Both the position numbers and the translations under genes were made by a program. Shown here piece after piece: positions 1 to 64,000 of a stretch of DNA of 64,000 nt (position 1 is the stretch's first letter; each line of letters starts with the position of its first letter). The stretch is from Sphingobacterium sp. ML3W (GTDB lineage Bacteria > Bacteroidota > Bacteroidia > Sphingobacteriales > Sphingobacteriaceae): positions 4,712,001 to 4,776,000 of the forward strand of contig NZ_CP107036.1 in NCBI RefSeq assembly GCF_029542085.1, read 5' to 3'. The notes beneath the pieces are model-generated. The model worked only from the letters and a program-made list of their open reading frames with translations, did no database searches and was not told where the DNA came from.

Positions 1-117
1 CCACAACAAATCCTTCGTACAAAAACAATTGTGCATATCTGATATCTATTTAATAATTTTGATAGCGATAGATACTGTTTTTACCTGATCTATCAACACT
101 AATTTTAGTATTATAAA

Positions 118-486
118 ATGAGTAAAAAAAGAATATTTGCCCTACTTCTGGTTGTCATCATGCTAGCGGCCATCCTGACAAATCCAAGCAAAGAGGAGCA
201 TGAGAAAATTGTACGTGCAAAAGCCGAGCAATTATTGAAAAGTCAGCTTCATGCAAAAGACCAGGCCTTTTTTGGATTGGGCATGCAACTTTTTGGGAAC
301 AAATTAGTCGATGATTTTGTCCAAAATTCTGTTATTATAGACAACTATTATCTCTTTTCCCTCACCAAGATCAAATGGCAAGGTAAAGAACAGATTATAG
401 GTGGTGGTGCATTTAAACAGATTTGGTTGAGCCCCAAGATTGACGAAAAAGCAGATGAAATCATTGCTGCATTGAAAAAGATCTAA
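118..486 (+). CDS. Small single-pass membrane or exported protein, DUF4359-like
   Basis: A 122-residue protein with two basic residues at the N-terminus and one hydrophobic segment (about residues 5-21), so it is probably membrane-anchored or exported. The rest is charged, with a G-G-G turn and a Y-Y-L-F-S core that resemble DUF4359 proteins from memory; that family has no established function. The stop lies one base before the next ATG at 488, and the third gene overlaps the second, so the three form one operon. I do not recognise a catalytic motif. The gene is real by context and composition; the function is unknown. Confidence 0.75.
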   Translation: MSKKRIFALLLVVIMLAAILTNPSKEEHEKIVRAKAEQLLKSQLHAKDQAFFGLGMQLFGNKLVDDFVQNSVIIDNYYLFSLTKIKWQGKEQIIGGGAFKQIWLSPKIDEKADEIIAALKKI

Positions 487-487
487 T

Positions 488-1180
488 ATGTCCTTAGAAA
501 TTCTTTACGAAGACGAATCCATCGTAGCGATTAATAAGCCACATGGTTTATTAGTGCATCGCTCATCCATTGCGCGTGATACATCCGAATTTGCCCTTCA
601 AATACTACGGGATCAGCTCGGAAAAACGGTGTATCCGGCACATCGCTTGGATCGTAAAACTGGCGGTGTGCTGTTATTTTCCCTGAATAAAGAAACAGAT
701 CAATATTTACAAAAAAGCTTTCAGGAACATCAAATAGACAAAAAATACCTCGCCGTACTGAGAGGCTTCGCCCCTGAAGAAGGGATTATCGACTATCCTT
801 TGAAAAAAGACAATGGCACGATTCAGGAAGCACAGACATCATTTAGACTATTGGCTAAGAGTGAGCTCGATATTCCTTTCGGGAAATTCCCAACCTCGCG
901 TTACAGTCTTGTTGAAGCCAATCCGCTGACTGGTCGCATGCATCAATTACGGCGTCACTTTGCACACATCTTTTATCCCATTATCGGTGATCGTCCGCAT
1001 GGCTGTAACAAGCAAAATAAATTCTGGAAAGAGAACTACCAGATGGATACAATGCTACTGCATGCCTCTGAATTAACCTTCAAACATCCGCTGTCAGGTG
1101 AAACTGTTCATGTAAAAGCAGCTATCCAATCCGATTTCCAGAAAGTACTTGGAATCTTAAACATACACGAATTATGTTAA
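488..1180 (+). CDS. truC: RluA-family pseudouridine synthase, TruC-like
   Basis: A 230-residue pseudouridine synthase that isomerises uridine to pseudouridine in RNA. The catalytic motif HRLDRKTGGV (about residues 52-61) carries the family's nucleophilic Asp, and the later segment LTGRMHQLRRH is the second conserved RluA motif. There is no S4 domain, and the short length fits TruC, which modifies U65 of some tRNAs, better than RluC or RluD. Assignment to TruC rather than another RluA subgroup is inference. The gene starts one base after the preceding stop, and its last seven bases overlap the next ATG, consistent with translational coupling. Confidence 0.85.
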   Translation: MSLEILYEDESIVAINKPHGLLVHRSSIARDTSEFALQILRDQLGKTVYPAHRLDRKTGGVLLFSLNKETDQYLQKSFQEHQIDKKYLAVLRGFAPEEGIIDYPLKKDNGTIQEAQTSFRLLAKSELDIPFGKFPTSRYSLVEANPLTGRMHQLRRHFAHIFYPIIGDRPHGCNKQNKFWKENYQMDTMLLHASELTFKHPLSGETVHVKAAIQSDFQKVLGILNIHELC

Positions 1181-1992
1181 AATTAATTCTCGAAGCATTT
1201 ATCAGCATATCGGGCATCGCCGCAGCATCTGGGATTGTCTACAATAATGATGAACTCCATATTGTATCGGATAACAGCAATTACCTCTATAGCTACAACC
1301 TCACCCACCTACGCTTATCCAAAACAGTCTTATTTGAAGCTGAGCCCATGGAAAATATAAGCAAAGCGAATAAAATGGATCTTGAATCTATTACTTTCTA
1401 TGGCAATCGTTATTATCTCTATGGCTCAGGGTCAACTGAAAAAAGAAACAATCGTTTTATTTGGGACGGAAAAAAGGTCATACAGGAAGACTATAGTAAA
1501 ATCTATACGCATTTTATGCAGAAATTTGGGATAAGCAAAGAGGACTTTAACATAGAAGGCGTAGTACATATTGATGACCGAATATTGTTTTTCAATAGAG
1601 GAAATGGCCCCAAAGGCATCAATGCTGTTTTCGAATATAACAGTAATGCTGAAGATAAATATAGGTATATTCCTATTGAATTACCCAAGTTAAATGGGAT
1701 CAGCACCGGTTTTTCCGATGCGACAGTTGTCGGTGATGACATTTATTTCATTGCAACTGCAGAAGATGCAAAATCGACCTATCTCGATGGGGAGATCGCG
1801 GGATCTTTACTTGGGAAAATATCAACAGATCTGTCCTCCAAACCTAAAGTATTTCAAATACCCGAAAATCACAAGTTTGAGGGAATCACCTTCAAAGAGA
1901 AAACTGATAACGGTTTAATTTTCTTACTTTGCGAAGATGCTGATACAGAAGATGCTGAGTTGATGGTTTATTCGTTGAAAGTAACGAATTAA
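1174..1992 (+). CDS. Uncharacterised beta-propeller-like protein (DUF6929-like)
   Basis: A 272-residue protein rich in short beta-type segments with repeated aromatic-glycine turns (for example NIEGVVHIDDRILFFNRGNG), as expected of a beta-propeller. It resembles the DUF6929 group of Bacteroidota from memory. There is no clear signal peptide, although the N-terminus (LEAFISISGIAAASGIV) is fairly apolar. It overlaps the pseudouridine synthase by seven bases, so it is translated from the same message. No catalytic residues are recognised. SMP-30-like lactonases are an alternative fold guess, but their metal-ligand pattern is not evident. Confidence 0.7.
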   Translation: MLKLILEAFISISGIAAASGIVYNNDELHIVSDNSNYLYSYNLTHLRLSKTVLFEAEPMENISKANKMDLESITFYGNRYYLYGSGSTEKRNNRFIWDGKKVIQEDYSKIYTHFMQKFGISKEDFNIEGVVHIDDRILFFNRGNGPKGINAVFEYNSNAEDKYRYIPIELPKLNGISTGFSDATVVGDDIYFIATAEDAKSTYLDGEIAGSLLGKISTDLSSKPKVFQIPENHKFEGITFKEKTDNGLIFLLCEDADTEDAELMVYSLKVTN

Positions 1993-2041
1993 ATCGTTTG
2001 TTCTAAAATAGATTCAAGGCTAGGAATCACGTATATTTTAT

Positions 2042-2049
2042 TAAATTTG
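2042..2049 (+). promoter_or_regulatory. Bacteroidota -7 promoter box for gcvT
   Basis: TAAATTTG matches the Bacteroidota sigma-A -7 consensus TAnnTTTG and ends 23 bases before the gcvT ATG, giving a predicted leader of about 17-20 nt. No convincing -33 TTG is seen, so the assignment rests on the -7 element and its position. Confidence 0.5.
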
Positions 2050-2072
2050 CAACTGATTAAAACTTAATTTTT

Positions 2073-3155
2073 ATGTTAAAAAATACTGCCCTTTCGGAGA
2101 CGCACATTGCTTTAGGAGCAAAGATGGTTCCCTTCGCAGGCTTCAACATGCCAGTACAATATACAGGTATCAATGATGAGCACGAAACAGTTCGTACAGG
2201 TGTAGGAGTTTTTGATGTAAGCCACATGGGCGAATTCATCCTCAAAGGAGAGAAAGCCCTGGATCTTCTTCAAAAAATTTCTTCAAATGATGTATCGAAA
2301 TTATATGACGGCAAAGTTCAATATGCTTATATTCCAAACGAAACGGGCGGTGTAGTAGATGATTTTCTGACATACAGACTAGACGATAACACTTATTTTT
2401 TGGTTGTCAATGCGTCCAATATTGAAAAAGACTGGAACTGGATTTCCAAATACAATACCGATGGCGTAGAAATGAAAAATATTTCTGACCAGACTTCTTT
2501 ATTTGCAGTTCAGGGCCCTAAAGCAGCGGATGCTTTACAATCGCTGACAGATATCGAGCTTGCACCAATGGAATACTATACCTTTGCCAAAGGTACTTTT
2601 GCTGGGGTAGATAACGTATTGGTATCCGCTACAGGATATACTGGTGCTGGTGGTTTCGAGATTTACGTTGCCAATGAAGATGCTCAGAAAGTTTGGGATG
2701 CTATTTTTGAAGCTGGAAAAGCTTACGGAATTAAACCTATCGGATTGGGTGCTCGCGACACTTTACGTTTAGAAATGGGTTTTTGTCTTTATGGAAATGA
2801 CATTGATGATAATACTTCTCCTTTAGAGGCCGGATTGGGTTGGGTAACGAAGTTCACAAAAGACTTTGTAAATTCTGCTGCACTTAAAGCTGAGAAAGAA
2901 GCTGGACTTAAAAAGAAACTGGTTGGTTTTGAAATGATCGACAGAGGTATCCCGCGTCACGATTATGAAATCGTAGATGCTGATGGCAATGTGATTGGCC
3001 GTGTTACTTCTGGAACGCAATCTCCAACATTGAAAAAATCAGTAGGTTTGGGTTACGTAGATACTGCATTTGCAAAAGATGGTACAGATATCTTTATCCA
3101 TATCCGTAATCAAAAAGTTAAAGCTAAAGTAACGAAACCTCCATTTGTAAAATAA
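2073..3155 (+). CDS. gcvT: Aminomethyltransferase (glycine cleavage T protein)
   Basis: The 360-residue T protein of the glycine cleavage system. It moves the methylene group from the aminomethyl-lipoyl arm of GcvH to tetrahydrofolate and releases ammonia. Visible family motifs are FDVSHMGE (about residues 47-54) and GGVVDD (about 92-97), which holds the conserved Asp near the folate, followed by [13 protein letters not shown] and the C-terminal barrel ending in KVTKPPF. The length is typical. It stands alone between a TAAATTTG box and a strong terminator. Its partner gcvH is in this window about 59 kb away, and gcvP is not seen, so the system is dispersed. Confidence 0.97.
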
Positions 3156-3175
3156 GAACAGGTGTAGATAATATA

Positions 3176-3211
3176 AAAAAGAGCAGAAGACGATTGTTTT
3201 CTGCTCTTTTT
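3176..3211. terminator. Bidirectional intrinsic terminator between gcvT and the 80-aa gene
   Basis: A 13-bp inverted repeat (AAAAAGAGCAGAA paired with its complement at 3199-3211) flanked by an A-tract on one side and a T-tract on the other. It can end gcvT on the plus strand and the convergent small-gene operon on the minus strand. Confidence 0.9.
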
Positions 3212-3237
3212 GTATGTGATAAGTAAGAAACTCGCTA

Positions 3238-3480
3238 CTATTTATTTTTTCCTTTTGCTTGCTTGGCAGCATATTCCTGCTTTTTTTCATGATCCTTTTC
3301 TTGGATAACGACTTTTATCCGCTTGCTTAAGACTACCTTAAGGTAAATCAGAACAACCAAAAATGCGATAGACAATCCTGTCACCAACATATTTCCAGCT
3401 TTATATCCTTCAAATCCACAATACGCCAAAAATACAATGGCCAAGTTCAATACAATATTCAGTATAAAATATTTTGTCAT
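3238..3480 (-). CDS. Small two-helix membrane protein (DUF6358-like)
   Basis: An 80-residue protein with two predicted membrane helices (about residues 4-22 and 29-50) and a highly charged Lys/Glu/Gln-rich cytoplasmic tail (KDHEKKQEYAAKQAKGKNK). It resembles the small DUF6358 proteins of Sphingobacteriaceae from memory. It is the last gene of a three-gene minus-strand operon that begins with a rhodanese; the ATG lies two bases after the preceding stop. The function is unknown. Confidence 0.7.
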   Translation of the reverse strand: MTKYFILNIVLNLAIVFLAYCGFEGYKAGNMLVTGLSIAFLVVLIYLKVVLSKRIKVVIQEKDHEKKQEYAAKQAKGKNK

Positions 3481-3481
3481 A

Positions 3482-3778
3482 TTACTTTTTTGTTAATCCC
3501 AATACACGCGGTCGCCACACAAAGAAATAGAAAATTCCGCCGATAATATTAAACAGTACAATAGCCAGTGCCATCAACATGCGCTCACCATTGGAAATAG
3601 TCCTGGAAAGCATAATTTCCCGCAAGGTCAATATCACCCATAAAAGGGACAATAAAATAGAGAGACTACCTAATACAGGGAAGATCCCTAAATTTAAGAG
3701 CCGAGTTAATAGGGCTACGATATAAAAAGCAAGACTAAACAAGAAAGCTTGTTTAGTCTGATGCTCCAAATTTTTCAT
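3482..3778 (-). CDS. Small integral membrane protein
   Basis: A 98-residue protein with about three hydrophobic segments (roughly residues 11-30, 34-52 and 66-88) and a C-terminal WRPRVLGL segment. No family was recognised with confidence. Both neighbours in the same direction lie one or two bases away, so it is co-translated with the upstream rhodanese and the downstream small membrane protein. The operon suggests an envelope-linked role, but nothing more specific can be said. Confidence 0.7.
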   Translation of the reverse strand: MKNLEHQTKQAFLFSLAFYIVALLTRLLNLGIFPVLGSLSILLSLLWVILTLREIMLSRTISNGERMLMALAIVLFNIIGGIFYFFVWRPRVLGLTKK

Positions 3779-3779
3779 A

Positions 3780-4094
3780 TTAATAAACGTCTAACTCTGG
3801 ATCGATTTCCTCTTTCCAGGCCAAGATGCCGCCTTTTAAATTTGCTAGATTATCAAATCCTTGTTGCTCCAACAACATAATTGCCTGTGCTGAACGTTTT
3901 CCAGAACGACATTGAACGATAACCGGTTTATCCTTCGCAATCTTATCGGACTCGATCAAAATTCCCGAAAGTGGAATATTTAAACCGTCCAAATTTGAAA
4001 CTTCGTATTCAAATGACTCACGCACATCAATCAATTGAAAATCTTCGTTATTATCGATCTTGTTCTTTAATTCTTGTACAGATACTTCTTTCAT
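3780..4094 (-). CDS. Single-domain rhodanese-like protein
   Basis: A single rhodanese domain of 104 residues when started at the ATG of MKEVSVQELKNKI. A longer reading frame to 4151 adds residues that match no rhodanese start, so I prefer 4094. LIDVRESFEYEVSNLDG is the classical CH2A region, and VQCRSGKRSAQA contains the active-site Cys loop (CRSGKR), so sulfurtransferase activity is plausible. There is no signal peptide, so it is cytoplasmic. A TATATTTG box lies 19 bases upstream. It leads an operon with two small membrane proteins. The physiological sulfur acceptor is unknown. Confidence 0.88.
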   Translation of the reverse strand: MKEVSVQELKNKIDNNEDFQLIDVRESFEYEVSNLDGLNIPLSGILIESDKIAKDKPVIVQCRSGKRSAQAIMLLEQQGFDNLANLKGGILAWKEEIDPELDVY

Positions 4095-4112
4095 TGTCAA
4101 ATAATTTATACT

Positions 4113-4120
4113 CAAATATA
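4113..4120 (-). promoter_or_regulatory. -7 promoter box for the rhodanese operon
   Basis: On the minus strand this reads TATATTTG, a match to TAnnTTTG, 19 bases before the ATG at 4094. It supports the shorter rhodanese start, because the longer frame would begin upstream of the promoter. Confidence 0.45.
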
Positions 4121-4361
4121 CTACATTTTTTTCTGAATCGTCTGTCTTCAAAGACCATCAAGAACTTTCGTACCTGTTGCCAATTCAATGGATCCTCGAA
4201 AGGTTTATTGAAAGCATCTTTTCTCGGAATTCATTAACATCCTCCATTTCAACTTTCATGACCTTGAGCATAAAGATGATATGGGTTTATGGTAAGGCAT
4301 TACGAATTTCCGCAAAAATTACATGCGAAATCATTATCTTCATCCGAACATTACTAACTTT

Positions 4362-5666
4362 ATGAAATCAGCACCTAAAATATTTTTAGCCTTATCGCTA
4401 ATTGCGCTATCTTCCATGACATTTGGACAGCAAGTGATTTCCGAACAACAAGGTCAGGACGTGAGTCGTATCTTAAATACGTTGGCCTCGGATAATATGC
4501 GTGGACGATCAGCCTTAACAAAGGACATTGAGCCTGCTGCAGATTTTATCGCGGGAGAGATGAAAAAAATGGGTCTTAAACCTTATGCCGAAGAGTCTTT
4601 CAGACAAACATTCCAACTGGACAAACTCTCGCCAAAAAGCAATACCGCAACCATAAATAAAAAGACAATTCCCGCGGAGCATATCATATCGCTTGGAAAC
4701 CATGTGGATCTCAAATGGGATGATAAAAGTCCCATTAAAATCGTTAACATTACATCCGACTCCGATTTCGCTCAGGCCTTCCGGGAACAGTCCTTATCCA
4801 AAGAAAATACACTTGTATTGGTAGATCCATCCTTTGAAGCCTCTTTTGTTCGTTTTGGCCAGATGCTTAGCAACCCAAAATTTATTGAAGATTCAAGTAT
4901 ACAAAAACCCTCAATAGTTTATCTGCTAACCAAGGAAAAACCAAAAACATTCCACATTCATATTGAACGGAATCTTCAAAACTTCCCGCTTTTTAATGTT
5001 GCGGGAGTTATCCCCGGAAAAAGCAAGCCAAATGAATATGTGATCTTTTCAGGGCATTATGACCATATTGGTATATTACCTGCTGTTGGACAGGATTCGA
5101 TCGCAAATGGAGCCGATGATGATGCTTCGGGAGTAACAGCGATGTTGACGCTGGCAGACTACTATAAAAAGAAAAACAGCAATGAAAGGACACTTATCTT
5201 TGTGGCATTTACAGCAGAAGAGCTCGGTATGTATGGTTCAAAATATTTTTCCAATCACATCAATGCGGACCAGGTTGTGGCAATGGTCAATATGGAAATG
5301 ATCGGAAAAGATTCAAAATTTGGCCCTAATACGGTCTATATAACAGGATATGATCAATCCGATTTAGGCAAATTAATGCAGGAAAATCTGAAAAACACAA
5401 ATTTCAAATTTTATCCTGATCCTTATACAAAACAAAATCTATTCTATCGAAGTGATAATGCTGTGTTAGCGGCTAAAGGTGTTCCCGCGCATTCATTTTC
5501 TACATCGCAAATGGATAAAGACGAATATTACCACACCGTAAAGGATGAAGTAACCACATTAAACGTTCAAAATATTATCTCCAGTATCGAAGCGATTGCG
5601 ATTGGGGCCTCAGGTATTGTAGAAGGCAAGCAAACTCCCTCGCGTGTGGAAAAATTAAAAGACTAG
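4362..5666 (+). CDS. Secreted M28-family metallopeptidase
   Basis: A 434-residue protein begun at the ATG of MKSAPKIFLALSLIALSS, which gives a clean signal peptide (cleavage near TFGQQ, about residue 23). The longer frame from 4323 would bury it. The M28 zinc ligands are visible: SGHYDHIG (His and Asp), GADDDASG (bridging Asp), FTAEELGMYGS (catalytic Glu and ligand Glu) and a late SFSTSQMDKDEYYHT with the last His. It probably works in the periplasm or outside the cell as an aminopeptidase on peptides. Its stop codon shares the CTAG palindrome with the stop of the convergent GNAT gene. Confidence 0.9.
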   Translation: MKSAPKIFLALSLIALSSMTFGQQVISEQQGQDVSRILNTLASDNMRGRSALTKDIEPAADFIAGEMKKMGLKPYAEESFRQTFQLDKLSPKSNTATINKKTIPAEHIISLGNHVDLKWDDKSPIKIVNITSDSDFAQAFREQSLSKENTLVLVDPSFEASFVRFGQMLSNPKFIEDSSIQKPSIVYLLTKEKPKTFHIHIERNLQNFPLFNVAGVIPGKSKPNEYVIFSGHYDHIGILPAVGQDSIANGADDDASGVTAMLTLADYYKKKNSNERTLIFVAFTAEELGMYGSKYFSNHINADQVVAMVNMEMIGKDSKFGPNTVYITGYDQSDLGKLMQENLKNTNFKFYPDPYTKQNLFYRSDNAVLAAKGVPAHSFSTSQMDKDEYYHTVKDEVTTLNVQNIISSIEAIAIGASGIVEGKQTPSRVEKLKD

Positions 5667-6163
5667 GAAGTGGCTGTACGATCTATTGCCAGCTGCATGA
5701 CATAGTCATTCAATACATAGTCATAATAGGGAATATCAACAGTTTCAATAACCTGAAAACCCTGCTTTAAATAGAAATGGTAAGCAGGGTTATTTCTATT
5801 TACATTGAGTTCCAAAATGTCCTTGCCTTTGGCTTTCGCTTTTTCAATAGCAAAGTCAATCAATGCTTTCCCAAAACCTTTTCCCTGAACATTGGGCATC
5901 AAATAGAGCTTCTCAATACGGAGTTTATCTGTAAGAGTTTTCAATGCAACAAAACCTTGGCCAATACCGTCTTCCTTCAGAATATAAAAGAACTGTCCAC
6001 CGACCATTCCTTCAGCTAAGCCCTCTATGGTATAGCTTTTCTCCAGCATGAAATCAATTTGGTCTTTTGAAAGTATTTCTCCATAAGCTTCAGGCCATAT
6101 AATATGCGCCATATTAGAAATGCTACGGATATCTGTCTGTTCAGCTAATTCTATTGTTATCAT
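5663..6163 (-). CDS. GNAT-family N-acetyltransferase
   Basis: A 166-residue GNAT protein. The acetyl-CoA pyrophosphate-binding loop is the NVQGKGFGKALIDFA segment (Q/RxxGxG/A pattern), preceded by the LRIEKLYLMP beta strand and followed by LELNVNRNNPAYHFYLKQGF, typical of small-molecule or protein N-acetyltransferases. The substrate cannot be read from the sequence. It overlaps the upstream gene by four bases (ATGA), which makes it the last gene of the secA operon, and it ends in a stop overlapping that of the convergent M28 peptidase. Confidence 0.9.
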   Translation of the reverse strand: MITIELAEQTDIRSISNMAHIIWPEAYGEILSKDQIDFMLEKSYTIEGLAEGMVGGQFFYILKEDGIGQGFVALKTLTDKLRIEKLYLMPNVQGKGFGKALIDFAIEKAKAKGKDILELNVNRNNPAYHFYLKQGFQVIETVDIPYYDYVLNDYVMQLAIDRTATS

Positions 6164-6732
6164 GAGATTGTCTCTCCTATTAAAATATATTTTGATTTCG
6201 AAAATCTGAGGGTAAATAAGCCATCCGCTACTGTTTCATAAAGATCTTCACCAATTTTTCGAAGCCCTTCTGTCGTGATTTCTTCACCTTGGGAATCTAT
6301 GTTTAGCTGTTCACCCTCCGTTTTCCATTTTGTAAAACCGGTAGGTACAAAATAGTAGCGTACCCCCTTAGCTAACAAGACCACATTGATCTGATCCAAA
6401 TAGTGTTGATAGTGTGCAAGACTTATTTGATCCGTAATAATATTGACCGCCTTATACTGATGTTTAATGAGATATCCAATGGCCGATTGTAAAAAACTAT
6501 CGATATATGGAATCACTTTTAAATTCTCCTGCGCTTGATTCGCTTGGGTCTGCGCAAAAACAATATCAAACTTGTATCCTCTAGCGTCCAATGGATCAAC
6601 CATATTGTTTTCTATAACAATTGTTGGACTCCATTCAAGCAATTGCCCCAAATCTTCTTCGTCTATGAGAAAAAGGTCTTCAATCAGCAGAGCAGGCTCC
6701 TGGTTCTCACGAACGATATGATGCGATGACAT
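6160..6732 (-). CDS. Thiamine pyrophosphokinase-like protein, probably degenerate
   Basis: A 190-residue cytoplasmic protein starting MSSHHIVRENQEPALLI. From memory, this opening and the LGQLLEWSP segment resemble a Bacteroidota group annotated as thiamine pyrophosphokinase. The metal/ATP motif expected there (a GDxD-type segment after 'G-x-K-x-D') is not present: the equivalent stretch reads GYKFDIVFAQTQ. It may therefore be a divergent or inactive family member. It sits between the M20 hydrolase and a GNAT gene, overlapping the latter by four bases. The function is uncertain. Confidence 0.6.
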   Translation of the reverse strand: MSSHHIVRENQEPALLIEDLFLIDEEDLGQLLEWSPTIVIENNMVDPLDARGYKFDIVFAQTQANQAQENLKVIPYIDSFLQSAIGYLIKHQYKAVNIITDQISLAHYQHYLDQINVVLLAKGVRYYFVPTGFTKWKTEGEQLNIDSQGEEITTEGLRKIGEDLYETVADGLFTLRFSKSKYILIGETIS

Positions 6733-6741
6733 ACTAAAGAT

Positions 6742-7932
6742 CTAATAGCCTAATCTGCGCAACGTGATATACGCCATTAGCCCTGTACTGATCTCCAACG
6801 AGGACTCGTCAACATCGAAGGTTGGTGTATGAACCGCAGAAGTTATTCCTTTCGCTTTATTTCCCGTGCCTAGTCGGTAGAAACAAGCATTGATTTCTTG
6901 CGAATAGTAGGAAAAATCTTCAGCAGCAGGCCAAAGATCTAAATCCACGACATTCTCTTTTCCAAGATATTCCTCCGCAAAAGTACGCGCACTCTTCGTC
7001 AGTTCAGGCTCATTGATCAAAAATGGATAGCCTCTGCGAACCTCAAAATCACAGGTAGCACCCATACTTTCTGCGATTCCAACAGCCATTTTTACCATCT
7101 TCTCATGTGCTTCGGCGCGCCATTGCTCATCGAATGTACGGAATGTACCCTCGAGATAAACTTGGTCAGGAACAATATTTGTTGCACCGTTAGCGATGAT
7201 TTTGCCAAAAGACAAAACCGTCGGTGTACGCGGATCTGCAAAGCGGCTTGCTATCTGTTGTAAAGCAGTAATAATATGTGCTGTGATCACAATCGGATCA
7301 ATATTCTGATGTGGATGTGCTCCGTGCCCTCCTCTACCTTTAACGGTCATAAATAACTCGTCACAGGAAGCCATATACTTACCTTCACGAAATCCAACTT
7401 TGCCAACTTCGATAAACGGCATTACATGTTGACCTATTATAGCAGAAGGTGCAGGATTTTGTAGTGCTCCTTCTTTGATCATAATGGATGCACCTCCAGG
7501 CAAACGTTCTTCGCCTGGCTGAAAGATTAACTTTACCGTACCACCAAATTCAGCTTTCAAGCTATGTAATATCTTCGCAGTTCCCAAAAGCGAGGATGTA
7601 TGTACATCATGGCCACAAGCATGCATGACGCCTGGGTTATTGGATCCATAAGGTCGTCCTTCGACTTCCTGAATAGGTAATGCATCCATATCCCCTCGCA
7701 ATGCGATTACTTCATCTGAAGGGAGTTCACCTTTAATTAGTGCTACAATACCCGTATCTGCTTTTACTTCGTAAGGGATGCCTAATTGATCCAGCTGCGC
7801 CTTTACAAATGCCGAAGTATTATACTCTTCAAAGGAAAGTTCAGGATTTTGATGAAGATGTCTACGGTTAGCGACTGTATCTTCAAAGTATTGATGGGCT
7901 AAGGCCAGGACTTTTTCTTTCGTACTTGCCAT
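6742..7932 (-). CDS. M20-family amidohydrolase (N-acyl amino acid or hippurate hydrolase type)
   Basis: A 396-residue metal-dependent amidohydrolase starting at MASTKEKVLALAHQ; the longer frame to 8022 runs through the preceding gene and is rejected. The family's metal motifs are visible: LRGDMDALPI (Asp), MHACGHDVHTSSLLG (Cys/His cluster, M20D type), FQPGEERLPGG (catalytic Glu) and a late SAVHTPTFDVDE (His). These enzymes cleave N-acyl bonds of amino acids such as N-acetyl-diaminopimelate or hippurate. There is no signal peptide. It lies 13 bases after the SPOR gene in the secA operon. Confidence 0.93.
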   Translation of the reverse strand: MASTKEKVLALAHQYFEDTVANRRHLHQNPELSFEEYNTSAFVKAQLDQLGIPYEVKADTGIVALIKGELPSDEVIALRGDMDALPIQEVEGRPYGSNNPGVMHACGHDVHTSSLLGTAKILHSLKAEFGGTVKLIFQPGEERLPGGASIMIKEGALQNPAPSAIIGQHVMPFIEVGKVGFREGKYMASCDELFMTVKGRGGHGAHPHQNIDPIVITAHIITALQQIASRFADPRTPTVLSFGKIIANGATNIVPDQVYLEGTFRTFDEQWRAEAHEKMVKMAVGIAESMGATCDFEVRRGYPFLINEPELTKSARTFAEEYLGKENVVDLDLWPAAEDFSYYSQEINACFYRLGTGNKAKGITSAVHTPTFDVDESSLEISTGLMAYITLRRLGY

Positions 7933-7945
7933 GAGGTTGTTTGAT

Positions 7946-8404
7946 TTATTGATAGACAAAAACGCTTTCTGAAAATACGAAAACGTTACTAAAATATTGA
8001 CGCAGCTCACGCATAAACGCATTTGCTTCGGAACGACTTCTAAAGTCGCCCACCTTCACCCGATAATTGGGTTCATCATAGGTGATATAGGTATCAACAT
8101 CTTTATACATTCCCCGGAAACGAGTTTGCTCCGAAAAAGCTTGATTTCGACTAGATCCAGCAAAGATCTGTACGCGAAAGCCTCTCACCTTGACTCTTGT
8201 TGCAGCAGAACGTACAACAGGTTTCGAAGGAACTGTTGTGATTTTGCTTTCGACAGGATTGATTCCCATGGCAGCCCTAAAATTTTGAAGCTGTGTAATC
8301 AAAGAATCTTTGGTTACAATAACTCCACCCTTTTCTTGCGCCTTTACATTAACGATCGTAAATAGCACAAGTGCATGTATGAAAATCAATCCTCTCTTCA
8401 GCAT
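7946..8404 (-). CDS. Secreted SPOR-domain protein
   Basis: A 152-residue protein with a signal peptide (about residues 1-22, cleavage after VKA) and a C-terminal SPOR domain (about residues 75-150: GFRVQIFAGSSRNQAF, then YRVKVGDFRSRSEANAFM). SPOR domains bind peptidoglycan stripped of stem peptides, often at division sites. The N-terminal linker carries no enzyme domain, so a structural or wall-sensing role in the periplasm is most likely. It lies 20 bases after secA and 13 bases before the M20 gene, in one operon. Confidence 0.88.
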   Translation of the reverse strand: MLKRGLIFIHALVLFTIVNVKAQEKGGVIVTKDSLITQLQNFRAAMGINPVESKITTVPSKPVVRSAATRVKVRGFRVQIFAGSSRNQAFSEQTRFRGMYKDVDTYITYDEPNYRVKVGDFRSRSEANAFMRELRQYFSNVFVFSESVFVYQ

Positions 8405-8424
8405 AGTTTAACTTTTCTTATCGA

Positions 8425-11400
8425 TTAGTTATTTGCGCCGTGGCAATTTTTATATTTTTTTCCTGAACCACAAGGACATTCGTCATTGCGTCCTACTGTA
8501 TTCTCGTTGCGAACAGGTTCTTTCGGTCCATCATTCACATCTTCTTCACTGACACCTGTTGGTGAAACTAATTCTGCTTTTGTTTCAATCGTCTTTACAG
8601 GAGCTTGATTTACTTGTCTAGCCTGTAATGAAGTTGTTTCCTGTCCAGGGATCTCACCTTTGAATATAAAGCTCACGACATCCTTGTTCATAGAAGCCAA
8701 CATGGATTTGAACAAGTTAAAGGCTTCCATTTTATAGATAATAATCGGATCCTTTTGTTCATAAACAGCATTTTGAACAGATTGTTTTAGATCATCCATT
8801 TCACGTAAATGCTCTTTCCACGCTTCATCGATCAATGCCAAGACGATTCCTTTTTCAAACGATTTGAAAACCTCTTTACCATTGCTCTCAATCGCTTTCT
8901 TCAAATTAGCTGAAACTTGGATACCGCGGATACCGTCTGTAAATGGAATAACCACATTTTCAACAATCTGACCGCGTTCTGCATACACATTATTTAATAC
9001 CGGAACAGTCAATGCGCCAATAGCGTCAATTTTATGATGGTAAGCGTTAATTGCTTGCTCGAAAAGACGATCTGTCAGTCCTTCAATCTTACCTTGTGCA
9101 AACTCTTCAGCAGTAATTTCCGGAGTAATCGCAAAAATACGGATTACTTCGATTTGGAAGTCTTCAAAATTACCTTGCTCTTTGGCTTCAGCAACAATCT
9201 CTTCAGCAACGTCAAAGATCATATTATTCAAATCCACGTCTAAACGCTCTCCGAATAAAGCATTTTTACGTTTTGAATAGATTACTGTACGTTGGGAGTT
9301 CATGACGTCATCATATTCCAATAAACGTTTACGAATACCGAAGTTATTCTCCTCAACTTTACGTTGTGCACGCTCGATAGATTTGGTCAACATGCTATGT
9401 TGCATTACTTCTCCCTCTTCAACACCCATTTTTACCATGATATTGGAGATTCTTTCAGAAGCAAATAGACGCATTAAGTTATCTTCCAAGGAAACAAAGA
9501 ATTGTGATGATCCTGGATCCCCCTGACGACCTGCACGACCACGTAACTGACGGTCAACACGACGCGATTCATGACGCTCAGTACCAATAATAGCAAGACC
9601 CCCAGCGTTTTTAACGATCTCGGTCAATTTAATATCGGTACCACGACCAGCCATATTCGTAGCAATGGTTACTTGGCCTGGTTGGCCAGCTTCTGCAACG
9701 ATATCGGCTTCTTTCTGGTGCAACTTCGCGTTCAAGACATTATGTTTGATCTTCCGTAATTGAAGCATACGACTCAATAATTCGGAAATTTCTACCGATG
9801 TTGTACCAACCAATACAGGACGACCTTGTTCTGTCAGACGTTGGATTTCTTCCGCCACTGCATTGTATTTTTCACGTGCAGTACGATAAATAAAATCCTG
9901 TTGGTCATTTCGTTGGATACCACGATTCGTAGGGATTTCAACAACATCCAATTTGTAGATTTCCCAAAGCTCTCCCGCTTCTGTTGAAGCTGTACCAGTC
10001 ATCCCCGAAAGTTTGTGGTACATACGGAAGTAGTTTTGTAATGTAATCGTCGCATAAGTCTGTGTCGCATCTTCGACTTTTACATTTTCTTTCGCTTCGA
10101 TCGCTTGGTGTAAACCGTCCGAGTAACGACGACCATCCATGATACGGCCTGTTTGCTCATCGACAATTTTCACTTTACCCTCGTCAACGATATATTCTAC
10201 ATCATTCTCGAATAGGGTATATGCTTTCAATAATTGATTGATCGAGTGAATACGATCAGCCTTAATTGAGTAATCGCGTAACATATCTTCTTTCTGAGCG
10301 GCTTTTTCTTCCAAAGTCAACGAAGACTTTTCAATTTCCGCGATCTCAGTACCTACATCAGGTAAAATAAAGAATGAAGGATCCTCTCCTGTGGCTGTGA
10401 TCAATTCAATACCTTTTTCAGTCAGTTCTACCTGATTGTTCTTCTCATCGATGACAAAATAAAGCTCGGCATCAACTTTAGGCATATTTTTATTTTGCTC
10501 TTGCATATAGTAGTTTTCTACTTTTTGCAAGATAGAACGATTAGCTCCTTCACTCAAGAATTTGATTAAGGCTTTATTTTTAGGTAAACCTCTGTAAGCT
10601 CTTAATAAAGCTAGGCCACCACCTTCTACATCAGAATCACCTGCAGCCAATGCTTTTTTAGCATCATTTAATACGGTATTGATATAAGCCTTTTGGACAT
10701 GTACCAAACGCTCAATACGTGGTTTCAATTGATAGAACTCATGTTGATCACCACGAGGGATAGGACCTGAAATAATCAATGGCGTACGGGCATCGTCAAT
10801 TAAAACCGAGTCAACCTCATCGACCATGGCAAAATGCAATTTACCTTGCACCAATGCATCAGGTGTCTGAACCATATTATCACGTAAATAGTCGAAACCA
10901 AATTCGTTGTTCGTACCATATACGATATCTGATTGGTAAGCTTTACGGCGTTGCGGCGAGTTTGGTTGATGTTTATCAATACAATCTACTGATAAACCGT
11001 GGAATTCAAATAATGGGGCGTTCCATTCAGAGTCACGACGAGCAAGATAATCATTCACGGTCACGATATGTACCCCTTGTCCAGAAAGTGCGTTCAAATA
11101 GGTTGGCAAAGTTCCGACCAATGTCTTACCTTCACCCGTAGCCATCTCAGCAATCTTACCACTATGTAATACAATACCACCGATCAACTGTACATCATAA
11201 TGTACCATGTTCCAGGTTACCTCTGTACCAGCAGCCATCCATTTGTTTTTCCAAATGGCTTTATCACCATTGATAATAACGTTTGGCTTGTAGACAGCCA
11301 ATTCTCTGTCAAAATCACTGGCAGTAACTTCCAATTCTTCATTTTCTGTCAAACGTCTTGAAGTTTCCTTCACCACAGCAAATGCTTCTGGTAAAATATC

Positions 11401-11712
11401 CTTCAATACCTCTTCCAACTTCTTATCACGATCTTTAGACAATTTGTCTACTTGCTCATAAATAGAAGTTTTTTTAGCCATATCGTCCTCATCTTGATCC
11501 GCCTCTTTTTTAAGCGTATCTATTTCTTGGTCAATATCTGCAAGGTAATTTTTAATTCTTTCTTTGAAGTCAGCGGTCTTGGCACGTAACTCGTCATTGG
11601 TTAGATTTGAAAGTTTATCATATTCAGCTTTGATTTGCTCTACAACTGGCTGAATCCCCTTGATATCTCTTTCGGATTTACTTCCAAATAATTTACTTAA
11701 AAACTTTAACAT
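8425..11712 (-). CDS. secA: Preprotein translocase ATPase SecA
   Basis: The 1,095-residue motor ATPase that pushes unfolded preproteins through SecYEG. The Walker A motif MATGEGKT (about residues 190-197) is followed by [16 protein letters not shown] (Walker B), the [13 protein letters not shown] and [11 protein letters not shown] helicase motifs, the [16 protein letters not shown] motor segment and the long scaffold helix. The C-terminus keeps the SecB/ribosome-binding zinc motif ([13 protein letters not shown]). The protein is longer than E. coli SecA because of family-typical Bacteroidota insertions. It heads the minus-strand operon down to the GNAT gene. Confidence 0.98.
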
Positions 11713-12033
11713 AATTTTTTTTCTATCTCAACTAAAGATTTTGTACAATAATGACTCCAAAGTAAAATTGCAGACAATTTGACACTAATCGGGCAAATTT
11801 AGTTATTAGATATGATATCTAACAGCTTACCCCTATTTTTTTTGCGTTATTTTTTTCAATCGGATTAGCTTGTTATTCTACTCATCTCAATTTACCCTAT
11901 TATCTACGATCTCCTGTTCTGGGTATGCTAGTTATTTGATCATTAAACCCAAAAATAGTCACATTGAAACCAAACTGGTAGAGTTCCTATACAAGCGGCC
12001 TGCTCATATGGCTACTAAATATCAGTGATGATG
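11713..12033. other. Intergenic region upstream of secA
   Basis: 321 bases between the secA start and the mqnD stop. It is AT-rich, has no open frame worth calling and no strong hairpin. It should hold the secA promoter (minus strand), but no clean TAnnTTTG element was found by eye. Confidence 0.5.
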
Positions 12034-12903
12034 TTATGAAAGAAACAGTTTTTTATCCGAATGTGGAATAAACCCCATTTCCTGCGCTTTCTGAAACATC
12101 TTAGTAATTGCATTACGTCCTTCGACCCCCAATTCAACGGAATATTTATTGACATACAGTTCAATATGCTTATACATCACCTCCTCACTCATCTCTTGCG
12201 CATGACTACGGATAAACTCCAATCCGGACTTTGGATTTGCAAAAGCAAATTCAACACTTTCTTTTAAAATTGTATTAAGCGTGTCTTTCACATCTTTCGG
12301 CAACGAACGTTTTACGACAATACCACCTAGCGGAATCGGAAATTTTGTCGTACTTTCCCAATATTCCCCCAAATCGACTACTTTATACAGTCCTTTTTCT
12401 GCATAGGTAAACCGATTTTCATGAATAATAAGCCCCAAATCAATTGAGCCATCTAATAAAGCTCCCTCAATATCAGAAAAGACCAGCTCTATTTTATTGG
12501 TTAATTCCGGAAATGCTAGCCCCAACAGGAAATTTGCTGTTGTAAACTTCCCCGGATATCCCACCTTTAACTTATTGAATTCACCCAAACCGTCACCATT
12601 TTTTAGCTTCGCTTGGAGCGTTTCGGCCAAAGTCGCATCTTTTGTAATCAGCATTGGCCCTACACCAAAGCCCAAAGCACTACCTGCATCCAATAATTCA
12701 TAGTCTTCAACGGCATAAGCAAAAGCATGATAACTCAGTTTGGTGATGTCCAGATCTCCTTGAAATGCCTTCAAATTTAATGTCTCAACATCCTGATATT
12801 CCACCTCAAAATCAAGCCCTTTGGTGTCAATTTTATGATGAATCAAAGCATCAAAAATAAATGTATCATTTGGACAGGGAGAAAACCCCAATGTTAATTT
12901 CAT
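12034..12903 (-). CDS. mqnD: 1,4-dihydroxy-6-naphthoate synthase (futalosine menaquinone pathway)
   Basis: A 289-residue protein starting MKLTLGFSPCPNDTFIF, the hallmark N-terminus of MqnD. The enzyme converts cyclic dehypoxanthinyl futalosine to 1,4-dihydroxy-6-naphthoate in the alternative menaquinone pathway. Later family segments include GDLDITKLSYHAF, LGFGVGPMLI and GLIIHENRFTY. The longer frame starting at 12942 lacks family support. It follows surE and a small membrane protein in the same direction with an 80-base gap. MqnA, whose fold is similar, is less likely given the SPCPNDTF start. Confidence 0.93.
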   Translation of the reverse strand: MKLTLGFSPCPNDTFIFDALIHHKIDTKGLDFEVEYQDVETLNLKAFQGDLDITKLSYHAFAYAVEDYELLDAGSALGFGVGPMLITKDATLAETLQAKLKNGDGLGEFNKLKVGYPGKFTTANFLLGLAFPELTNKIELVFSDIEGALLDGSIDLGLIIHENRFTYAEKGLYKVVDLGEYWESTTKFPIPLGGIVVKRSLPKDVKDTLNTILKESVEFAFANPKSGLEFIRSHAQEMSEEVMYKHIELYVNKYSVELGVEGRNAITKMFQKAQEMGFIPHSDKKLFLS

Positions 12904-12983
12904 TTTATTCCTCTTAAAAAATAAACAATAAAAACTTCGCAAATAAACTTCGCTGTATAGCTCGGATATCTTTACATTTCGTT

Positions 12984-13244
12984 TTATACAGTCACTTTAT
13001 GTGTAATTAAATATAATATCATGGCCAAAAATGTCATGATGATAATTCCTTTCCCTACCTGATCATTACCTGAACGGTATGCAAACCTTAAGAAAATCAA
13101 ATTGATCAAAACGGCAATGGTATACGTTGCCATTGGCTTCTCGGGCAGAAAATGAAGTTCGATGTCGGTGAAGCGTACCAATAAAAATGCCAGCAAGGGA
13201 AAAGCAATTCCTACGCCCGAACCTACCCAAAGATTATTTCTCAC
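12984..13244 (-). CDS. Small three-helix membrane protein with GTG start
   Basis: I place the start at the GTG of (V)RNNLWVGSGVGI, giving 86 residues and overlapping the surE end by 11 bases. The ATG 66 bases further upstream would add a stretch that is the surE tail read in another frame. Three hydrophobic segments are clear: GVGIAFPLLAFLLV, TYTIAVLINLIFL and GIIIMTFLAMILYLI. No family was recognised. Translational coupling to surE is likely from the overlap. The GTG start is inference from spacing and composition. Confidence 0.65.
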   Translation of the reverse strand: MRNNLWVGSGVGIAFPLLAFLLVRFTDIELHFLPEKPMATYTIAVLINLIFLRFAYRSGNDQVGKGIIIMTFLAMILYLITHKVTV

Positions 13245-14043
13245 CTTTGCTGTGTTTCGTCGTACCTTCCAAATGATCAAAACTCCATGAATTGAGCTCT
13301 GGGATAGCATGATGTGCAGTCATGTCGAATTGTGTAGGAACTACTGAAACATAACCATTTGCTAATGCAAAACTATCCGTATCTTCTCCACGGTCTTGTA
13401 AGACAAACTTCCCTGTCGTCCAATAATAATCACGGTTATGTGGATCTATACGTTCATCAAATTCCTCTACCCAATGTCCTCCAGCCTGTCTGCAGATTTT
13501 AATCCCTTTAAATCCTTGTGTTTGAGGAAAGTTGACATTTAGCAGTGTATTTTTGGGTAAACCATTGGCCAAAACCTGTTCCGTTATGGAAATCACATAA
13601 GGCCTACAGTAGCTGAAGTCTGCATCATGGGAAAAATTATCCAACGAAAAGCCAACAGAAGGTATTCCCTCTATAGCTCCTTCGACCGCAGCAGACATTG
13701 TTCCAGAGTATAACACGTTAATTGAATTGTTGAGCCCATGATTAATACCGGAAACACAGATATCCGGCTTCTGTCCTTTGAAGACTTTATTAACAGCAAG
13801 CTTGACACAGTCGACCGGTGTTCCAGAACATTGGTACATCTCAACTCCCTCATAGAGATTGATTTTATCCAATCGAAGTGGTCTACCAAGCGTGATCGCA
13901 TGCCCCATACCCGATTGTGCCGAATCTGGTGCTACGACAACCACATTACCAATTTTTTGCATTTCTTCTAACAACACCTTAATTCCCGGAGCTGTGATAC
14001 CATCGTCATTAACAACTAAAATATTCGGTTTCTTCTTTACCAT
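13234..14043 (-). CDS. surE: 5'/3'-nucleotidase SurE
   Basis: A 269-residue SurE phosphatase starting at MVKKKPNILVVNDDG. The acidic metal pair DD (residues 13-14), the SAQSGMGHAIT loop, GTPVDCVKLAV and SGINHGLNNSINVLYSGT (active-site Asn/Ser) are all present. SurE removes phosphate from nucleoside monophosphates and is linked to stress survival. The ATG at 14043 is preferred over the upstream one at 14058 because it gives the usual short basic start. It is the first gene of the surE-membrane protein-mqnD series. Confidence 0.96.
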   Translation of the reverse strand: MVKKKPNILVVNDDGITAPGIKVLLEEMQKIGNVVVVAPDSAQSGMGHAITLGRPLRLDKINLYEGVEMYQCSGTPVDCVKLAVNKVFKGQKPDICVSGINHGLNNSINVLYSGTMSAAVEGAIEGIPSVGFSLDNFSHDADFSYCRPYVISITEQVLANGLPKNTLLNVNFPQTQGFKGIKICRQAGGHWVEEFDERIDPHNRDYYWTTGKFVLQDRGEDTDSFALANGYVSVVPTQFDMTAHHAIPELNSWSFDHLEGTTKHSKGEK

Positions 14044-14198
14044 ATACGAAGTTAGCAAATCTGAAAAATAAAAACCGCAAGAAAATTTGTCTTAATAGGT
14101 CCTTTACATAAGTACGACATCGATTGCGTAAGATTGTATCGTTTTTGAGAAATATTAGCCCTAAATTTAGCTTTCAAATAAAGAAAAATCATTCCGTT

Positions 14199-15044
14199 AT
14201 GAGCATTAATTTTGAATCCCGCTATGCAATCGGGCCGAAAGAATACAAAACATTAGATACACAAGGATTAAGAGATAATTTTCTCATTGAAAAAGTTTTT
14301 GAAACTGATAAAGTTAACTTTGTCTACACACACTATGACCGTTACATGGCTGGTGGTGCAATGCCCGTAAATTCTAAAATTAAATTAGAAACAATCCCTG
14401 AATTATTAAAAGAACCTTACTTTCTCTCTAGAAGAGAATTAGGTATTATCAATGTCGGTGGCAATGGGCAGGTAGAAGTAGATGGAACATTGTATGAACT
14501 TAAAACCAAAGAAGCTCTCTATATCGGTCAAGGCGCAAAAGATATCTATTTTTCAAGTCAAGAAAGTGCGAATCCGGCAAAATTTTATTTAAACTCAACA
14601 CCAGCGCACCATAGTTATCCTACCAAAAAGGTCACTAAGGAAGATGCTAATAAAATAGAATTAGGATCTCTGGAAACAGCCAACCACCGTACCATCAACC
14701 AGATGTTATTGAATAAAGTTGTACAGACCTGTCAGCTACAAATGGGAATGACAGAGCTAAAGCCAGGATCCGTGTGGAATACGATGCCATCTCATACACA
14801 TGACCGTCGTATGGAGGTTTATTTTTACTTTGAGTTACCAGAAGGTCAGGCTGTATCTCATTTTATGGGACCGATAGACGAAACACGTCATATCTGGATG
14901 CATAATGATCAGGCTGTCATTTCTCCACCTTGGTCAATTCACTCAGGAGCTGGAACATCCAACTATACTTTTATCTGGGGTATGGCGGGCGAAAACCTCG
15001 ACTACGATGATATGGATAAGTGCGCTATCACTGAGCTTAAGTAG
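14199..15044 (+). CDS. kduI: 5-dehydro-4-deoxy-D-glucuronate isomerase
   Basis: A 281-residue cupin-type isomerase starting MSINFESRYAIGPKEYK. It converts 5-dehydro-4-deoxy-D-glucuronate (DKI) to 3-deoxy-D-glycero-2,5-hexodiulosonate in the breakdown of unsaturated uronates from pectin or glycosaminoglycans. The zinc-binding segments PSHTHDRRMEVYFYF (two His and a Glu) and SPPWSIHSGAGT (His) are visible. The longer frame from 14124 has no family support. It is followed by a DUF4861 gene and kduD, which complete a uronate module. Confidence 0.96.
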   Translation: MSINFESRYAIGPKEYKTLDTQGLRDNFLIEKVFETDKVNFVYTHYDRYMAGGAMPVNSKIKLETIPELLKEPYFLSRRELGIINVGGNGQVEVDGTLYELKTKEALYIGQGAKDIYFSSQESANPAKFYLNSTPAHHSYPTKKVTKEDANKIELGSLETANHRTINQMLLNKVVQTCQLQMGMTELKPGSVWNTMPSHTHDRRMEVYFYFELPEGQAVSHFMGPIDETRHIWMHNDQAVISPPWSIHSGAGTSNYTFIWGMAGENLDYDDMDKCAITELK

Positions 15045-15140
15045 TATTTAGATATTAAATGACAGATTTGAGATCTCAGTTCGTCAATCCTCCGGTTTAC
15101 AAACGCTGTCTTTAATCTTTTTTCTTTAGTCCTTTATCAA

Positions 15141-16268
15141 ATGAAAAGAACATTCATATTAAGTTTAACGCTAGGGCTTTCGAGCATCGCTTTTGCCCAA
15201 AACAATAAGACGATTACGGTTAAAAATCCTTCAACCGTATCTAGAACAGAGCTGATCAGTATTCCTTATGCAACATTCGAAAAACATTTTGAGTTGAAGA
15301 AAAATGTCTTTACGATTGTTGATAGCAAGGATAAAGCGGAATTGGCTTACCAACTGGAAAAGCTAGGACAGTCAATCCCTCAAAATGTACTGATACAAGT
15401 ATCTATTGCGCCTAAAAGTGCTTTGACTTTTGGTGTAACTGGAAATAGTCCAAAAACCGTTGCTACCAAGACTTTTGCGCGTTATGTCCCAGAACGTAAA
15501 GATGACTTTGCTTGGGAAAATGACATTGCTGCATTCAGAGCCTATGGAAAGGCATTAGAAGGTAGCTCCGAAGATGCCCAAGGATTTGATTTTTGGTCTA
15601 AAAGGACGAATGATCTTATTATTGACGAATGGTATAAAACAGGGGATTATCATGCCGATCATGGTAAAGGTTTGGATTACTATTCTGTGGGTCAAACACT
15701 AGGAGTAGGCGACGCAACTCCATTTATTGATCAGCAGGTCGTCTATCACAAACATTATCGTCAATACGAAGTCTTAGATAATGGTCCTTTACGGACTACA
15801 TTTAAGCTTATCTATGAGCCAGAAAATGTAAAGGGTCAACATATACAAGTTGAAAAAACAATCTCTCTGGACGCGGGAAGCCAACTGAACAAAATACGTT
15901 ATGCAATCAAAAATACGACTTCAAGCAGCACCCCTGTTGTCGTTGGTCTTGCCAAACGAAAAGAGGATAAACCTCAGCTGTTAAACGACACCAAAAATGG
16001 TATTTTGGCTTATTGGGAGCCTGCTGAGGGAGATAAAATCACTGGGACCGCCGTGATCTTGCCTAATAAAGTAAAATATGTATTTAAGGATAATCCAAAA
16101 CAGTTTTTATTGGTAACTTCGGTCAAAAACAACAGCCCTTTGATCTATTTTACCGGAGCTGCATTCAATAAAGCGGGAAAAATAACCAGTTTTGATCAAT
16201 GGCAATCCTATATCAAAGAATTTAGAAATAACTTAAATCAACCATTAACGATAAAATACTCAAAATAA
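15141..16268 (+). CDS. Secreted DUF4861 family protein
   Basis: A 375-residue protein with a signal peptide (about residues 1-19, FAQ cleavage) and the layout of DUF4861 proteins, which recur in Bacteroidota loci for uronate-containing glycans. Visible conserved stretches are FARYVPERKDDFAWEND, YGKALEG, DYHADHGKGLDYY and GPLRTTFKLIYEP. The Arg/Asp/His pattern suggests sugar binding, but the activity is not something I can state as established. Its TAA overlaps the kduD ATG by one base (TAATG), a strong sign that it belongs to the kduI-kduD pathway, acting outside the cytoplasm. Confidence 0.85.
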   Translation: MKRTFILSLTLGLSSIAFAQNNKTITVKNPSTVSRTELISIPYATFEKHFELKKNVFTIVDSKDKAELAYQLEKLGQSIPQNVLIQVSIAPKSALTFGVTGNSPKTVATKTFARYVPERKDDFAWENDIAAFRAYGKALEGSSEDAQGFDFWSKRTNDLIIDEWYKTGDYHADHGKGLDYYSVGQTLGVGDATPFIDQQVVYHKHYRQYEVLDNGPLRTTFKLIYEPENVKGQHIQVEKTISLDAGSQLNKIRYAIKNTTSSSTPVVVGLAKRKEDKPQLLNDTKNGILAYWEPAEGDKITGTAVILPNKVKYVFKDNPKQFLLVTSVKNNSPLIYFTGAAFNKAGKITSFDQWQSYIKEFRNNLNQPLTIKYSK

Positions 16269-17038
16269 TGTCCATACTGCAATCTTTTGATTTGACCGGG
16301 AAGGTCGCTTTGGTAACTGGCTGTAAAAGAGGAATAGGTAAAGCTATAGCCGAAGCATTAGCGGAAGCTGGGGCAGATATCATTGGTGTTTCGGCATCGC
16401 TGGAGACAACAGGGTCGGCAGTAGAAAAATCCATCCAAGCATTAGGAAGGAATTTTTATGCTTACAAATGTGATTTTTCAAAAAGAACCGCACTCTATCA
16501 GTTTATTGAAAAAGTAAAATCGGAGCATCCAACCATAGACATCCTGTTCAACAATGCTGGAAATATTCTGCGTAAACCAGCAGCTGAACATCCCGATGAG
16601 TACTGGGATGAAATTATCGAAATCAATCAAAATGCGCAATTCATCCTGACAAGGGAAATTGGAAAAGATATGATTTCACGTGGAACTGGAAAAATTGTAT
16701 TCACGGCATCGTTATTGACTTTTCAAGGCGGTATCAATGTTCCTGGATATGCAGCCTCCAAAGGTGCAATAGGGTCATTGGTAAAGGCTTTTGCAAATGA
16801 ATGGGCCTCCAAGGGAGTGAATGTAAATGGTTTTGCTCCAGGTTATATAGCAACGGATAATACGGAAGCATTGAGAGACGATCCAGAACGTTCTAAATCT
16901 ATCTTGGATCGTATACCTGCTGGACGCTGGGGTACGCCAGAAGACTTTAAAGGACCAGCGGTATTCCTTGCTTCAAAAGCAGCAGATTACGTACATGGCA
17001 CCATCCTTACTGTCGATGGTGGCTGGATGGGACGATAA
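16268..17038 (+). CDS. kduD: 2-dehydro-3-deoxy-D-gluconate 5-dehydrogenase (SDR, KduD)
   Basis: A 256-residue classical short-chain dehydrogenase. The cofactor motif TGCKRGIGKA (about residues 17-26), NNAGNI, and the catalytic Ser plus YxxxK (PGYAASKGAIG) are intact. The pairing with kduI identifies it as KduD, which reduces 2,5-diketo-3-deoxygluconate to KDG. Typical KduD segments are RKPAAEHPDEYWDEII and GRWGTPEDFKGPAVFLAS. The start overlaps the stop of the DUF4861 gene. A UUCG-capped terminator follows and reaches into the convergent gene. Confidence 0.92.
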   Translation: MSILQSFDLTGKVALVTGCKRGIGKAIAEALAEAGADIIGVSASLETTGSAVEKSIQALGRNFYAYKCDFSKRTALYQFIEKVKSEHPTIDILFNNAGNILRKPAAEHPDEYWDEIIEINQNAQFILTREIGKDMISRGTGKIVFTASLLTFQGGINVPGYAASKGAIGSLVKAFANEWASKGVNVNGFAPGYIATDNTEALRDDPERSKSILDRIPAGRWGTPEDFKGPAVFLASKAADYVHGTILTVDGGWMGR

Positions 17039-17065
17039 AAAATCAACATTTTAAGATTTTTTGTT

Positions 17066-17908
17066 TTAAAAGTCTTTATCCTTCGGGGTAAAGGCTTTTT
17101 TTACGATCCTAAATCCGAGATTACTGAATGAGGCATTCGGGCTAACAGAGCCAATATAGACCGTATTGAAGGCCGAACAGCTATTTCTACTGCACCACCA
17201 TGACCCTCCTCTTGCATGTGCTACATGACGCTCTCCATCTCTATTTAGCTTGCCCGAACAAAACTCAAATACATTACCGAACACATCATAAAGTCCCCAT
17301 GGATTCGGTTTGAATGCCCCTACAGGGGAAGTATACATATAACCATCCGAATAGTCTGCTTTAAGGTGATCTCTGCTATGCCATATATTAGCATATTGAC
17401 CTATATTTTCTTTATTCACCCCTTCAAAATAACGTCCATCATTGCCAGCTCTCGCAGCGATCTCCCACTCCTCAAAAGTGGGTAACCTGCAATCAGCCCA
17501 AGCGCAATAAACCAATACGTCTTTAAAAGATATACAGGTAACAGGATGATCCATTTTGTCTACTATACCTCCACGGCTTATCCCATTTGGAAAACGCCAA
17601 TAAGCAGTGCTGTCTTGCAGCCACCTGAATTCGGCAAGTCCAGGCTCAAATACCATTGCATTATGATATCGTTCTGCCAAAGTCTGATAGCCCGTCGCCT
17701 GTACAAATTTTTCAAATTCGGCATTGGTCAGTTCGTATAGAGCAATCCAAAAAGATTCTATTTGTACTGTTCTTTTCGGATTATCCATACTCATCGTATC
17801 CCCCAATTGATAATCTCCCCTGGGAATTAAAACATACCCTTTCTCCTGCCCTATTAATGATATATAGCTCAAGAGAAACAAGATCAATATGAAAAGTGCC
17901 TGTTTCAC
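17066..17908 (-). CDS. Secreted formylglycine-generating-enzyme-like protein (SUMF1 domain)
   Basis: A 280-residue protein with a signal peptide (residues 1-20, ending SLIGQ) followed by a full SUMF1/FGE domain. The fold markers are GDYQLGD, LYELTNAEFEKFV, HPVTCISFKDVLVYCAWA, CRLPTFEEWEIAARAG, NPWGLYDVFGNVFEFC and SNLGFRIVKK. The segment GGSWWCSRNSC keeps both Cys of the CxxxxC pair that in true formylglycine-generating enzymes binds copper and oxidises the sulfatase Cys. Many SUMF1-fold proteins lack this pair. No sulfatase lies nearby. Its start overlaps the preceding secreted protein by four bases. Confidence 0.85.
   Translation of the reverse strand: MKQALFILILFLLSYISLIGQEKGYVLIPRGDYQLGDTMSMDNPKRTVQIESFWIALYELTNAEFEKFVQATGYQTLAERYHNAMVFEPGLAEFRWLQDSTAYWRFPNGISRGGIVDKMDHPVTCISFKDVLVYCAWADCRLPTFEEWEIAARAGNDGRYFEGVNKENIGQYANIWHSRDHLKADYSDGYMYTSPVGAFKPNPWGLYDVFGNVFEFCSGKLNRDGERHVAHARGGSWWCSRNSCSAFNTVYIGSVSPNASFSNLGFRIVKKAFTPKDKDF
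17070..17102 (+). terminator. kduD terminator with UUCG tetraloop, inside the convergent gene
   Basis: A 12-bp stem (17070-17081 with 17086-17097, two G-U pairs) capped by TTCG and followed by a run of T. It lies wholly within the 3' coding end of the convergent FGE-like gene, whose stop is at 17066-17068. Confidence 0.9.
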
Positions 17909-18684
17909 TGGTTTTTACGTTTTTTATATAGCGCTTGAGCGGATTCAATAATATACTCTTCGTTGGCTCTTGAAAAATTCACCCAGCTATCAGAATGCGT
18001 ATTTTCTCCGTATAACTTGTTGTATATTTTAGACTGTTCAAATGCTCCAAAATTTGACGTTTTCAATAATTGAAGCAAAGTAGTCAATATATCTTTGTCC
18101 TTTGGATTCTTTTGATAGAAACTGACCAAAAAGGGAATACTTTCCCAAGCATCAATTTCTATTAACGCTGTTTTATAATTTAATCCAAGTGTATTGCTAC
18201 GTGTTGCTTGGTCAGTAATCAGGTCCATTACTCTTTTTCTATTTTTCTTCATAAAATGAAGTTGACGATCACTCCAAAAGACGCCATTATAAACAAAAAG
18301 CAAATGCCCGAATATTTTGCTTTGGGGGTCAAATACAAACATGCGCTCTGCGCAAGCCTGACTGTAAATTTCAGGATAGATCATTGTATAGGTAAACATC
18401 TCTTCAAAGCTCAACTTATCAAAGTCAGCTCTCGAAATTCCAGCATCATAGTCTACCAATGCTTCATCCGGAAGGTTTTTCAGTCGCTGTTCAACTAAGC
18501 CTTGGACCTTTTTGAGACCAAAAGGTGGTGTACTTGCTCTTTCCCGCATGGCATAATAAGCCGAATCTTTTGACCGAGGTTCATCCCAGGCAATATCTTT
18601 ATATTCTTGGCCAAAACTCGGATTACTGATAAAGCCCAGCAAGATCAGGCAGCAAGCCCATATTTTATTTACCTTTTTTTTCAT
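17905..18684 (-). CDS. Secreted protein of unknown function, paralogue 2
   Basis: A 259-residue protein with a signal peptide (about residues 1-25, ending SFGQ). It is clearly homologous to its upstream neighbour: shared blocks are PP[YF]GL.KV, FTYTMI.[AP]E.Y.Q.C, KIFG.LL, W[SW][ES].RQ, IPF, KDKD.LT.LL.L and KLYGE. It is mostly helical by composition. I know no family name. It overlaps the FGE-like gene by 4 bases and the upstream paralogue by 20 bases, so the three are one translation unit. Confidence 0.75.
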   Translation of the reverse strand: MKKKVNKIWACCLILLGFISNPSFGQEYKDIAWDEPRSKDSAYYAMRERASTPPFGLKKVQGLVEQRLKNLPDEALVDYDAGISRADFDKLSFEEMFTYTMIYPEIYSQACAERMFVFDPQSKIFGHLLFVYNGVFWSDRQLHFMKKNRKRVMDLITDQATRSNTLGLNYKTALIEIDAWESIPFLVSFYQKNPKDKDILTTLLQLLKTSNFGAFEQSKIYNKLYGENTHSDSWVNFSRANEEYIIESAQALYKKRKNQ

Positions 18685-19420
18685 TGTAATACCCCATTGC
18701 TCTACGATATATTAGTGCTTCGTTTTCTTGATTATAATCTAAGTAGGAATAGTAATTACTTGTCTCGCCATATAACTTTTTGAAGGATGTAGACTTCATA
18801 AATTCGCTATATTCGCCACGTTTCATCAGTAACAACAGCAAAGTTAATGCATCCTTATCTTTAGGAGTTTTCTTTGCATATTCAATAACAAATGGAATCA
18901 TTTGCCAGCCATTGATCTGTTCAATCGTCTCTTTGTAATTCACCCCCATTCGTTTGCTTCTCAAGACAGACTCTTGAATCAGTTTCATAACCGAATCTCT
19001 GTTTTCTTGCAAAAAATCGATCTGTCTTTCTGACCACCAAGCTTCATTAAAACCACCGAGCAACTTACCAAATATTTTCTTGTCAATAGCTTTCTGATTT
19101 TCTGGTATATCGCAATTCTGGGCATATACCTCAGCATGAATCATGGTATACGTAAATTTTTCGCGTAAACTTAAATTCTTAAAATCCGTTGCAGAAAGAG
19201 CAAGCACACCAGTATCTGTCCCATCTTTATCCGCTACAGGAGATAATTTAGCAATCAAAGCTTTCACCTTTGCCAAACCATAAGGTGGTATTGTCATCTT
19301 TGTCCTAAGTTCAATAGCAGCGGGGTCCATGATATAATTACTTCCCTCCTCATTTTCTGTCTGTGCAAAAGCCCAATTCCAACTACTTAGGCAAATAAAT
19401 AATAAAATTAAACTTCTCAT
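18665..19420 (-). CDS. Secreted protein of unknown function, paralogue 1
   Basis: A 251-residue protein with a signal peptide (about residues 1-19, ending AFA). It aligns along its whole length with the downstream paralogue, with the shared block FTYTMIHAEVYAQNC and the C-terminal KKTPKDKDALTLLLLLMK and KKLYGE. The two arose by tandem duplication and have since diverged. It is the first gene of the three-gene operon that ends in the FGE-like protein. No enzyme motif is evident, and neither paralogue carries the sulfatase CxPxR signature. Confidence 0.75.
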   Translation of the reverse strand: MRSLILLFICLSSWNWAFAQTENEEGSNYIMDPAAIELRTKMTIPPYGLAKVKALIAKLSPVADKDGTDTGVLALSATDFKNLSLREKFTYTMIHAEVYAQNCDIPENQKAIDKKIFGKLLGGFNEAWWSERQIDFLQENRDSVMKLIQESVLRSKRMGVNYKETIEQINGWQMIPFVIEYAKKTPKDKDALTLLLLLMKRGEYSEFMKSTSFKKLYGETSNYYSYLDYNQENEALIYRRAMGYYNEKKGK

Positions 19421-19597
19421 AAAGTATACATAATGCTATTTAAAAGTAAGGAAATTATTTCTACCAAAAACAATTCCATTTTTTAAATCTAATACCATAA
19501 ATTTTATTTATTTCTGATCTATAAGGGTACCACTTTCGATATATCTACATGTTCCAAAGCTATGGGCTGCAAGATTAGCTTTCTAACTACGTAGAAA

Positions 19598-19634
19598 ACA
19601 AAAATCCCTGGACTTCCTAAGAGATCCAGGGATT
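19598..19634 (-). terminator. Terminator of the yicC-gmk-nadD operon
   Basis: A 10-bp stem (AATCCCTGGA at 19603-19612 with its complement at 19625-19634), followed on the minus strand by a T-rich run. It lies 23 bases past the nadD stop. Confidence 0.85.
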
Positions 19635-19656
19635 CACTTTGTATATTTTGCAGTCC

Positions 19657-20232
19657 TTATGAATAAAGCCCCTTTTTATCTATAAAATCAATTACTTTTT
19701 GCGGTGTAAAAAACTGAATATTCTTATTCTCTTTGATCGCTTTTCGCAGAAAAGTAGAAGAGAGTTCCATTAATGGTGTATCTGTCATGGTTATGGAAGG
19801 ATGATCCTTAAGTTTTCCCCCATCATAACCTGGACGAGGGTACACATAAATATGAAAATCGCGCAAAATAATCTCCGCATTCTTCCATTTCTCCAATGAC
19901 TCTAAGATATCCTCGCCCATCAAAAGCACAAATTCTCTAGTTGGATATTTTTCTTTTAGAAATGTTAAAGTATCTATTGTATAAGACGGTACCGGTAAAT
20001 GAAATTCAATATCACTCACGCGCAAATGTTCACAATCTTCCACTGCAAGATTTAGCATCTCTAAACGATCGTAGGGATCCGCTAAGGTAGATTTTTTCTT
20101 AAATGGATTCTGTGGAGAGACCACAAACCAAACTTCATCCAGTCCAGTAAAATTGGCCATGTAATTTGCTATAATCAAATGCCCAACATGCACCGGATTA
20201 AAGGAGCCAAAAAACAAACCAATTTTTTTCAT
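19657..20232 (-). CDS. nadD: Nicotinate-nucleotide adenylyltransferase
   Basis: A 191-residue NadD, which joins nicotinate mononucleotide and ATP to give deamido-NAD. The nucleotidyltransferase motif GSFNPVHVGHL (about residues 9-19) and the C-terminal LSSTFLRKAI (ISSTxxR motif) are intact. The length is typical. It is the third gene of the yicC-gmk-nadD operon, eight bases after gmk. nadA and nadB, which make quinolinate upstream in the same pathway, are also in this window. Confidence 0.95.
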   Translation of the reverse strand: MKKIGLFFGSFNPVHVGHLIIANYMANFTGLDEVWFVVSPQNPFKKKSTLADPYDRLEMLNLAVEDCEHLRVSDIEFHLPVPSYTIDTLTFLKEKYPTREFVLLMGEDILESLEKWKNAEIILRDFHIYVYPRPGYDGGKLKDHPSITMTDTPLMELSSTFLRKAIKENKNIQFFTPQKVIDFIDKKGLYS

Positions 20233-20240
20233 TTAACCCT

Positions 20241-20810
20241 TTATTTATTGATGAAGCCCATTACAATTTCTTCTGCGTCGGCACAAGCAGTCGCGAGGTC
20301 AAAATTTTTCAAGATCACATCAAACTTATTCGCATAGGTAAGTTCCAATTCCGCTTTGGCAAATCTTTCTTGTAGTTTTTCCTCCGAATCTGTGCCACGT
20401 CCGGTTAGACGTTCTTTAAGGACCTCTAAAGATGGTGGCTGCACAAATATAGAGATTGCCTGTTCTGGAAATTTAGATTTCAGGCGTAATCCCCCGACGA
20501 CATCAATATCGAAAATAACATTTTTACCCTCTTTCCAAATACGTTCAATTTCGGAACGCAAAGTACCATAAAATGTGCCAGAATAAACCTCTTCAAATTC
20601 GATAAACTCTTGTTTGGCCACTTTATGCAAAAATTCTTCTTTGGACATAAAGTAGTAGTCTTTTCCATCGACTTCCTGTCCCCTTGGATCACGAGTGCTC
20701 GCAGAAATAGAAAATTCTATTTTATCTCCATGTTTACTTAAAAGGTCTCTTACTATAGTTGTTTTTCCCGCACCCGACGGTGCTGAGAAAATAATTAATT
20801 TACCGCTCAT
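20241..20810 (-). CDS. gmk: Guanylate kinase
   Basis: A 189-residue guanylate kinase that phosphorylates GMP to GDP with ATP. The P-loop SAPSGAGKTT is at residues 9-18. The GMP-binding region SISASTRDPRGQEVDGKDYYF and the EFEEVYSGTFYGT segment follow, and IFVQPPSLEVLKERLTGRG is the lid region. The length is typical. It lies two bases after yicC and eight before nadD. Confidence 0.97.
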   Translation of the reverse strand: MSGKLIIFSAPSGAGKTTIVRDLLSKHGDKIEFSISASTRDPRGQEVDGKDYYFMSKEEFLHKVAKQEFIEFEEVYSGTFYGTLRSEIERIWKEGKNVIFDIDVVGGLRLKSKFPEQAISIFVQPPSLEVLKERLTGRGTDSEEKLQERFAKAELELTYANKFDVILKNFDLATACADAEEIVMGFINK

Positions 20811-20812
20811 CC

Positions 20813-21688
20813 TTATAATACGTTGAGCAACTGCTCTTTTATTTTTTCTAATTCTTCTTTCATTCTAACCACAATCTGCTGTATACCGGCGTGATTAGCT
20901 TTAGATCCCAAGGTATTGATTTCACGGCCCATTTCTTGAGAGATAAAGCCTAATTTCTTACCATTTGAATCGGCCGAATCAAAGGCTTTTAGAAAGTAGT
21001 TACAGTGTGAACGGAGTCTAACTTTCTCTTCAGTGACATCTAATTTATCGATATAATAAACAAGCTCTTGTTCAAAACGATTCTGATCTACATTCTCTTT
21101 ACCCACGCTATCATTGAGAAATTGCTCTATACGTTGTCTGATCAAAGGAATACGCTCAACTTCCAGTGCTTCCACTTCGCCCAAATAGATCAAAATCATT
21201 TCAGCTCTCTTTTTTAGATCTTGAGCCAATACATTTCCTTCATCTTCACGGAATGTATTGAAATGTCTTACCGCATCATAAAAAGCATCCATCAATACGC
21301 TAGATTCTTCATCATCTACGGTATCGTCATTGTTGGTGACAACTTCAGGCATATTTAACGCCAATTCAAATAGATTGACATGCGTATCATTTAGCTCATT
21401 TGCGATCTGCTGCAATTGACCATAATATTTTTTCAGTAAATCAGCATTGATAGATGAGGCCTTCGCTGTTTGATCAGCATATTCTACGGTCACGTTCAGA
21501 TTAACTTTTCCGCGCTCAATAAGCTTACTGCACTCGGTGCGCAAGGTCAATTCTTTGTCCGATACTACTTTAGGTAGACGAAGATTTAATTCAAGGAATT
21601 TTGAATTTAAGGACTTTATTTCGACACTATATTTGACTTTACCGTTCTCTTTGGAAGCCGTGCCATATCCTGTCATGGATTTTATCAT
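20813..21688 (-). CDS. yicC: YicC family endoribonuclease
   Basis: A 291-residue YicC protein starting MIKSMTGYGTAS, the usual family opening. I use the ATG at 21688 rather than the TTG two codons upstream. The C-terminal domain (DUF1732) is clear, with VDQNRFEQELVYYIDKLDVTEE and KLGFISQEMGREINTLGSKAN. YicC homologues have been described as RNA endonucleases acting on small RNAs or poorly structured RNA. The gene leads the yicC-gmk-nadD operon, an arrangement common in bacteria. Confidence 0.93.
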   Translation of the reverse strand: MIKSMTGYGTASKENGKVKYSVEIKSLNSKFLELNLRLPKVVSDKELTLRTECSKLIERGKVNLNVTVEYADQTAKASSINADLLKKYYGQLQQIANELNDTHVNLFELALNMPEVVTNNDDTVDDEESSVLMDAFYDAVRHFNTFREDEGNVLAQDLKKRAEMILIYLGEVEALEVERIPLIRQRIEQFLNDSVGKENVDQNRFEQELVYYIDKLDVTEEKVRLRSHCNYFLKAFDSADSNGKKLGFISQEMGREINTLGSKANHAGIQQIVVRMKEELEKIKEQLLNVL

Positions 21689-21781
21689 ATGCAAAGGTAT
21701 GACTTTTCGAATAAAAGTTGAAGACGCAACATAGATTAATTGCTGATACTCCTCAAATTACCTCCAAATAGGACTGTTTAT

Positions 21782-22354
21782 TTACCAATCATGCTTTGCA
21801 ATAATAACAACAAGATAGCTTTCATAAGGACTAGCTCCCTTGCACTTCACATAACCAATCCCGATATCATATAATGATCCGTTCCATTGATCCATACCCA
21901 ATAAATGTGTACGATGGTGGTAACCTGGCGCTTCTCTTCCGATAATCAATGCTTTAATAGCATCGGTTGCACTAGCACGATTAGCAGCAATGGATTCAAA
22001 GTTATTGGCGCTCCTTTTTTTTAGCCAAGACTGATTTAACTCGTATCCGGCTTCTTCTATAAAATAATTGGGTCCATAGCCCTCAGGAGAGACATGATCA
22101 AAATAAGACCGTTTGGCCATATCTTTAGCGCGATATTCTGCAACTTCGGCAAGTTGCTTGTTCCAATTAAGCTTTGTTCGGGTAATCTTTTGTAGATTGA
22201 AAAGTTTTAATTCCTTTTTATATTTCTCAGGATTTGTTCGAATTTTATTCAATAGATCGTAAGCCTCTTTTGCTTGACGCCGATCGACAGAGACACGCTG
22301 CCCCAAAGCAAGCTGTGTGACAAATAAGGTAAATGCTAAAATGAAATATTTCAT
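21782..22354 (-). CDS. Secreted CAP-domain (SCP/PR1-like) protein
   Basis: A 190-residue protein with a signal peptide (about residues 1-18, ending ALG) and one CAP domain. Family marks are LLNKIRTNP, LNWNKQLAEVAEYRAKDM, SYFDHVSPEG (the conserved His), NFESIAAN (in place of GENI) and HRTHLLGMDQWNGSLYDIGIGY. Bacterial CAP proteins are extracellular with mostly unknown activity. It is a single gene between yicC and the DedA pair. Confidence 0.88.
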   Translation of the reverse strand: MKYFILAFTLFVTQLALGQRVSVDRRQAKEAYDLLNKIRTNPEKYKKELKLFNLQKITRTKLNWNKQLAEVAEYRAKDMAKRSYFDHVSPEGYGPNYFIEEAGYELNQSWLKKRSANNFESIAANRASATDAIKALIIGREAPGYHHRTHLLGMDQWNGSLYDIGIGYVKCKGASPYESYLVVIIAKHDW

Positions 22355-22397
22355 ATCAATCCTTTAACCTTAAAAGACTGACTTTAGTATTTAACGT

Positions 22398-23045
22398 TTA
22401 ATCTTTTTTTGACCTTTTAACAGCTAAAAACTGTATCAACATGGGTATTAGGCTAATAAATATGACAGCTAATACAACTAGGGAAAAATTCTGCTTGAAA
22501 AAAGGAATCTGCCCAAAAAAGTAACCCGCTAGAATAAATAACGATACCCATAATATACCACCTACTATATTGTATTTACCGAAAATGTGGTATGGCATCC
22601 TGCCAATACCCGCTACAAAAGGGGCAAAGGTTCGGACAATAGGTACAAAACGAGCATAAACAATGGTTCTAGTACCATATTTAGCATAGAAATCTTGTGT
22701 TTTTTGAAGATAGGATGGTTTAAAAATTTTTGAGTCTGGTTTAAAAACGCGAATTCCAAAATATTTACCTATCTCATAATTCACAAAATCGCCAGAAATA
22801 GCAGCACATATTAGAATAAATAGGAAAAGTAACAGTGAAAGATTGCTTTCTGGTCTGGCAATAATGGCACCCAATGCAAATAATACTGAATCCCCCGGAA
22901 GGAATGGTGTAACTACAAATCCTGTTTCAGCAAAGATAATCAAGAATAGAAGGAAATAAGTCCATCCAGCATAGGTATTGACAATCTGCAGCAAGTGTTG
23001 ATCAATATGTAAGATAAAATCGACCAGTTGAGAAACAAACTCCAT
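22398..23045 (-). CDS. DedA-family membrane protein, copy 2
   Basis: A 215-residue polytopic protein of the DedA/VTT family. Conserved marks are ETGFVVTPFLPGDSVLFALGA, the SGDFVNYEIGKYFG loop and the R-x-x-P motif in YARFVPIVRTFAPFVAGIGRM. DedA proteins are linked to undecaprenyl-phosphate or phospholipid flipping and envelope homeostasis. It is a tandem paralogue of the next gene upstream (23157-23819); both begin with a matching ME..-LVDFILHID start. Confidence 0.93.
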   Translation of the reverse strand: MEFVSQLVDFILHIDQHLLQIVNTYAGWTYFLLFLIIFAETGFVVTPFLPGDSVLFALGAIIARPESNLSLLLFLFILICAAISGDFVNYEIGKYFGIRVFKPDSKIFKPSYLQKTQDFYAKYGTRTIVYARFVPIVRTFAPFVAGIGRMPYHIFGKYNIVGGILWVSLFILAGYFFGQIPFFKQNFSLVVLAVIFISLIPMLIQFLAVKRSKKD

Positions 23046-23142
23046 ATTCGATAAATAAAACCTTCATGCTCTTTATAAGCTCCAACAGCTATGAAAATTA
23101 ACTGAAGGTTCTTTCTGACTAATAGAAAACACACACTTTCAG

Positions 23143-23174
23143 AAAAAAAAGGAGTCCTATTGAACTCCCTTTTT
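23143..23174 (-). terminator. Hairpin with U-tract at the end of the first DedA gene
   Basis: On the minus strand, GGGAGT and ACTCC form a short stem around the TAG stop, followed by eight T. The A-tract before it extends the pairing. It may attenuate transcription into the second DedA gene. Confidence 0.6.
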
Positions 23175-23819
23175 AGTTTTTATTTTTTCTTTTACCAATT
23201 CAAATATAATAGGCAGTACTGAAATAAAAATGATCAGTAGTACCACTTTCGAAAAATTATCTCGAATAATTGGAATATTACCCAAAAAATAGCCAGCTAA
23301 TGTTATGCCACCCACCCACAACACAGCTCCTACTATATTGTAAGTAATGAAAGTACCATAATTCATCTTGCCAATACCTCCAACAAATGGTGCTAAAGTA
23401 CGGACAATAGGTACGAAACGAGCTATGACAATCGTTTTACTACCATACTTTTCATAGAAAACATGTGTTTTGGCAATCTGTTCATCCTTGACAACCTGTT
23501 TCCCAAAAAGTTTGAATTTTGTCAATCGCATCCCAAAATGCTTTCCGATGGAGTAGTTAAGAGAGTCTCCTGATATTGCAGCAATCAGCAGGATCAATAT
23601 CATCAACCAAACATTCAGTTCATTCGGTTGTGCAGCAAGCATTCCGCCAGCAAACAGCAAAGAGTCTCCAGGTAAAAAAGGCATTACGACCACACCTGTT
23701 TCCACAAAAATGATAAGAAACAAAATAAGGTATGTCCATAATTGATAATCATTGACAATTTCAACCAAATGTTTATCAATATGGAGAATAAAGTCAATAA
23801 GATGTGTAATTATTTCCAA
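23157..23819 (-). CDS. DedA-family membrane protein, copy 1 (TTG start)
   Basis: A 220-residue DedA/VTT protein with ETGVVVMPFLPGDSLLFAGG, SGDSLNYSIGKHFG and ARFVPIVRTLAPFVGGIGKM. Its start codon is TTG: the residues after it (EIITHLIDFILHIDKHL) line up exactly with those after the ATG of the downstream paralogue, and no in-frame ATG lies nearby. It starts 14 bases after the dnaN stop, so it is probably transcribed with dnaN. Suggested role: lipid-carrier recycling in the inner membrane. Confidence 0.92.
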   Translation of the reverse strand: MEIITHLIDFILHIDKHLVEIVNDYQLWTYLILFLIIFVETGVVVMPFLPGDSLLFAGGMLAAQPNELNVWLMILILLIAAISGDSLNYSIGKHFGMRLTKFKLFGKQVVKDEQIAKTHVFYEKYGSKTIVIARFVPIVRTLAPFVGGIGKMNYGTFITYNIVGAVLWVGGITLAGYFLGNIPIIRDNFSKVVLLIIFISVLPIIFELVKEKIKTKKGVQ

Positions 23820-23833
23820 AACCGATAAGAAGA

Positions 23834-24955
23834 TTAAGCGTTATTTAACATCACAGGCATAACCAACATCAAAATGTCCTCATGATCTTCAGACGTCGCA
23901 GGAATCAATAAACCGGCACGATTTGGTGTACTCATTTCGATAACAACCTCTTCGCTTTCAAGGTTATTTAACATTTCAACCAAAAATTTAGCGTTAAATC
24001 CGATCTCCATATCATCCCCCTCAAATTGACAAGACAAGCGTTCGTGTGCTTCGTTGGAGAAATCCAGATCTTCAGCAGAGATATTCAATTCGCTACCAGA
24101 TATCTTCAAACGTACTTGATGTGTTGTTTTATTTGCGAAAATAACAACTCTTCTCAAAGTGTTTAAGAAAAGTAACCGATCAACTGTCAGCTTATTTGGA
24201 TTGACTTGAGGAATTACCGCAGCATAGTCAGGGTAACGCTCATCGATCAAACGACAGATAAGATTGATATTACCAAAACTAAAAAATGCGTTGGTCTGAT
24301 TATATTCGATAGATACTTTTGTATCATCTGATGGTAAGGACGATTTTAATAAAGAAAGTGCCTTCTTAGGTAGGATAAGTGAAGCAGGTTTTTCAGCACT
24401 GATATCTGATCTGGTGTAACGTACCAATTTATGTGCGTCTGTAGAAACAAAAGTCACATTTTTCTCAGCCAATTGCACTAAAACCCCAGACATAGCTGGT
24501 CTCAATTCATCATTACTTACCGCAAAGATCGTCTTACTGATAGCTTCCGAAAGAACCGGAGCTGGCATTTCTATAATAGATCCGTTATCAATAGAAGGAA
24601 TTTTAGGAAAATCATCTGCATTTTCTCCGCTCAATTTATATTTACCATCACCTGCACTGATTTCAATAGCCAATGTATTCATGTCTACTGAAAAAGCAAC
24701 GGGCTGATCAGGGAGAGTTTTTAATGTTTCTATCAAAATCTTAGAAGGCATTGCTACTCTTCCTTCTTCTTTTGCTTCAATCTGCAAAGAAGTAACCATA
24801 CTCGTCTGCAAATCCGTAGCAGAAATAGTCAAGTTATTGTCTTTTATTTCAAAAAGAAAGTTTTCCAATATTGGTAAAACAGTACTTGTACTAGATGCTC
24901 CATTGATAGCTTGTAACTGCTTTAATAAAATTGATGTTGATACAATGAATCTCAT
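23834..24955 (-). CDS. dnaN: DNA polymerase III beta subunit (sliding clamp)
   Basis: A 373-residue beta clamp with the three-domain clamp pattern: MRFIVSTSILLKQLQAI start, ENFLFEIKDNNLTISATDLQ, a central RPAMSGVLVQL and SLILPKKALSLLKSSL, and the C-terminal ILMLVMPVMLNN tail that ends in the conserved 'P-(V/M)' pocket. It tethers the polymerase to DNA. It is about 6 kb from dnaA and not in the classical dnaA-dnaN order. Two DedA genes follow. The 209-base gap before the divergent holB holds CTTTCCACA at 25028-25036, a weak DnaA-box match. Confidence 0.98.
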   Translation of the reverse strand: MRFIVSTSILLKQLQAINGASSTSTVLPILENFLFEIKDNNLTISATDLQTSMVTSLQIEAKEEGRVAMPSKILIETLKTLPDQPVAFSVDMNTLAIEISAGDGKYKLSGENADDFPKIPSIDNGSIIEMPAPVLSEAISKTIFAVSNDELRPAMSGVLVQLAEKNVTFVSTDAHKLVRYTRSDISAEKPASLILPKKALSLLKSSLPSDDTKVSIEYNQTNAFFSFGNINLICRLIDERYPDYAAVIPQVNPNKLTVDRLLFLNTLRRVVIFANKTTHQVRLKISGSELNISAEDLDFSNEAHERLSCQFEGDDMEIGFNAKFLVEMLNNLESEEVVIEMSTPNRAGLLIPATSEDHEDILMLVMPVMLNNA

Positions 24956-25139
24956 TTCCTAATTACTAATTATTATGTGCAATAATACACAAATTAATCA
25001 ATATTTTTCAGATTTGTAAATGCCTTTCTTTCCACATACGAAGATTTATTGCACTTAAATAAGCGATTGTATTTCAATTAATAAGCACGCTTTCAAAAGT
25101 ATAGAAAGCAAATTCACCCTGATAAATCACAATATTTAT

Positions 25140-25147
25140 TACATTTG
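25140..25147 (+). promoter_or_regulatory. -7 promoter box for holB operon
   Basis: TACATTTG fits TAnnTTTG and ends 17 bases before the holB ATG, giving a predicted leader of about a dozen nt. Confidence 0.45.
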
Positions 25148-25164
25148 TATAATAGCAATAGTGT

Positions 25165-26307
25165 ATGCAGTTTAAAGATATCATTGGGCATAAAGACATC
25201 AAAGAACATCTTGTTCGTACGGTTCATGAAAACCGTGTGAGCCATGCGCAATTATTTCTAGGCCCGGAGGGCTCCGGAAGTCTTGCGCTAGCCTATGCAT
25301 ATGCTCAGTTTTTAAACTGTGAAAATAAACAAACTACGGATAGTTGTGGCGAATGTGCTTCTTGCCGAAAATATGGCAAGCTGATTCATCCAGATTTGCA
25401 CATGTCCTATCCTTTTATTGCCAAACACAAAGAAGATACAGCGACAGATTATGCTGAAAACTGGCGAAAGTCCTTTTTAACCAATCCCTATATGGGTCTG
25501 GAATACTGGCGAAATCAGTTGGATGCAGATAATAAACAGGTCAATATTAATATTGCTGAAGCACATGGTATCATCAAGAAATTGAGTCTTAAAGCTTTTG
25601 AGGCTGAATATAAAGTTTTGATCATGTGGTTGCCCGAATACTTGGATACCCAAGGCAATGCCTTATTAAAATTGATTGAAGAACCGCCCGAAAAAACGTT
25701 ATTTATTTTGGTTGCAGAGAATCAAGATAAAATTTTAAATACCATTATTTCTCGGACGCAGTTGGTCAAAATTAAGAAACTAGATCATACCGAAGTCTCA
25801 CAGTATTTGAAGACTGCGCAACATCTTTCTGATCAGGAAGCATCTGAAATAGCTTTTATAGCTGATGGAAACTTACAGGAAGCGCTTAATCAACTCAATA
25901 CACAGAGCAATAATCATTTTGGCATTTTGGTAAACTGGCTGCGATTTATCGTATCGGACGCAGGAACAAACATGATCTCTTTAGTTGAAGAGGATTTGTC
26001 CAAAATGGGTCGCGAAAATCAAAAGAGCTTTCTTTTTTATGCGATCAACATGATGCGGCAGATTATTTTGATTAAGGAAGGACTCTCCAGTCTCGTATTT
26101 TTACCTGCCAAAGAATTGGATTTTGTCCAAAAATTTGCAGTACATTATAGCATAGAACAAATTGAAGAAACAATAAATCTATTTGAGGAAACGCATTATT
26201 TTGTAGAAAGAAATGCAAACCCTAAAATATTATTTTTAGATTTATCTTTGCAATTAACATTAATATACAAATACAAAACGTTTCCGAAAGGAACTCAATA
26301 TATATAA
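25165..26307 (+). CDS. holB: DNA polymerase III delta-prime-like clamp-loader subunit
   Basis: A 380-residue AAA+ clamp-loader protein. The N-terminus has the family's FKDIIGH start and HAQLFLGPEGSGSLALAYA, a P-loop in which the ATP-binding Lys is replaced by Ser, as expected for a non-hydrolysing delta-prime. The zinc-binding Cys cluster (CGECASC) and NALLKLIEEPPEKTLFIL with SRTQ follow. It is the first gene of the plus-strand cluster holB-ricT-gldH-lpxK, an order I associate with Bacteroidota. It diverges from dnaN, so two holoenzyme genes share one intergenic region. Confidence 0.93.
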   Translation: MQFKDIIGHKDIKEHLVRTVHENRVSHAQLFLGPEGSGSLALAYAYAQFLNCENKQTTDSCGECASCRKYGKLIHPDLHMSYPFIAKHKEDTATDYAENWRKSFLTNPYMGLEYWRNQLDADNKQVNINIAEAHGIIKKLSLKAFEAEYKVLIMWLPEYLDTQGNALLKLIEEPPEKTLFILVAENQDKILNTIISRTQLVKIKKLDHTEVSQYLKTAQHLSDQEASEIAFIADGNLQEALNQLNTQSNNHFGILVNWLRFIVSDAGTNMISLVEEDLSKMGRENQKSFLFYAINMMRQIILIKEGLSSLVFLPAKELDFVQKFAVHYSIEQIEETINLFEETHYFVERNANPKILFLDLSLQLTLIYKYKTFPKGTQYI

Positions 26308-26317
26308 ATAGAAAACT

Positions 26318-27700
26318 ATGGGATGTGGCAGTTGCTCATCCGGCGGAGGTTGCGGTACTACCACAGCAAATGGTATACCATCAGGATGTCAGAATAATGG
26401 ATCCTGCATGACTAGCGGATGTAATAAATTAGATGTATATGACTGGCTTTCCGATATGGATATGCCATCAAACTATAAACCATTCAATATCGTAGAAGTA
26501 CGATTCAAAGGATCTCGAAAAGATTTCTTTATTAATGTAGACAACCTATACCTTGAAATGGGAGAAATGGTCGTTGTAGAGCCCTCAACAGGGGGATATG
26601 ACGTTGGCCACGTTTCTTTGACAGGTGAGTTAGTTCGATTACAATTAAAAAAGAACAATGTTACCCCTGAATTGGTAACAAAAAAGATCTATCGGAAGCC
26701 AAATGAAGTGGATGTAGAAAAGTATAATGCAGCGAAAGATCTTGAATGGGAAACCATGCATAAAGCACGTAAACTTGCTTTAGATCTAGGCTTGTCAATG
26801 AAAATTTCTGATGTCGACTATCAGGGGGATAAAACGAAAGCAACGTTCTATTATACAGCAGAAGGTCGTGTGGATTTTCGTGAATTGATCAAGAAAATGG
26901 CTGAAGCATTCCGTATACGGATTGAAATGCGCCAGATCGGTATGCGTCAGGAAGCAAGCCGCCTTGGCGGTATTGGATCATGTGGACGCGAACTATGTTG
27001 TTCTACTTGGTTAACGGATTTTAAAACCGTTTCCACCTCTGCTGCCCGCTATCAAAACTTATCATTGAATACCTTAAAGCTAGCTGGACAATGTGGTAAG
27101 TTAAAATGCTGTCTCAATTATGAATTGGATAGTTATATGGACGCATTGAAAGACATTCCTAACAATATTGACCGTATTGAAACACTAAAAGGTGTGGCTT
27201 ATCTTCAGAAAACCGATATCTTCAAAAAAATGATGTGGTTTTCTTTCCCAGGAGCAGAAAACTGGATTGCAATGCCAGTTCAACAAGTCAAAGAACTTGT
27301 CGAAATGAATAAGCAGGGTATTAAACCAGAGGCCATATCAAGTGCAATAGAAACCGAAGATATCCGAGAGGAAAAAATTATCAACTACGATTACGAAAAT
27401 GTAGTTGGTCAAGATAGTTTAACACGTTTGGATGACCGCAACAAAAGAAAGAAAAAACGGAAAACCAAAAGCAATAATGCTAAACCGGAAAATAAAAGCG
27501 GTCAGAAAAATGATAAGGCTGAACAAAATCCACCAAAACAGGTAGTGGCCAAACAGCAAAGCAATCCGGATAGTACAAATCCTGCAACGGCGAGCAAAGA
27601 AAATAAAGAGGGGCAAAATAATAAACCTAAAAAACGCTTTAATCGCCATAGAAATAAAAACAAAGGCAACAATAACAATCCTGCCTCAAAAACAGAATAA
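26318..27700 (+). CDS. ricT: PSP1-domain protein (RicT-like)
   Basis: A 460-residue PSP1-family protein. The C-terminal PSP1 motif is intact: GIGSCGRELCCSTWL and LAGQCGKLKCCLNYE. In Bacillus, RicT (YaaT) works with RicA and RicF in an iron-sulfur complex that affects RNase Y and phosphorelay. Here the N-terminus adds a Cys-rich leader (Cys at 3, 6, 12, 24, 30 and 35) and the C-terminus a long Lys/Asn/Gln-rich disordered tail. It starts 11 bases after holB. The symbol is by homology; the Bacteroidota role is not established. Confidence 0.85.
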   Translation: MGCGSCSSGGGCGTTTANGIPSGCQNNGSCMTSGCNKLDVYDWLSDMDMPSNYKPFNIVEVRFKGSRKDFFINVDNLYLEMGEMVVVEPSTGGYDVGHVSLTGELVRLQLKKNNVTPELVTKKIYRKPNEVDVEKYNAAKDLEWETMHKARKLALDLGLSMKISDVDYQGDKTKATFYYTAEGRVDFRELIKKMAEAFRIRIEMRQIGMRQEASRLGGIGSCGRELCCSTWLTDFKTVSTSAARYQNLSLNTLKLAGQCGKLKCCLNYELDSYMDALKDIPNNIDRIETLKGVAYLQKTDIFKKMMWFSFPGAENWIAMPVQQVKELVEMNKQGIKPEAISSAIETEDIREEKIINYDYENVVGQDSLTRLDDRNKRKKKRKTKSNNAKPENKSGQKNDKAEQNPPKQVVAKQQSNPDSTNPATASKENKEGQNNKPKKRFNRHRNKNKGNNNNPASKTE

Positions 27701-27703
27701 AAC

Positions 27704-27737
27704 GAATATGCCTAATTTTAAAATGTTAGGCATATTC
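27704..27737. terminator. Intercistronic hairpin between ricT and gldH
   Basis: A perfect 12-bp inverted repeat (GAATATGCCTAA at 27704-27715 with its complement at 27726-27737), followed only by a weak AT-rich tail. It may be a leaky terminator or an mRNA-processing hairpin within the operon. Confidence 0.55.
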
Positions 27738-27755
27738 TATTTATATAGATTTAAA

Positions 27756-28220
27756 ATGAAACTAAAGACTTTTCTTTTTGGAGTTTTATGTATTGGTTTA
27801 TGGGCATCTTGTGACCAAACTGCTATTATCAATGAAAATAAACCTATCGAAAATAAGACGTGGTTATATACCTCACATCCTAGTTTTCAATTCCATATTA
27901 GCGACAAGACAAAAAAATACGATGTACTTATAGATGTACGCCATACACCTGAATATGCTTTTTCAAATCTCTTTGTTTTGATTTACCAGCAAGGTCCCGA
28001 TAAAAAAACAAATACCTTCCGTAAAGAAATTAAATTGGCAAAATCAGATGGAAAGTGGATTGGAAAATCATCAGGTAGTCTTTACAATCAGCAATCTATC
28101 ATTCATCAAGATTACATATTTCCAGACACAGGATTATATACGATATCCATTGAACAGAATATGCGAGATAATCCTTTGCAGGAAATTACAGATATTGGAT
28201 TGACAGTAATACCAAAATAA
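27756..28220 (+). CDS. gldH: GldH-like gliding motility lipoprotein
   Basis: A 154-residue lipoprotein starting MKLKTFLFGVLCIGLWASC; Cys19 ends a lipobox. The body (W-L-Y at the start, FQFHISDKTKKYDVLIDVRHTPEY, PDTGLYTISIEQNMRDNPL, DIGL) fits GldH, required for gliding and linked to the type IX secretion machinery in flavobacteria. The longer frame from 27708 is rejected because it puts 16 residues before the lipoprotein signal. The TAA overlaps the lpxK ATG by one base. The position after ricT is a known Bacteroidota neighbourhood. Confidence 0.82.
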   Translation: MKLKTFLFGVLCIGLWASCDQTAIINENKPIENKTWLYTSHPSFQFHISDKTKKYDVLIDVRHTPEYAFSNLFVLIYQQGPDKKTNTFRKEIKLAKSDGKWIGKSSGSLYNQQSIIHQDYIFPDTGLYTISIEQNMRDNPLQEITDIGLTVIPK

Positions 28221-29269
28221 TGTGGACTTTCTTACGATATCTGCTTCTTCCCCTCTCCATTATTTTTGGATTAATCGTATGGTTAAGAAATCGCCTATAT
28301 GATTTCCATGTGCTACCAGCTCGATCTTTCCAGATTCCTACTATCGTTATTGGTAATTTAGCAGTTGGTGGTACCGGTAAGAGTCCCATGACCGAATTTG
28401 TTGTCTCATACCTTAGTCGTTACTACAAGGTAGCTATTCTCAGCAGAGGTTATGGTCGAAAAACAAAAGGATTCCGGACTGTGCAAACAGATTCTCTAGC
28501 AATAGATGTAGGTGATGAGCCATTGCAATTCAAAAACAAGCTTCCAAATGTCACAGTAGCGGTATGTGAAGATCGTTGTACTGGAATAGAAAAACTTCAG
28601 ACAGATCATCAGCTTATTATCTTGGATGATGCCTATCAACATCGAAAATTATCTCCTTTATTTAATATTCTTTTATTCGATTTCCGATCCTTTTCGCAAC
28701 CTATGTTTGTATTTCCCACTGGAAATTTCAGAGACCTACTCACTGAATCTAAACGAGCACAAATCATAGTCATTACAAAATGTCCGCCTAATATTTCTAG
28801 TGAGGAAAAAATACGTATAGAAGAAAAGCTCCGTCGTTATAACAGAGAGGCCTTGATCGCGTTTAGCCATATAGACTATTTTGAACCTGTTAGTAGTGAT
28901 GGGAAACCTATTGATATAGAAAATAAGGATATAATATTAGTGACAGGAATTGCCAGACCACAGCCATTACTAGATCATGTCAATAAAAAAGCAAACTCTG
29001 TCAATCATATCTCTTTTGGAGATCACCATACATTTAACGACTCCGATATTGACCAAATCATAAAAGCATTCCAAACTCTAAATAGTAGCAATAAAATAGT
29101 ATTAACCACTGAAAAGGATTATCAACGGCTAAAACCATATAAAGATCGTTTCGATACTATAGAACTCGTCTATTTACCGATAGGACTTAAATTTAATGAT
29201 CCAGAACAAAGAGATCAATTTTGTAATATTATAAGTGATACAGTCGCATTAAGTGTTAATCAACCTTAA
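28220..29269 (+). CDS. lpxK: Tetraacyldisaccharide 4'-kinase (lipid A kinase)
   Basis: A 349-residue LpxK, which phosphorylates the 4' position of the lipid A disaccharide at the inner membrane. An N-terminal membrane helix (LRYLLLPLSIIFGLIVWL) precedes the P-loop-like GNLAVGGTGKSPMTEF (about residues 46-61). The catalytic ILDDAYQHRKLSP segment and TTEKDYQRLKPY follow. The length is typical. Its ATG overlaps the gldH stop. Its presence shows a Gram-negative outer membrane with lipid A. Confidence 0.95.
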   Translation: MWTFLRYLLLPLSIIFGLIVWLRNRLYDFHVLPARSFQIPTIVIGNLAVGGTGKSPMTEFVVSYLSRYYKVAILSRGYGRKTKGFRTVQTDSLAIDVGDEPLQFKNKLPNVTVAVCEDRCTGIEKLQTDHQLIILDDAYQHRKLSPLFNILLFDFRSFSQPMFVFPTGNFRDLLTESKRAQIIVITKCPPNISSEEKIRIEEKLRRYNREALIAFSHIDYFEPVSSDGKPIDIENKDIILVTGIARPQPLLDHVNKKANSVNHISFGDHHTFNDSDIDQIIKAFQTLNSSNKIVLTTEKDYQRLKPYKDRFDTIELVYLPIGLKFNDPEQRDQFCNIISDTVALSVNQP

Positions 29270-29350
29270 ATTTTGTTAAGGGCTAATATTTTAGTAAACT
29301 TTTTCGTCAAATTTATATTCAAAAGGAAAGCAAACTTAAAATATAAAGCG

Positions 29351-29719
29351 ATGAAAAAGAAAACTTTAATGGTAATAAGTGGTCTGCTTTTGGCGACAAC
29401 AGTAGCTTTTGCGCAACAGCGCCAACAACGTAGTCCCGAAGAACAGGCGAAGATGCGTGTGGAACATCTAGACAAACTACTTACACTTAATCAAGTGCAA
29501 AAAGATTCCATTTATAATCTTACATTAAGCCAAGCCCAACAGCGAGCGGCAATAAAAAGTGATGGTGGAGACCGCAAAGCCAATATGGAAAAGTTTAAAC
29601 AGCTCCAAGAAGCTCAGGCAACTAAAATAAAATCTTGGCTCACTCCAGATCAAGTAAAACTATTCGATGAACAGCAAGAAAAAATGAAGGATAGAATGAA
29701 AAAACGTTCTGAAAACTAA
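29351..29719 (+). CDS. Small secreted LTxxQ-like (Spy/CpxP-type) protein
   Basis: A 122-residue protein with a signal peptide (about residues 1-21, ending AFA) and a Gln/Lys/Glu-rich helical body. LTLNQVQ and LTPDQVKLF match the LTxxQ pattern of Spy/CpxP periplasmic chaperones. The ATG at 29351 gives a clean signal peptide; the 26 residues before it in the open frame are AT-rich leader read as protein. It is related in plan to the two genes at 30104 and 30560. A chaperone or metal-stress role is inference. Confidence 0.75.
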   Translation: MKKKTLMVISGLLLATTVAFAQQRQQRSPEEQAKMRVEHLDKLLTLNQVQKDSIYNLTLSQAQQRAAIKSDGGDRKANMEKFKQLQEAQATKIKSWLTPDQVKLFDEQQEKMKDRMKKRSEN

Positions 29720-29730
29720 TTTTAATGAAA

Positions 29731-29757
29731 AAGGTCGATAAATAATCGACCTTTTTT
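29731..29757 (+). terminator. Intrinsic terminator after the first LTxxQ gene
   Basis: A 9-bp stem (AAGGTCGAT with its complement at 29745-29753), a five-base loop and a T-run, 12 bases after the stop. Confidence 0.88.
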
Positions 29758-30103
29758 ATGAATTATTCTATGGTTAGCCAAAATAGTAGAGCGTATACTT
29801 CTCTATAGCATATTAGACCTATAAAGCCTTATAATAGCATTATTAGGCCTTTTAAGGCCATTTATCCTTCCAAGCAAGCATATTCTTTCTTCTATATCAA
29901 AAGCGATTCTCCGCCCTTTATTTAAAACAATCATTATCTATTATATATTGCACCTAAAACACATATACAACTGATAATAAACAAGATACGTAAACATGTA
30001 GCGTTAAAACTTTGTTAAAGTAACATACTTGATACAATATAAATCAGCTTTATTAGTTTTTATATCAAGACATCATAGTTGTAACTTTTTAAATACAATA
30101 GAT
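29758..30103. other. AT-rich intergenic region with small palindromes
   Basis: About 350 bases with no gene. It contains GGCCTTTTAAGGCC at 29846-29859 (a 6-bp inverted repeat) and TAATAGCATTATTA at 29832-29845 directly before it. It should also carry the promoter of the next gene. No RNA gene was recognised. Confidence 0.5.
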
Positions 30104-30490
30104 ATGAAAAAGCTAATTTTAACAGGTATAGGATTGTGTTTGGCACTTAGCCTAACATTCGCCCAACAGGCTACACCTGAGGAAACCGCTGCGAAAGCTA
30201 CTACCGAACTGGTACAAAAGCTGAATCTGAATGATGAACAGAAAACTGCTGTATCCTCCATTCTATTGGATCAAGCAAAAGCAGAAGAAACAATTCTAAA
30301 AGACAGCACTTCCACTGCTGCTGCGAAAGGCGAAACCCTCAATAAACTTCAAACAGAAGTAGACAGCAAAGTGAGTCAATTACTTACAGAAGATCAAAAA
30401 ACTATTTATCAGAAGGTAATTGCCGAACGGCCAGCAAAAGCTGTCCCTACGCGTACAGAACCTACTAAAACAGATTCCAGTGCTAATTAA
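30104..30490 (+). CDS. Small secreted LTxxQ-like protein, tandem copy A
   Basis: A 128-residue protein with signal peptide MKKLILTGIGLCLALSLTFA and a helical body carrying LNLNDEQKTAV and LLTEDQKTIY, two LTxxQ-type motifs. It is a close paralogue of the next gene: signal peptides, PEE.A.K...ELV.KL.LNDEQKTAVS and LDQ.KA are nearly the same. The C-terminus is a Pro/Thr/Ser tail. A periplasmic stress role like that of Spy is only a guess. The start is the ATG at 30104; the frame extends upstream without support. Confidence 0.75.
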   Translation: MKKLILTGIGLCLALSLTFAQQATPEETAAKATTELVQKLNLNDEQKTAVSSILLDQAKAEETILKDSTSTAAAKGETLNKLQTEVDSKVSQLLTEDQKTIYQKVIAERPAKAVPTRTEPTKTDSSAN

Positions 30491-30559
30491 CAGCTTAATG
30501 GAATAATTAAAACAGACGTTAATAAATTTATTAAATAATTTAATTTAAAATTAAACATC

Positions 30560-30967
30560 ATGAAAAAGTTATTTTTAACCGGTATAGGTTTTTTCCTAGC
30601 GATGAGCCTAATATTTGCACAGCAAACCACCCCAGAAGAAAATGCAACTAAAGTTGTAACTGAATTGGTAACAAAGCTTACACTGAATGACGAACAAAAA
30701 ACCGCGGTATCACCAATTGTATTGGATCAAGAAAAAGCGATAGCAGCTGTTATACAAGATACCACAACAACAGCAGATGTAAAAAAAGAGAGCATTACGA
30801 AGCTTCAAAGTGAATCAGATAGCAAGATCGCTCTACTATTGACAGACGAGCAGAAAGTGGCCTTTAAAAAATACATTGAGGAGCGACCTGCAGTAAGTAT
30901 TCCTGCCACTCCTGCACCAACAGAACAAAAGGAAAATAACAACGAAAACAGCAATCAACAACAATAA
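30560..30967 (+). CDS. Small secreted LTxxQ-like protein, tandem copy B
   Basis: A 135-residue paralogue of the gene 69 bases upstream, with signal peptide MKKLFLTGIGFFLAMSLIFA, LTLNDEQKTAVSPIVLDQEKA and LLTDEQKVAFKKY. The tail is Pro-rich, then Gln/Asn/Glu-rich. The high similarity in the first 60 residues and divergence of the tails suggest a fairly recent tandem duplication. A strong terminator follows. The function is unknown beyond the LTxxQ resemblance. Confidence 0.75.
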   Translation: MKKLFLTGIGFFLAMSLIFAQQTTPEENATKVVTELVTKLTLNDEQKTAVSPIVLDQEKAIAAVIQDTTTTADVKKESITKLQSESDSKIALLLTDEQKVAFKKYIEERPAVSIPATPAPTEQKENNNENSNQQQ

Positions 30968-30998
30968 TCATTCTATTCAAATTAAGAGGAATGTATTA

Positions 30999-31039
30999 AA
31001 CCTCTGGATATGCTTAGGCATATTCAGAGGTTTTTTTTA
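30999..31039 (+). terminator. Strong intrinsic terminator after the LTxxQ pair
   Basis: A 15-bp stem with one G-U pair (30999-31013 with 31018-31032), a TTAG loop and a run of eight T. Confidence 0.92.
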
Positions 31040-31060
31040 TTCCACTACCATATAGAGTAC

Positions 31061-31097
31061 AAAAAAAGGGTTGTCTAGATAGACAACCCTTTTTTTA
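31061..31097. terminator. Bidirectional terminator at the dnaA end
   Basis: A perfect inverted repeat: seven A, GGGTTGTCT, an AGAT loop and the mirrored arm ending in T-run. It serves dnaA on the minus strand and backs up the plus-strand terminator just before it. Confidence 0.92.
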
Positions 31098-31120
31098 CTT
31101 TAACTCGATACCAATCGACA

Positions 31121-32545
31121 TTAAGATTTCAATTTCTTCATAATGTCGCTGACATAAGTTTTAAATTTCTTGTCAGTTTCAATTAAATCCTCAACGGTTT
31201 GACATGCATAGATGACGGTTGAATGATCTCTTCCTCCGAAGAATGCGCCAATCGATTTGAGCGAAGATTTTGTGTGGCTTTTTGCTAAATACATCGAAAT
31301 TTGCCTGGCCTGCACGATTTCACGTTTTCTGACCTTTGACTTTACCATATCCACAGGAACCTCAAAGTATTCGCAAACTAATTTTTGAATAAAATCCATT
31401 GAAATTTCCTTATGTGTATTCTTCACAAAATTCTTCAACATCGATTTCGCCAGCCCCAAATCAATTTCTTTTTTGTTCAATGTAGATTGAGCCAATAAAG
31501 AAACCATTGCTCCTTCTAATTCACGAACACTGTTATCGATTTGTGTTGCTACATATTCCACGACATTTTCAGGTAATTCAATGCCGTCAGAATACATCTT
31601 CTTCTTCAAAATCGCCATTCTTGTTTCAAGATCCGGAATTTGAATATCTGCAGATAATCCCCACTTGAAACGACTAAGCAAACGTTCTTCTAAACCAGCT
31701 AGATCTTTAGGTGCTTTGTCAGAAGTCAGAATGATTTGTTTTCCAGATTGGTGCAAATGATTGAATATATGGAAGAAAATATCCTGTGTTTTCTCTTTAC
31801 CAGCAAAATTGTGTACATCATCCATGATGATCACGTCCATTGCCTGATAGAAATTAACAAAGTCATTGATTGTGTTATTTTTCAATGAATCCACAAACTG
31901 CTGACAGAATTTTTCACAGGACACATAAATGACCAACTTATCGGGAAGATTTCTTTTGATTTCATTACCGATAGCTTGGGCAAGGTGTGTCTTTCCCAAA
32001 CCTACATCACCATAAATCATTAAAGGGTTGAATGAAGTACCTCCCGGTTTGTTTGCTACAGCATAGCCCGCAGAACGAGCAAGACGATTACATTCACCTT
32101 CAATAAAATTCTCAAATGTGTAGTTTTGATTCAATTGCGGGTCAACCTGCAATTTCTTTAATCCAGGAATAACAAATGGATTTTTGATATCTCTATTCAA
32201 AGATACCGGCACAGGAATAGATTGTCTCTTACCCTCTGCCCCATTGCCATTCGATGGAAGATTAGTCGTATAGGGATGAGAAGCTGATGACTTCTCAACT
32301 ACAATATTGTATTCCAATCTACCTTGTTCTCCTAGAAATTTCTTTACGGTCTTTCGAAGAATACCCACATAGTGTTCTTCCAACCACTCGTAAAAAAATA
32401 AACTAGGTACTTGAATAGTCAAAACGTCACCCTCCAAACGGACTGCTTTCACAGGTTCAAACCAGGTCTTGAAACTTTGTGCTGGGATATTATCTTTGAT
32501 AATCGAAAGACAATTATTCCAGACACTTGAATACGTTTTTTCCAT
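31121..32545 (-). CDS. dnaA: Chromosomal replication initiator DnaA
   Basis: A 474-residue DnaA starting MEKTYSSVWNNCLSII; the TTG 13 codons upstream is not needed. Domain I is about residues 1-85. The AAA+ domain has Walker A GDVGLGKTHLA, Walker B VIIMDDVHN and the sensor region LLSRFKWGL. The DNA-binding domain IV has the DnaA signature GGRDHSTVIYACQTV. Its product binds 9-mer boxes to open the origin. The upstream region has two DnaA-box-like sites. dnaN is not next to it, and the better box cluster is 9 kb away at 41.3-41.7 kb. Confidence 0.98.
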   Translation of the reverse strand: MEKTYSSVWNNCLSIIKDNIPAQSFKTWFEPVKAVRLEGDVLTIQVPSLFFYEWLEEHYVGILRKTVKKFLGEQGRLEYNIVVEKSSASHPYTTNLPSNGNGAEGKRQSIPVPVSLNRDIKNPFVIPGLKKLQVDPQLNQNYTFENFIEGECNRLARSAGYAVANKPGGTSFNPLMIYGDVGLGKTHLAQAIGNEIKRNLPDKLVIYVSCEKFCQQFVDSLKNNTINDFVNFYQAMDVIIMDDVHNFAGKEKTQDIFFHIFNHLHQSGKQIILTSDKAPKDLAGLEERLLSRFKWGLSADIQIPDLETRMAILKKKMYSDGIELPENVVEYVATQIDNSVRELEGAMVSLLAQSTLNKKEIDLGLAKSMLKNFVKNTHKEISMDFIQKLVCEYFEVPVDMVKSKVRKREIVQARQISMYLAKSHTKSSLKSIGAFFGGRDHSTVIYACQTVEDLIETDKKFKTYVSDIMKKLKS

Positions 32546-33035
32546 TCTAAAATTGTTAATAAGTTGATTTACAATACGCGACAAAAAATATGTTGATAAC
32601 TTTCTCTGAGAACGAAGATGACAAAAAAAAATCAGCTAAAAAACTAAAATATAAAATAATTAATAAAAATCTATATATCAGCTGTTTACCTTGTAAAATT
32701 GTGGAAAACTCGCGCTAAAATTGATCTCTAAAAATAATTATTAACATTCCAAATTTATTTCAAAAAAAAGAACAAAAAAAGTAGTAAACATACTACAGCT
32801 CAGTCTTAAAGGTATAGAACTAAATTAACCAAAATAAAAGCGAAATACAACCTTTAGTTCATATATTTTTAATATTAAATTTATAAGAATTTAAACTCTA
32901 CTTAACAACATTACTCAACATCTTTCTACTCTATTCTGAAGCCCTTGTGAAATAAAAAAGTATAATAATTATAGGTTATTGAACAATCGTTTTTGTAACA
33001 TGACAGGAAGGAAGATTCCAAAAAAACTTTTTTCA
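32546..33035. promoter_or_regulatory. dnaA upstream region with DnaA-box-like sites
   Basis: A gene-free AT-rich stretch of about 490 bases. TGTTGATAA at 32591-32599 and TGTGGAAAA at 32700-32708 are each one change from the reverse complement of TTATCCACA, which suggests autoregulation of dnaA. No larger cluster was seen here. Confidence 0.5.
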
Positions 33036-33040
33036 GCAAA

Positions 33041-33073
33041 AAAAAGGAAATCCCTTTAGAGGATTTCCTTTTT
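33041..33073 (-). terminator. dxs terminator
   Basis: A 13-bp stem (AAAAAGGAAATCC with its complement at 33061-33073) with a seven-base loop; on the minus strand it ends in a long T-run. Confidence 0.9.
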
Positions 33074-33097
33074 ATGGTAAATTATAAGTGGCTGGAT

Positions 33098-35026
33098 CTA
33101 TCCAACCATTGTATGGGTAAATTTTCCATCACACATCTTTTTTCCCTCTTCCACAATTGCAGCAGCATCGTAATGAGAATTTCGCCATTGTGCATTCTGT
33201 TCAGCATGTTCTACAATTCGGTCAGGAATACCTAATCGTATAATCTGACTATTGTAACCATGGTCGGCCATAAATTCCAATACAGCGGAGCCTATGCCTC
33301 CCTGCAGACAGCCATCTTCAACTGTTATTATCTTCTTGAATTTTTTAAAGACTTGATGCAATAAGGCTTCATCCAAAGGCTTAGCAAATCGCAGATCATA
33401 ATGCGCAGGATGTATTCCCAATTCATTCAATTGCTGTACCGCCTTGACGGCTTCATTTCCAATAGCGCCGAAGCTTAAAATAGCGAGTTCCTCGCCTTCA
33501 GTAATCACCCGTCCTTTCCCTATTTCTATTTCCGTAAATGGACGGCGCCAATCTGGCATCACCCCATTTCCTCTCGGATACCGAATGACAAAAGGTCCTT
33601 TATTAGGTAACTGTGCCGTATACATCAAGTTTCTAAGCTCTTCTTCATTCATCGGAGCAGAAACAGTCATATTCGGGACACAACGCATAAATGCAATATC
33701 ATAAGCTCCATGATGTGTTGCACCATCCGCTCCCACTACCCCAGCACGATCTAAACAAAACACAACATTCAAATTTTGTAGGGCGACGTCATGGACAACC
33801 TGATCATAGGCACGTTGCATAAAGGATGAATAAATATTACAAAAGGGTAATAAACCCTGAGTCGCTAAGCCAGCACTAAATGTAACAGCATGTTGTTCGG
33901 CAATGCCAACATCAAATGCTCGGTCAGGCATTGCTTTCATCATGATATTCATCGAGGAGCCAGAAGGCATTGCAGGCGTGATACCAACAATTTTTTCATT
34001 TGCTTCAGCGAGTTCCACCATAGTATGTCCAAAAACATCCTGGTATTTTGGTGCTACAGGTTTTTCACTTGAAGATTTCTTTATCTCGCCAGTAATTTTA
34101 TCAAATAAGCCTGGCGCATGCCACTTCGTCTGATCTTTTTCAGCAAGCGCAAATCCCTTTCCTTTCATTGTTACAACATGTAGCAACTTAGGACCAGGTA
34201 TATGTTTAAGATCTTCAAGCGTCTTGGCCAACTTCTTTACATCATGTCCATCAACTGGACCAAAATATCTAAAGTTCAATGACTCAAAAAGATTAGCATT
34301 CTTCAATAAAGTACCTTTGATGCTTTTCTCCAGTTTTTTTACTATGCCGAGAGCATTTGGTCCCACTTCAGAGATTTTGGTCAACACAGCAGCTATATCA
34401 TCCCGAAATCTATTATATCGTTTTGATGTAGTAATACTTGTTAAATATTCTTTCAGCGCTCCAACATTTGGATCTATGGACATACAATTGTCATTCAAAA
34501 TCACCAATAGGTTAGATTTAGAAATACCGGCATGGTTCAAGGCTTCAAATGACATACCGCCAGTTAAAGCTCCGTCTCCAATAACCGCAATATGTTGACG
34601 ATCTTTTTCTCCTTTTATTTGGGAAGCTACAGCCATGCCTAAAGCCGCTGAAATTGATGTAGAAGAATGCCCGACGCCAAAAGCGTCGTATTCGGACTCA
34701 AAACGATTGGGAAAACCCGAAATTCCGTTTTCTATGCGATTCGTATGAAATATCTCACGACGTCCGGTCAGAATTTTATGACCATAAGCCTGATGACCTA
34801 CATCCCAGATCAATTGATCATAAGGTGTATTCATTACATAGTGTAACGCCACGGTTAACTCAACGACTCCCAAACTTGCTGCAAAGTGACCACCATTCAC
34901 CGAAACTTGATCAATAATAAATTGACGTAATTCCTGGCTTAGTTGTTCTAATTGGTCTTCCTTTAGCTTTTTAAGATCAGAGGGATCGTTTATTTTACTT
35001 AATAGTTCTCCAGCCTCAAATTGCAT
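33098..35026 (-). CDS. dxs: 1-deoxy-D-xylulose-5-phosphate synthase
   Basis: A 642-residue DXS, which condenses pyruvate and glyceraldehyde 3-phosphate to DXP, the first step of the MEP isoprenoid pathway. The thiamine diphosphate motif [18 protein letters not shown], the catalytic Glu region [16 protein letters not shown] and [15 protein letters not shown] are intact, as is the N-terminal [18 protein letters not shown]. The length is typical. It is a single gene with its own terminator. Confidence 0.97.
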
Positions 35027-35172
35027 AGTACTGCTATTTTACATTAAATGTTTACACAAAGTAACGACAATTTTATTTAATCTTTAAAATAAATCGCATT
35101 TCCATATTGAGCTACAACAAATAAAAGCACCAATAGTTTCTATATGAACAATTCCAAAAGATTTTATTATGT

Positions 35173-35180
35173 AAATTTGT
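35173..35180 (+). promoter_or_regulatory. -7 promoter box for scpA
   Basis: TAAATTTG fits TAnnTTTG and ends only seven bases before the scpA ATG, which predicts a leaderless or nearly leaderless transcript. Confidence 0.5.
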
Positions 35181-35187
35181 ATTAGAT

Positions 35188-35976
35188 ATGCAAGTAGAAG
35201 AAGGTTACGAAATCAAGCTTCCCCAATTTGAGGGACCTTTTGATTTATTACTATTTTTTATCGAGCGGGATGAATTGAACATTCATGATATCCCTATTTC
35301 GAAAATTACTGATGATTTTTTGTCTTACGTGAGTCAAATGCAGGCACTCAATATGGAGATGGCCAGCGAATTTATTTTTGTAGCCTCTACATTGATGCGT
35401 ATTAAGGCGAAGATGCTACTACCTAGACCAGATCTGGATGAAAATGAAAACGAAATAGATCTTAGAGAAGACCTCGTTCAGAAACTTATCCTCTATAAGC
35501 AATTTAAAGAGGTCTGTGAAGGCTTAAAGGTAATGGAAGAAAATCGTCTCCAGTTATTTAGTAGAGGCAACATCCAATATGATATACGACAACGACTACA
35601 ATTGGATGCAACAGGTGAAAACCTAGACAGCTTTGACCTCTATGGACTAATGATGATCTATGAACAAATAATGTATCAATTTCGCAATAGACCACCCGAG
35701 GTAACACATACTGTTGTGAAGTATCCCTATACGATTGAACAACAGAAAAAGGCGATAGCTGAACTTATTGAAATCAATAAGAAATTGGATTTTCAGGAGA
35801 TATTGAAAAACTCAGAAAACAAGATTCAGTTTGTATATAATTTCTTGGCCATTCTAGAGATGCTCCAACAGCGTTTATTGCAGATAGAAGTAGGTCTTGG
35901 ATACAATAATTTCAATGTCGAAGAGCGAGATCCGCAACAAGAAGATCTGATACTCGAAGAGGAACTAGAGCAATAA
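35188..35976 (+). CDS. scpA: Segregation and condensation protein A
   Basis: A 262-residue ScpA, the kleisin that bridges SMC heads in the bacterial condensin. Family marks are the N-terminal LPQFEGPFDLLLFFIERDELNI split by IPISKITDDFLSYV, the ASEFIFVASTLMRIKAKMLLP helix and the C-terminal FLAILEMLQQRLLQIE winged-helix segment. The acidic tail (ILEEELEQ) is common. No scpB or smc is adjacent. Its location near the proposed origin and parS sites fits condensin loading there, but that is inference. Confidence 0.94.
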   Translation: MQVEEGYEIKLPQFEGPFDLLLFFIERDELNIHDIPISKITDDFLSYVSQMQALNMEMASEFIFVASTLMRIKAKMLLPRPDLDENENEIDLREDLVQKLILYKQFKEVCEGLKVMEENRLQLFSRGNIQYDIRQRLQLDATGENLDSFDLYGLMMIYEQIMYQFRNRPPEVTHTVVKYPYTIEQQKKAIAELIEINKKLDFQEILKNSENKIQFVYNFLAILEMLQQRLLQIEVGLGYNNFNVEERDPQQEDLILEEELEQ

Positions 35977-36012
35977 AAAATGGCTGTCAAATTAGTTTGG
36001 CAGCCATTTTTT
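35975..36012. terminator. Bidirectional terminator between scpA and thiL
   Basis: A 12-bp outer stem (AAAAAATGGCTG with its complement at 36001-36012), extended inward with a G-U pair, flanked by A and T tracts; it begins in the scpA stop codon. Confidence 0.9.
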
Positions 36013-36097
36013 ATTGTTTCAACTAAACATTCCACTTATAACTTTTTCAAGATCTATTCGCGGAAAACTCGTTTTTTACTTTTTGGATATCTTCTTT

Positions 36098-37150
36098 TTA
36101 ATCCTTTTTTTTGAAAGCATTCCAGCCCTGCGCTGTAATTGGATATAGATTTCCAGATTTCGAAATCATTTCACAGCCTTCTGAAGCAGCTGTCATATAG
36201 CCTATGATACTGATATCAGGCAAATTCTTAATCTTATCGTGATCTGACTGTGCTATTGTAAACAGCAGTTCATAATCCTCTCCACCATTAAGTGCTGCAA
36301 CGGTTGGATCAATACCAAATTCACGTCCAGTATCATAAGTCATCTGATCCAATGGAATTTTTTCCTCATACAATCTACAACCTTTGTCAGATTGGCGACA
36401 GATATGTAGTATTTCCGAAGCCAAACCGTCCGAAATATCCATCATCGACGTAGGTATAATGCCCAATTCTGCAAATAATTCAACAATATCTTTCCGCGCT
36501 TCTGGTTTTAACTGACGTTCAACAATATAGTCTTTACCCTCCAGATCCGGCTGCACGTTAGGATTTTCTAAGTAAATATCTTTTTCTCTCTCCAGTAGCT
36601 GTAATCCCATGTATGCTGCTCCTAAATCTCCGGATACACACAATAGATCACCTTCTTTTGCTCCGCTACGATAGACGATCTTTTCTGCATCGGCATAGCC
36701 TATACTTGTTACTGATATAACGAGACCTTGTGCTGAAGCCGAGGTGTCCCCACCCACCAAATCAACATTATACTTTTTACAGGCAATCAAAGCCCCCCGA
36801 TAGATCTCCTCCACCGCCTCCAATGGAAATTTGGAAGATAGACCAATAGAAAATGTAATTTGGGAGGCAATACCATTCATAGCATAAATATCACTCAAAT
36901 TTACCTGTACAGCCTTATAACCTAAATGTTTTAATGGAACATATCTCAGATCAAAATGGATTCCTTCTAGGAGCAAATCAGTAGAAATTAAAGTCTTCTT
37001 TCCTTCAAAATCCAATACCGCTGCATCATCACCAATTCCTTTAATAGTAGATTTCTCGGTCAGCTCTACTGCTTTACTTATATAGTCAATTAGACCAAAC
37101 TCTCCCATTTCTTCCAAATTGGTACGTTCAGTATTATCAAAATCAAACAT
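36098..37150 (-). CDS. thiL: Thiamine-monophosphate kinase
   Basis: A 350-residue ThiL, which phosphorylates thiamine monophosphate to the diphosphate with ATP. The acidic GIGDDAAVL motif near residue 40, STDLLLEGIHF, GGDTSASAQG, VSGDLGAAYMGL, SMMDISDGLASE and NGGEDYELLFT are all family markers for metal and nucleotide binding. The length is typical. It lies downstream of nadA on the same strand, with a long hairpin in the gap, so it is probably a separate unit. Confidence 0.95.
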   Translation of the reverse strand: MFDFDNTERTNLEEMGEFGLIDYISKAVELTEKSTIKGIGDDAAVLDFEGKKTLISTDLLLEGIHFDLRYVPLKHLGYKAVQVNLSDIYAMNGIASQITFSIGLSSKFPLEAVEEIYRGALIACKKYNVDLVGGDTSASAQGLVISVTSIGYADAEKIVYRSGAKEGDLLCVSGDLGAAYMGLQLLEREKDIYLENPNVQPDLEGKDYIVERQLKPEARKDIVELFAELGIIPTSMMDISDGLASEILHICRQSDKGCRLYEEKIPLDQMTYDTGREFGIDPTVAALNGGEDYELLFTIAQSDHDKIKNLPDISIIGYMTAASEGCEMISKSGNLYPITAQGWNAFKKKD

Positions 37151-37248
37151 GTTTAAAAATTTAAAAATTCAAAATATTATATTATGCATAATCAGGGCAT
37201 TTCTCTCGATCCTTATCAAGATAGCTTGATTAATAGCATTATAAAATA

Positions 37249-37288
37249 ATAATCGATATGAAAACCAATTTGTTATCATATCGATTAT
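37249..37288 (-). terminator. Hairpin after nadA
   Basis: A perfect 13-bp inverted repeat (ATAATCGATATGA with its complement at 37276-37288) with a 14-base loop, 22 bases past the nadA stop. The U-tract is weak. A second small palindrome, ATCAAGATAGCTTGAT, lies at 37215-37230. Confidence 0.65.
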
Positions 37289-37309
37289 CATCAAAAATTA
37301 TGCAAATTA

Positions 37310-38305
37310 CTACAGTCCCAAACTTGCCGATATCTCTAACATCCGTTCAATAGGCTTTTGTGCGCGAAGTATGACATCTTCAGGAAGTAAAATTTCAGGC
37401 GATTCATATTTCAAACAATTATAAAGCTTCTCAAGCGTATTAAGCTTCATGTGAGGACAATCATTACATGCACAGGCGTTGTTCGGTGGAGCAGGAATAA
37501 AAGTCTTCTCAGGGCTTGCTTTCTGCATCTGATAAAGAATTCCAGATTCCGTGGCAACAATATAAGACTGGGCACTATCTGTCTGTGTAAACTTAAGCAT
37601 TCCGGCGGTGGAACCAACATAATCTGCTTTAGCTAAAATATGGTCTTCACATTCAGGATGGGCAATAAACTTAGCTTCAGGATATTCGCTCTTGAGACGA
37701 TCTATTTTATCCTGAGAAAAAATTTCATGTACCATACACGCTCCATTCCACAACACTAGATCACGTCCAGTTTTTTTCTTCACATATGCCCCAAGGTTAC
37801 GATCTGGCCCAAATATGATCTTTTGGTCTATCGGAAGACTCTCGACAATTTGAACCGCATTGCTTGAGGTACATACGATATCTGAAAGCGCTTTTAATTC
37901 AGCTGTACAATTTACATAAGTAATCACCAAATGATCAGGGTATTGCTCTTTAAATTTAGCAAACAAATATGGTGGACATGAATCCGACAACGAACAACCA
38001 GCTTTAGCGTCTGGCAAAATAACTTTTTTTGTTGGTGAAAGTATCTTAGCTGTCTCAGCCATAAAATGTACTCCAGCAAACACGATCAAGTCTGCATCCG
38101 TTTTTGCTGCTTCTTGCGACAAGCCCAAACTATCCCCAATATAATCTGCAATATCTTGAATTTCAGACTCTTGATAATAGTGTGCTAAAATTACAGCATT
38201 CTTTTCTTTCTTTAATCGTTGGATTTCGGCTACCAAATCCAATGAGGGGTCAATCGGAGCATCATTATATCCTTTTGCCTGAAGCTCATAATTTACAATT
38301 TCCAT
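37310..38305 (-). CDS. nadA: Quinolinate synthase
   Basis: A 331-residue NadA, which condenses iminoaspartate with dihydroxyacetone phosphate to quinolinate using a 4Fe-4S cluster. The Cys-bearing segments [16 protein letters not shown] and the C-terminal [18 protein letters not shown] supply the three ligand positions. [19 protein letters not shown] and [14 protein letters not shown] are diagnostic. It diverges from nadB, the preceding enzyme in the pathway, across the 3.4 kb gene-free region. A TATTTTTG box lies 29 bases upstream. Confidence 0.97.
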
Positions 38306-38333
38306 GCGAGTACTTTCAACAGTTTATGAACAA

Positions 38334-38341
38334 CAAAAATA
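38334..38341 (-). promoter_or_regulatory. -7 promoter box for nadA
   Basis: On the minus strand TATTTTTG fits TAnnTTTG and ends 29 bases before the nadA ATG. Confidence 0.4.
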
Positions 38342-38862
38342 AGCATTGTTACATATATAAAAGTCAGCAAAAAGCAAATTAATCAAATATGTAGATAGAG
38401 GAAATTAAAAATAATATAAAAATTAAAGTTAAATAATTATCGTAAAAAAACATACACCAAGAAATAACTAATTTTAAACCCTCTTAGAGTTGTATATCTA
38501 ATAAATAACCAACCTATATATCCGATATCAAAAGCTCAGGGGGTTTGTTTCAGAATCTTTCCAATACAGAAAACGAATTTCTATGAATTTCTAGCCTTTT
38601 GAACGTTCTTCGGCATGTTACAAAACAAGGAAAAATATAGCAAAAACGGAAGCTTTATTTATTAACATTTTCTATTTGATCGAAATTTGCAGCCATTAGA
38701 ACCCGCTATTCAAAAACGAATTTATGAAGGAAAAAAATATTGATGTCTAGGGAAATTTTGGAAGAAACTTCAAGAACCATCCCCCCTTCTAATAACTACC
38801 ATATCGAGCCGCTATAGACGGTAAAAATATGTCGATTTCAAAGAGAATAGCATCCGCAAATA

Positions 38863-39474
38863 TAAAGTCGTTTAGAATTGATTATTCCCGTGTAGGAAGT
38901 CAGCCGCGATTTTTAAAAAAATCTAAAAGACTATATTTTTAAATCAACCAGTTTTTGAGAAAATAAAAATCTAAAAAAATAGGGAAAGGATTTTCTATAC
39001 ACAATCCATTGTCAAATAAGGCCGCTGAGAATTGGATATTCACATACTAGCAGCTAGCGGTGAAGTTTTAAGAATACCTGAAAGACTTTATTTTAAATCA
39101 ATCAGTTTTTGAAAAAATAAAAATCTAAAAAATAGGGAAAGGATTGTCTATACACAATCCATTGTCAAATAAAGCCACTGAGAATCGAATATTCACATAC
39201 TAACAGCTAACGATGAAGTTTTAAGAAAACCTGAAAGACTTTATTTTTAAAAAGAGCATTTTTTAAATGCACGAATCCAAAGGGTAAAACAAGCGTAATC
39301 TAAACGCTATCCATTCTCAAATAAAGTCGCTGAGAATTGAATATCTGTCTCTATTATCAACATAATGTGCTGCAGCAAAATCTCAAAGACTTTAAATTCT
39401 CGGATAAAGTGTTTTATACCGCAGATTTCGAAAATAAAAACTTGTATTATGAATAGATCAAGACAGTCAAAAGT
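38863..39474. repeat. Degenerate tandem repeat, unit about 153 bp, four copies
   Basis: The motif (t)aaaG-CCGCTGAGAATTGAATATTC recurs at 38863, 39017, 39170 and 39322, spacings 154, 153 and 152. The second half of copies 1 and 2 is nearly identical, including a 25-base block (38994-39018 and 39147-39171) with an exact 153-base offset; the first half of copies 2 and 3 is also close. Copy 4 is much eroded. A GGATTGT-ctatac-ACAATCC hairpin (39141-39160) sits in copy 2 and is partly lost in copy 1. Confidence 0.85.
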
Positions 39475-39644
39475 AGTTAATTAAATAATCCAGATCGATT
39501 TTAAAAGTTAATCGATTCCGAAAGACAAATATTGGCTATTTAGATAAAAAGTCTTTTATAATCCCGTTTTCTAATAAAATAAGAAAGTAAAAATTATATA
39601 TAGAAAGCTAGGAGGTTTGTTCTATTTATAAGGTAAAAATTCAA

Positions 39645-41245
39645 CTAAATAAAGGCCGTAGGAATAGAATATTCATAGGAAAAATCAATAAATTGGATTT
39701 TATTCAAGCCTAGCAGGCTTTGCCTATTAAACAAACCCCTTATGGATAAACTATTCGATATAATAAATAGAAAATAGGCTTATACCGGAATCTAGAACGC
39801 TCAAAAAAACTATTCCTCACATAGAAATGAATTAAGAGTTTAGAATAATGTATTCCTACTAAAGCGTCTACTAATACATTCCAATTAACTCAGAAATATA
39901 TAGAAAAGATAGCCATTTCTATGCTTTCTATCAATGTAAAGGAATATCATTTAAAAAATTTCTATATAATTAAATATAAATAATATATAAAATTATATTA
40001 CAATAACAATACCAATATAATTTAAAATAGTATAAAATATCATTATAATTAACTATTGTAACTTCTAAAGTCTCTTATAGGTTCTAAGAATTTAATAATC
40101 TATAGCCATCAATCCTACAATAAAAATAATCCAATCATAAAGCCTTTAGAACCCATTTTTTGGCACAAATAAACTCTTTTAGAATTGACCAAATTTAATA
40201 CTTTAGAAAGTATATAACTCTATTGCATTCATAGAGACTTTATTTTAAAAATAAACTCCTTGAGATTGCCATAAAAAATATACAATATTTAATAGTGGCA
40301 TTCATTAAAAGCTAAAGCACTTAAATTTTCCATTTCCAAAAATGCCCAATCGATACTGGGTCGCAAATATAGTAAGAATGTTCATTTCTCAATAAATTTT
40401 TTTAAAATAACACAATCGCACTCAATTTCATTCTTCTACTATGAAATTATGCTCGGATCATCAAATACGCGGGGTTATACAATTCGATTAGCATATTTCA
40501 AATACCATTTAGAATCTATTAGCAATTTTTAAAAAAAATCCAATGGAAAATATTCAATTCTAATCGCTTCTATTTTACAAAAATTTATAATAAAGCCGCT
40601 GAGAATAGCATAAATACCAATAAATACTCCAAAAATTTGAATATCTCAAAGAAATCGCTAGTAGATCGCCATTAAATAGGTTTTTTCAAAATTTTCAATC
40701 CTATAAAACTACTTTTTTGAAAATAGTCGATCTCAAAATAAATTCTGCTTGTCTTAAAGCCAGTAGGAATCCAATAAAACGTCAAAAGTATACTAACGAA
40801 TCCTTTATTTGATTCTGAGACTGTGCAAAATTTCAAATTTCAAAATATAGAAATCTCCCAAAATTACGTTCGAAAATTCGATAAAAAGTCCTAGCCTAAA
40901 CTATTTTAAACTTAGTAAACCAAGAATATTCCAGAAAAAAATAAAATATTAAAGCGAAAACGACCTAAATAAACAAATTTTTCCATTTAAAATGAATTTA
41001 AACGCATTAAGGCTCAGATGGAATACGAATAAAGTTATCGGAAGTGAAATATACAAGTCTAATAGGCTCAAAAACGAAATTCCAAAATAAAAAGCATAAA
41101 AATGCCAACACAAACTCTTTTATAATCTCATAAAATCTTGTTTTTAAAATTTTTAAAAAAATATTCAATTCTAAAGAGCTCAAAAATCCCTCAAGAATTT
41201 AATTTCCGAAAATAAAGCCGTTTAGAATTCGATATTTCAATAGGG
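39645..41245. repeat. Dispersed degenerate copies of the repeat motif
   Basis: Further matches to AATAAAGCCGCTGAGAAT lie outside the tandem block, at about 39647 (ends in AGAATATTCATAGG), 40167, 40247, 40587 and 41209 (AATAAAGCCGTTTAGAATTC). The one at about 40234 joins the unit's AGACTTTATTTTAAA part to the motif. All are on the same strand. Confidence 0.65.
39957..40070. other. Extreme AT tract, possible DNA-unwinding element
   Basis: A stretch made almost only of A and T (TATATAATTAAATATAAATA and similar), in which G and C are rare over more than 100 bases. It is a candidate easily melted element, but it lies over 1.2 kb from the DnaA-box cluster. Confidence 0.4.
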
Positions 41246-41323
41246 GAGTTAATCACTTCCAAATATCGTAACCTAAAAAGGTTTGATTCGATATTGACAA
41301 AACTAAACAAAGATTTTCGAACG

Positions 41324-41685
41324 TATTCCACAATCTTCTTTTTCAATAAATACTAATATTTTAAATTAAAGAATCTCTTATTGTTTATTAGGGTGTGGAA
41401 AAGTGGTATAAATTGATTTGAATCTATTTTGAATTTAGGTTTTTATAGAGTTTTCAACAATTTTTCAACAGAAATTTGCTATTAAAGAGCTGATTTTTAA
41501 AATTCTAATTTTTCTTGTTTTTTATTTTCCATACTTTTTTGTTGAATAGTTAGTGTTCGTAAAATGTGGAAATCTATCAATTTTTGTGCGGAAAAATAAT
41601 TGGAATTCGTAGTGAAAGTAGGGGATTTGTGGAATGTTAAATACTTTTCATTTTTATTTAACCTTTTATTTACACGTTTTCCACA
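41324..41685. other. oriC: Candidate oriC: DnaA-box-like cluster upstream of nadB
   Basis: Sites seen within 362 bases: TATTCCACA 41324, TGTGGAAAA 41394, TTTTCAACA 41451 and 41462, TGTTGAATA 41540, TGTGGAAAT 41565, TGTGGAATG 41628 and TTTTCCACA 41677. The TTTTCCACA type differs from TTATCCACA at one base and is also found before dnaA. The top strand turns G- and T-rich from about 41341, after A-rich sequence to the left. Origin function is inference. Confidence 0.6.
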
Positions 41686-41740
41686 TTTTTCGTTAATTTG
41701 AACCATCACTTTTGGGGATAGTTTGTGAATTTTAAAATAT

Positions 41741-43333
41741 ATGGCAGATAGAAAGGTAGATTTTTTGGTCATTGGATCAGGTATTGCCGGATTGAGCTTT
41801 GCATTAAAAGCTTCTAAATTTGGTAAAGTGTTGATAGTCACTAAGTCCAATGAGGATGAGTCTAATACAAAATATGCGCAGGGGGGAGTGGCTGCCGTTG
41901 TGGATAAGTCAGACAGCTTCGAGAAGCATATCATTGATACTCAGATAGCTGGTGATGGTTTATGTGATGTGGAAATTGTGGAAAACGTAGTTAGAGAGGC
42001 GCCGGATCGGATTGCCGAACTTATTTCGTATGGCACCTCATTTGACAAGGAGGAATCTGGGGTATATGACCTAGCTAAAGAAGGGGGGCACTCAGCTCAT
42101 CGTATTCTCCATTATAAAGATATAACAGGTTACGAAATAGAAAGAGCGTTGTTGGTACAAGCACACAACGATCCTAATATTGAAATGGTTACTCATTATT
42201 TTGCTATCGATTTGATTACCCAGCATCATATGGGGGAGTATGTTGATAAGAATAGGGAAGATATTACCTGTTATGGTATCTATGCATTTGATACCTCATC
42301 GCATCTTGTAGACAAGATTTTGAGTAAGGTGACTGTCATGGCATCTGGTGGTGCGGGGCACGTGTACTCAAGTACAACTAATCCGACTATCGCTACTGGG
42401 GATGGAATAGCAATGGTTTACCGAGCGAAGGGAAAGGTGCGTAACATGGAATTTTTGCAATTTCATCCTACCTCATTATATAATCCGAAAGATTCACCTG
42501 CTTTTTTGGTTTCGGAAGCCGTTCGTGGTTTCGGAGGGATCCTTAGAAGGATAAATGGTGAGTCTTTTATGGAGGAATATGACGAAAGGGCATCTTTGGC
42601 TCCAAGGGATATTGTTGCGCGTGCTATAGATGCTGAAATGAAGAGGTCAGGTATAGATTATGTGTATTTGGATATTACACATAGAGATAAGAAGGATATT
42701 ATTAAACACTTTCCAAATATTTATGAGAAATGTCTTTCTATAGGATTGGACATGGCTACAGACTTTATACCGGTCACTCCGGCTGCCCATTATTTATGTG
42801 GTGGAATTTATGTGGATGATTTTGGACGAAGTAGCATACGTAATCTGTATGCCTGTGGAGAGTGTTCATCGACTGGATTGCATGGGGCAAATCGATTGGC
42901 TTCTAATTCTTTGCTTGAAGCGCTTGTATATGCTCATCGGATCTTTTTGGATGCTACAAAATCCATTGGAGCTATAAGCCATGTTTCCGATGTCCCCGAG
43001 TGGGATGACTCTAAGACCTCCCTTTCTAATGAGGATATTTTAGTTAGTCATAATCTGCGTGAATGCCAAAAAATCATGAGTGATTATGTTGGTATTGTTC
43101 GGTCAGACTTTAGATTAGAAAGGGCACTCAAACGCCTACATTTGTTATATGAGGAAACAGAGGAATTTTATCGCAATACTCGGCTTTCTGTGAAGCTTTG
43201 TGAACTACGGAATGTGATCCAGGTCGCTTATATCCTAACCAAGTCGGCTATGCTTAGAAAAGAAAGCAGGGGCTTGCATTATACAACAGATTATCCACAG
43301 CATTCAGATATATTACAGGACACGATATTTTAG
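41741..43333 (+). CDS. nadB: L-aspartate oxidase
   Basis: A 530-residue flavoprotein that oxidises L-aspartate to iminoaspartate for NadA. The FAD-binding GSGIAGLSFALKA is near the N-terminus (residues 12-24). KYAQGGVAAV, KEGGHSAHRILHYKD, the active-site region FLQFHPTSLY, APRDIVARAID, TPAAHYLCGGIYVDDFGR and TGLHGANRLASNSLLEALV are diagnostic. The C-terminal helical domain is complete. It diverges from nadA across the candidate origin. A perfect TTATCCACA occurs in the coding end at 43291-43299, possibly by chance. Confidence 0.97.
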   Translation: MADRKVDFLVIGSGIAGLSFALKASKFGKVLIVTKSNEDESNTKYAQGGVAAVVDKSDSFEKHIIDTQIAGDGLCDVEIVENVVREAPDRIAELISYGTSFDKEESGVYDLAKEGGHSAHRILHYKDITGYEIERALLVQAHNDPNIEMVTHYFAIDLITQHHMGEYVDKNREDITCYGIYAFDTSSHLVDKILSKVTVMASGGAGHVYSSTTNPTIATGDGIAMVYRAKGKVRNMEFLQFHPTSLYNPKDSPAFLVSEAVRGFGGILRRINGESFMEEYDERASLAPRDIVARAIDAEMKRSGIDYVYLDITHRDKKDIIKHFPNIYEKCLSIGLDMATDFIPVTPAAHYLCGGIYVDDFGRSSIRNLYACGECSSTGLHGANRLASNSLLEALVYAHRIFLDATKSIGAISHVSDVPEWDDSKTSLSNEDILVSHNLRECQKIMSDYVGIVRSDFRLERALKRLHLLYEETEEFYRNTRLSVKLCELRNVIQVAYILTKSAMLRKESRGLHYTTDYPQHSDILQDTIF

Positions 43334-43338
43334 TAGAT

Positions 43339-43845
43339 ATGGCTCTTATTTTACCTGTTTTAGATAAGTCTCCAATGATAGCAGAGGAGTGCTTTTTGGC
43401 CCCCAATTCGACCATTGTTGGTGATGTAGAGATTGGACACCATTGTTCGGTTTGGTTCAATGCGGTAATTCGCGGGGATGTTAATTATATTCGTATAGGT
43501 CATTATACCAATATCCAAGACGGCGCTATTATCCACTGTACTTATAAAAAATGCGGAACTACCATTGGTAATTATGTTAATATTGGCCACCAGGCTATGG
43601 TGCACGGATGTGTCGTAGAAGATCATGTTCTGATCGGGATGGGCGCTATAGTAATGGATAATGCGGTGGTAGAGTCCAATGTAATTATTGCTGCTGGCGC
43701 TGTTGTTTTAGAAAATGCCCGTTGTGAATCGGGGTATTTATATGCTGGAGTTCCTGCAAAAAAAATAAAAGCGCTGACTGATGAACAGAAAGCGCTTTTA
43801 CAGCAGCTACCACATAACTATGTATTATATAGTTCTTGGTTTTAG
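43339..43845 (+). CDS. Gamma-class carbonic anhydrase-like hexapeptide-repeat protein
   Basis: A 168-residue left-handed beta-helix protein with hexapeptide repeats from residue 20 to 150. The metal His pattern of gamma carbonic anhydrases is visible: HCTYKKCGTTIGNYVNIGHQAMVHGC gives the three His positions (split here only for description). It may hydrate CO2, but many relatives (YrdA/PaaY type) have no proven activity. It starts six bases after nadB, so the two are probably co-transcribed. Confidence 0.88.
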   Translation: MALILPVLDKSPMIAEECFLAPNSTIVGDVEIGHHCSVWFNAVIRGDVNYIRIGHYTNIQDGAIIHCTYKKCGTTIGNYVNIGHQAMVHGCVVEDHVLIGMGAIVMDNAVVESNVIIAAGAVVLENARCESGYLYAGVPAKKIKALTDEQKALLQQLPHNYVLYSSWF

Positions 43846-43900
43846 CTTAAATGTATTAGCAATAGTTTTTTTTCTTGTTTTTTTACAATTAGTCTCAATT

Positions 43901-45580
43901 TTATTCCTTTTTGAGTCCAGTTAATGAAAAGCTATCTTTTTGTTCCCAGTTTGCACGTATCGTGAAAACCTTATTTAGGTAGACAACAGGCTCTGGGAAA
44001 GTCTTCTTCTCAACATCTCCGGTATCCCATATTCCATTATTATTGTCATCGCGAATGACACGTATTGTATATTTTCCTCCCGGAAACTGTTTGTAAGCTA
44101 CTGATGGATTAAAACTATTGATCTTATCTATTCTATATATCTTATCTTTTTTCTCATTGATCAGTTCGACCAAGTAGGTTGTATTGCTATCCAGATCCGT
44201 AAAATCAAATATTAGATCCCCATAGTTTTCACTATCATCGTAAGTCAGATCGAATTTCTTCTCTTTATTTTGTTCCCCAAAATATCCTGTTATGGCACCT
44301 TCTGTAAATTCTATCTGATATTTTTTCTCTTTTCTCCAATTATAACGGATATGGTAAATATTGGAGTCATTTGTATCCACTGCCAATTGATAGTTTGTTC
44401 TTATAAGAGAATCTTCTTTGAACTTCAACTTCGCTTTATCTATATTTTTTATCGGGGTAAAAGCTGATACCTGAAGGTGATTGATCCTATCCACTTTACC
44501 ATTATTTGGTGTAAATTGTGGGTCTATAACTTGTTCTATTTTCACATTTCCTCTTCTGACAAGAATAGTATCCAAAGGTTTCTCATCTTCTGTTAGAACG
44601 AGTTTGAGTGAGTCTATTTTTAAGTTGGGAAGAAACAACGTCGCAGAATCGGAACTCTTCGAGAATCGTACTATTTTATCCTTGTTATTGACTTCATCGT
44701 TCAGAATCTTAAGCTTTGGTTTATCCACTCTTCTATTGAAAATGAGGAGCACACTTCCATTTTTCTCAAATTTCTTTTCTTGCGTGCGGAATTTTTTTGG
44801 AACAGCTTTGAATACTTCTAGATTGACATTGGTAAGGTCCCGTTCTAATACGATGGAATCTTTTAGAAAGCCTATTTCTTCATCGGGTGCATTATAGATC
44901 CGATCATTGTTTTTTTCCTGGAGAGCATATATACGATATGTTCCCTCACGAAGGTTATTTAGTTTGTAGTTTCCAGCAGTATCTGTTATTGTGAAGATAT
45001 TGGCTTTCTTTTTTCCAAAAATAGAATCCTGGCTTGTAGGTATTAGAAGAACTTTAACTTCTTTTAATACTTCTTTTGTCGTTGCACTTTTTACATTGCC
45101 CGATATACTGAGCGAGTCAATTTTGTCACCAGTTGCAAATACATAAGCATAATTTACTAAGGCATTCCCTGCATTATAATCTACAAGGCCCTTACCGAAA
45201 TATATGCTATAGGTTGTATTTTTTTCCAGTGAATCTGGTAAGGTGATTTCCAGATTTTTTTTCTTGACTTTGAATTGGGGATTACTTCCCATATCCGGTG
45301 TGATACTAAATTCCTTTTGCTGATTGGCCAACTTGACATATTCATCAAAGGTTATAACGATTTTTTTTTCGGTAAAATTCTTCGAAAAGTTCGTAGGACT
45401 TTCCTGCAGAATTTTTGGAGGAATAGAGTCTTTTGGTCCTCCTGTTGGCTGCTGTATACTTGCACATTGTATTGATAAGCCAATGAGCATTATAAACATG
45501 CTTAAAATAAGTAATCTCGTTTTTAAGCTACTTTTTAGCCTTTCTGAACTACTTTTATTACTTTTTAAAGAAGTTGTCAT
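43901..45580 (-). CDS. Ig-like (Big_5-type) domain lipoprotein
   Basis: A 559-residue exported protein. After a basic N-terminus, a hydrophobic stretch (LLILSMFIMLIGLSIQC) ends in a Cys, consistent with a lipoprotein. The next part (GGPKDSIPPKILQESPTN, then FSKNFTEKKIVITFDEYVKL) is the SbsA-type Ig-like domain found in many Bacteroidota lipoproteins, followed by a carboxypeptidase-regulatory-like domain (NYKLNNLREGTYRIYALQE) and an end with DDNNNGIWDTGD. The start could be the inner ATG at about residue 28. The role is unknown, probably outer-membrane associated. Confidence 0.8.
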   Translation of the reverse strand: MTTSLKSNKSSSERLKSSLKTRLLILSMFIMLIGLSIQCASIQQPTGGPKDSIPPKILQESPTNFSKNFTEKKIVITFDEYVKLANQQKEFSITPDMGSNPQFKVKKKNLEITLPDSLEKNTTYSIYFGKGLVDYNAGNALVNYAYVFATGDKIDSLSISGNVKSATTKEVLKEVKVLLIPTSQDSIFGKKKANIFTITDTAGNYKLNNLREGTYRIYALQEKNNDRIYNAPDEEIGFLKDSIVLERDLTNVNLEVFKAVPKKFRTQEKKFEKNGSVLLIFNRRVDKPKLKILNDEVNNKDKIVRFSKSSDSATLFLPNLKIDSLKLVLTEDEKPLDTILVRRGNVKIEQVIDPQFTPNNGKVDRINHLQVSAFTPIKNIDKAKLKFKEDSLIRTNYQLAVDTNDSNIYHIRYNWRKEKKYQIEFTEGAITGYFGEQNKEKKFDLTYDDSENYGDLIFDFTDLDSNTTYLVELINEKKDKIYRIDKINSFNPSVAYKQFPGGKYTIRVIRDDNNNGIWDTGDVEKKTFPEPVVYLNKVFTIRANWEQKDSFSLTGLKKE

Positions 45581-45657
45581 AAAAAATAGAATATTGTCTT
45601 AAATCGCTTATTTTAAGCTTGTTTATTTTTATTTATAATCACCTGTAAATCAATTAA

Positions 45658-47517
45658 TTAACTCATATGTACCATCAAAACGCTGATATCTGATGGTGAT
45701 ACACCCGAAATTCGGGAAGCTTGGCCTAATGTTCTAGGTTTTACCTTCGCCAATTTTTGTCTTGCTTCAATTGACAGTGAAGTTAGTAAACTATAATCGA
45801 AATCAGGATTAATTTCTCTATCTTCCATCTTCTTCATGCGATTTACTATTTCTATTTCTTTTTCAAAATAGCTCTCGTATTTCATGTTAATTTCCGCCTG
45901 TTCTATTGTTTCATTATCAAATTGAGAAACATATTGAGCAAAGGCTTCATCGCCTCTGACGATATCTTGTATGCTAACCTGTGGTCGGGCCAGTACATTA
46001 CTTAAACGTGTTTTTTGAGCAAGTGCACTGGATCCAACTTCTGCCAATACCGTATTCATCTTTTCAAGATTCGTTGAGTTCTGTTTTAGGTATTCAATGA
46101 TGTTATTGGAGTTATCTATTTTATCTTGCACTTTCTTTAGCCTCTCCTCTCCCACTAATCCTAGTTTGTAGGCTAATGGTGTAAGACGAATATCGGCGTT
46201 ATCCTGACGCAGCAGTAAACGGTGCTCTGCTCTAGAGGTAAACATGCGGTACGGTTCCTCGGTTCCTTTTGTGACAAGGTCATCTACTAATACACCAATA
46301 TAAGATTCGGATCTTTTTAGAATAAGTTCTTTGTCATCATTGATACGTTGATGAGCGTTTATACCAGCAAGGAATCCTTGTGCTGCAGCTTCTTCATAAC
46401 CCGTGGTACCATTGATCTGCCCAGCAAAAAATAGATGTTTTACCAATTGGGTTTCTAATGTCAGATCGAGCTGCATTGGTGGAAAATAGTCATATTCTAT
46501 TGCATATCCCGGACGATACATCTTTGCATTTTCAAATCCAGGTATAAGTTGTAGCGCTTTTAGCTGTACATCCTCTGGAAGTGATGTGGAAAATCCGTTT
46601 ACATAAATTTCCACTGTTTTGAATCCCTCTGGTTCCACAAAAATTTGGTGTCGCTCACGCTCCGCAAAACGGTTGATCTTGTCCTCTATTGAGGGACAAT
46701 AGCGGGGACCTAAACCTTTAATTCGCCCAGTAAACATTGGCGATTTTTCGAACCCCGTACGAAGCATTTCATGTACCTTATCGTTGGTATATGTAATCCA
46801 GCAACAGCGTTGTTCTGTCGGCATCTCTACATCTGTATAGGAGAATCTTCCTTTCTTTTCATCACCCCATTGTTCTTCCATGAGACCATAGTTAAGACTA
46901 CGGCCATCAATTCTTGGTGGAGTGCCGGTTTTCATTCTACCTGATTCGAAGCCCAGTGAAACGAGCTGTTCGGTTAATCCTGTAGCAGCCTTCTCTCCTG
47001 TTCTACCGCCACCAAATTTTTTATCACCGATATGGATTACGCCATTTAAGAATGTCCCATTTGTTAGGACAACAGCATCCGATTCAATTTCTATTCCCAT
47101 AGAAGTGATGACTCCACATGCCTTTCCGTTTTTAACAATTACCTCTTTGACTGTATCTTGCCACATATCTAGATTTGGCAGAGATTCTAATTGTAATCTC
47201 CACTCCTCTGCAAATCGCATCCGATCATTTTGTGTACGTGGACTCCACATCGCTGGACCTTTTGAAAGATTAAGCATGCGGAATTGAATCGTTGATTTAT
47301 CTGCAATGATACCTGTGTATCCTCCCATTGCATCTATTTCTCTCACGATTTGTCCTTTTGCTACACCACCTATAGCGGGGTTGCAACTCATTTGAGCTAT
47401 CACACCCATATTCATTGTAATAAGCAAAGTGGAAGAACCCAGATTGGCTGCTGCTGCTGCTGCTTCACATCCCGCATGTCCTGCACCTACTACAATTACA
47501 TTGTATTTTTTAAACAT
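45658..47517 (-). CDS. mnmG: tRNA uridine-5-carboxymethylaminomethyl modification enzyme MnmG (GidA)
   Basis: A 619-residue FAD protein that, with MnmE, installs cmnm5 at U34 of some tRNAs. The FAD motif [15 protein letters not shown], the signature [23 protein letters not shown] and [18 protein letters not shown] are all present. The C-terminal helical domain is complete. Two parS-like sites flank its promoter, and a TAAATTTG box lies 45 bases upstream. GidA was named for its frequent location near the chromosome origin, which fits the picture here. Confidence 0.98.
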
Positions 47518-47528
47518 CTCTATATACC

Positions 47529-47544
47529 TGTTCCACGTGAAACG
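47529..47544. promoter_or_regulatory. parS: parS-like ParB-binding site 1
   Basis: TGTTCCACGTGAAACG matches 15 of 16 bases of the conserved bacterial parS TGTTCCACGTGAAACA. It lies between the mnmG -7 box and the mnmG ATG, inside the predicted 5' leader. Confidence 0.85.
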
Positions 47545-47562
47545 TGGTTTTTTATTTGTTTA

Positions 47563-47570
47563 CAAATTTA
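47563..47570 (-). promoter_or_regulatory. -7 promoter box for mnmG
   Basis: On the minus strand TAAATTTG fits TAnnTTTG. It lies between the two parS-like sites, 45 bases before the ATG. Confidence 0.55.
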
Positions 47571-47582
47571 CTCTTTTCTCTA

Positions 47583-47598
47583 CGTTCCACGTGAAACC
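47583..47598. promoter_or_regulatory. parS: parS-like ParB-binding site 2
   Basis: CGTTCCACGTGAAACC keeps the full 14-base parS core GTTCCACGTGAAAC; only the two outermost bases differ. It is 54 bases from site 1, about five helical turns, so both lie on nearly the same face of the DNA. Confidence 0.85.
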
Positions 47599-47610
47599 CG
47601 ATTGAAAATT

Positions 47611-49476
47611 TTACATAAAATCTGCAAGATATAACCATCGTTCAGATTTTTGGTCTATGTGTTCTTGCATAGTTTTGATCTCCTCTACTAATGTTGAAAG
47701 CTTGACATGATCTGTTAATTGATTTAATTCTTCAGTCTTTGCCTTTACCTGTAGTTCGAGATTTTCTATTTCTGTTTCCAGTTTATTGTATTCAAGTTGA
47801 TCTTTGTAAGAGAGCTTTTTCTTTTCCTCTTTTACCTCGGGTTTAGCTTTGTCTTGACTATTTTTCTTTTGTTTTTCCTTTTCTATTTTTTGGATTTCGT
47901 CTTGTTCTGATTTAAAGTCGGCATAGTTTCCATTATAGATACGGATCTTACCTGTTCCCTCAAATATGAAAAGTTGATCTGTCAACTTATCCAATAGATA
48001 TCTATCATGGGATACCAATATAAGTACGCCTTTATAGTTGTCAAGAAAATCTTCAAGTACATTTAAAGTGTCAATATCTAGGTCATTGGAAGGCTCATCT
48101 AGTATAAGAAAATTAGGATTCTTCATTAATACCCGCATCAATTGAAGACGCTTTCTTTCCCCGCCACTAAGTTTGTTTACAAAACCAAATTGCTTCTCTG
48201 GAGGAAACAAAAAGTGTGTGAGTAATTGAGAAGCTGTAATCACTTCTCCATTTGCCATCTCAATATAATCAGCAACATTTTTTACAACATCAAGTACACG
48301 ATCATTTTCATTTACTTCAAGTCCTCCTTGTTTATAGTATCCATATACAGTAGTCTCTCCTACTGCTATGATTCCGGCATCTGGAGTTTCTTCTTTTGTG
48401 ATAAGATTTAAAAAGGTTGATTTACCAGTTCCGTTTTTTCCCGCTAGACCTATACGGTCACCTTTTTTGAATGTGTAAGAAAAATCTGTTATGATTTCTT
48501 TCGCTCCATAATGCTTGGATACATGTTCTAGTTCAAGAATTTTAGAGCCCTGTCTGCTTACTTTTACACTAAGCTGAACAGAATCATTTCCTTTTATTGA
48601 TTTGGATTTTTCTTCTAGATCATAGAAAGCTTCGATGCGGGATTTTGATTTCGTACCTCGTGCCTGAGGTTGACGCCGCATCCATTCCAATTCTTTACGA
48701 AGTAGATTTCTGCTCTTCTCGACCATGACTGCATCGATAGTCTCTCTATCTGACTTCTTCTCCAGAAAATAGGAATAGTTCCCTTTATAAATGTAAAGAT
48801 TACCCCTATCCAGTTCTCTGATTTCTGTACATATATTATCCAGAAAGTAGCGGTCGTGTGTGACTAAAAGGACTGTCTTGCTACCAGTGGTCAGCAACTT
48901 TTCTAACCATTCAATGGTTTCTATATCCAAGTGATTGGTTGGCTCGTCTAGGATATATACATCCGGCTCGTCTATCAAAAGTTTGGCCAGTGCGAGTCTT
49001 TTACGTTGTCCTCCGGAGAGACTTTTTATGTCCTGCTGAAAGTCCATAATATTTAAACGATTTAAAATCGTCTTTATATTATGCTCATATTCCCAAGCAT
49101 TCAATGAACTTATTTTTTCAGTAAGATCTTCTAATTTTTTTTGATCAATATCAGTACTTTCAAGAAGTTCTTCATATTCCCTGATTAGACGTTGCTGATC
49201 GTTGTCTGCACTATATATAAAATCATTGATTGATTTTAATCCTGTGAAATCAGGATCTTGTTCGAGAAAGCCTATTTTTATACCCTTTTCTTTGACAACT
49301 TTTCCTGATGTTGGCAAGGTACGATCCGCTAAAATAGAAAGCAATGTTGATTTGCCTGTACCATTTATTCCGACCAAAGCCACCCGCTCTCCTTTTTGGA
49401 GTCCGAAGTGTAAATCTCTAAAAAGCCACCTATCATGGAAGGAATGGCTTACTTGTTCTGTAGCTAAAATACTCAC
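47611..49476 (-). CDS. ABC-F family ATPase, Uup-like
   Basis: A 621-residue protein with two ABC ATPase domains and no membrane segments. Walker A is GINGTGKSTL and GKNGTGKSTF, the signatures are LSGGQRKRLALA and LSGGERKRLQLM, and Walker B is ILDEPTNHLD and ILDEPSNDLD. The linker (EWMRRQPQARGTKSKSRIEAF) and the C-terminal coiled coil (about residues 540-615) fit Uup rather than EttA. ABC-F proteins act on ribosomes. The stop lies 93 bases before mnmG, across the parS pair. Confidence 0.93.
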   Translation of the reverse strand: MSILATEQVSHSFHDRWLFRDLHFGLQKGERVALVGINGTGKSTLLSILADRTLPTSGKVVKEKGIKIGFLEQDPDFTGLKSINDFIYSADNDQQRLIREYEELLESTDIDQKKLEDLTEKISSLNAWEYEHNIKTILNRLNIMDFQQDIKSLSGGQRKRLALAKLLIDEPDVYILDEPTNHLDIETIEWLEKLLTTGSKTVLLVTHDRYFLDNICTEIRELDRGNLYIYKGNYSYFLEKKSDRETIDAVMVEKSRNLLRKELEWMRRQPQARGTKSKSRIEAFYDLEEKSKSIKGNDSVQLSVKVSRQGSKILELEHVSKHYGAKEIITDFSYTFKKGDRIGLAGKNGTGKSTFLNLITKEETPDAGIIAVGETTVYGYYKQGGLEVNENDRVLDVVKNVADYIEMANGEVITASQLLTHFLFPPEKQFGFVNKLSGGERKRLQLMRVLMKNPNFLILDEPSNDLDIDTLNVLEDFLDNYKGVLILVSHDRYLLDKLTDQLFIFEGTGKIRIYNGNYADFKSEQDEIQKIEKEKQKKNSQDKAKPEVKEEKKKLSYKDQLEYNKLETEIENLELQVKAKTEELNQLTDHVKLSTLVEEIKTMQEHIDQKSERWLYLADFM

Positions 49477-49839
49477 GTTATATCACCCTAAAATTAATTT
49501 TAGTCATTTTAATACAATAAAATTCCATTCAAGAATTTATTACCCCTGATGGTTTTTTTAATGTGTTGAAAATCAATCAATTGTATTATTGTATTTGATT
49601 TTCAATTATTTATATATTGAATCAATAATCTTTTTTGATTGCTGACTAATTAAATCTATTGGATGGCTTTCTATGCTATGTTTAACTAGGGGCTGAGGAA
49701 CAAAATTATCCTGTTCAGCATAATCTCAGTAACAAGTTGATTTAGAATGCATGCAAAAATAAAGAAATAGTTTCTTATTCGATGCGAAAAAAGCTTCGTT
49801 GTGTGATAAATCGGCAATAATGATATTACCTTGATAAAC
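49477..49839. other. Intergenic region, no feature recognised
   Basis: 363 bases between the ABC-F start and the apaG stop. It is AT-rich, with no coding-like frame, no RNA and no clear terminator. It should carry the ABC-F promoter on the minus strand. Confidence 0.5.
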
Positions 49840-50226
49840 TTAATTCAATGCATAATCCGCAATCAGATTGAAACGTGGTATTTCAACCTGGAAACTGCTA
49901 TTATCCAAAGAACGGATCATATTGTAATGACCTTCCATGAAACCAAATTCACTGTTGAGATTACATCCCGAAGTATATTGATGTACTTGGCCCGGTTCGA
50001 TAACAGGCTGCTCGCCTACAACACCTTCTCCCGACACTTCCCTATAGTCGCCTTTTGCATCAAATATTTTCCAGTAACGACTGATCAATTGTACCGTGTA
50101 ATCGCTCAAATTTTCTATGCTAATGTGATAAGCAAACATAAAATGTTCACGGTCGGGATTAGAATACTCCGATTGATAGATGGTTTCAACCGAGATTTTT
50201 ACGCCTTCTGTAATTTGTGTGATCAT
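49840..50226 (-). CDS. apaG: ApaG-domain protein
   Basis: A 128-residue ApaG (DUF525) protein with a fibronectin-like fold. Family marks are FMFAYHISIENLSDYTVQL, SRYWKIFDA, VVGEQPVIEPGQVHQYTSGC and GFMEGHYNM. ApaG has been tied to Co2+/Mg2+ resistance in enterobacteria, but the biochemical function is uncertain. It is a single gene that diverges from the methylase gene at 50375. Confidence 0.93.
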   Translation of the reverse strand: MITQITEGVKISVETIYQSEYSNPDREHFMFAYHISIENLSDYTVQLISRYWKIFDAKGDYREVSGEGVVGEQPVIEPGQVHQYTSGCNLNSEFGFMEGHYNMIRSLDNSSFQVEIPRFNLIADYALN

Positions 50227-50363
50227 TTGGATGATGTTTATTGTTGCAACAAATACTTATGCTAAAATACTAATAATGAGTTTAAAATTCGCAAACTTAA
50301 TCAATTTTAACGGTTAAATTATGCTAAGTTTAAAATTACTATAGCCAAATGGTCGTTAATTAG

Positions 50364-50371
50364 TAGGTTTG
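50364..50371 (+). promoter_or_regulatory. -7 promoter box for the methylase gene
   Basis: TAGGTTTG fits TAnnTTTG and ends only four bases before the ATG at 50375, so the message should be leaderless if this box is used. Confidence 0.4.
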
Positions 50372-50374
50372 TAT

Positions 50375-51085
50375 ATGGCAAAAGGTATATTATATTTAAT
50401 TCCCGTTCCTTTGAGCGATGATGCTGCATTCCAATCTTTTACTCCTTATTTGGTTGAGACAATCAATACATTGGACGAATATATCGTGGAAAATGAAAAG
50501 ACGGCGAGAAAGTTTCTCAAACTGGCCGGATTAAAAATTCCTCAAAGTGAATTGACGATACATGATTATGGTAAACATGCGCGGGACAAAGGAAATATCA
50601 ATGATTTTTTCGAGGGATTGAAGCAAGGAAAAAATGTAGGATTGATGTCGGAGGCCGGCTGTCCGGGAGTAGCGGATCCTGGTGCTTCTGTGGTTGCTCG
50701 TGCTCATCAGCTTGGGATAAAAGTGGTACCGTTGGTTGGTCCCAGTTCCATCCTATTAGCACTTATGGCTTCCGGATTTAGTGGACAGAAGTTTGCTTTC
50801 CATGGCTATTTGCCGATTGATAAAAATGAGCGTGCGAAGAAAATAAAAGATCTAGAGCTACAATCTATGCGCGAGAAGCAAACTCAGATATTTATTGAAA
50901 CACCTTTTCGAAACAACCATCTTCTCGAAGATATTCTAAAAAACTGTAAATCCAATACCCAGCTTTGCGTAGCCTGTAATGTGACTTCCACTGACGAGTC
51001 TATAAAGAGTCTAACCATTGCCGATTGGAAAAAACAGAAAGAAGATTACCATAAAAAACCAACAATATTTTTGCTTTATGTCTAA
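50375..51085 (+). CDS. Tetrapyrrole-methylase-family SAM methyltransferase (RsmI-like)
   Basis: A 236-residue protein starting MAKGILYLIPVPLSDD; the TTG two codons upstream is not used. The family's SAM-binding features are MSEAGCPGVADPGA and VVPLVGPSSILLALMASG, followed by FHGYLPIDKNERAKKI and IFIETPFRN. These are the motifs of RsmI, which 2'-O-methylates C1402 of 16S rRNA, but the N-terminus differs from canonical RsmI (GTPIGN) so I give no symbol. It is a single gene followed by a hairpin terminator. Confidence 0.85.
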   Translation: MAKGILYLIPVPLSDDAAFQSFTPYLVETINTLDEYIVENEKTARKFLKLAGLKIPQSELTIHDYGKHARDKGNINDFFEGLKQGKNVGLMSEAGCPGVADPGASVVARAHQLGIKVVPLVGPSSILLALMASGFSGQKFAFHGYLPIDKNERAKKIKDLELQSMREKQTQIFIETPFRNNHLLEDILKNCKSNTQLCVACNVTSTDESIKSLTIADWKKQKEDYHKKPTIFLLYV

Positions 51086-51144
51086 TAAATTGTGTTGAGT
51101 TCTCCCCTACCCTGCTTTATCTGTTAGGGCAGTTTTAATATGAA

Positions 51145-51181
51145 ATCTAGCTTTAAACAAGTATAAAGCTAGATGTAGTTT
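51145..51181 (+). terminator. Probable terminator after the methylase gene
   Basis: A perfect 11-bp stem (ATCTAGCTTTA with its complement at 51164-51174) with an eight-base loop and a short T-run. Confidence 0.65.
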
Positions 51182-51302
51182 TATGAGTAATTACTCACAT
51201 ACATCGTTTTCGACTGCAAAATGGAAAACGCTTATTGGAACATAGCAAATTGTTGAGTAGATTTAGGAGGAGTGACGTGTTAATTTGACTAAACATAATG
51301 TA

Positions 51303-52058
51303 ATGAAATTTAATAAATTAGGTTATTTTATATTGTTTTTTTCATTAGTTGTAGGCTTAAAATCTGTTTATGCACAGCAAACTACTTATGTTATTGTTCA
51401 TGGTGCTTGGGGTGGCGCCTGGCAATTTAAAAAGACAGCAAATGAATTAGAAAAAGAAGGACATAAAGTATACCGTCCTACACTAACCGGTTTGGGAGAG
51501 CGTTATCATTTAGCGGATACTTCTATTCGTTTACAGACCCACATCAACGATGTTGTCAATACGATATTATTTGAAGATCTTCGAGATATTGTATTGGTTG
51601 GACACAGCTATGGTGGAATGATAATAACGGGTGTAGCAGACAGTCTTCCGGATAGAATAAAAAAATTGGTATATTTAGACGCCATCCTTCCTGATTATCA
51701 GGAATCGGTCTTGAGTTTGATGGTAAAGCCAGGGGACAATGGTCTTTTGAAATTTGAGAAGGAAGGTTTTATTATTCCATTTTGGGTAAAAGACGAAAGT
51801 AAGTTTCCGCGGGACGTCCCCCACCCTTTGAAAACGATGACTGATAAAATCAGTTTAAGAAACCCAGAAAGGGAGAGAATTCCTGCTACTTATATCTTGA
51901 CCTACGAAGAAGGTAAGGCAATGGACAAAGATGACTTTTATCCATTTTACGCGAAAGCTAAACAACGTCATTTTAAAATCGTTGAATTGGTCGGAGATCA
52001 TAATCCGCAAATAAAAAAGCTGAAAGAATTAGTAGATTTGTTATCACAGGAAAAATAA
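51303..52058 (+). CDS. Secreted alpha/beta-fold hydrolase (EstC-like esterase)
   Basis: A 251-residue protein started at the ATG of MKFNKLGYFILFFS, which gives a signal peptide ending VYAQQ. The hydrolase fold is clear: oxyanion segment VHGAWGGAWQF, nucleophile elbow GHSYGGMI, acid region YLDAILPDYQ and late GDHNPQ with the catalytic His. It resembles EstC-type esterases and plant hydroxynitrile lyases. The substrate is unknown. A TTG at 51285, 14 bases after an AGGAGG (51265-51270), is an alternative start. Confidence 0.88.
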   Translation: MKFNKLGYFILFFSLVVGLKSVYAQQTTYVIVHGAWGGAWQFKKTANELEKEGHKVYRPTLTGLGERYHLADTSIRLQTHINDVVNTILFEDLRDIVLVGHSYGGMIITGVADSLPDRIKKLVYLDAILPDYQESVLSLMVKPGDNGLLKFEKEGFIIPFWVKDESKFPRDVPHPLKTMTDKISLRNPERERIPATYILTYEEGKAMDKDDFYPFYAKAKQRHFKIVELVGDHNPQIKKLKELVDLLSQEK

Positions 52059-52077
52059 ATAAGAGCAAGATATTTCA

Positions 52078-52563
52078 ATGACGCAGGAAGAATTAGTAAA
52101 AGAATTAAATAAGCCCGAAGTATTCTATACAATCTTAGGTCTAGTAGCGATACGGATTATTATTTGGTTGTTATTTGCGAATACTATTCGCAGAACTTTA
52201 AGCTTGATCGCAGCGGAAAATAGATTGATGACACCCAATCAATCTTGGTTGGTCGCGATTCCATTAATCAATATTTATTGGAATTTTCAGGTCGCCTCTC
52301 GACTGAGAGATTCCCTCATTAATGAGTTCTATGATCGTAAGATAGCTGTAGAGGAAAACCCAACCTTTCGGAAAGGATCGTTATATGCGTGGATTTATTT
52401 GGCGACAAATATCCCGCTACCTATTTCTATTTCAGGGGTACTGGTCATCTTGCACTTTGTCACATTGGCCAACTATTGGTTCAACATCAGTGCGAACCGT
52501 AGAATTTTAGAAGAACACGATAAATTTAGAGAAAAGGAGGTGATTATAAACGATGAAAATTAA
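52078..52563 (+). CDS. Integral membrane protein of unknown family
   Basis: A 161-residue protein with about three membrane segments (residues 18-36, 56-72 and 105-130). The central WLVAIPLINIYWNFQVASRLRDSL looks like a re-entrant or amphipathic region and recalls DUF4328-type proteins only loosely. It overlaps the nif3 start by 11 bases and so is translated in the same unit. No function is proposed. Confidence 0.65.
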   Translation: MTQEELVKELNKPEVFYTILGLVAIRIIIWLLFANTIRRTLSLIAAENRLMTPNQSWLVAIPLINIYWNFQVASRLRDSLINEFYDRKIAVEENPTFRKGSLYAWIYLATNIPLPISISGVLVILHFVTLANYWFNISANRRILEEHDKFREKEVIINDEN

Positions 52564-53653
52564 AGCAGTTATTCAATACCTGGAGCAGCTGGCTCCATTG
52601 GATTTGCAGGAATCTTATGATAATGCCGGACTTATCGTAGGCGATGCAAATCAGGAGATTACCAAAGTATTAATTTCGTTGGATTGTACGGAGGATGTTG
52701 TACAGGAAGCTATCGAAAAAGGATGTAATTTAATTATTTCACATCATCCCATTGTTTTCAAAGGCTTAAAAAAGTTCAATGGCAAGAATTATGTGGAACG
52801 CACTGTCATAAAAGCTATTGAGAATAAAATTGCGCTATATGCGATACATACCAATCTGGATAACGTCACTGGCGGGGTCAACTCAAAGATAGCAGATAAA
52901 CTTGGATTGGTTAATCAGGCTATATTGGAATCGAAACCCAATGTATTGCGCAAGATGGTTGTGTTTGTGCCAAGGAGCCATGTAGAAGAAGTCAGGACAG
53001 CATTATTTGATGCTGGAGCTGGTCACATTGGGAAACATTATGATCAATGTAGTTTTAATACTGCAGGTTATGGAAGTTTCAGACCTTTGGCGGGATCTGA
53101 ACCTACTATTGGCGAAATAGGAACACAGGAACGTGTTGAAGAAACACGGATCGAGGTGATCTATAGACGTTCAATTGAAAGAAAGCTGCTTTTGGCGCTT
53201 TATGAAGCGCATCCTTACGAGGAGGTGGCTTATGATCTTTTCGATTTGCAGAATACGACAGTGGAAATTGGAGCTGGGATGATAGGTAATTTACCCGAAC
53301 CCATGGATGAACGGGATTTTTTAGCTTATTTGAAGGAAAATCTTAAACTAAACGTTATTCGCCATACAGCACTTCTTGGTAGAAAAGTCAGCAGAGTAGC
53401 TGTTTGTGGTGGCGCAGGAGGTTTTTTATTAGGTGCAGCAAAACGATCTGGAGCGGATTTTTTTGTGACAGCTGATTATAAATACCATGAATTTTTTGAT
53501 GCCGAGGGTGAAATTATCATCGCGGATACGGGACATTTTGAGAGCGAACAATTTACGCAAGAATTATTGTACGACATTATTACGAAAAAATTTCCTAACT
53601 TTGCAACCTTAACAACAGAAATAGATACAAATCCTATAAAATACTTCAGTTGA
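52553..53653 (+). CDS. Nif3-like dinuclear metal centre hexameric protein
   Basis: A 366-residue YqfO/Nif3-type protein. The metal ligands are in CNLIISHHPIVFKG (two His), YAIHTNLDN (His/Asp) and the C-terminal DTGHFESE (His/Glu). The extra middle domain (about residues 125-230) is the PII-like insertion found in longer Nif3 proteins, with HPYEEVAYDLFDL. It has been annotated as GTP cyclohydrolase I type 2, but that activity is doubtful. The TGA overlaps the next ATG (TGATG). Confidence 0.92.
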   Translation: MKIKAVIQYLEQLAPLDLQESYDNAGLIVGDANQEITKVLISLDCTEDVVQEAIEKGCNLIISHHPIVFKGLKKFNGKNYVERTVIKAIENKIALYAIHTNLDNVTGGVNSKIADKLGLVNQAILESKPNVLRKMVVFVPRSHVEEVRTALFDAGAGHIGKHYDQCSFNTAGYGSFRPLAGSEPTIGEIGTQERVEETRIEVIYRRSIERKLLLALYEAHPYEEVAYDLFDLQNTTVEIGAGMIGNLPEPMDERDFLAYLKENLKLNVIRHTALLGRKVSRVAVCGGAGGFLLGAAKRSGADFFVTADYKYHEFFDAEGEIIIADTGHFESEQFTQELLYDIITKKFPNFATLTTEIDTNPIKYFS

Positions 53654-54405
53654 TGGAACAAACCGTAGAACAAAAATTGAAAGCACTATGGCTTTTACAA
53701 GCCGTACATACTAAAATAGACAAAATTCGCCAGGTTCGTGGGGAATTGCCTATGGAAGTTGCGGATCTTGAAGATGAGATTGCGGGTTTAGAAACTCGTA
53801 TTGAGAAGATCAGAACAGACTTAGACGATTTAGAAGATTCGATCGTTAAGCGTAAAAACATGATTAAGGATGCCCAGGCTGCTATCAAAAAATATGAGTC
53901 GCAGTTAAATGAGGTAAAGAATAATCGTGAATATGACGCTATTTCGAAAGAAATTGAAATTCAAGGTCTTGAGATTCAGGTTTGTGAAAAGAGAATCAAA
54001 GAAGCTGAGTTCGAGATTCGTAACAAAACAGAAAACTACGATGCTACAGTAGGTAACCTGGAGTATAGCAAAAGCGAACTTGAGGGGAAAAAGAAAGAAT
54101 TGGAAACAATTACTTCTGAAACCCAAAAAGAGGAAGATGCTTTATTAGCTAAAGCTGCTGAAGCGGAAGCTAATATTGAGGAGCGTTTGGTAAAAGTTTA
54201 CTACCGCTTACGTAATTCTTTCAAAAATGGTTTGGCGGTCGTTTCTATCGATCGTGATAGCTGCTCAGGATGTCACAATAAAATTCCGGCTCAGATGCAA
54301 TCTGAGATTCGTCAACGTAAAAAAATCATTATCTGCGAACATTGCGGTCGTGTTTTGGTAGACGAAGGTATTGTATTGGAAATCGAACAAGAATACGGTT
54401 TTTAA
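53653..54405 (+). CDS. Coiled-coil protein with C4 zinc ribbon
   Basis: A 250-residue protein with a long coiled-coil hairpin (about residues 20-180, heptads rich in Glu, Lys and Leu) followed by a zinc ribbon with CSGCHNKIP and CEHCGRVLVD (CxxC...CxxC). It matches the CT398/DUF164 group, found next to nif3 in many bacteria. It is thought to be nucleic-acid or protein binding, with no settled function. Its ATG overlaps the nif3 stop. Confidence 0.9.
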   Translation: MEQTVEQKLKALWLLQAVHTKIDKIRQVRGELPMEVADLEDEIAGLETRIEKIRTDLDDLEDSIVKRKNMIKDAQAAIKKYESQLNEVKNNREYDAISKEIEIQGLEIQVCEKRIKEAEFEIRNKTENYDATVGNLEYSKSELEGKKKELETITSETQKEEDALLAKAAEAEANIEERLVKVYYRLRNSFKNGLAVVSIDRDSCSGCHNKIPAQMQSEIRQRKKIIICEHCGRVLVDEGIVLEIEQEYGF

Positions 54406-54423
54406 TCTTCGATAATAGAATAT

Positions 54424-54454
54424 AAGCCCTGCTCAACAGCAGGGCTTTTTTTTT
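54424..54454 (+). terminator. Terminator after the zinc-ribbon gene
   Basis: A perfect 10-bp stem (AAGCCCTGCT with its complement), a CAAC loop and a T-run, 19 bases past the stop. Confidence 0.93.
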
Positions 54455-54510
54455 ATGTCATTTTTTATGCAACTTTGTTGATATACGAGGCAAGGTACTA
54501 GACAAAATAG

Positions 54511-54518
54511 TAGCTTTG
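54511..54518 (+). promoter_or_regulatory. -7 promoter box for the tricorn-type protease
   Basis: TAGCTTTG fits TAnnTTTG, 29 bases before the ATG at 54547. Confidence 0.5.
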
Positions 54519-54546
54519 CGTAATAAATTTTAACCACTAAACATTT

Positions 54547-57500
54547 ATGAATAAAACTCATTTTAAGTTTATTGCTGCATTTTTAGTAGGAACATCTTTT
54601 CTACAGGCCAAAGCACAGGAAACTTTATTGCTCCGAAATCCAAGTATTAGTGCCAATAATATTGCTTTTGTATACGGAGGAGATATTTGGATAGCAGACA
54701 AGAATGGCGCAAATCCAAAACGTCTAACGACAAATCCTGGTGTCGAACAAAACCCAATGTTCTCTCCTGATGGAAAAAAAGTAGCATTTACAGGCAATTA
54801 CGATGGTAATACAGATGTATATGTTCTTCCTATTGAAGGAGGTGAACCCAAGCGTATTACATATCATCCATCTTCAGATGTATTACGTGGCTGGTTGAAT
54901 AATGATGAGGTATTTTATACCACATCTCGTGATTTTACCTATGCGCTGAGTCCACGATTATATAGTTCTAATATCCAAAGATTGGGTATGGACAAAGCTT
55001 TATTGATGCCAGAAGCTAACCAAGGCAGCCCCTCTGCAGATGGACGTTATTGGGCTTATATCAAAAATACTGATCCTACGGAGCGCGATCGTGTAGCTTT
55101 CAAGCGTTACCGAGGTGGTGGTACACCTACTATTTGGATTTTTGATACAAAAACCAAGGAAATTGAAGCAATTCCACAGGTAAAAAGCAACGATGTTAAA
55201 CCCCTTTGGTTAGGTAGTAAGGTCTATTTTCTATCGGATCGCGATAAAATAGTAAACATCTTCAGTTACGATACCAAATCAAAGAAAGTTGAGAAGCTAA
55301 CGGATTTCAAAGACTACGATGTGCGATCGCTCAATGGAAATGGCAATGAACTTATTTTTGAGTATGCAGGCGTATTAAATACATTAAGCTTAAACAATAA
55401 TAAGGTAACCGCCCTACATATTAATGTAAATACAGACGCCATGTTTAAGCGTCCTTTCTACAAAAATATTAAAGAGGACATTCGTTATGCGGCCCTCTCT
55501 CCTACAGGCCAACGTGCGCTATTCGAATCACGGGGGGAGATCTTTACCGTGCCAAAAGAAAAAGGTGAGGCACGTAATTTATCGAATTCACCAGGTTCTC
55601 ATGAACGTTTTCCAGATTGGTCTCCCAACGGAAAATGGGTTTCTTATATCTCAGATAAGAAAGGCTCCTATCAATTGGTTTTAGTAGACCAGTTTGGAAA
55701 GGATCAGTTTTTATATTTCAATCTGGGCGAGACCAATTTTTATTTTGAGCCAACGTGGTCTCCGGATTCGAAGAAGTTATTTTATAACGACGCTCACCTC
55801 AATCTGTACTATATTGATATAGCGTCTAAGGCTATTGTAAAAGTTGCAGACGATAAGTTGAGTGGACAAACCGGTAGAGTATCCAATCATTTTCAACCGA
55901 GCTGGTCTCCAGATTCAAAATGGATTTCGTTTACACGTACTTTGGAAAATGGCGTACCGGCTGTATTTATGTACAATCTGGATACAAAGAAAACGCAACA
56001 GATTACTGACGGTATGAGTTCTGTTCGTAGTACTGCCTTTTCACAGGATGGTAAATATCTTTTCTTCACAGCAAGTACCAATACCGGATTGACCAATTCT
56101 GGACTGCACATGTCTGCTACACAACGTAATGTTGATTATGCCGTATATGCTTTTATTTTGTCAAGTAAAACCCCTTCGTTCTTTAAGAATGAAAGTGATG
56201 AAGAGCAGATTCGTGAAGATAAAGCGGACAAACCAGCTGAAAAAGAGGACAACAAGCCAGCTCGCGTAAAAGAAAACGATAAAAAAGCACCGAAAAAGGA
56301 TAAAAAGCAAGAAGCTCCGGCTAATAAACCTGAAGACAAATCCATTCAGGTCGATTTTGACCGTATCGAAAACCGCATTGTTGCTTTACCGTTGCCAGTA
56401 GGTACCTATTGGAATCTGAATGGTTTAGTCCCAAATCAGTTGACCTATCAGCGCGGAGGTACAATCGGGGCCTACGATTTTAAAGATCTGGAAAATAAGA
56501 CATTGGTCGAGAATGCCCGTAGTTTTGTGATCAGCGCCGATGGTAAGAAAATGCTATATCAGACAGGGAATGGTTATAATATTGTGACGGCCGGACAGAA
56601 AGTTGCGTCTCCGACCGCAGGTGCAATAAAATTGGATGGTATCCAACAATTGGTAGATCCTGTTGCAGAATGGAAACAAGTCTTTAATGAAGTTTGGGCA
56701 ATGCAGAAAGACTATTTCTATGTAGAGAATATGCACGGTGCGGATTGGAAAGCCATGAAAACCAAATATGAGAAGTTTCTCCCCTTTGTTAACCATCGTT
56801 CTGATTTGGGTTATTTATTGAACGAAATGATGGGCGAAATGGTTGTTGGACACAATTATATTTATCCGGGTGATCAACCTTCTACCCCATCTGTGTCAGT
56901 AGGTGTATTAGGGGCTGACTATACGATCAAAAATGGATATTACCAGATAGCGAAGTTATTTACACGTTTAGAATGGAATCCTTCTTTTAAGGCACCGTTG
57001 GCAGAACCGGGATTGAATATCAAAGAAGGCGATTACATTGTCGCTGTAAATGGTGTTGAATTAACAGAAGATAAGGATATCTATAGTCTATTTGATAATA
57101 CCATAGACAAACAGGTCGCGTTAAAAATTAATTCTAAGCCATCGCTAGTTGGTGCTCGGGAAGTCATTGTAAAACCGATTTCTTTTGCAGACGAAATGAG
57201 CTTGCGTAGCATGGAGTGGGTGGAGCGCAACCGTAAGAAAGTAGATCAGTTAAGCAATGGACAAATCGCTTACGTATATATGCCAAATACAGGCCCTGAG
57301 GGGTATACCTACTTCAATCGTTATTATTTCTCCCAGATGGATAAAAAGGCTCTTCTGATGGATGAAAGAAACAATGGTGGAGGTTGGGTAGCCGATTATG
57401 TCATTGACTTACTATCCCGTGAATTAATATCCGGCTGGGGTATTCGTGATGGCAAGGGATTTACGACTCCAGGTAATGGTATTTATGGACCGAAGGCGAT

Positions 57501-57864
57501 GATCATAAATGAAAATGCCGGTTCTGGAGGTGATATGATGCCGTATATGTTCCGTTTCAAAGGCCTAGGTAAACTGGTTGGTCGTACAACAATGGGAATT
57601 TTGGTCGGTATCAGTGGATATCCTCCGTTGTTGGATGGTGGACGTATTACCTCACCAAACTTTGGTGTATATGACCTGAAAGGCAACTGGATTATTGAAA
57701 ATGAAGGCGTTGCTCCGGATATCTTTGTTGAGCAATTACCAAAAGATTTGTTGGAAGGACGTGATCCACAACTGGAAAGAACGGTGAAGATTTTATTGGA
57801 GGAAATGAAAACCTATCCATACAAAAATCTACAAAAACCTGCAGATCCAATACGGGTTAACTAA
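54547..57864 (+). CDS. Tricorn-type S41 protease with TolB-like propeller
   Basis: A 1,105-residue exported protease. A signal peptide (about residues 1-24, ending QAKAQ) is followed by a WD40/TolB-like beta-propeller with repeated FSPDGKKVAF, WSPNGKWVSY, WSPDSKKLFY and WSPDSKWISF blades, a low-complexity Lys/Glu/Pro linker (about residues 550-600), a PDZ-like region (GLNIKEGDYIVAVNG) and the S41 domain. INENAGSGGDMMPYMF carries the likely nucleophile Ser. Tricorn-like enzymes degrade peptides; the periplasmic location is inferred from the signal peptide. Confidence 0.92.
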   Translation: MNKTHFKFIAAFLVGTSFLQAKAQETLLLRNPSISANNIAFVYGGDIWIADKNGANPKRLTTNPGVEQNPMFSPDGKKVAFTGNYDGNTDVYVLPIEGGEPKRITYHPSSDVLRGWLNNDEVFYTTSRDFTYALSPRLYSSNIQRLGMDKALLMPEANQGSPSADGRYWAYIKNTDPTERDRVAFKRYRGGGTPTIWIFDTKTKEIEAIPQVKSNDVKPLWLGSKVYFLSDRDKIVNIFSYDTKSKKVEKLTDFKDYDVRSLNGNGNELIFEYAGVLNTLSLNNNKVTALHINVNTDAMFKRPFYKNIKEDIRYAALSPTGQRALFESRGEIFTVPKEKGEARNLSNSPGSHERFPDWSPNGKWVSYISDKKGSYQLVLVDQFGKDQFLYFNLGETNFYFEPTWSPDSKKLFYNDAHLNLYYIDIASKAIVKVADDKLSGQTGRVSNHFQPSWSPDSKWISFTRTLENGVPAVFMYNLDTKKTQQITDGMSSVRSTAFSQDGKYLFFTASTNTGLTNSGLHMSATQRNVDYAVYAFILSSKTPSFFKNESDEEQIREDKADKPAEKEDNKPARVKENDKKAPKKDKKQEAPANKPEDKSIQVDFDRIENRIVALPLPVGTYWNLNGLVPNQLTYQRGGTIGAYDFKDLENKTLVENARSFVISADGKKMLYQTGNGYNIVTAGQKVASPTAGAIKLDGIQQLVDPVAEWKQVFNEVWAMQKDYFYVENMHGADWKAMKTKYEKFLPFVNHRSDLGYLLNEMMGEMVVGHNYIYPGDQPSTPSVSVGVLGADYTIKNGYYQIAKLFTRLEWNPSFKAPLAEPGLNIKEGDYIVAVNGVELTEDKDIYSLFDNTIDKQVALKINSKPSLVGAREVIVKPISFADEMSLRSMEWVERNRKKVDQLSNGQIAYVYMPNTGPEGYTYFNRYYFSQMDKKALLMDERNNGGGWVADYVIDLLSRELISGWGIRDGKGFTTPGNGIYGPKAMIINENAGSGGDMMPYMFRFKGLGKLVGRTTMGILVGISGYPPLLDGGRITSPNFGVYDLKGNWIIENEGVAPDIFVEQLPKDLLEGRDPQLERTVKILLEEMKTYPYKNLQKPADPIRVN

Positions 57865-57880
57865 TAAAGGAATAACTATA

Positions 57881-57917
57881 AAAAAGGGCTTTGGAAATAA
57901 CTTCCAAAGCCCTTTTT
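57881..57917 (+). terminator. Terminator after the tricorn-type protease
   Basis: A perfect 16-bp inverted repeat (AAAAAGGGCTTTGGAA with its complement at 57902-57917) with a five-base loop and T-run. Confidence 0.93.
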
Positions 57918-58087
57918 GCATTTGTAGAGCTCGTTATCTTGCTTTGATAATTATTTTAAATCATCTGGGATAGGCTTTTACTAAATGGTCTTTTTCCGCT
58001 ACTTTAATGAGGTAAAGGTTATTGAAATGTAGTGATTTTATAAAGTAACATGCTTTTATTGTTATCTTTAAAGCATATTTTAAATTT

Positions 58088-59011
58088 ATGTACCCCGAGC
58101 AAACTACTTCCCCTTTTCAATCGTTATTGCGTTTGGTCCTGTTGGTCATCGGATTTACCTTCCTCTCACAGGTCATCGGTATCCTTATTCTCTTTTTCTA
58201 CTACAAATTTACAGGACAGGCATTTTCAATGGCTACCCTAATGCAAGGATCAGCGAATGAAATGCGTTTTCTACTGCTGTTGAGTAGCTTGGGATCCTTT
58301 GTTGTACCGGCCTATCTGATGAATACCCGAGAGGGATATGGAATCAATTATTTTAAACAAGAATATGCGCCACAGGCAAAGCAGTTTGCATATATCTTTT
58401 TCGCAATGCTTGCTTTTATGCCATTGATGAGCTTAATAGGGCATTGGAACGAGTCGTTACAGTTGCCTGATAATATGAGATCCGTGCAGGTTTGGATGGA
58501 ACGTAGTGAGCGAGAATCAGGAGATCTGATTGAGGGGATTATCGTAGAAACAAGTTTTATCGGATTCCTATTTAACTTGATGGTTCTGGCATTGATACCA
58601 GCTGTAGGTGAAGAACTATTATTTCGAGGTGTACTTCAAAATATTGTCGGAAGATGGATTTCCAACCCCCACGTTGTTATTTGGATTGTCGCTATTGTTT
58701 TCAGTGCCATACATCTGCAGTTTTTTGGATTTATACCACGGATGTTGTTGGGCGCATTTTTTGGTTATCTCTATTTATGGAGCAGAAATATTTGGTTGCC
58801 TATTTTTGGTCATTTTGTCAACAATGCAGGTGCTACGATCATGGCATTTTATTATACAAGAAATGGTAAAAGTTACGCTGAAATCAATGCATTTGAAGTG
58901 CAATCTTGGTGGATATATGTTGTAGGCTTCATTTTTACTGCTATTTTTGTATTCTTATTTTATCTGTCAACACAAAAAGGAAACCATGGAGAACGATTGG
59001 AAGAAAATTAA
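58088..59011 (+). CDS. CPBP-family intramembrane metalloprotease
   Basis: A 307-residue polytopic protein with about seven hydrophobic segments and the CPBP (Abi) motifs: PAVGEELLFRGVLQ (EExxxR), FSAIHLQFFGFIPRMLLGAFFG (FxxxH) and FGHFVNNAGATIMAF (HxxxN). The family includes CAAX prenyl proteases and bacteriocin-immunity proteins; the substrate here is unknown. It overlaps the next small gene by 26 bases, and cdsA follows, so it may be tied to membrane lipid functions only by position. Confidence 0.92.
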   Translation: MYPEQTTSPFQSLLRLVLLVIGFTFLSQVIGILILFFYYKFTGQAFSMATLMQGSANEMRFLLLLSSLGSFVVPAYLMNTREGYGINYFKQEYAPQAKQFAYIFFAMLAFMPLMSLIGHWNESLQLPDNMRSVQVWMERSERESGDLIEGIIVETSFIGFLFNLMVLALIPAVGEELLFRGVLQNIVGRWISNPHVVIWIVAIVFSAIHLQFFGFIPRMLLGAFFGYLYLWSRNIWLPIFGHFVNNAGATIMAFYYTRNGKSYAEINAFEVQSWWIYVVGFIFTAIFVFLFYLSTQKGNHGERLEEN

Positions 59012-59195
59012 AACATATACAAATGCTATTCAGGCTGAAATAGTAAAACAAATGCTGGAAGAGAATGGTATTCCCGCTGTTGTATTAAATAAGCAGGATT
59101 CTTCTTATCTGTTTGGAAAAATAGAACTATATGTTAGTGAAAATTCGTTTAAAACTGCCGAAAGATTGATTGAAGAAGTAGAGGGAGAAAACTAA
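58986..59195 (+). CDS. Small DUF2007-like protein
   Basis: A 69-residue soluble protein starting MENDWKKIKTYTNAIQAE, with VKQMLEENGIPAVVLNKQDS and LYVSENSFKTAERLIEE, the layout of DUF2007 ('putative signal transducing protein'), a ferredoxin-like fold related to PII-like domains. The longer frame from 58947 is the tail of the CPBP gene read in another frame. It overlaps CPBP by 26 bases and lies one base before cdsA. Confidence 0.8.
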   Translation: MENDWKKIKTYTNAIQAEIVKQMLEENGIPAVVLNKQDSSYLFGKIELYVSENSFKTAERLIEEVEGEN

Positions 59196-59196
59196 A

Positions 59197-59997
59197 ATGA
59201 AGACAAGAGCGATAACCGGTGCTATTTTTGTAGCTGTCATGGTGGCATCCACCTTATTCGGACCATACCTATACAGTATCTTTTTTACACTGTTGAGTGC
59301 ATGGTGTTTGTACGAATTTTATGGTATTGTGTCGTCTGAAGAACGTGCGCCTAATAAGGCCCTGGGGATCATTTTAGCGGTGACAGGATTCGCCGTAGGG
59401 TCTATGGTGGCTATGAACTTGCTGCAACCTAAATTTCTATGGCTTATTACACCACTGGTCAGTTTGACCTATATTATCTCACTTTTTCAAAAGCGAAGTT
59501 TTCCCTTTAATGATATTGCTTATACTTTTTTGGGGATCTGTTATGTCACATTTCCCTTCTTTCTTTTTGCGAAACTGGGATTTATCCATGGTGTATATAA
59601 TCATTATATTCCCCTCGGGTTTTTAATATTGCTCTGGACCAACGATACCGGAGCATATCTGGCGGGTAGAAGCTTTGGTAAACATAAATTATTTGAGCGG
59701 ATCTCTCCGAAAAAGACGTGGGAGGGATTTTTCGGAGGTTTTATTTTAGCTATTGTGGTGGCTATAAATCTTGAAAAATATTTTGGGAGTTTGCCATTGT
59801 GGCAATGGATTATTGTTGCCATGATCATCAGTATTATTGGAACGTTGGGAGATCTGGTTGAATCGATGTTAAAGCGGAGCTTACACGTCAAGGATTCGGG
59901 CAGTATCTTACCAGGACACGGAGGTTTTCTGGACCGTTTTGACGGCTTATTATTAGCAGCACCAATGGTTTACGTATTCTTAATTTTAATCAGTTAA
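59197..59997 (+). CDS. cdsA: Phosphatidate cytidylyltransferase
   Basis: A 266-residue polytopic enzyme that makes CDP-diacylglycerol from phosphatidate and CTP, the entry to phospholipid synthesis. The CDS signature is intact near the C-terminus: SMLKRSLHVKDSGSILPGHG with GFLDRFD. NDTGAYLAGRSFGKHKLF and ISPKKTWEGFFGG are further conserved blocks. About eight membrane helices are evident. It is co-transcribed with the CPBP, DUF2007 and DUF2461 genes. Confidence 0.96.
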   Translation: MKTRAITGAIFVAVMVASTLFGPYLYSIFFTLLSAWCLYEFYGIVSSEERAPNKALGIILAVTGFAVGSMVAMNLLQPKFLWLITPLVSLTYIISLFQKRSFPFNDIAYTFLGICYVTFPFFLFAKLGFIHGVYNHYIPLGFLILLWTNDTGAYLAGRSFGKHKLFERISPKKTWEGFFGGFILAIVVAINLEKYFGSLPLWQWIIVAMIISIIGTLGDLVESMLKRSLHVKDSGSILPGHGGFLDRFDGLLLAAPMVYVFLILIS

Positions 59998-60004
59998 AAT
60001 AATT

Positions 60005-60676
60005 ATGAGTCACATTCAAAAATCTACCTTTGATTTTTTGACCGAATTAAAGGAAAATAATACAAGAGAATGGTTTGCAGATAACCGGGAGAAATATGAG
60101 TCAGCATTGGCTGATGTACGGAGTTTTCTAACGGATTTAATAGCCGCGCTGAGTGAATTTGATCCTAAAATAAATACCTCCATACAAGCCAATAAATGTC
60201 TGTTCCGTATCTATAGAGATACCCGTTTTTCAAATGACAAGACGCCCTATAAGACCTGGTTTGGAGCCGGAATATCTGTTGATGGAAGAAAATTGCGTGG
60301 ACCTGAATATTATATTCATATCGGTGCTGAAAATTCATTTATTGCCTGTGGCTACTGGAGACCGGAGAAGCCGCACCTGGAGGCTATAAGACAAGAGATA
60401 GACTACAGTGGCGAACAATTGGCTATGACGCTAAATGGATTGTTGGATGATGGGAAAATAAATCTTTTCAAGGAGGATCTGTTAAAACGTGCTCCTGCCG
60501 GTTATGGCGAAGATAATCCCTATATTGATTTTATCAAGTTAAAAAGCTTTGTTCTGGATCAACCCTTGACGATCAAAGACCTGTCAAACAAAAATGCATT
60601 GGATAATATTATCGCCTCTTATAAAAAGATGCTACCATTCAAGGAGTTTTTACAAGAAGCGATCGACAGCGAATAG
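60005..60676 (+). CDS. DUF2461 family protein (TIGR02453)
   Basis: A 223-residue cytoplasmic protein with TFDFLTELKENNTREWFADN near the start, FRIYRDTRFSNDKTPYKTWFGA and GPEYYIHIGAENSFIACGYW, all hallmarks of DUF2461. The biochemical function is not known. It is the last gene of the CPBP-DUF2007-cdsA-DUF2461 operon, seven bases after cdsA, and ends one base before the convergent anmK stop. Confidence 0.9.
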   Translation: MSHIQKSTFDFLTELKENNTREWFADNREKYESALADVRSFLTDLIAALSEFDPKINTSIQANKCLFRIYRDTRFSNDKTPYKTWFGAGISVDGRKLRGPEYYIHIGAENSFIACGYWRPEKPHLEAIRQEIDYSGEQLAMTLNGLLDDGKINLFKEDLLKRAPAGYGEDNPYIDFIKLKSFVLDQPLTIKDLSNKNALDNIIASYKKMLPFKEFLQEAIDSE

Positions 60677-60677
60677 T

Positions 60678-61874
60678 CTATTCTGGTAAACTAATTTTGC
60701 CCATACAGACTGCCGGGGAATCTTTTATATGTTCGACATTAGATTTGTTTCCTGTGAGAGTCTCATTGGCTAGCAAGGCGAATAATACCGCTTCCTTCGC
60801 ATCAGGATCAACTCCTAATGTAGCGAAGCTCTCCACCTTGATGCCCGGCAGATTTGCTTTGATGTACCCAAAAAGTAACGGATTATGTAATCCACCACCA
60901 CTGATATATACCGAGAAATTCGCTAGCCCAAGGGCTTGCCGACGTATGCCGTTGATCATTGCTTGAGCCGAAAAGCGGTTGAGTGTTGCCATGACATCTT
61001 CTGCTGAGAGATCTAACGTCTCTGAACGTTTTTGAGCCTCTTTCAGGTAGTCAAGATTGAATAATTCCGGACCTGTTGTTTTTGGGAACTCCAAAGTTAG
61101 GAATTCTTCCGCCAGGAGCTGCTTCAATAACGACTCATTAACTGTCCCCTTTTTTGCAATCATGGCATCTCTGTCCATCTCTTGGTCAAAATGAGCTTTC
61201 ATATACTGGTTCATCATTGTATTTCCTGGTCCTAGATCTGTCGCATAGGCTTCCAGATTACTTTGATGACTCGGTATAAAGGTAAAATTAGAAATGCCAC
61301 CTATATTCAGTAAAAATCGGTTTTCAGTAGGATGGGAAAAAAGAAGATAGTCTCCATAAGCTGCTAATGGTGCCCCCTCTCCTCCTGCGGCAATGTGTTT
61401 TTGTCTAAAATCTGACAGTGTAATTATGCCCGTATGTATGGCAATATGATCTCCATCTCCGATTTGTAGTGTGCTATTTGGCCAATTGAGGTCCTTCGTC
61501 AACGATTGCGGCGCGTGGTATACCGTCTGTCCATGACTAGCGATGCAGTCTATCTCGTTAGCTGAAATATTCCAGCTTTCAAGAGCTTGGTTGATCAGGT
61601 TAGCATGGGTGATACCTACGTATGCATTGAGGCCCGAAAGTAACTGTTGGTCGATGGTTCTTTTTGCGAATATTTCACGGACTTTGGCTCTAAATGTATC
61701 CTCATAGTCCATTGTGATGAATTTTTCTAAACTTATTTTTGTGGTCTTTCCGGAGTTTTCAATACGGCACAATGCAATATCAAGACCGTCTAAAGATGTT
61801 CCAGACATTAAACCAATAATAAAACGCTCTTTTTTTAGCGCGATCTGATAAAGTTTTTCGATTTGAGGATTCAT
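60678..61874 (-). CDS. anmK: Anhydro-N-acetylmuramic acid kinase
   Basis: A 398-residue AnmK, which opens and phosphorylates 1,6-anhydro-MurNAc during cell-wall recycling, giving MurNAc 6-phosphate. GLMSGTSLDGLDIALCR (about residues 21-37) is the ATP-binding signature. ASHGQTVYHAP, LLNIGGISNFTF, DLGPGNTMMNQYM (with the catalytic Asp) and YISGGGLHNPLLFGYI are all present. The length is typical. It is a single gene diverging from gcvH. Confidence 0.96.
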   Translation of the reverse strand: MNPQIEKLYQIALKKERFIIGLMSGTSLDGLDIALCRIENSGKTTKISLEKFITMDYEDTFRAKVREIFAKRTIDQQLLSGLNAYVGITHANLINQALESWNISANEIDCIASHGQTVYHAPQSLTKDLNWPNSTLQIGDGDHIAIHTGIITLSDFRQKHIAAGGEGAPLAAYGDYLLFSHPTENRFLLNIGGISNFTFIPSHQSNLEAYATDLGPGNTMMNQYMKAHFDQEMDRDAMIAKKGTVNESLLKQLLAEEFLTLEFPKTTGPELFNLDYLKEAQKRSETLDLSAEDVMATLNRFSAQAMINGIRRQALGLANFSVYISGGGLHNPLLFGYIKANLPGIKVESFATLGVDPDAKEAVLFALLANETLTGNKSNVEHIKDSPAVCMGKISLPE

Positions 61875-61917
61875 AATCTAAAAATAAACACAAAAATCTT
61901 ATAATGAATATCATTTT

Positions 61918-61945
61918 TGACAATTGAAGATATTTTGTAACTTCA
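61918..61945 (+). promoter_or_regulatory. Candidate gcvH promoter
   Basis: TTG at 61918-61920 and TAACTTCA at 61938-61945 are separated by 17 bases, a fair -33/-7 pair for Bacteroidota, 29 bases before the ATG at 61975. Confidence 0.35.
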
Positions 61946-61974
61946 CGGCATTAAAAATCAAAAAATTAGATACA

Positions 61975-62355
61975 ATGAATTTTCCAGCAGAATTGAAATA
62001 CACCAAAGATCACGAATGGATTCGTGTTGAAGGTGATGAAGCAGTTGTAGGGATTACCGATTTCGCTCAACGTGAATTGGGTGACATCGTTTTTGTTGAC
62101 ATTAACACTGTAGGTGAAGAAGTTGCCGCAAATGAAGTTTTCGGTACAATCGAAGCTGTAAAAACAGTTTCTGATTTGTTTTTGCCTGTAGCAGCTACAA
62201 TTTTATCAGTTAATGATGCAATTGATGCTTCTCCTGAATTGGTGAATTCTGACCCATATGGTGAGGGCTGGATTGTTCGTATTAAATTGAATAATGTAGC
62301 AGACGTAGACGCATTATTATCTGCAGATCAATACAAAGAAGAAATTAACGCTTAA
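61975..62355 (+). CDS. gcvH: Glycine cleavage system H protein
   Basis: A 126-residue lipoyl carrier of the glycine cleavage system, starting [20 protein letters not shown]. The lipoyl Lys is Lys63 in [27 protein letters not shown] and [15 protein letters not shown] are diagnostic. The longer frame from 61924 lacks family support. It shuttles the aminomethyl group between GcvP and GcvT; gcvT lies at 2073 in this window. Confidence 0.97.
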
Positions 62356-62364
62356 TATCGTTGT

Positions 62365-62416
62365 GGTAACAAAAAAAGGGGCTTAGTTTTAAAATTAAGC
62401 CCCTTTTTTTGTTACC
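62365..62416. terminator. Very long bidirectional terminator
   Basis: A 52-base inverted repeat with 26-base arms and a single G-U pair, including seven A, GGGGCTTA and the mirrored arm with seven T, and no unpaired spacer. It lies between the convergent gcvH and DUF6263-like genes. Confidence 0.95.
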
Positions 62417-62418
62417 AT

Positions 62419-63174
62419 CTATTGGCATTTTATGACTGTTTTGATCTTTGCTTCAGGCATATCTACATCACTGGTCATCTCTGTTATTTTAGTCAAGCAA
62501 GTCTTTTTATCCAATACATAGAATCCTTGGATACTGCCGACCTGTTTTGCGTCGGATCCAAACATTTTTCCTTCCACATTTACCTTATAACCCTGCTCAT
62601 TTACTTCGGCGAGAGTCATTTTGTTTTCGACCAGTAGACCCGATTCTTCGGATTCTGATTTTGAGCTCCATGATTCTCCAATACCAATGGCATGCTCAGG
62701 CAATACAGTGCTAATATTTTCAAACATACTGCGATCAAAGGGAAGGTTGACACCTTCCGGCAATTTTATATCAGAAGATTTTCCCAAATGATCTATTGAA
62801 AAGCTGATCTTACTATTTACTAGCTTGCCTACTGTAGCATGCATCTGTTTTGAAAATTCATTTGCTTCTGGATTTTTGGAGTCATAGGTCATTTCCATGG
62901 CTTCTCCGCTCATTTTCATGTTGATATCAGTGTATTTAAGCTCAAATAGAAAGGAATTGTCTTTCTTGGCAGTATTTGTAATATCAAAGCCCATTGTTAA
63001 GTCTGTCACAATCTTCTGTTCGCCAGTTTCGATATCCATTGCCATGATAACATTTTGCGCTATTTTCTTTCCCTCGTCGGGATTCACCCGTAGGGAATAC
63101 TTCTTTTGGGCTGATACAGATAGGACTACAAATGCGAATACAGTCGTCAAAGCTATTGTTTTTAGTGTTTTCAT
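62419..63174 (-). CDS. Secreted protein, DUF6263-like
   Basis: A 251-residue protein with a signal peptide (about residues 1-22, ending SVSAQ). The body is beta-rich and alternating, with MAMDIETGEQKIVTDLTMG, FSIDHLGKSSDIKLPEG, GIGESWSSKSESEESG and a late CLTKITEM; this layout resembles DUF6263 of Bacteroidota from memory. No enzyme motif is seen. It is a single gene, with a long terminator shared with gcvH after it. Confidence 0.75.
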   Translation of the reverse strand: MKTLKTIALTTVFAFVVLSVSAQKKYSLRVNPDEGKKIAQNVIMAMDIETGEQKIVTDLTMGFDITNTAKKDNSFLFELKYTDINMKMSGEAMEMTYDSKNPEANEFSKQMHATVGKLVNSKISFSIDHLGKSSDIKLPEGVNLPFDRSMFENISTVLPEHAIGIGESWSSKSESEESGLLVENKMTLAEVNEQGYKVNVEGKMFGSDAKQVGSIQGFYVLDKKTCLTKITEMTSDVDMPEAKIKTVIKCQ

Positions 63175-63219
63175 CTATTGGAATTTTTGTTAGTAATAAC
63201 AGGACAGATAAATATATAA

Positions 63220-63254
63220 AAAAATCCCTTTTACAATCAGTAAAAGGGATTTTT
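63220..63254 (-). terminator. pdhB terminator
   Basis: A perfect 15-bp stem (AAAAATCCCTTTTAC with its complement at 63240-63254) with a five-base loop; on the minus strand it ends in T-run, 24 bases past the pdhB stop. Confidence 0.93.
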
Positions 63255-63277
63255 ATTTGATTCAAAAAAGAATCCAA

Positions 63278-64000
63278 TTATTTTTTGATGTAAGATACTT
63301 CTTTTACAGCTTTAACTACTTTTTCTACATTAGGTAAAGCCGCTTCAATCAATGTTGGCGCATAAGGAAGAGGTACGTCAGCACAATTCACACGAATTAC
63401 AGGAGCGTCCAAATAATCAAATGCATTGCGTTGTACATTAAATGCTAAATCAGTAGAGATTGACGCCAAAGGCCATGCTTCCTCTACGATAACCAGACGG
63501 TTTGTTTTCTTTACAGATTCAATAAGCGTAGGGTAATCAATAGGACGTACAGAACGCAAATCGATCAATTCTACACTGATACCTTCTTTTTTCAATTCTT
63601 CAACTGCAGGAATTACAACACGAGGAAGCATTTTACCGAAAGAAACAACAGTAACATCAGTACCTTCTTGAATGATATTTGCTTTTCCGATTTCCAGGTA
63701 GTACTCTTCTTCAGGAACTTCGCCTTTATCACCGTACATGACCTCAGATTCCATGAAAATAACTGGATCTGGATCAATAATAGAAGATTTCAATAAACCT
63801 TTAGCTTCGTAAGGGTTTGAAGGAACAACCACTTTCAAACCGGGTGTATTTGCAAACCAGTTTTCAAAGTTTTGAGAGTGTTGTGCTGCTAGCTGACCTG
63901 CATTTCCTGTCGGGCCACGGAAGACCATAGGGATAGAAAATTGTCCACCACTCATGGAGTGGATTTTTGCAGCAGCATTGATAACTTGGTCAATCGCAAC
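63278..64000 (-). CDS. pdhB: Pyruvate dehydrogenase E1 beta subunit, partial (5' end cut by the window)
   Basis: The C-terminal 240 residues of an E1 beta subunit of a 2-oxo acid dehydrogenase; the frame stays open to the right edge, with QVINAAAKIHSMSGGQF before the first internal Met. Transketolase-like pyrimidine-domain marks are PMVFRGPTGNAGQLAAQHSQ, and the C-terminal domain has SFGKMLPRVVIPAVEEL and IDLRSVRPIDYPTLIESV with IVEEAW. Pyruvate is the likely substrate by close resemblance; a branched-chain enzyme is less likely. Confidence 0.95.
   Translation of the reverse strand, partial: VAIDQVINAAAKIHSMSGGQFSIPMVFRGPTGNAGQLAAQHSQNFENWFANTPGLKVVVPSNPYEAKGLLKSSIIDPDPVIFMESEVMYGDKGEVPEEEYYLEIGKANIIQEGTDVTVVSFGKMLPRVVIPAVEELKKEGISVELIDLRSVRPIDYPTLIESVKKTNRLVIVEEAWPLASISTDLAFNVQRNAFDYLDAPVIRVNCADVPLPYAPTLIEAALPNVEKVVKAVKEVSYIKK

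Follow-up and report, generated by a model that had tools for sequence, protein, structure and literature searches.

A replication origin very probably located in the divergent nadA-nadB intergenic region of a Sphingobacterium chromosome, apart from dnaA

INTRODUCTION

In Bacillus subtilis, the chromosomal replication origin (oriC) adjoins dnaA. In Escherichia coli and Yersinia, oriC sits between gidA (mnmG) and mioC (PMC10225481), and in Bacteroidetes it is commonly far from dnaA, according to the authors of the Prevotella intermedia OMA14 genome (PMC4755523). At the level of sequence, a BUS-type origin is described as having at least three trios by a DnaA box, most often 3'-GAT-5' (PMC8287927). 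For the family Sphingobacteriaceae, just one predicted coordinate pair was found in the open-licence literature: in Pedobacter sp. Hv1, Ori-Finder placed oriC at positions 65,484 to 65,930 of Contig 12 (PMC4683228). No paper on a Sphingobacterium origin was found in the same literature and, among the titles listed, none that ties nadA or nadB to such an origin.

Here, we analyze a 64,000-nucleotide stretch (the window) of Sphingobacterium sp. ML3W, namely bases 4,712,001 to 4,776,000 of its 6,553,094-bp genome, which is a single contig. We conclude with high confidence that the segment 41324 to 41740 of this window, within the divergent nadA-nadB gap, is the chromosomal oriC of this bacterium. 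A preliminary description had placed the origin upstream of nadB rather than at dnaA, and this proposal is supported by the strand-composition switch, by the DnaA boxes, and by relatives in which dnaA is distant.

RESULTS

Genes around the nadA-nadB gap

The proposed origin lies about 9 kb from dnaA, among the following genes and sites.

23834 to 24955, minus strand: dnaN
31121 to 32584, minus strand: dnaA, the sole Bac_DnaA match in the genome, scoring left-arm
37310 to 38305, minus strand: nadA, quinolinate synthase, the first left-arm gene
38306 to 41740, no strand: divergent nadA-nadB intergenic region, 3.4 kb here
41741 to 43333, plus strand: nadB, L-aspartate oxidase, the first right-arm gene, scoring strongly right-arm
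45658 to 47517, minus strand: mnmG (gidA), scoring right-arm in lagging orientation
47529 to 47544, plus strand: parS-like site TGTTCCACGTGAAACG, 2 mismatches to the parS consensus
47583 to 47598, plus strand: parS-like site CGTTCCACGTGAAACC, 3 mismatches to the parS consensus

All of the markers that had been noted within 18 kb (dnaA, dnaN, mnmG, and two parS-like sites) were located there. The neighborhood hence contains the genes and sites associated with origins, yet parB is distant: the single match to ParB (TIGR00180), at contig positions 5129866 to 5130375, is about 376 kb from the proposed origin. Of the four parS-like sites that score best in the 1.05 Mb examined, two lie 6 kb from this origin and two at 99027 and 157842 in window coordinates.

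A dense cluster of DnaA boxes upstream of nadB

The elements of the proposed origin are as follows.

41324 to 41685, no strand: DnaA-box cluster, proposed oriC, with eight sites at most one mismatch from TTTTCCACA
41324 (plus), 41394 (minus), 41451 (plus), 41462 (plus), 41525 (plus), 41565 (minus), 41587 (minus), and 41677 (plus): these eight sites with their strands
41324 to 41332, plus strand: DnaA box TATTCCACA facing the 41394 box, followed by 2 bases and then CTT CTT TTT
41333 to 41393, no strand: AT-rich stretch between two facing boxes, a candidate unwinding region
41376 to 41409, plus strand: conserved core, genus consensus TCTTATTGTTTATTAGTCTGTGGAAAATGGGGAT, profile score 55.9
41394 to 41402, minus strand: exact DnaA box TTTTCCACA within the conserved core
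41677 to 41685, plus strand: exact DnaA box TTTTCCACA in the conserved right block

The eight sites span 362 bp, and the coordinates previously given for eight DnaA-box-like 9-mers, including the two exact ones at 41394 and 41677, were reproduced exactly. Among 560 TTTTCCACA-type sites in 1,049,379 bp of the same genome (the window plus 100 sampled stretches), this cluster is the densest, with 8 sites per 400 bp against 4 in the runner-up. None of 1,000 dinucleotide shuffles of the region reached 8 boxes (mean, 0.3). With the looser pattern TTWTNCACA (one mismatch allowed), the cluster has 9 sites, compared to 7 at three other places, a small margin, meaning that the strength of the cluster rests on the TTTTCCACA form. 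A dense intergenic cluster of boxes, as expected of a DnaA-dependent oriC, is present here. Upstream of dnaA, the two boxes counted in the preliminary description were found again: 2 sites of the TTWTCCACA type in 550 bp, one of them exact.

The stretch between the two facing boxes (41333 to 41393) is 82% A+T by composition count, compared to 76% for 41324 to 41740, and the minima of the keto skew (41373) and of the intergenic skew (41377), which are described below, both fall inside it. In a scan of 41201 to 41760, the box at 41324 is followed by one run of three weak trio-like pyrimidine-T-W triplets (CTT CTT TTT), and no 3'-GAT-5' DnaA-trios were found in this segment of the genome.

Several other local elements were considered. 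No support was found for an inverted symmetry formed by the facing boxes together with their flanks, with 1 of 61 loci beating its shuffles at a level of at most 10 in 200. An Rfam scan of 37000 to 42500 gave one subthreshold match (E value of 0.19), which was rejected, and de novo 7-mers, counted against a zero-order background, are descriptive only. A conserved ACAAAACTAAACAAAGA-type block in the window at 41297 to 41313, minus strand, adjoins the first DnaA box. Read on the minus strand, this block resembles the Bacteroidota promoter element TAnnTTTG, and it may be the ancestral nadA promoter.

The leading/lagging switch lies between nadA and nadB

Across the sampled chromosome, GC skew is predominantly negative up to the window and predominantly positive beyond it, with its minimum in or beside the window; it turns back near 1.2 Mb, which is 0.25 to 0.3 Mb off the point opposite. 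Over the 384 contiguous kb that surround the window, the cumulative minimum of keto skew (G+T minus A+C) is at 41373, whereas that of raw GC skew is at 50115. The turn in top-strand composition reported at about 41341 is therefore real, since the keto minimum is 32 bp away. A nuance is that the raw GC minimum is at 50115 rather than at 41.3 kb.

The raw GC minimum is displaced because of three minus-strand genes at 43901 to 49476. Since raw GC skew alone is misleading here, a strand-corrected gene model was built from leading/lagging codon-position composition and trained on 241 open reading frames (ORFs) of at least 100 codons outside the window; it puts 219 of these 241 genes (~90%, an in-sample figure) in the correct arm. 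To the left of the nadA-nadB gap, 34 of the 38 ORFs starting in the window score left-arm, and to the right, 17 of 19 score right-arm. The strand-corrected cumulative minimum falls after nadA, placing the leading/lagging switch between nadA and nadB, and the minimum computed from intergenic bases alone (41377) is inside the box cluster. The cluster hence sits at the leading/lagging switch of the chromosome.

Could the origin instead lie near the raw GC minimum at 50 kb, by an ABC-F gene, mnmG, and the parS-like sites? Besides the minimum at 50115, the parS-like sites at 47.5 kb speak for this position, as does the fact that mnmG neighbors the origin in E. coli and Yersinia (PMC10225481). However, the three minus-strand genes at 43901 to 49476 score right-arm in lagging orientation, nadB is strongly right-arm, and no box cluster is found there in the 1.05 Mb examined. 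An origin at 50 kb is also 4.3 to 6.4 units worse in a whole-chromosome model described below, and we consider it highly improbable.

An origin in the region upstream of dnaA (32585 to 33097), with the nadB cluster serving as a secondary DnaA-binding site, is a further alternative. dnaA is less than 10 kb from the cluster, and the region upstream of it carries an exact box in this genome and 1 to 4 boxes per 550 bp in those relatives whose sequence covers it. (In one relative, G005, dnaA appears as two matches, the second of which contains a stop [G005:C2:816041-817499].) Against it, genes to the right of dnaA score left-arm (dxs, -15.8; thiL, -13.4; nadA, -10.9). Moving the switch to just upstream of dnaA makes the fit about 42 log-likelihood units worse, which equals the scores of dxs, scpA, thiL, and nadA together; this cost is generous because the model treats sites as independent.

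A coarser model, which uses third-position GC skew only (GC3-only) for 756 genes of the whole chromosome, fits best at 38 kb. The box cluster and 34 kb are each 2.1 units lower, and the region upstream of dnaA, 50 kb, and 36 kb are 6.8, 6.4, and 6.3 units below the best, respectively; apart from 36 kb, positions between 34 and 41 kb stay within about 2 to 4 units of it. The cluster is thus only 4.7 units above the dnaA-upstream position, a point in favor of an origin at dnaA, and 4.3 above 50 kb. The GC3-only scan gives coarse support: it backs the neighborhood without resolving positions within 34 to 41 kb. Overall, no skew minimum was found clearly elsewhere, for example at dnaA, and no skew switch adjoins dnaA, a result to which the GC3-only model and Parapedobacter (see below) lend weaker support. 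Together with the distant-dnaA relatives presented below, these data make an origin upstream of dnaA highly improbable.

Origin signals remain at nadA-nadB in several relatives with distant dnaA

The distance between dnaA and nadB ranges from about 6 to 57 kb in the genomes of the genus that have both genes on one contig. As a test of separation, we read the dnaA-nadB stretch in the three most distant cases, G019, G030, and G034, in which dnaA is 57, 49, and 40 kb off, respectively. The GC minimum is 370 bp upstream of nadB in G019 and 404 bp upstream in G030, where the keto minimum is elsewhere; in G034, the keto minimum is 379 bp upstream of nadB and the raw GC minimum is about 9 kb away. 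Once gene strand is included as a covariate, the best change point in all three genomes exceeds the nadA-nadB gap by at most 0.3 log units, although several positions across 8 kb fit about equally in G030. Taking dnaA as the change point is worse by 35.2 (G019), 8.2 (G030), and 15.8 (G034). In these genomes, dnaA lies inside one arm, 40 to 57 kb from the switch, which argues against an origin at dnaA.

Two genomes of other genera have even larger separations on one contig. In Parapedobacter pyrenivorans, dnaA and nadB are 355 kb apart. Over its first 160 kb, raw skew uncorrected for the strand of genes has its GC minimum 0.9 kb and its keto minimum 1.6 kb upstream of nadB, positions that fall within nadA and not in the gap; the skew sampled at dnaA and to either side of it is positive, and that at 180 to 280 kb is near zero. 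In Mucilaginibacter sp. MD40, about 0.9 Mb separates dnaA from nadB, and GC skew is very weak, too weak for the fit to favor nadB over dnaA: the best log-likelihood ratio is 4.2, at about 0.2 to 0.3 Mb, compared to 2.0 for nadB and 2.4 for dnaA. Our strongest comparison is that origin signals stay at nadA-nadB in several relatives although dnaA is much further off, clearly in G019, G030, and G034 and less sharply in Parapedobacter.

Boxes and core are conserved in the genus

Named relatives found through NadB identify this genome as a Sphingobacterium; the nearest are Sphingobacterium sp. GVS05A and S. detergens, with 99% NadB identity. We compared a genus set (the best 30 NadB loci from 36 genomes, including this one) and a set of 43 named Sphingobacterium-type loci, which share strains. 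In the former, 4 to 9 boxes are found in the 450 bp upstream of nadB in 29 of 30 loci, the other being cut by a contig end; in the latter, 5 to 9 boxes are found in 480 bp in 42 of 43, the other being truncated. Both exact boxes of this genome have counterparts among the 43 loci. An exact TTWTCCACA on the strand of the 41394 box occurs at -334 to -353 from nadB in 36 loci (one of the 43 is cut at -164), and one corresponding to the 41677 box occurs at -51 to -70 in 40.

The conserved core is present in 40 of these 43 loci; of the others, one is cut short and two fail to match the search expression. The core profile scores 55.9 at 41376 and 5.1 at the next best place within 1.05 Mb of this genome; because near relatives supplied the profile, a high score here is expected, and the result lies in its uniqueness. 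Raw skew minima are also often close to the gene. Among the 38 named Sphingobacterium-type loci of at least 20 kb, the keto minimum falls no more than 600 bp upstream of nadB in 29 loci, the GC minimum does so in 24, and in 6 loci neither does. Overall, both the position and the sequence of the proposed oriC are conserved among relatives.

The length of the gap is far more variable. In the S. multivorum-like group, it measures 2.7 to 3.4 kb in all 10 loci whose sequence extends to nadA; outside this group, it is about 0.42 to 0.89 kb, mostly about 0.5 kb in other Sphingobacterium. The expanded, AT-rich noncoding part of the gap corresponds to 38456 to 41155 of the window, and in each of the 11 sequences compared, the top strand of the gap is rich in A. 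Identity to nine relatives, in 150-bp blocks, is 0.81 to 0.93 from 41156 on, 0.81 in the block adjoining nadA, and 0.27 to 0.70 in between; given this low identity in the middle, gap expansion is unnecessary to the explanation. The expanded part holds one further feature.

38860 to 39675, plus strand: direct repeats, several about 153 nucleotides apart

These repeats form one locus in the genome and lie in the poorly conserved part of the gap, and for these reasons they were not assigned to the origin.

The gap in other genera of the family

The divergent nadA-nadB pair is also found in the other genera examined, and the three genera checked (Parapedobacter, Mucilaginibacter, and Pedobacter) were confirmed as Sphingobacteriaceae. 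The ungapped core profile has its top score at the expected place in 17 of 37 other-genus loci; many Mucilaginibacter have a one-base deletion in the core, which this profile misses. Likewise, the TTWTCCACA scan missed drifted boxes of these genera. The exact pattern TTWTNMACA, picked after viewing the alignment of these loci, occurs 132 times in the 37 loci, compared to 20.7 expected from shuffles, and zero times in three Pedobacter among them. Outside the family, none of 14 genomes of the class (those of 24 with a strong NadB match, several with contigs ending near nadB) has 4 or more boxes in any 400-bp window near nadB.

In the other genera of the family, a minimum at most 600 bp upstream of nadB was seen in 0 of 28 loci for keto skew and in 8 of 28 for GC skew, meaning that raw skew in 20-kb loci cannot place the origins of these genera. 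The keto result also bears on whether the region is chiefly a regulatory one, in which DnaA or an NAD-responsive repressor acts on the transcription of nadA and nadB. In favor of such a role, the gap is a divergent promoter region that is retained in the other genera examined. However, regulation leaves the strand switch at this place in several genomes unexplained, and since other genera with the same divergent pair have no keto minimum there, the gene arrangement alone does not create it. We regard a chiefly regulatory role as very unlikely.

DISCUSSION

With the nadA-nadB gap as oriC, initiation may be pictured as follows. DnaA, made from the gene 9 kb away, would bind the eight or so boxes, and the AT-rich stretch beside the conserved core (41333 to 41409) would open, most likely between the facing boxes at 41324 and 41394, where the composition minima fall. 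Two forks would then depart from a firing origin, one toward nadA and dnaA and the other toward nadB and mnmG.

Across the Sphingobacteriaceae compared, dnaA is 6 kb to hundreds of kilobases away from nadB. A broader reading would be that the origin of this family is anchored in the nadA-nadB promoter region, where initiation may be linked to de novo NAD synthesis, and that dnaA has moved freely and the box seems to have drifted from TTWTCCACA to TTWTNAACA with the core still recognizable. Coupling could arise if DnaA controls nadA and nadB or if divergent transcription aids the opening of the origin. We put this reading forward tentatively and think it rather unlikely as a whole.

For a well-sampled genus, the oriC proposed here narrows the origin down to a few hundred bases by sequence analysis alone, and the relatives in which dnaA is distant cleanly tell the origin apart from the position of dnaA. 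It also gives the Sphingobacteriaceae a conserved origin that can be tested. It implies that genome numbering and estimates of replication rate in Sphingobacterium should be set from the nadA-nadB gap and not from dnaA.

How does this locus compare with described origins? Like the BUS of Bacillus subtilis (boxes, spacer, and DnaA-trios), it has boxes that adjoin an AT-rich stretch (PMC8287927), and three pyrimidine-T-W triplets follow one of its boxes, but no clear GAT trios were found in the Sphingobacterium segment. It shares with the origins of E. coli and Yersinia an intergenic box cluster with mnmG near (PMC10225481) but differs in being flanked by nadA and nadB, with mnmG about 4 kb off. 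Chromosome 1 of Prevotella intermedia OMA14, from a more distant genus of Bacteroidota, likewise has an oriC predicted from a skew switch and DnaA boxes and located off dnaA (PMC4755523). An oriC off dnaA is hence already known in Bacteroidetes, and its position looks conserved in this family; the interest of the finding lies in natural genomes that set the origin apart from dnaA, rather than in a new kind of origin. Within the family, the comparison is with Pedobacter sp. Hv1, whose oriC is given as coordinates of an Ori-Finder prediction, apparently with no flanking genes named, in a report that does not mention dnaA in its main text (PMC4683228). Its 430 bp are without an exact TTWTNMACA box, but it belongs to the same family, the gap is homologous, and the core is recognizable in the alignment. 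On Contig 12, the NadB match starts at 65,934 (locus start at 55,934, match at 10,001), so that the published oriC ends just before it, providing, from the coordinates given, an independent prediction in the same family and in the same gap.
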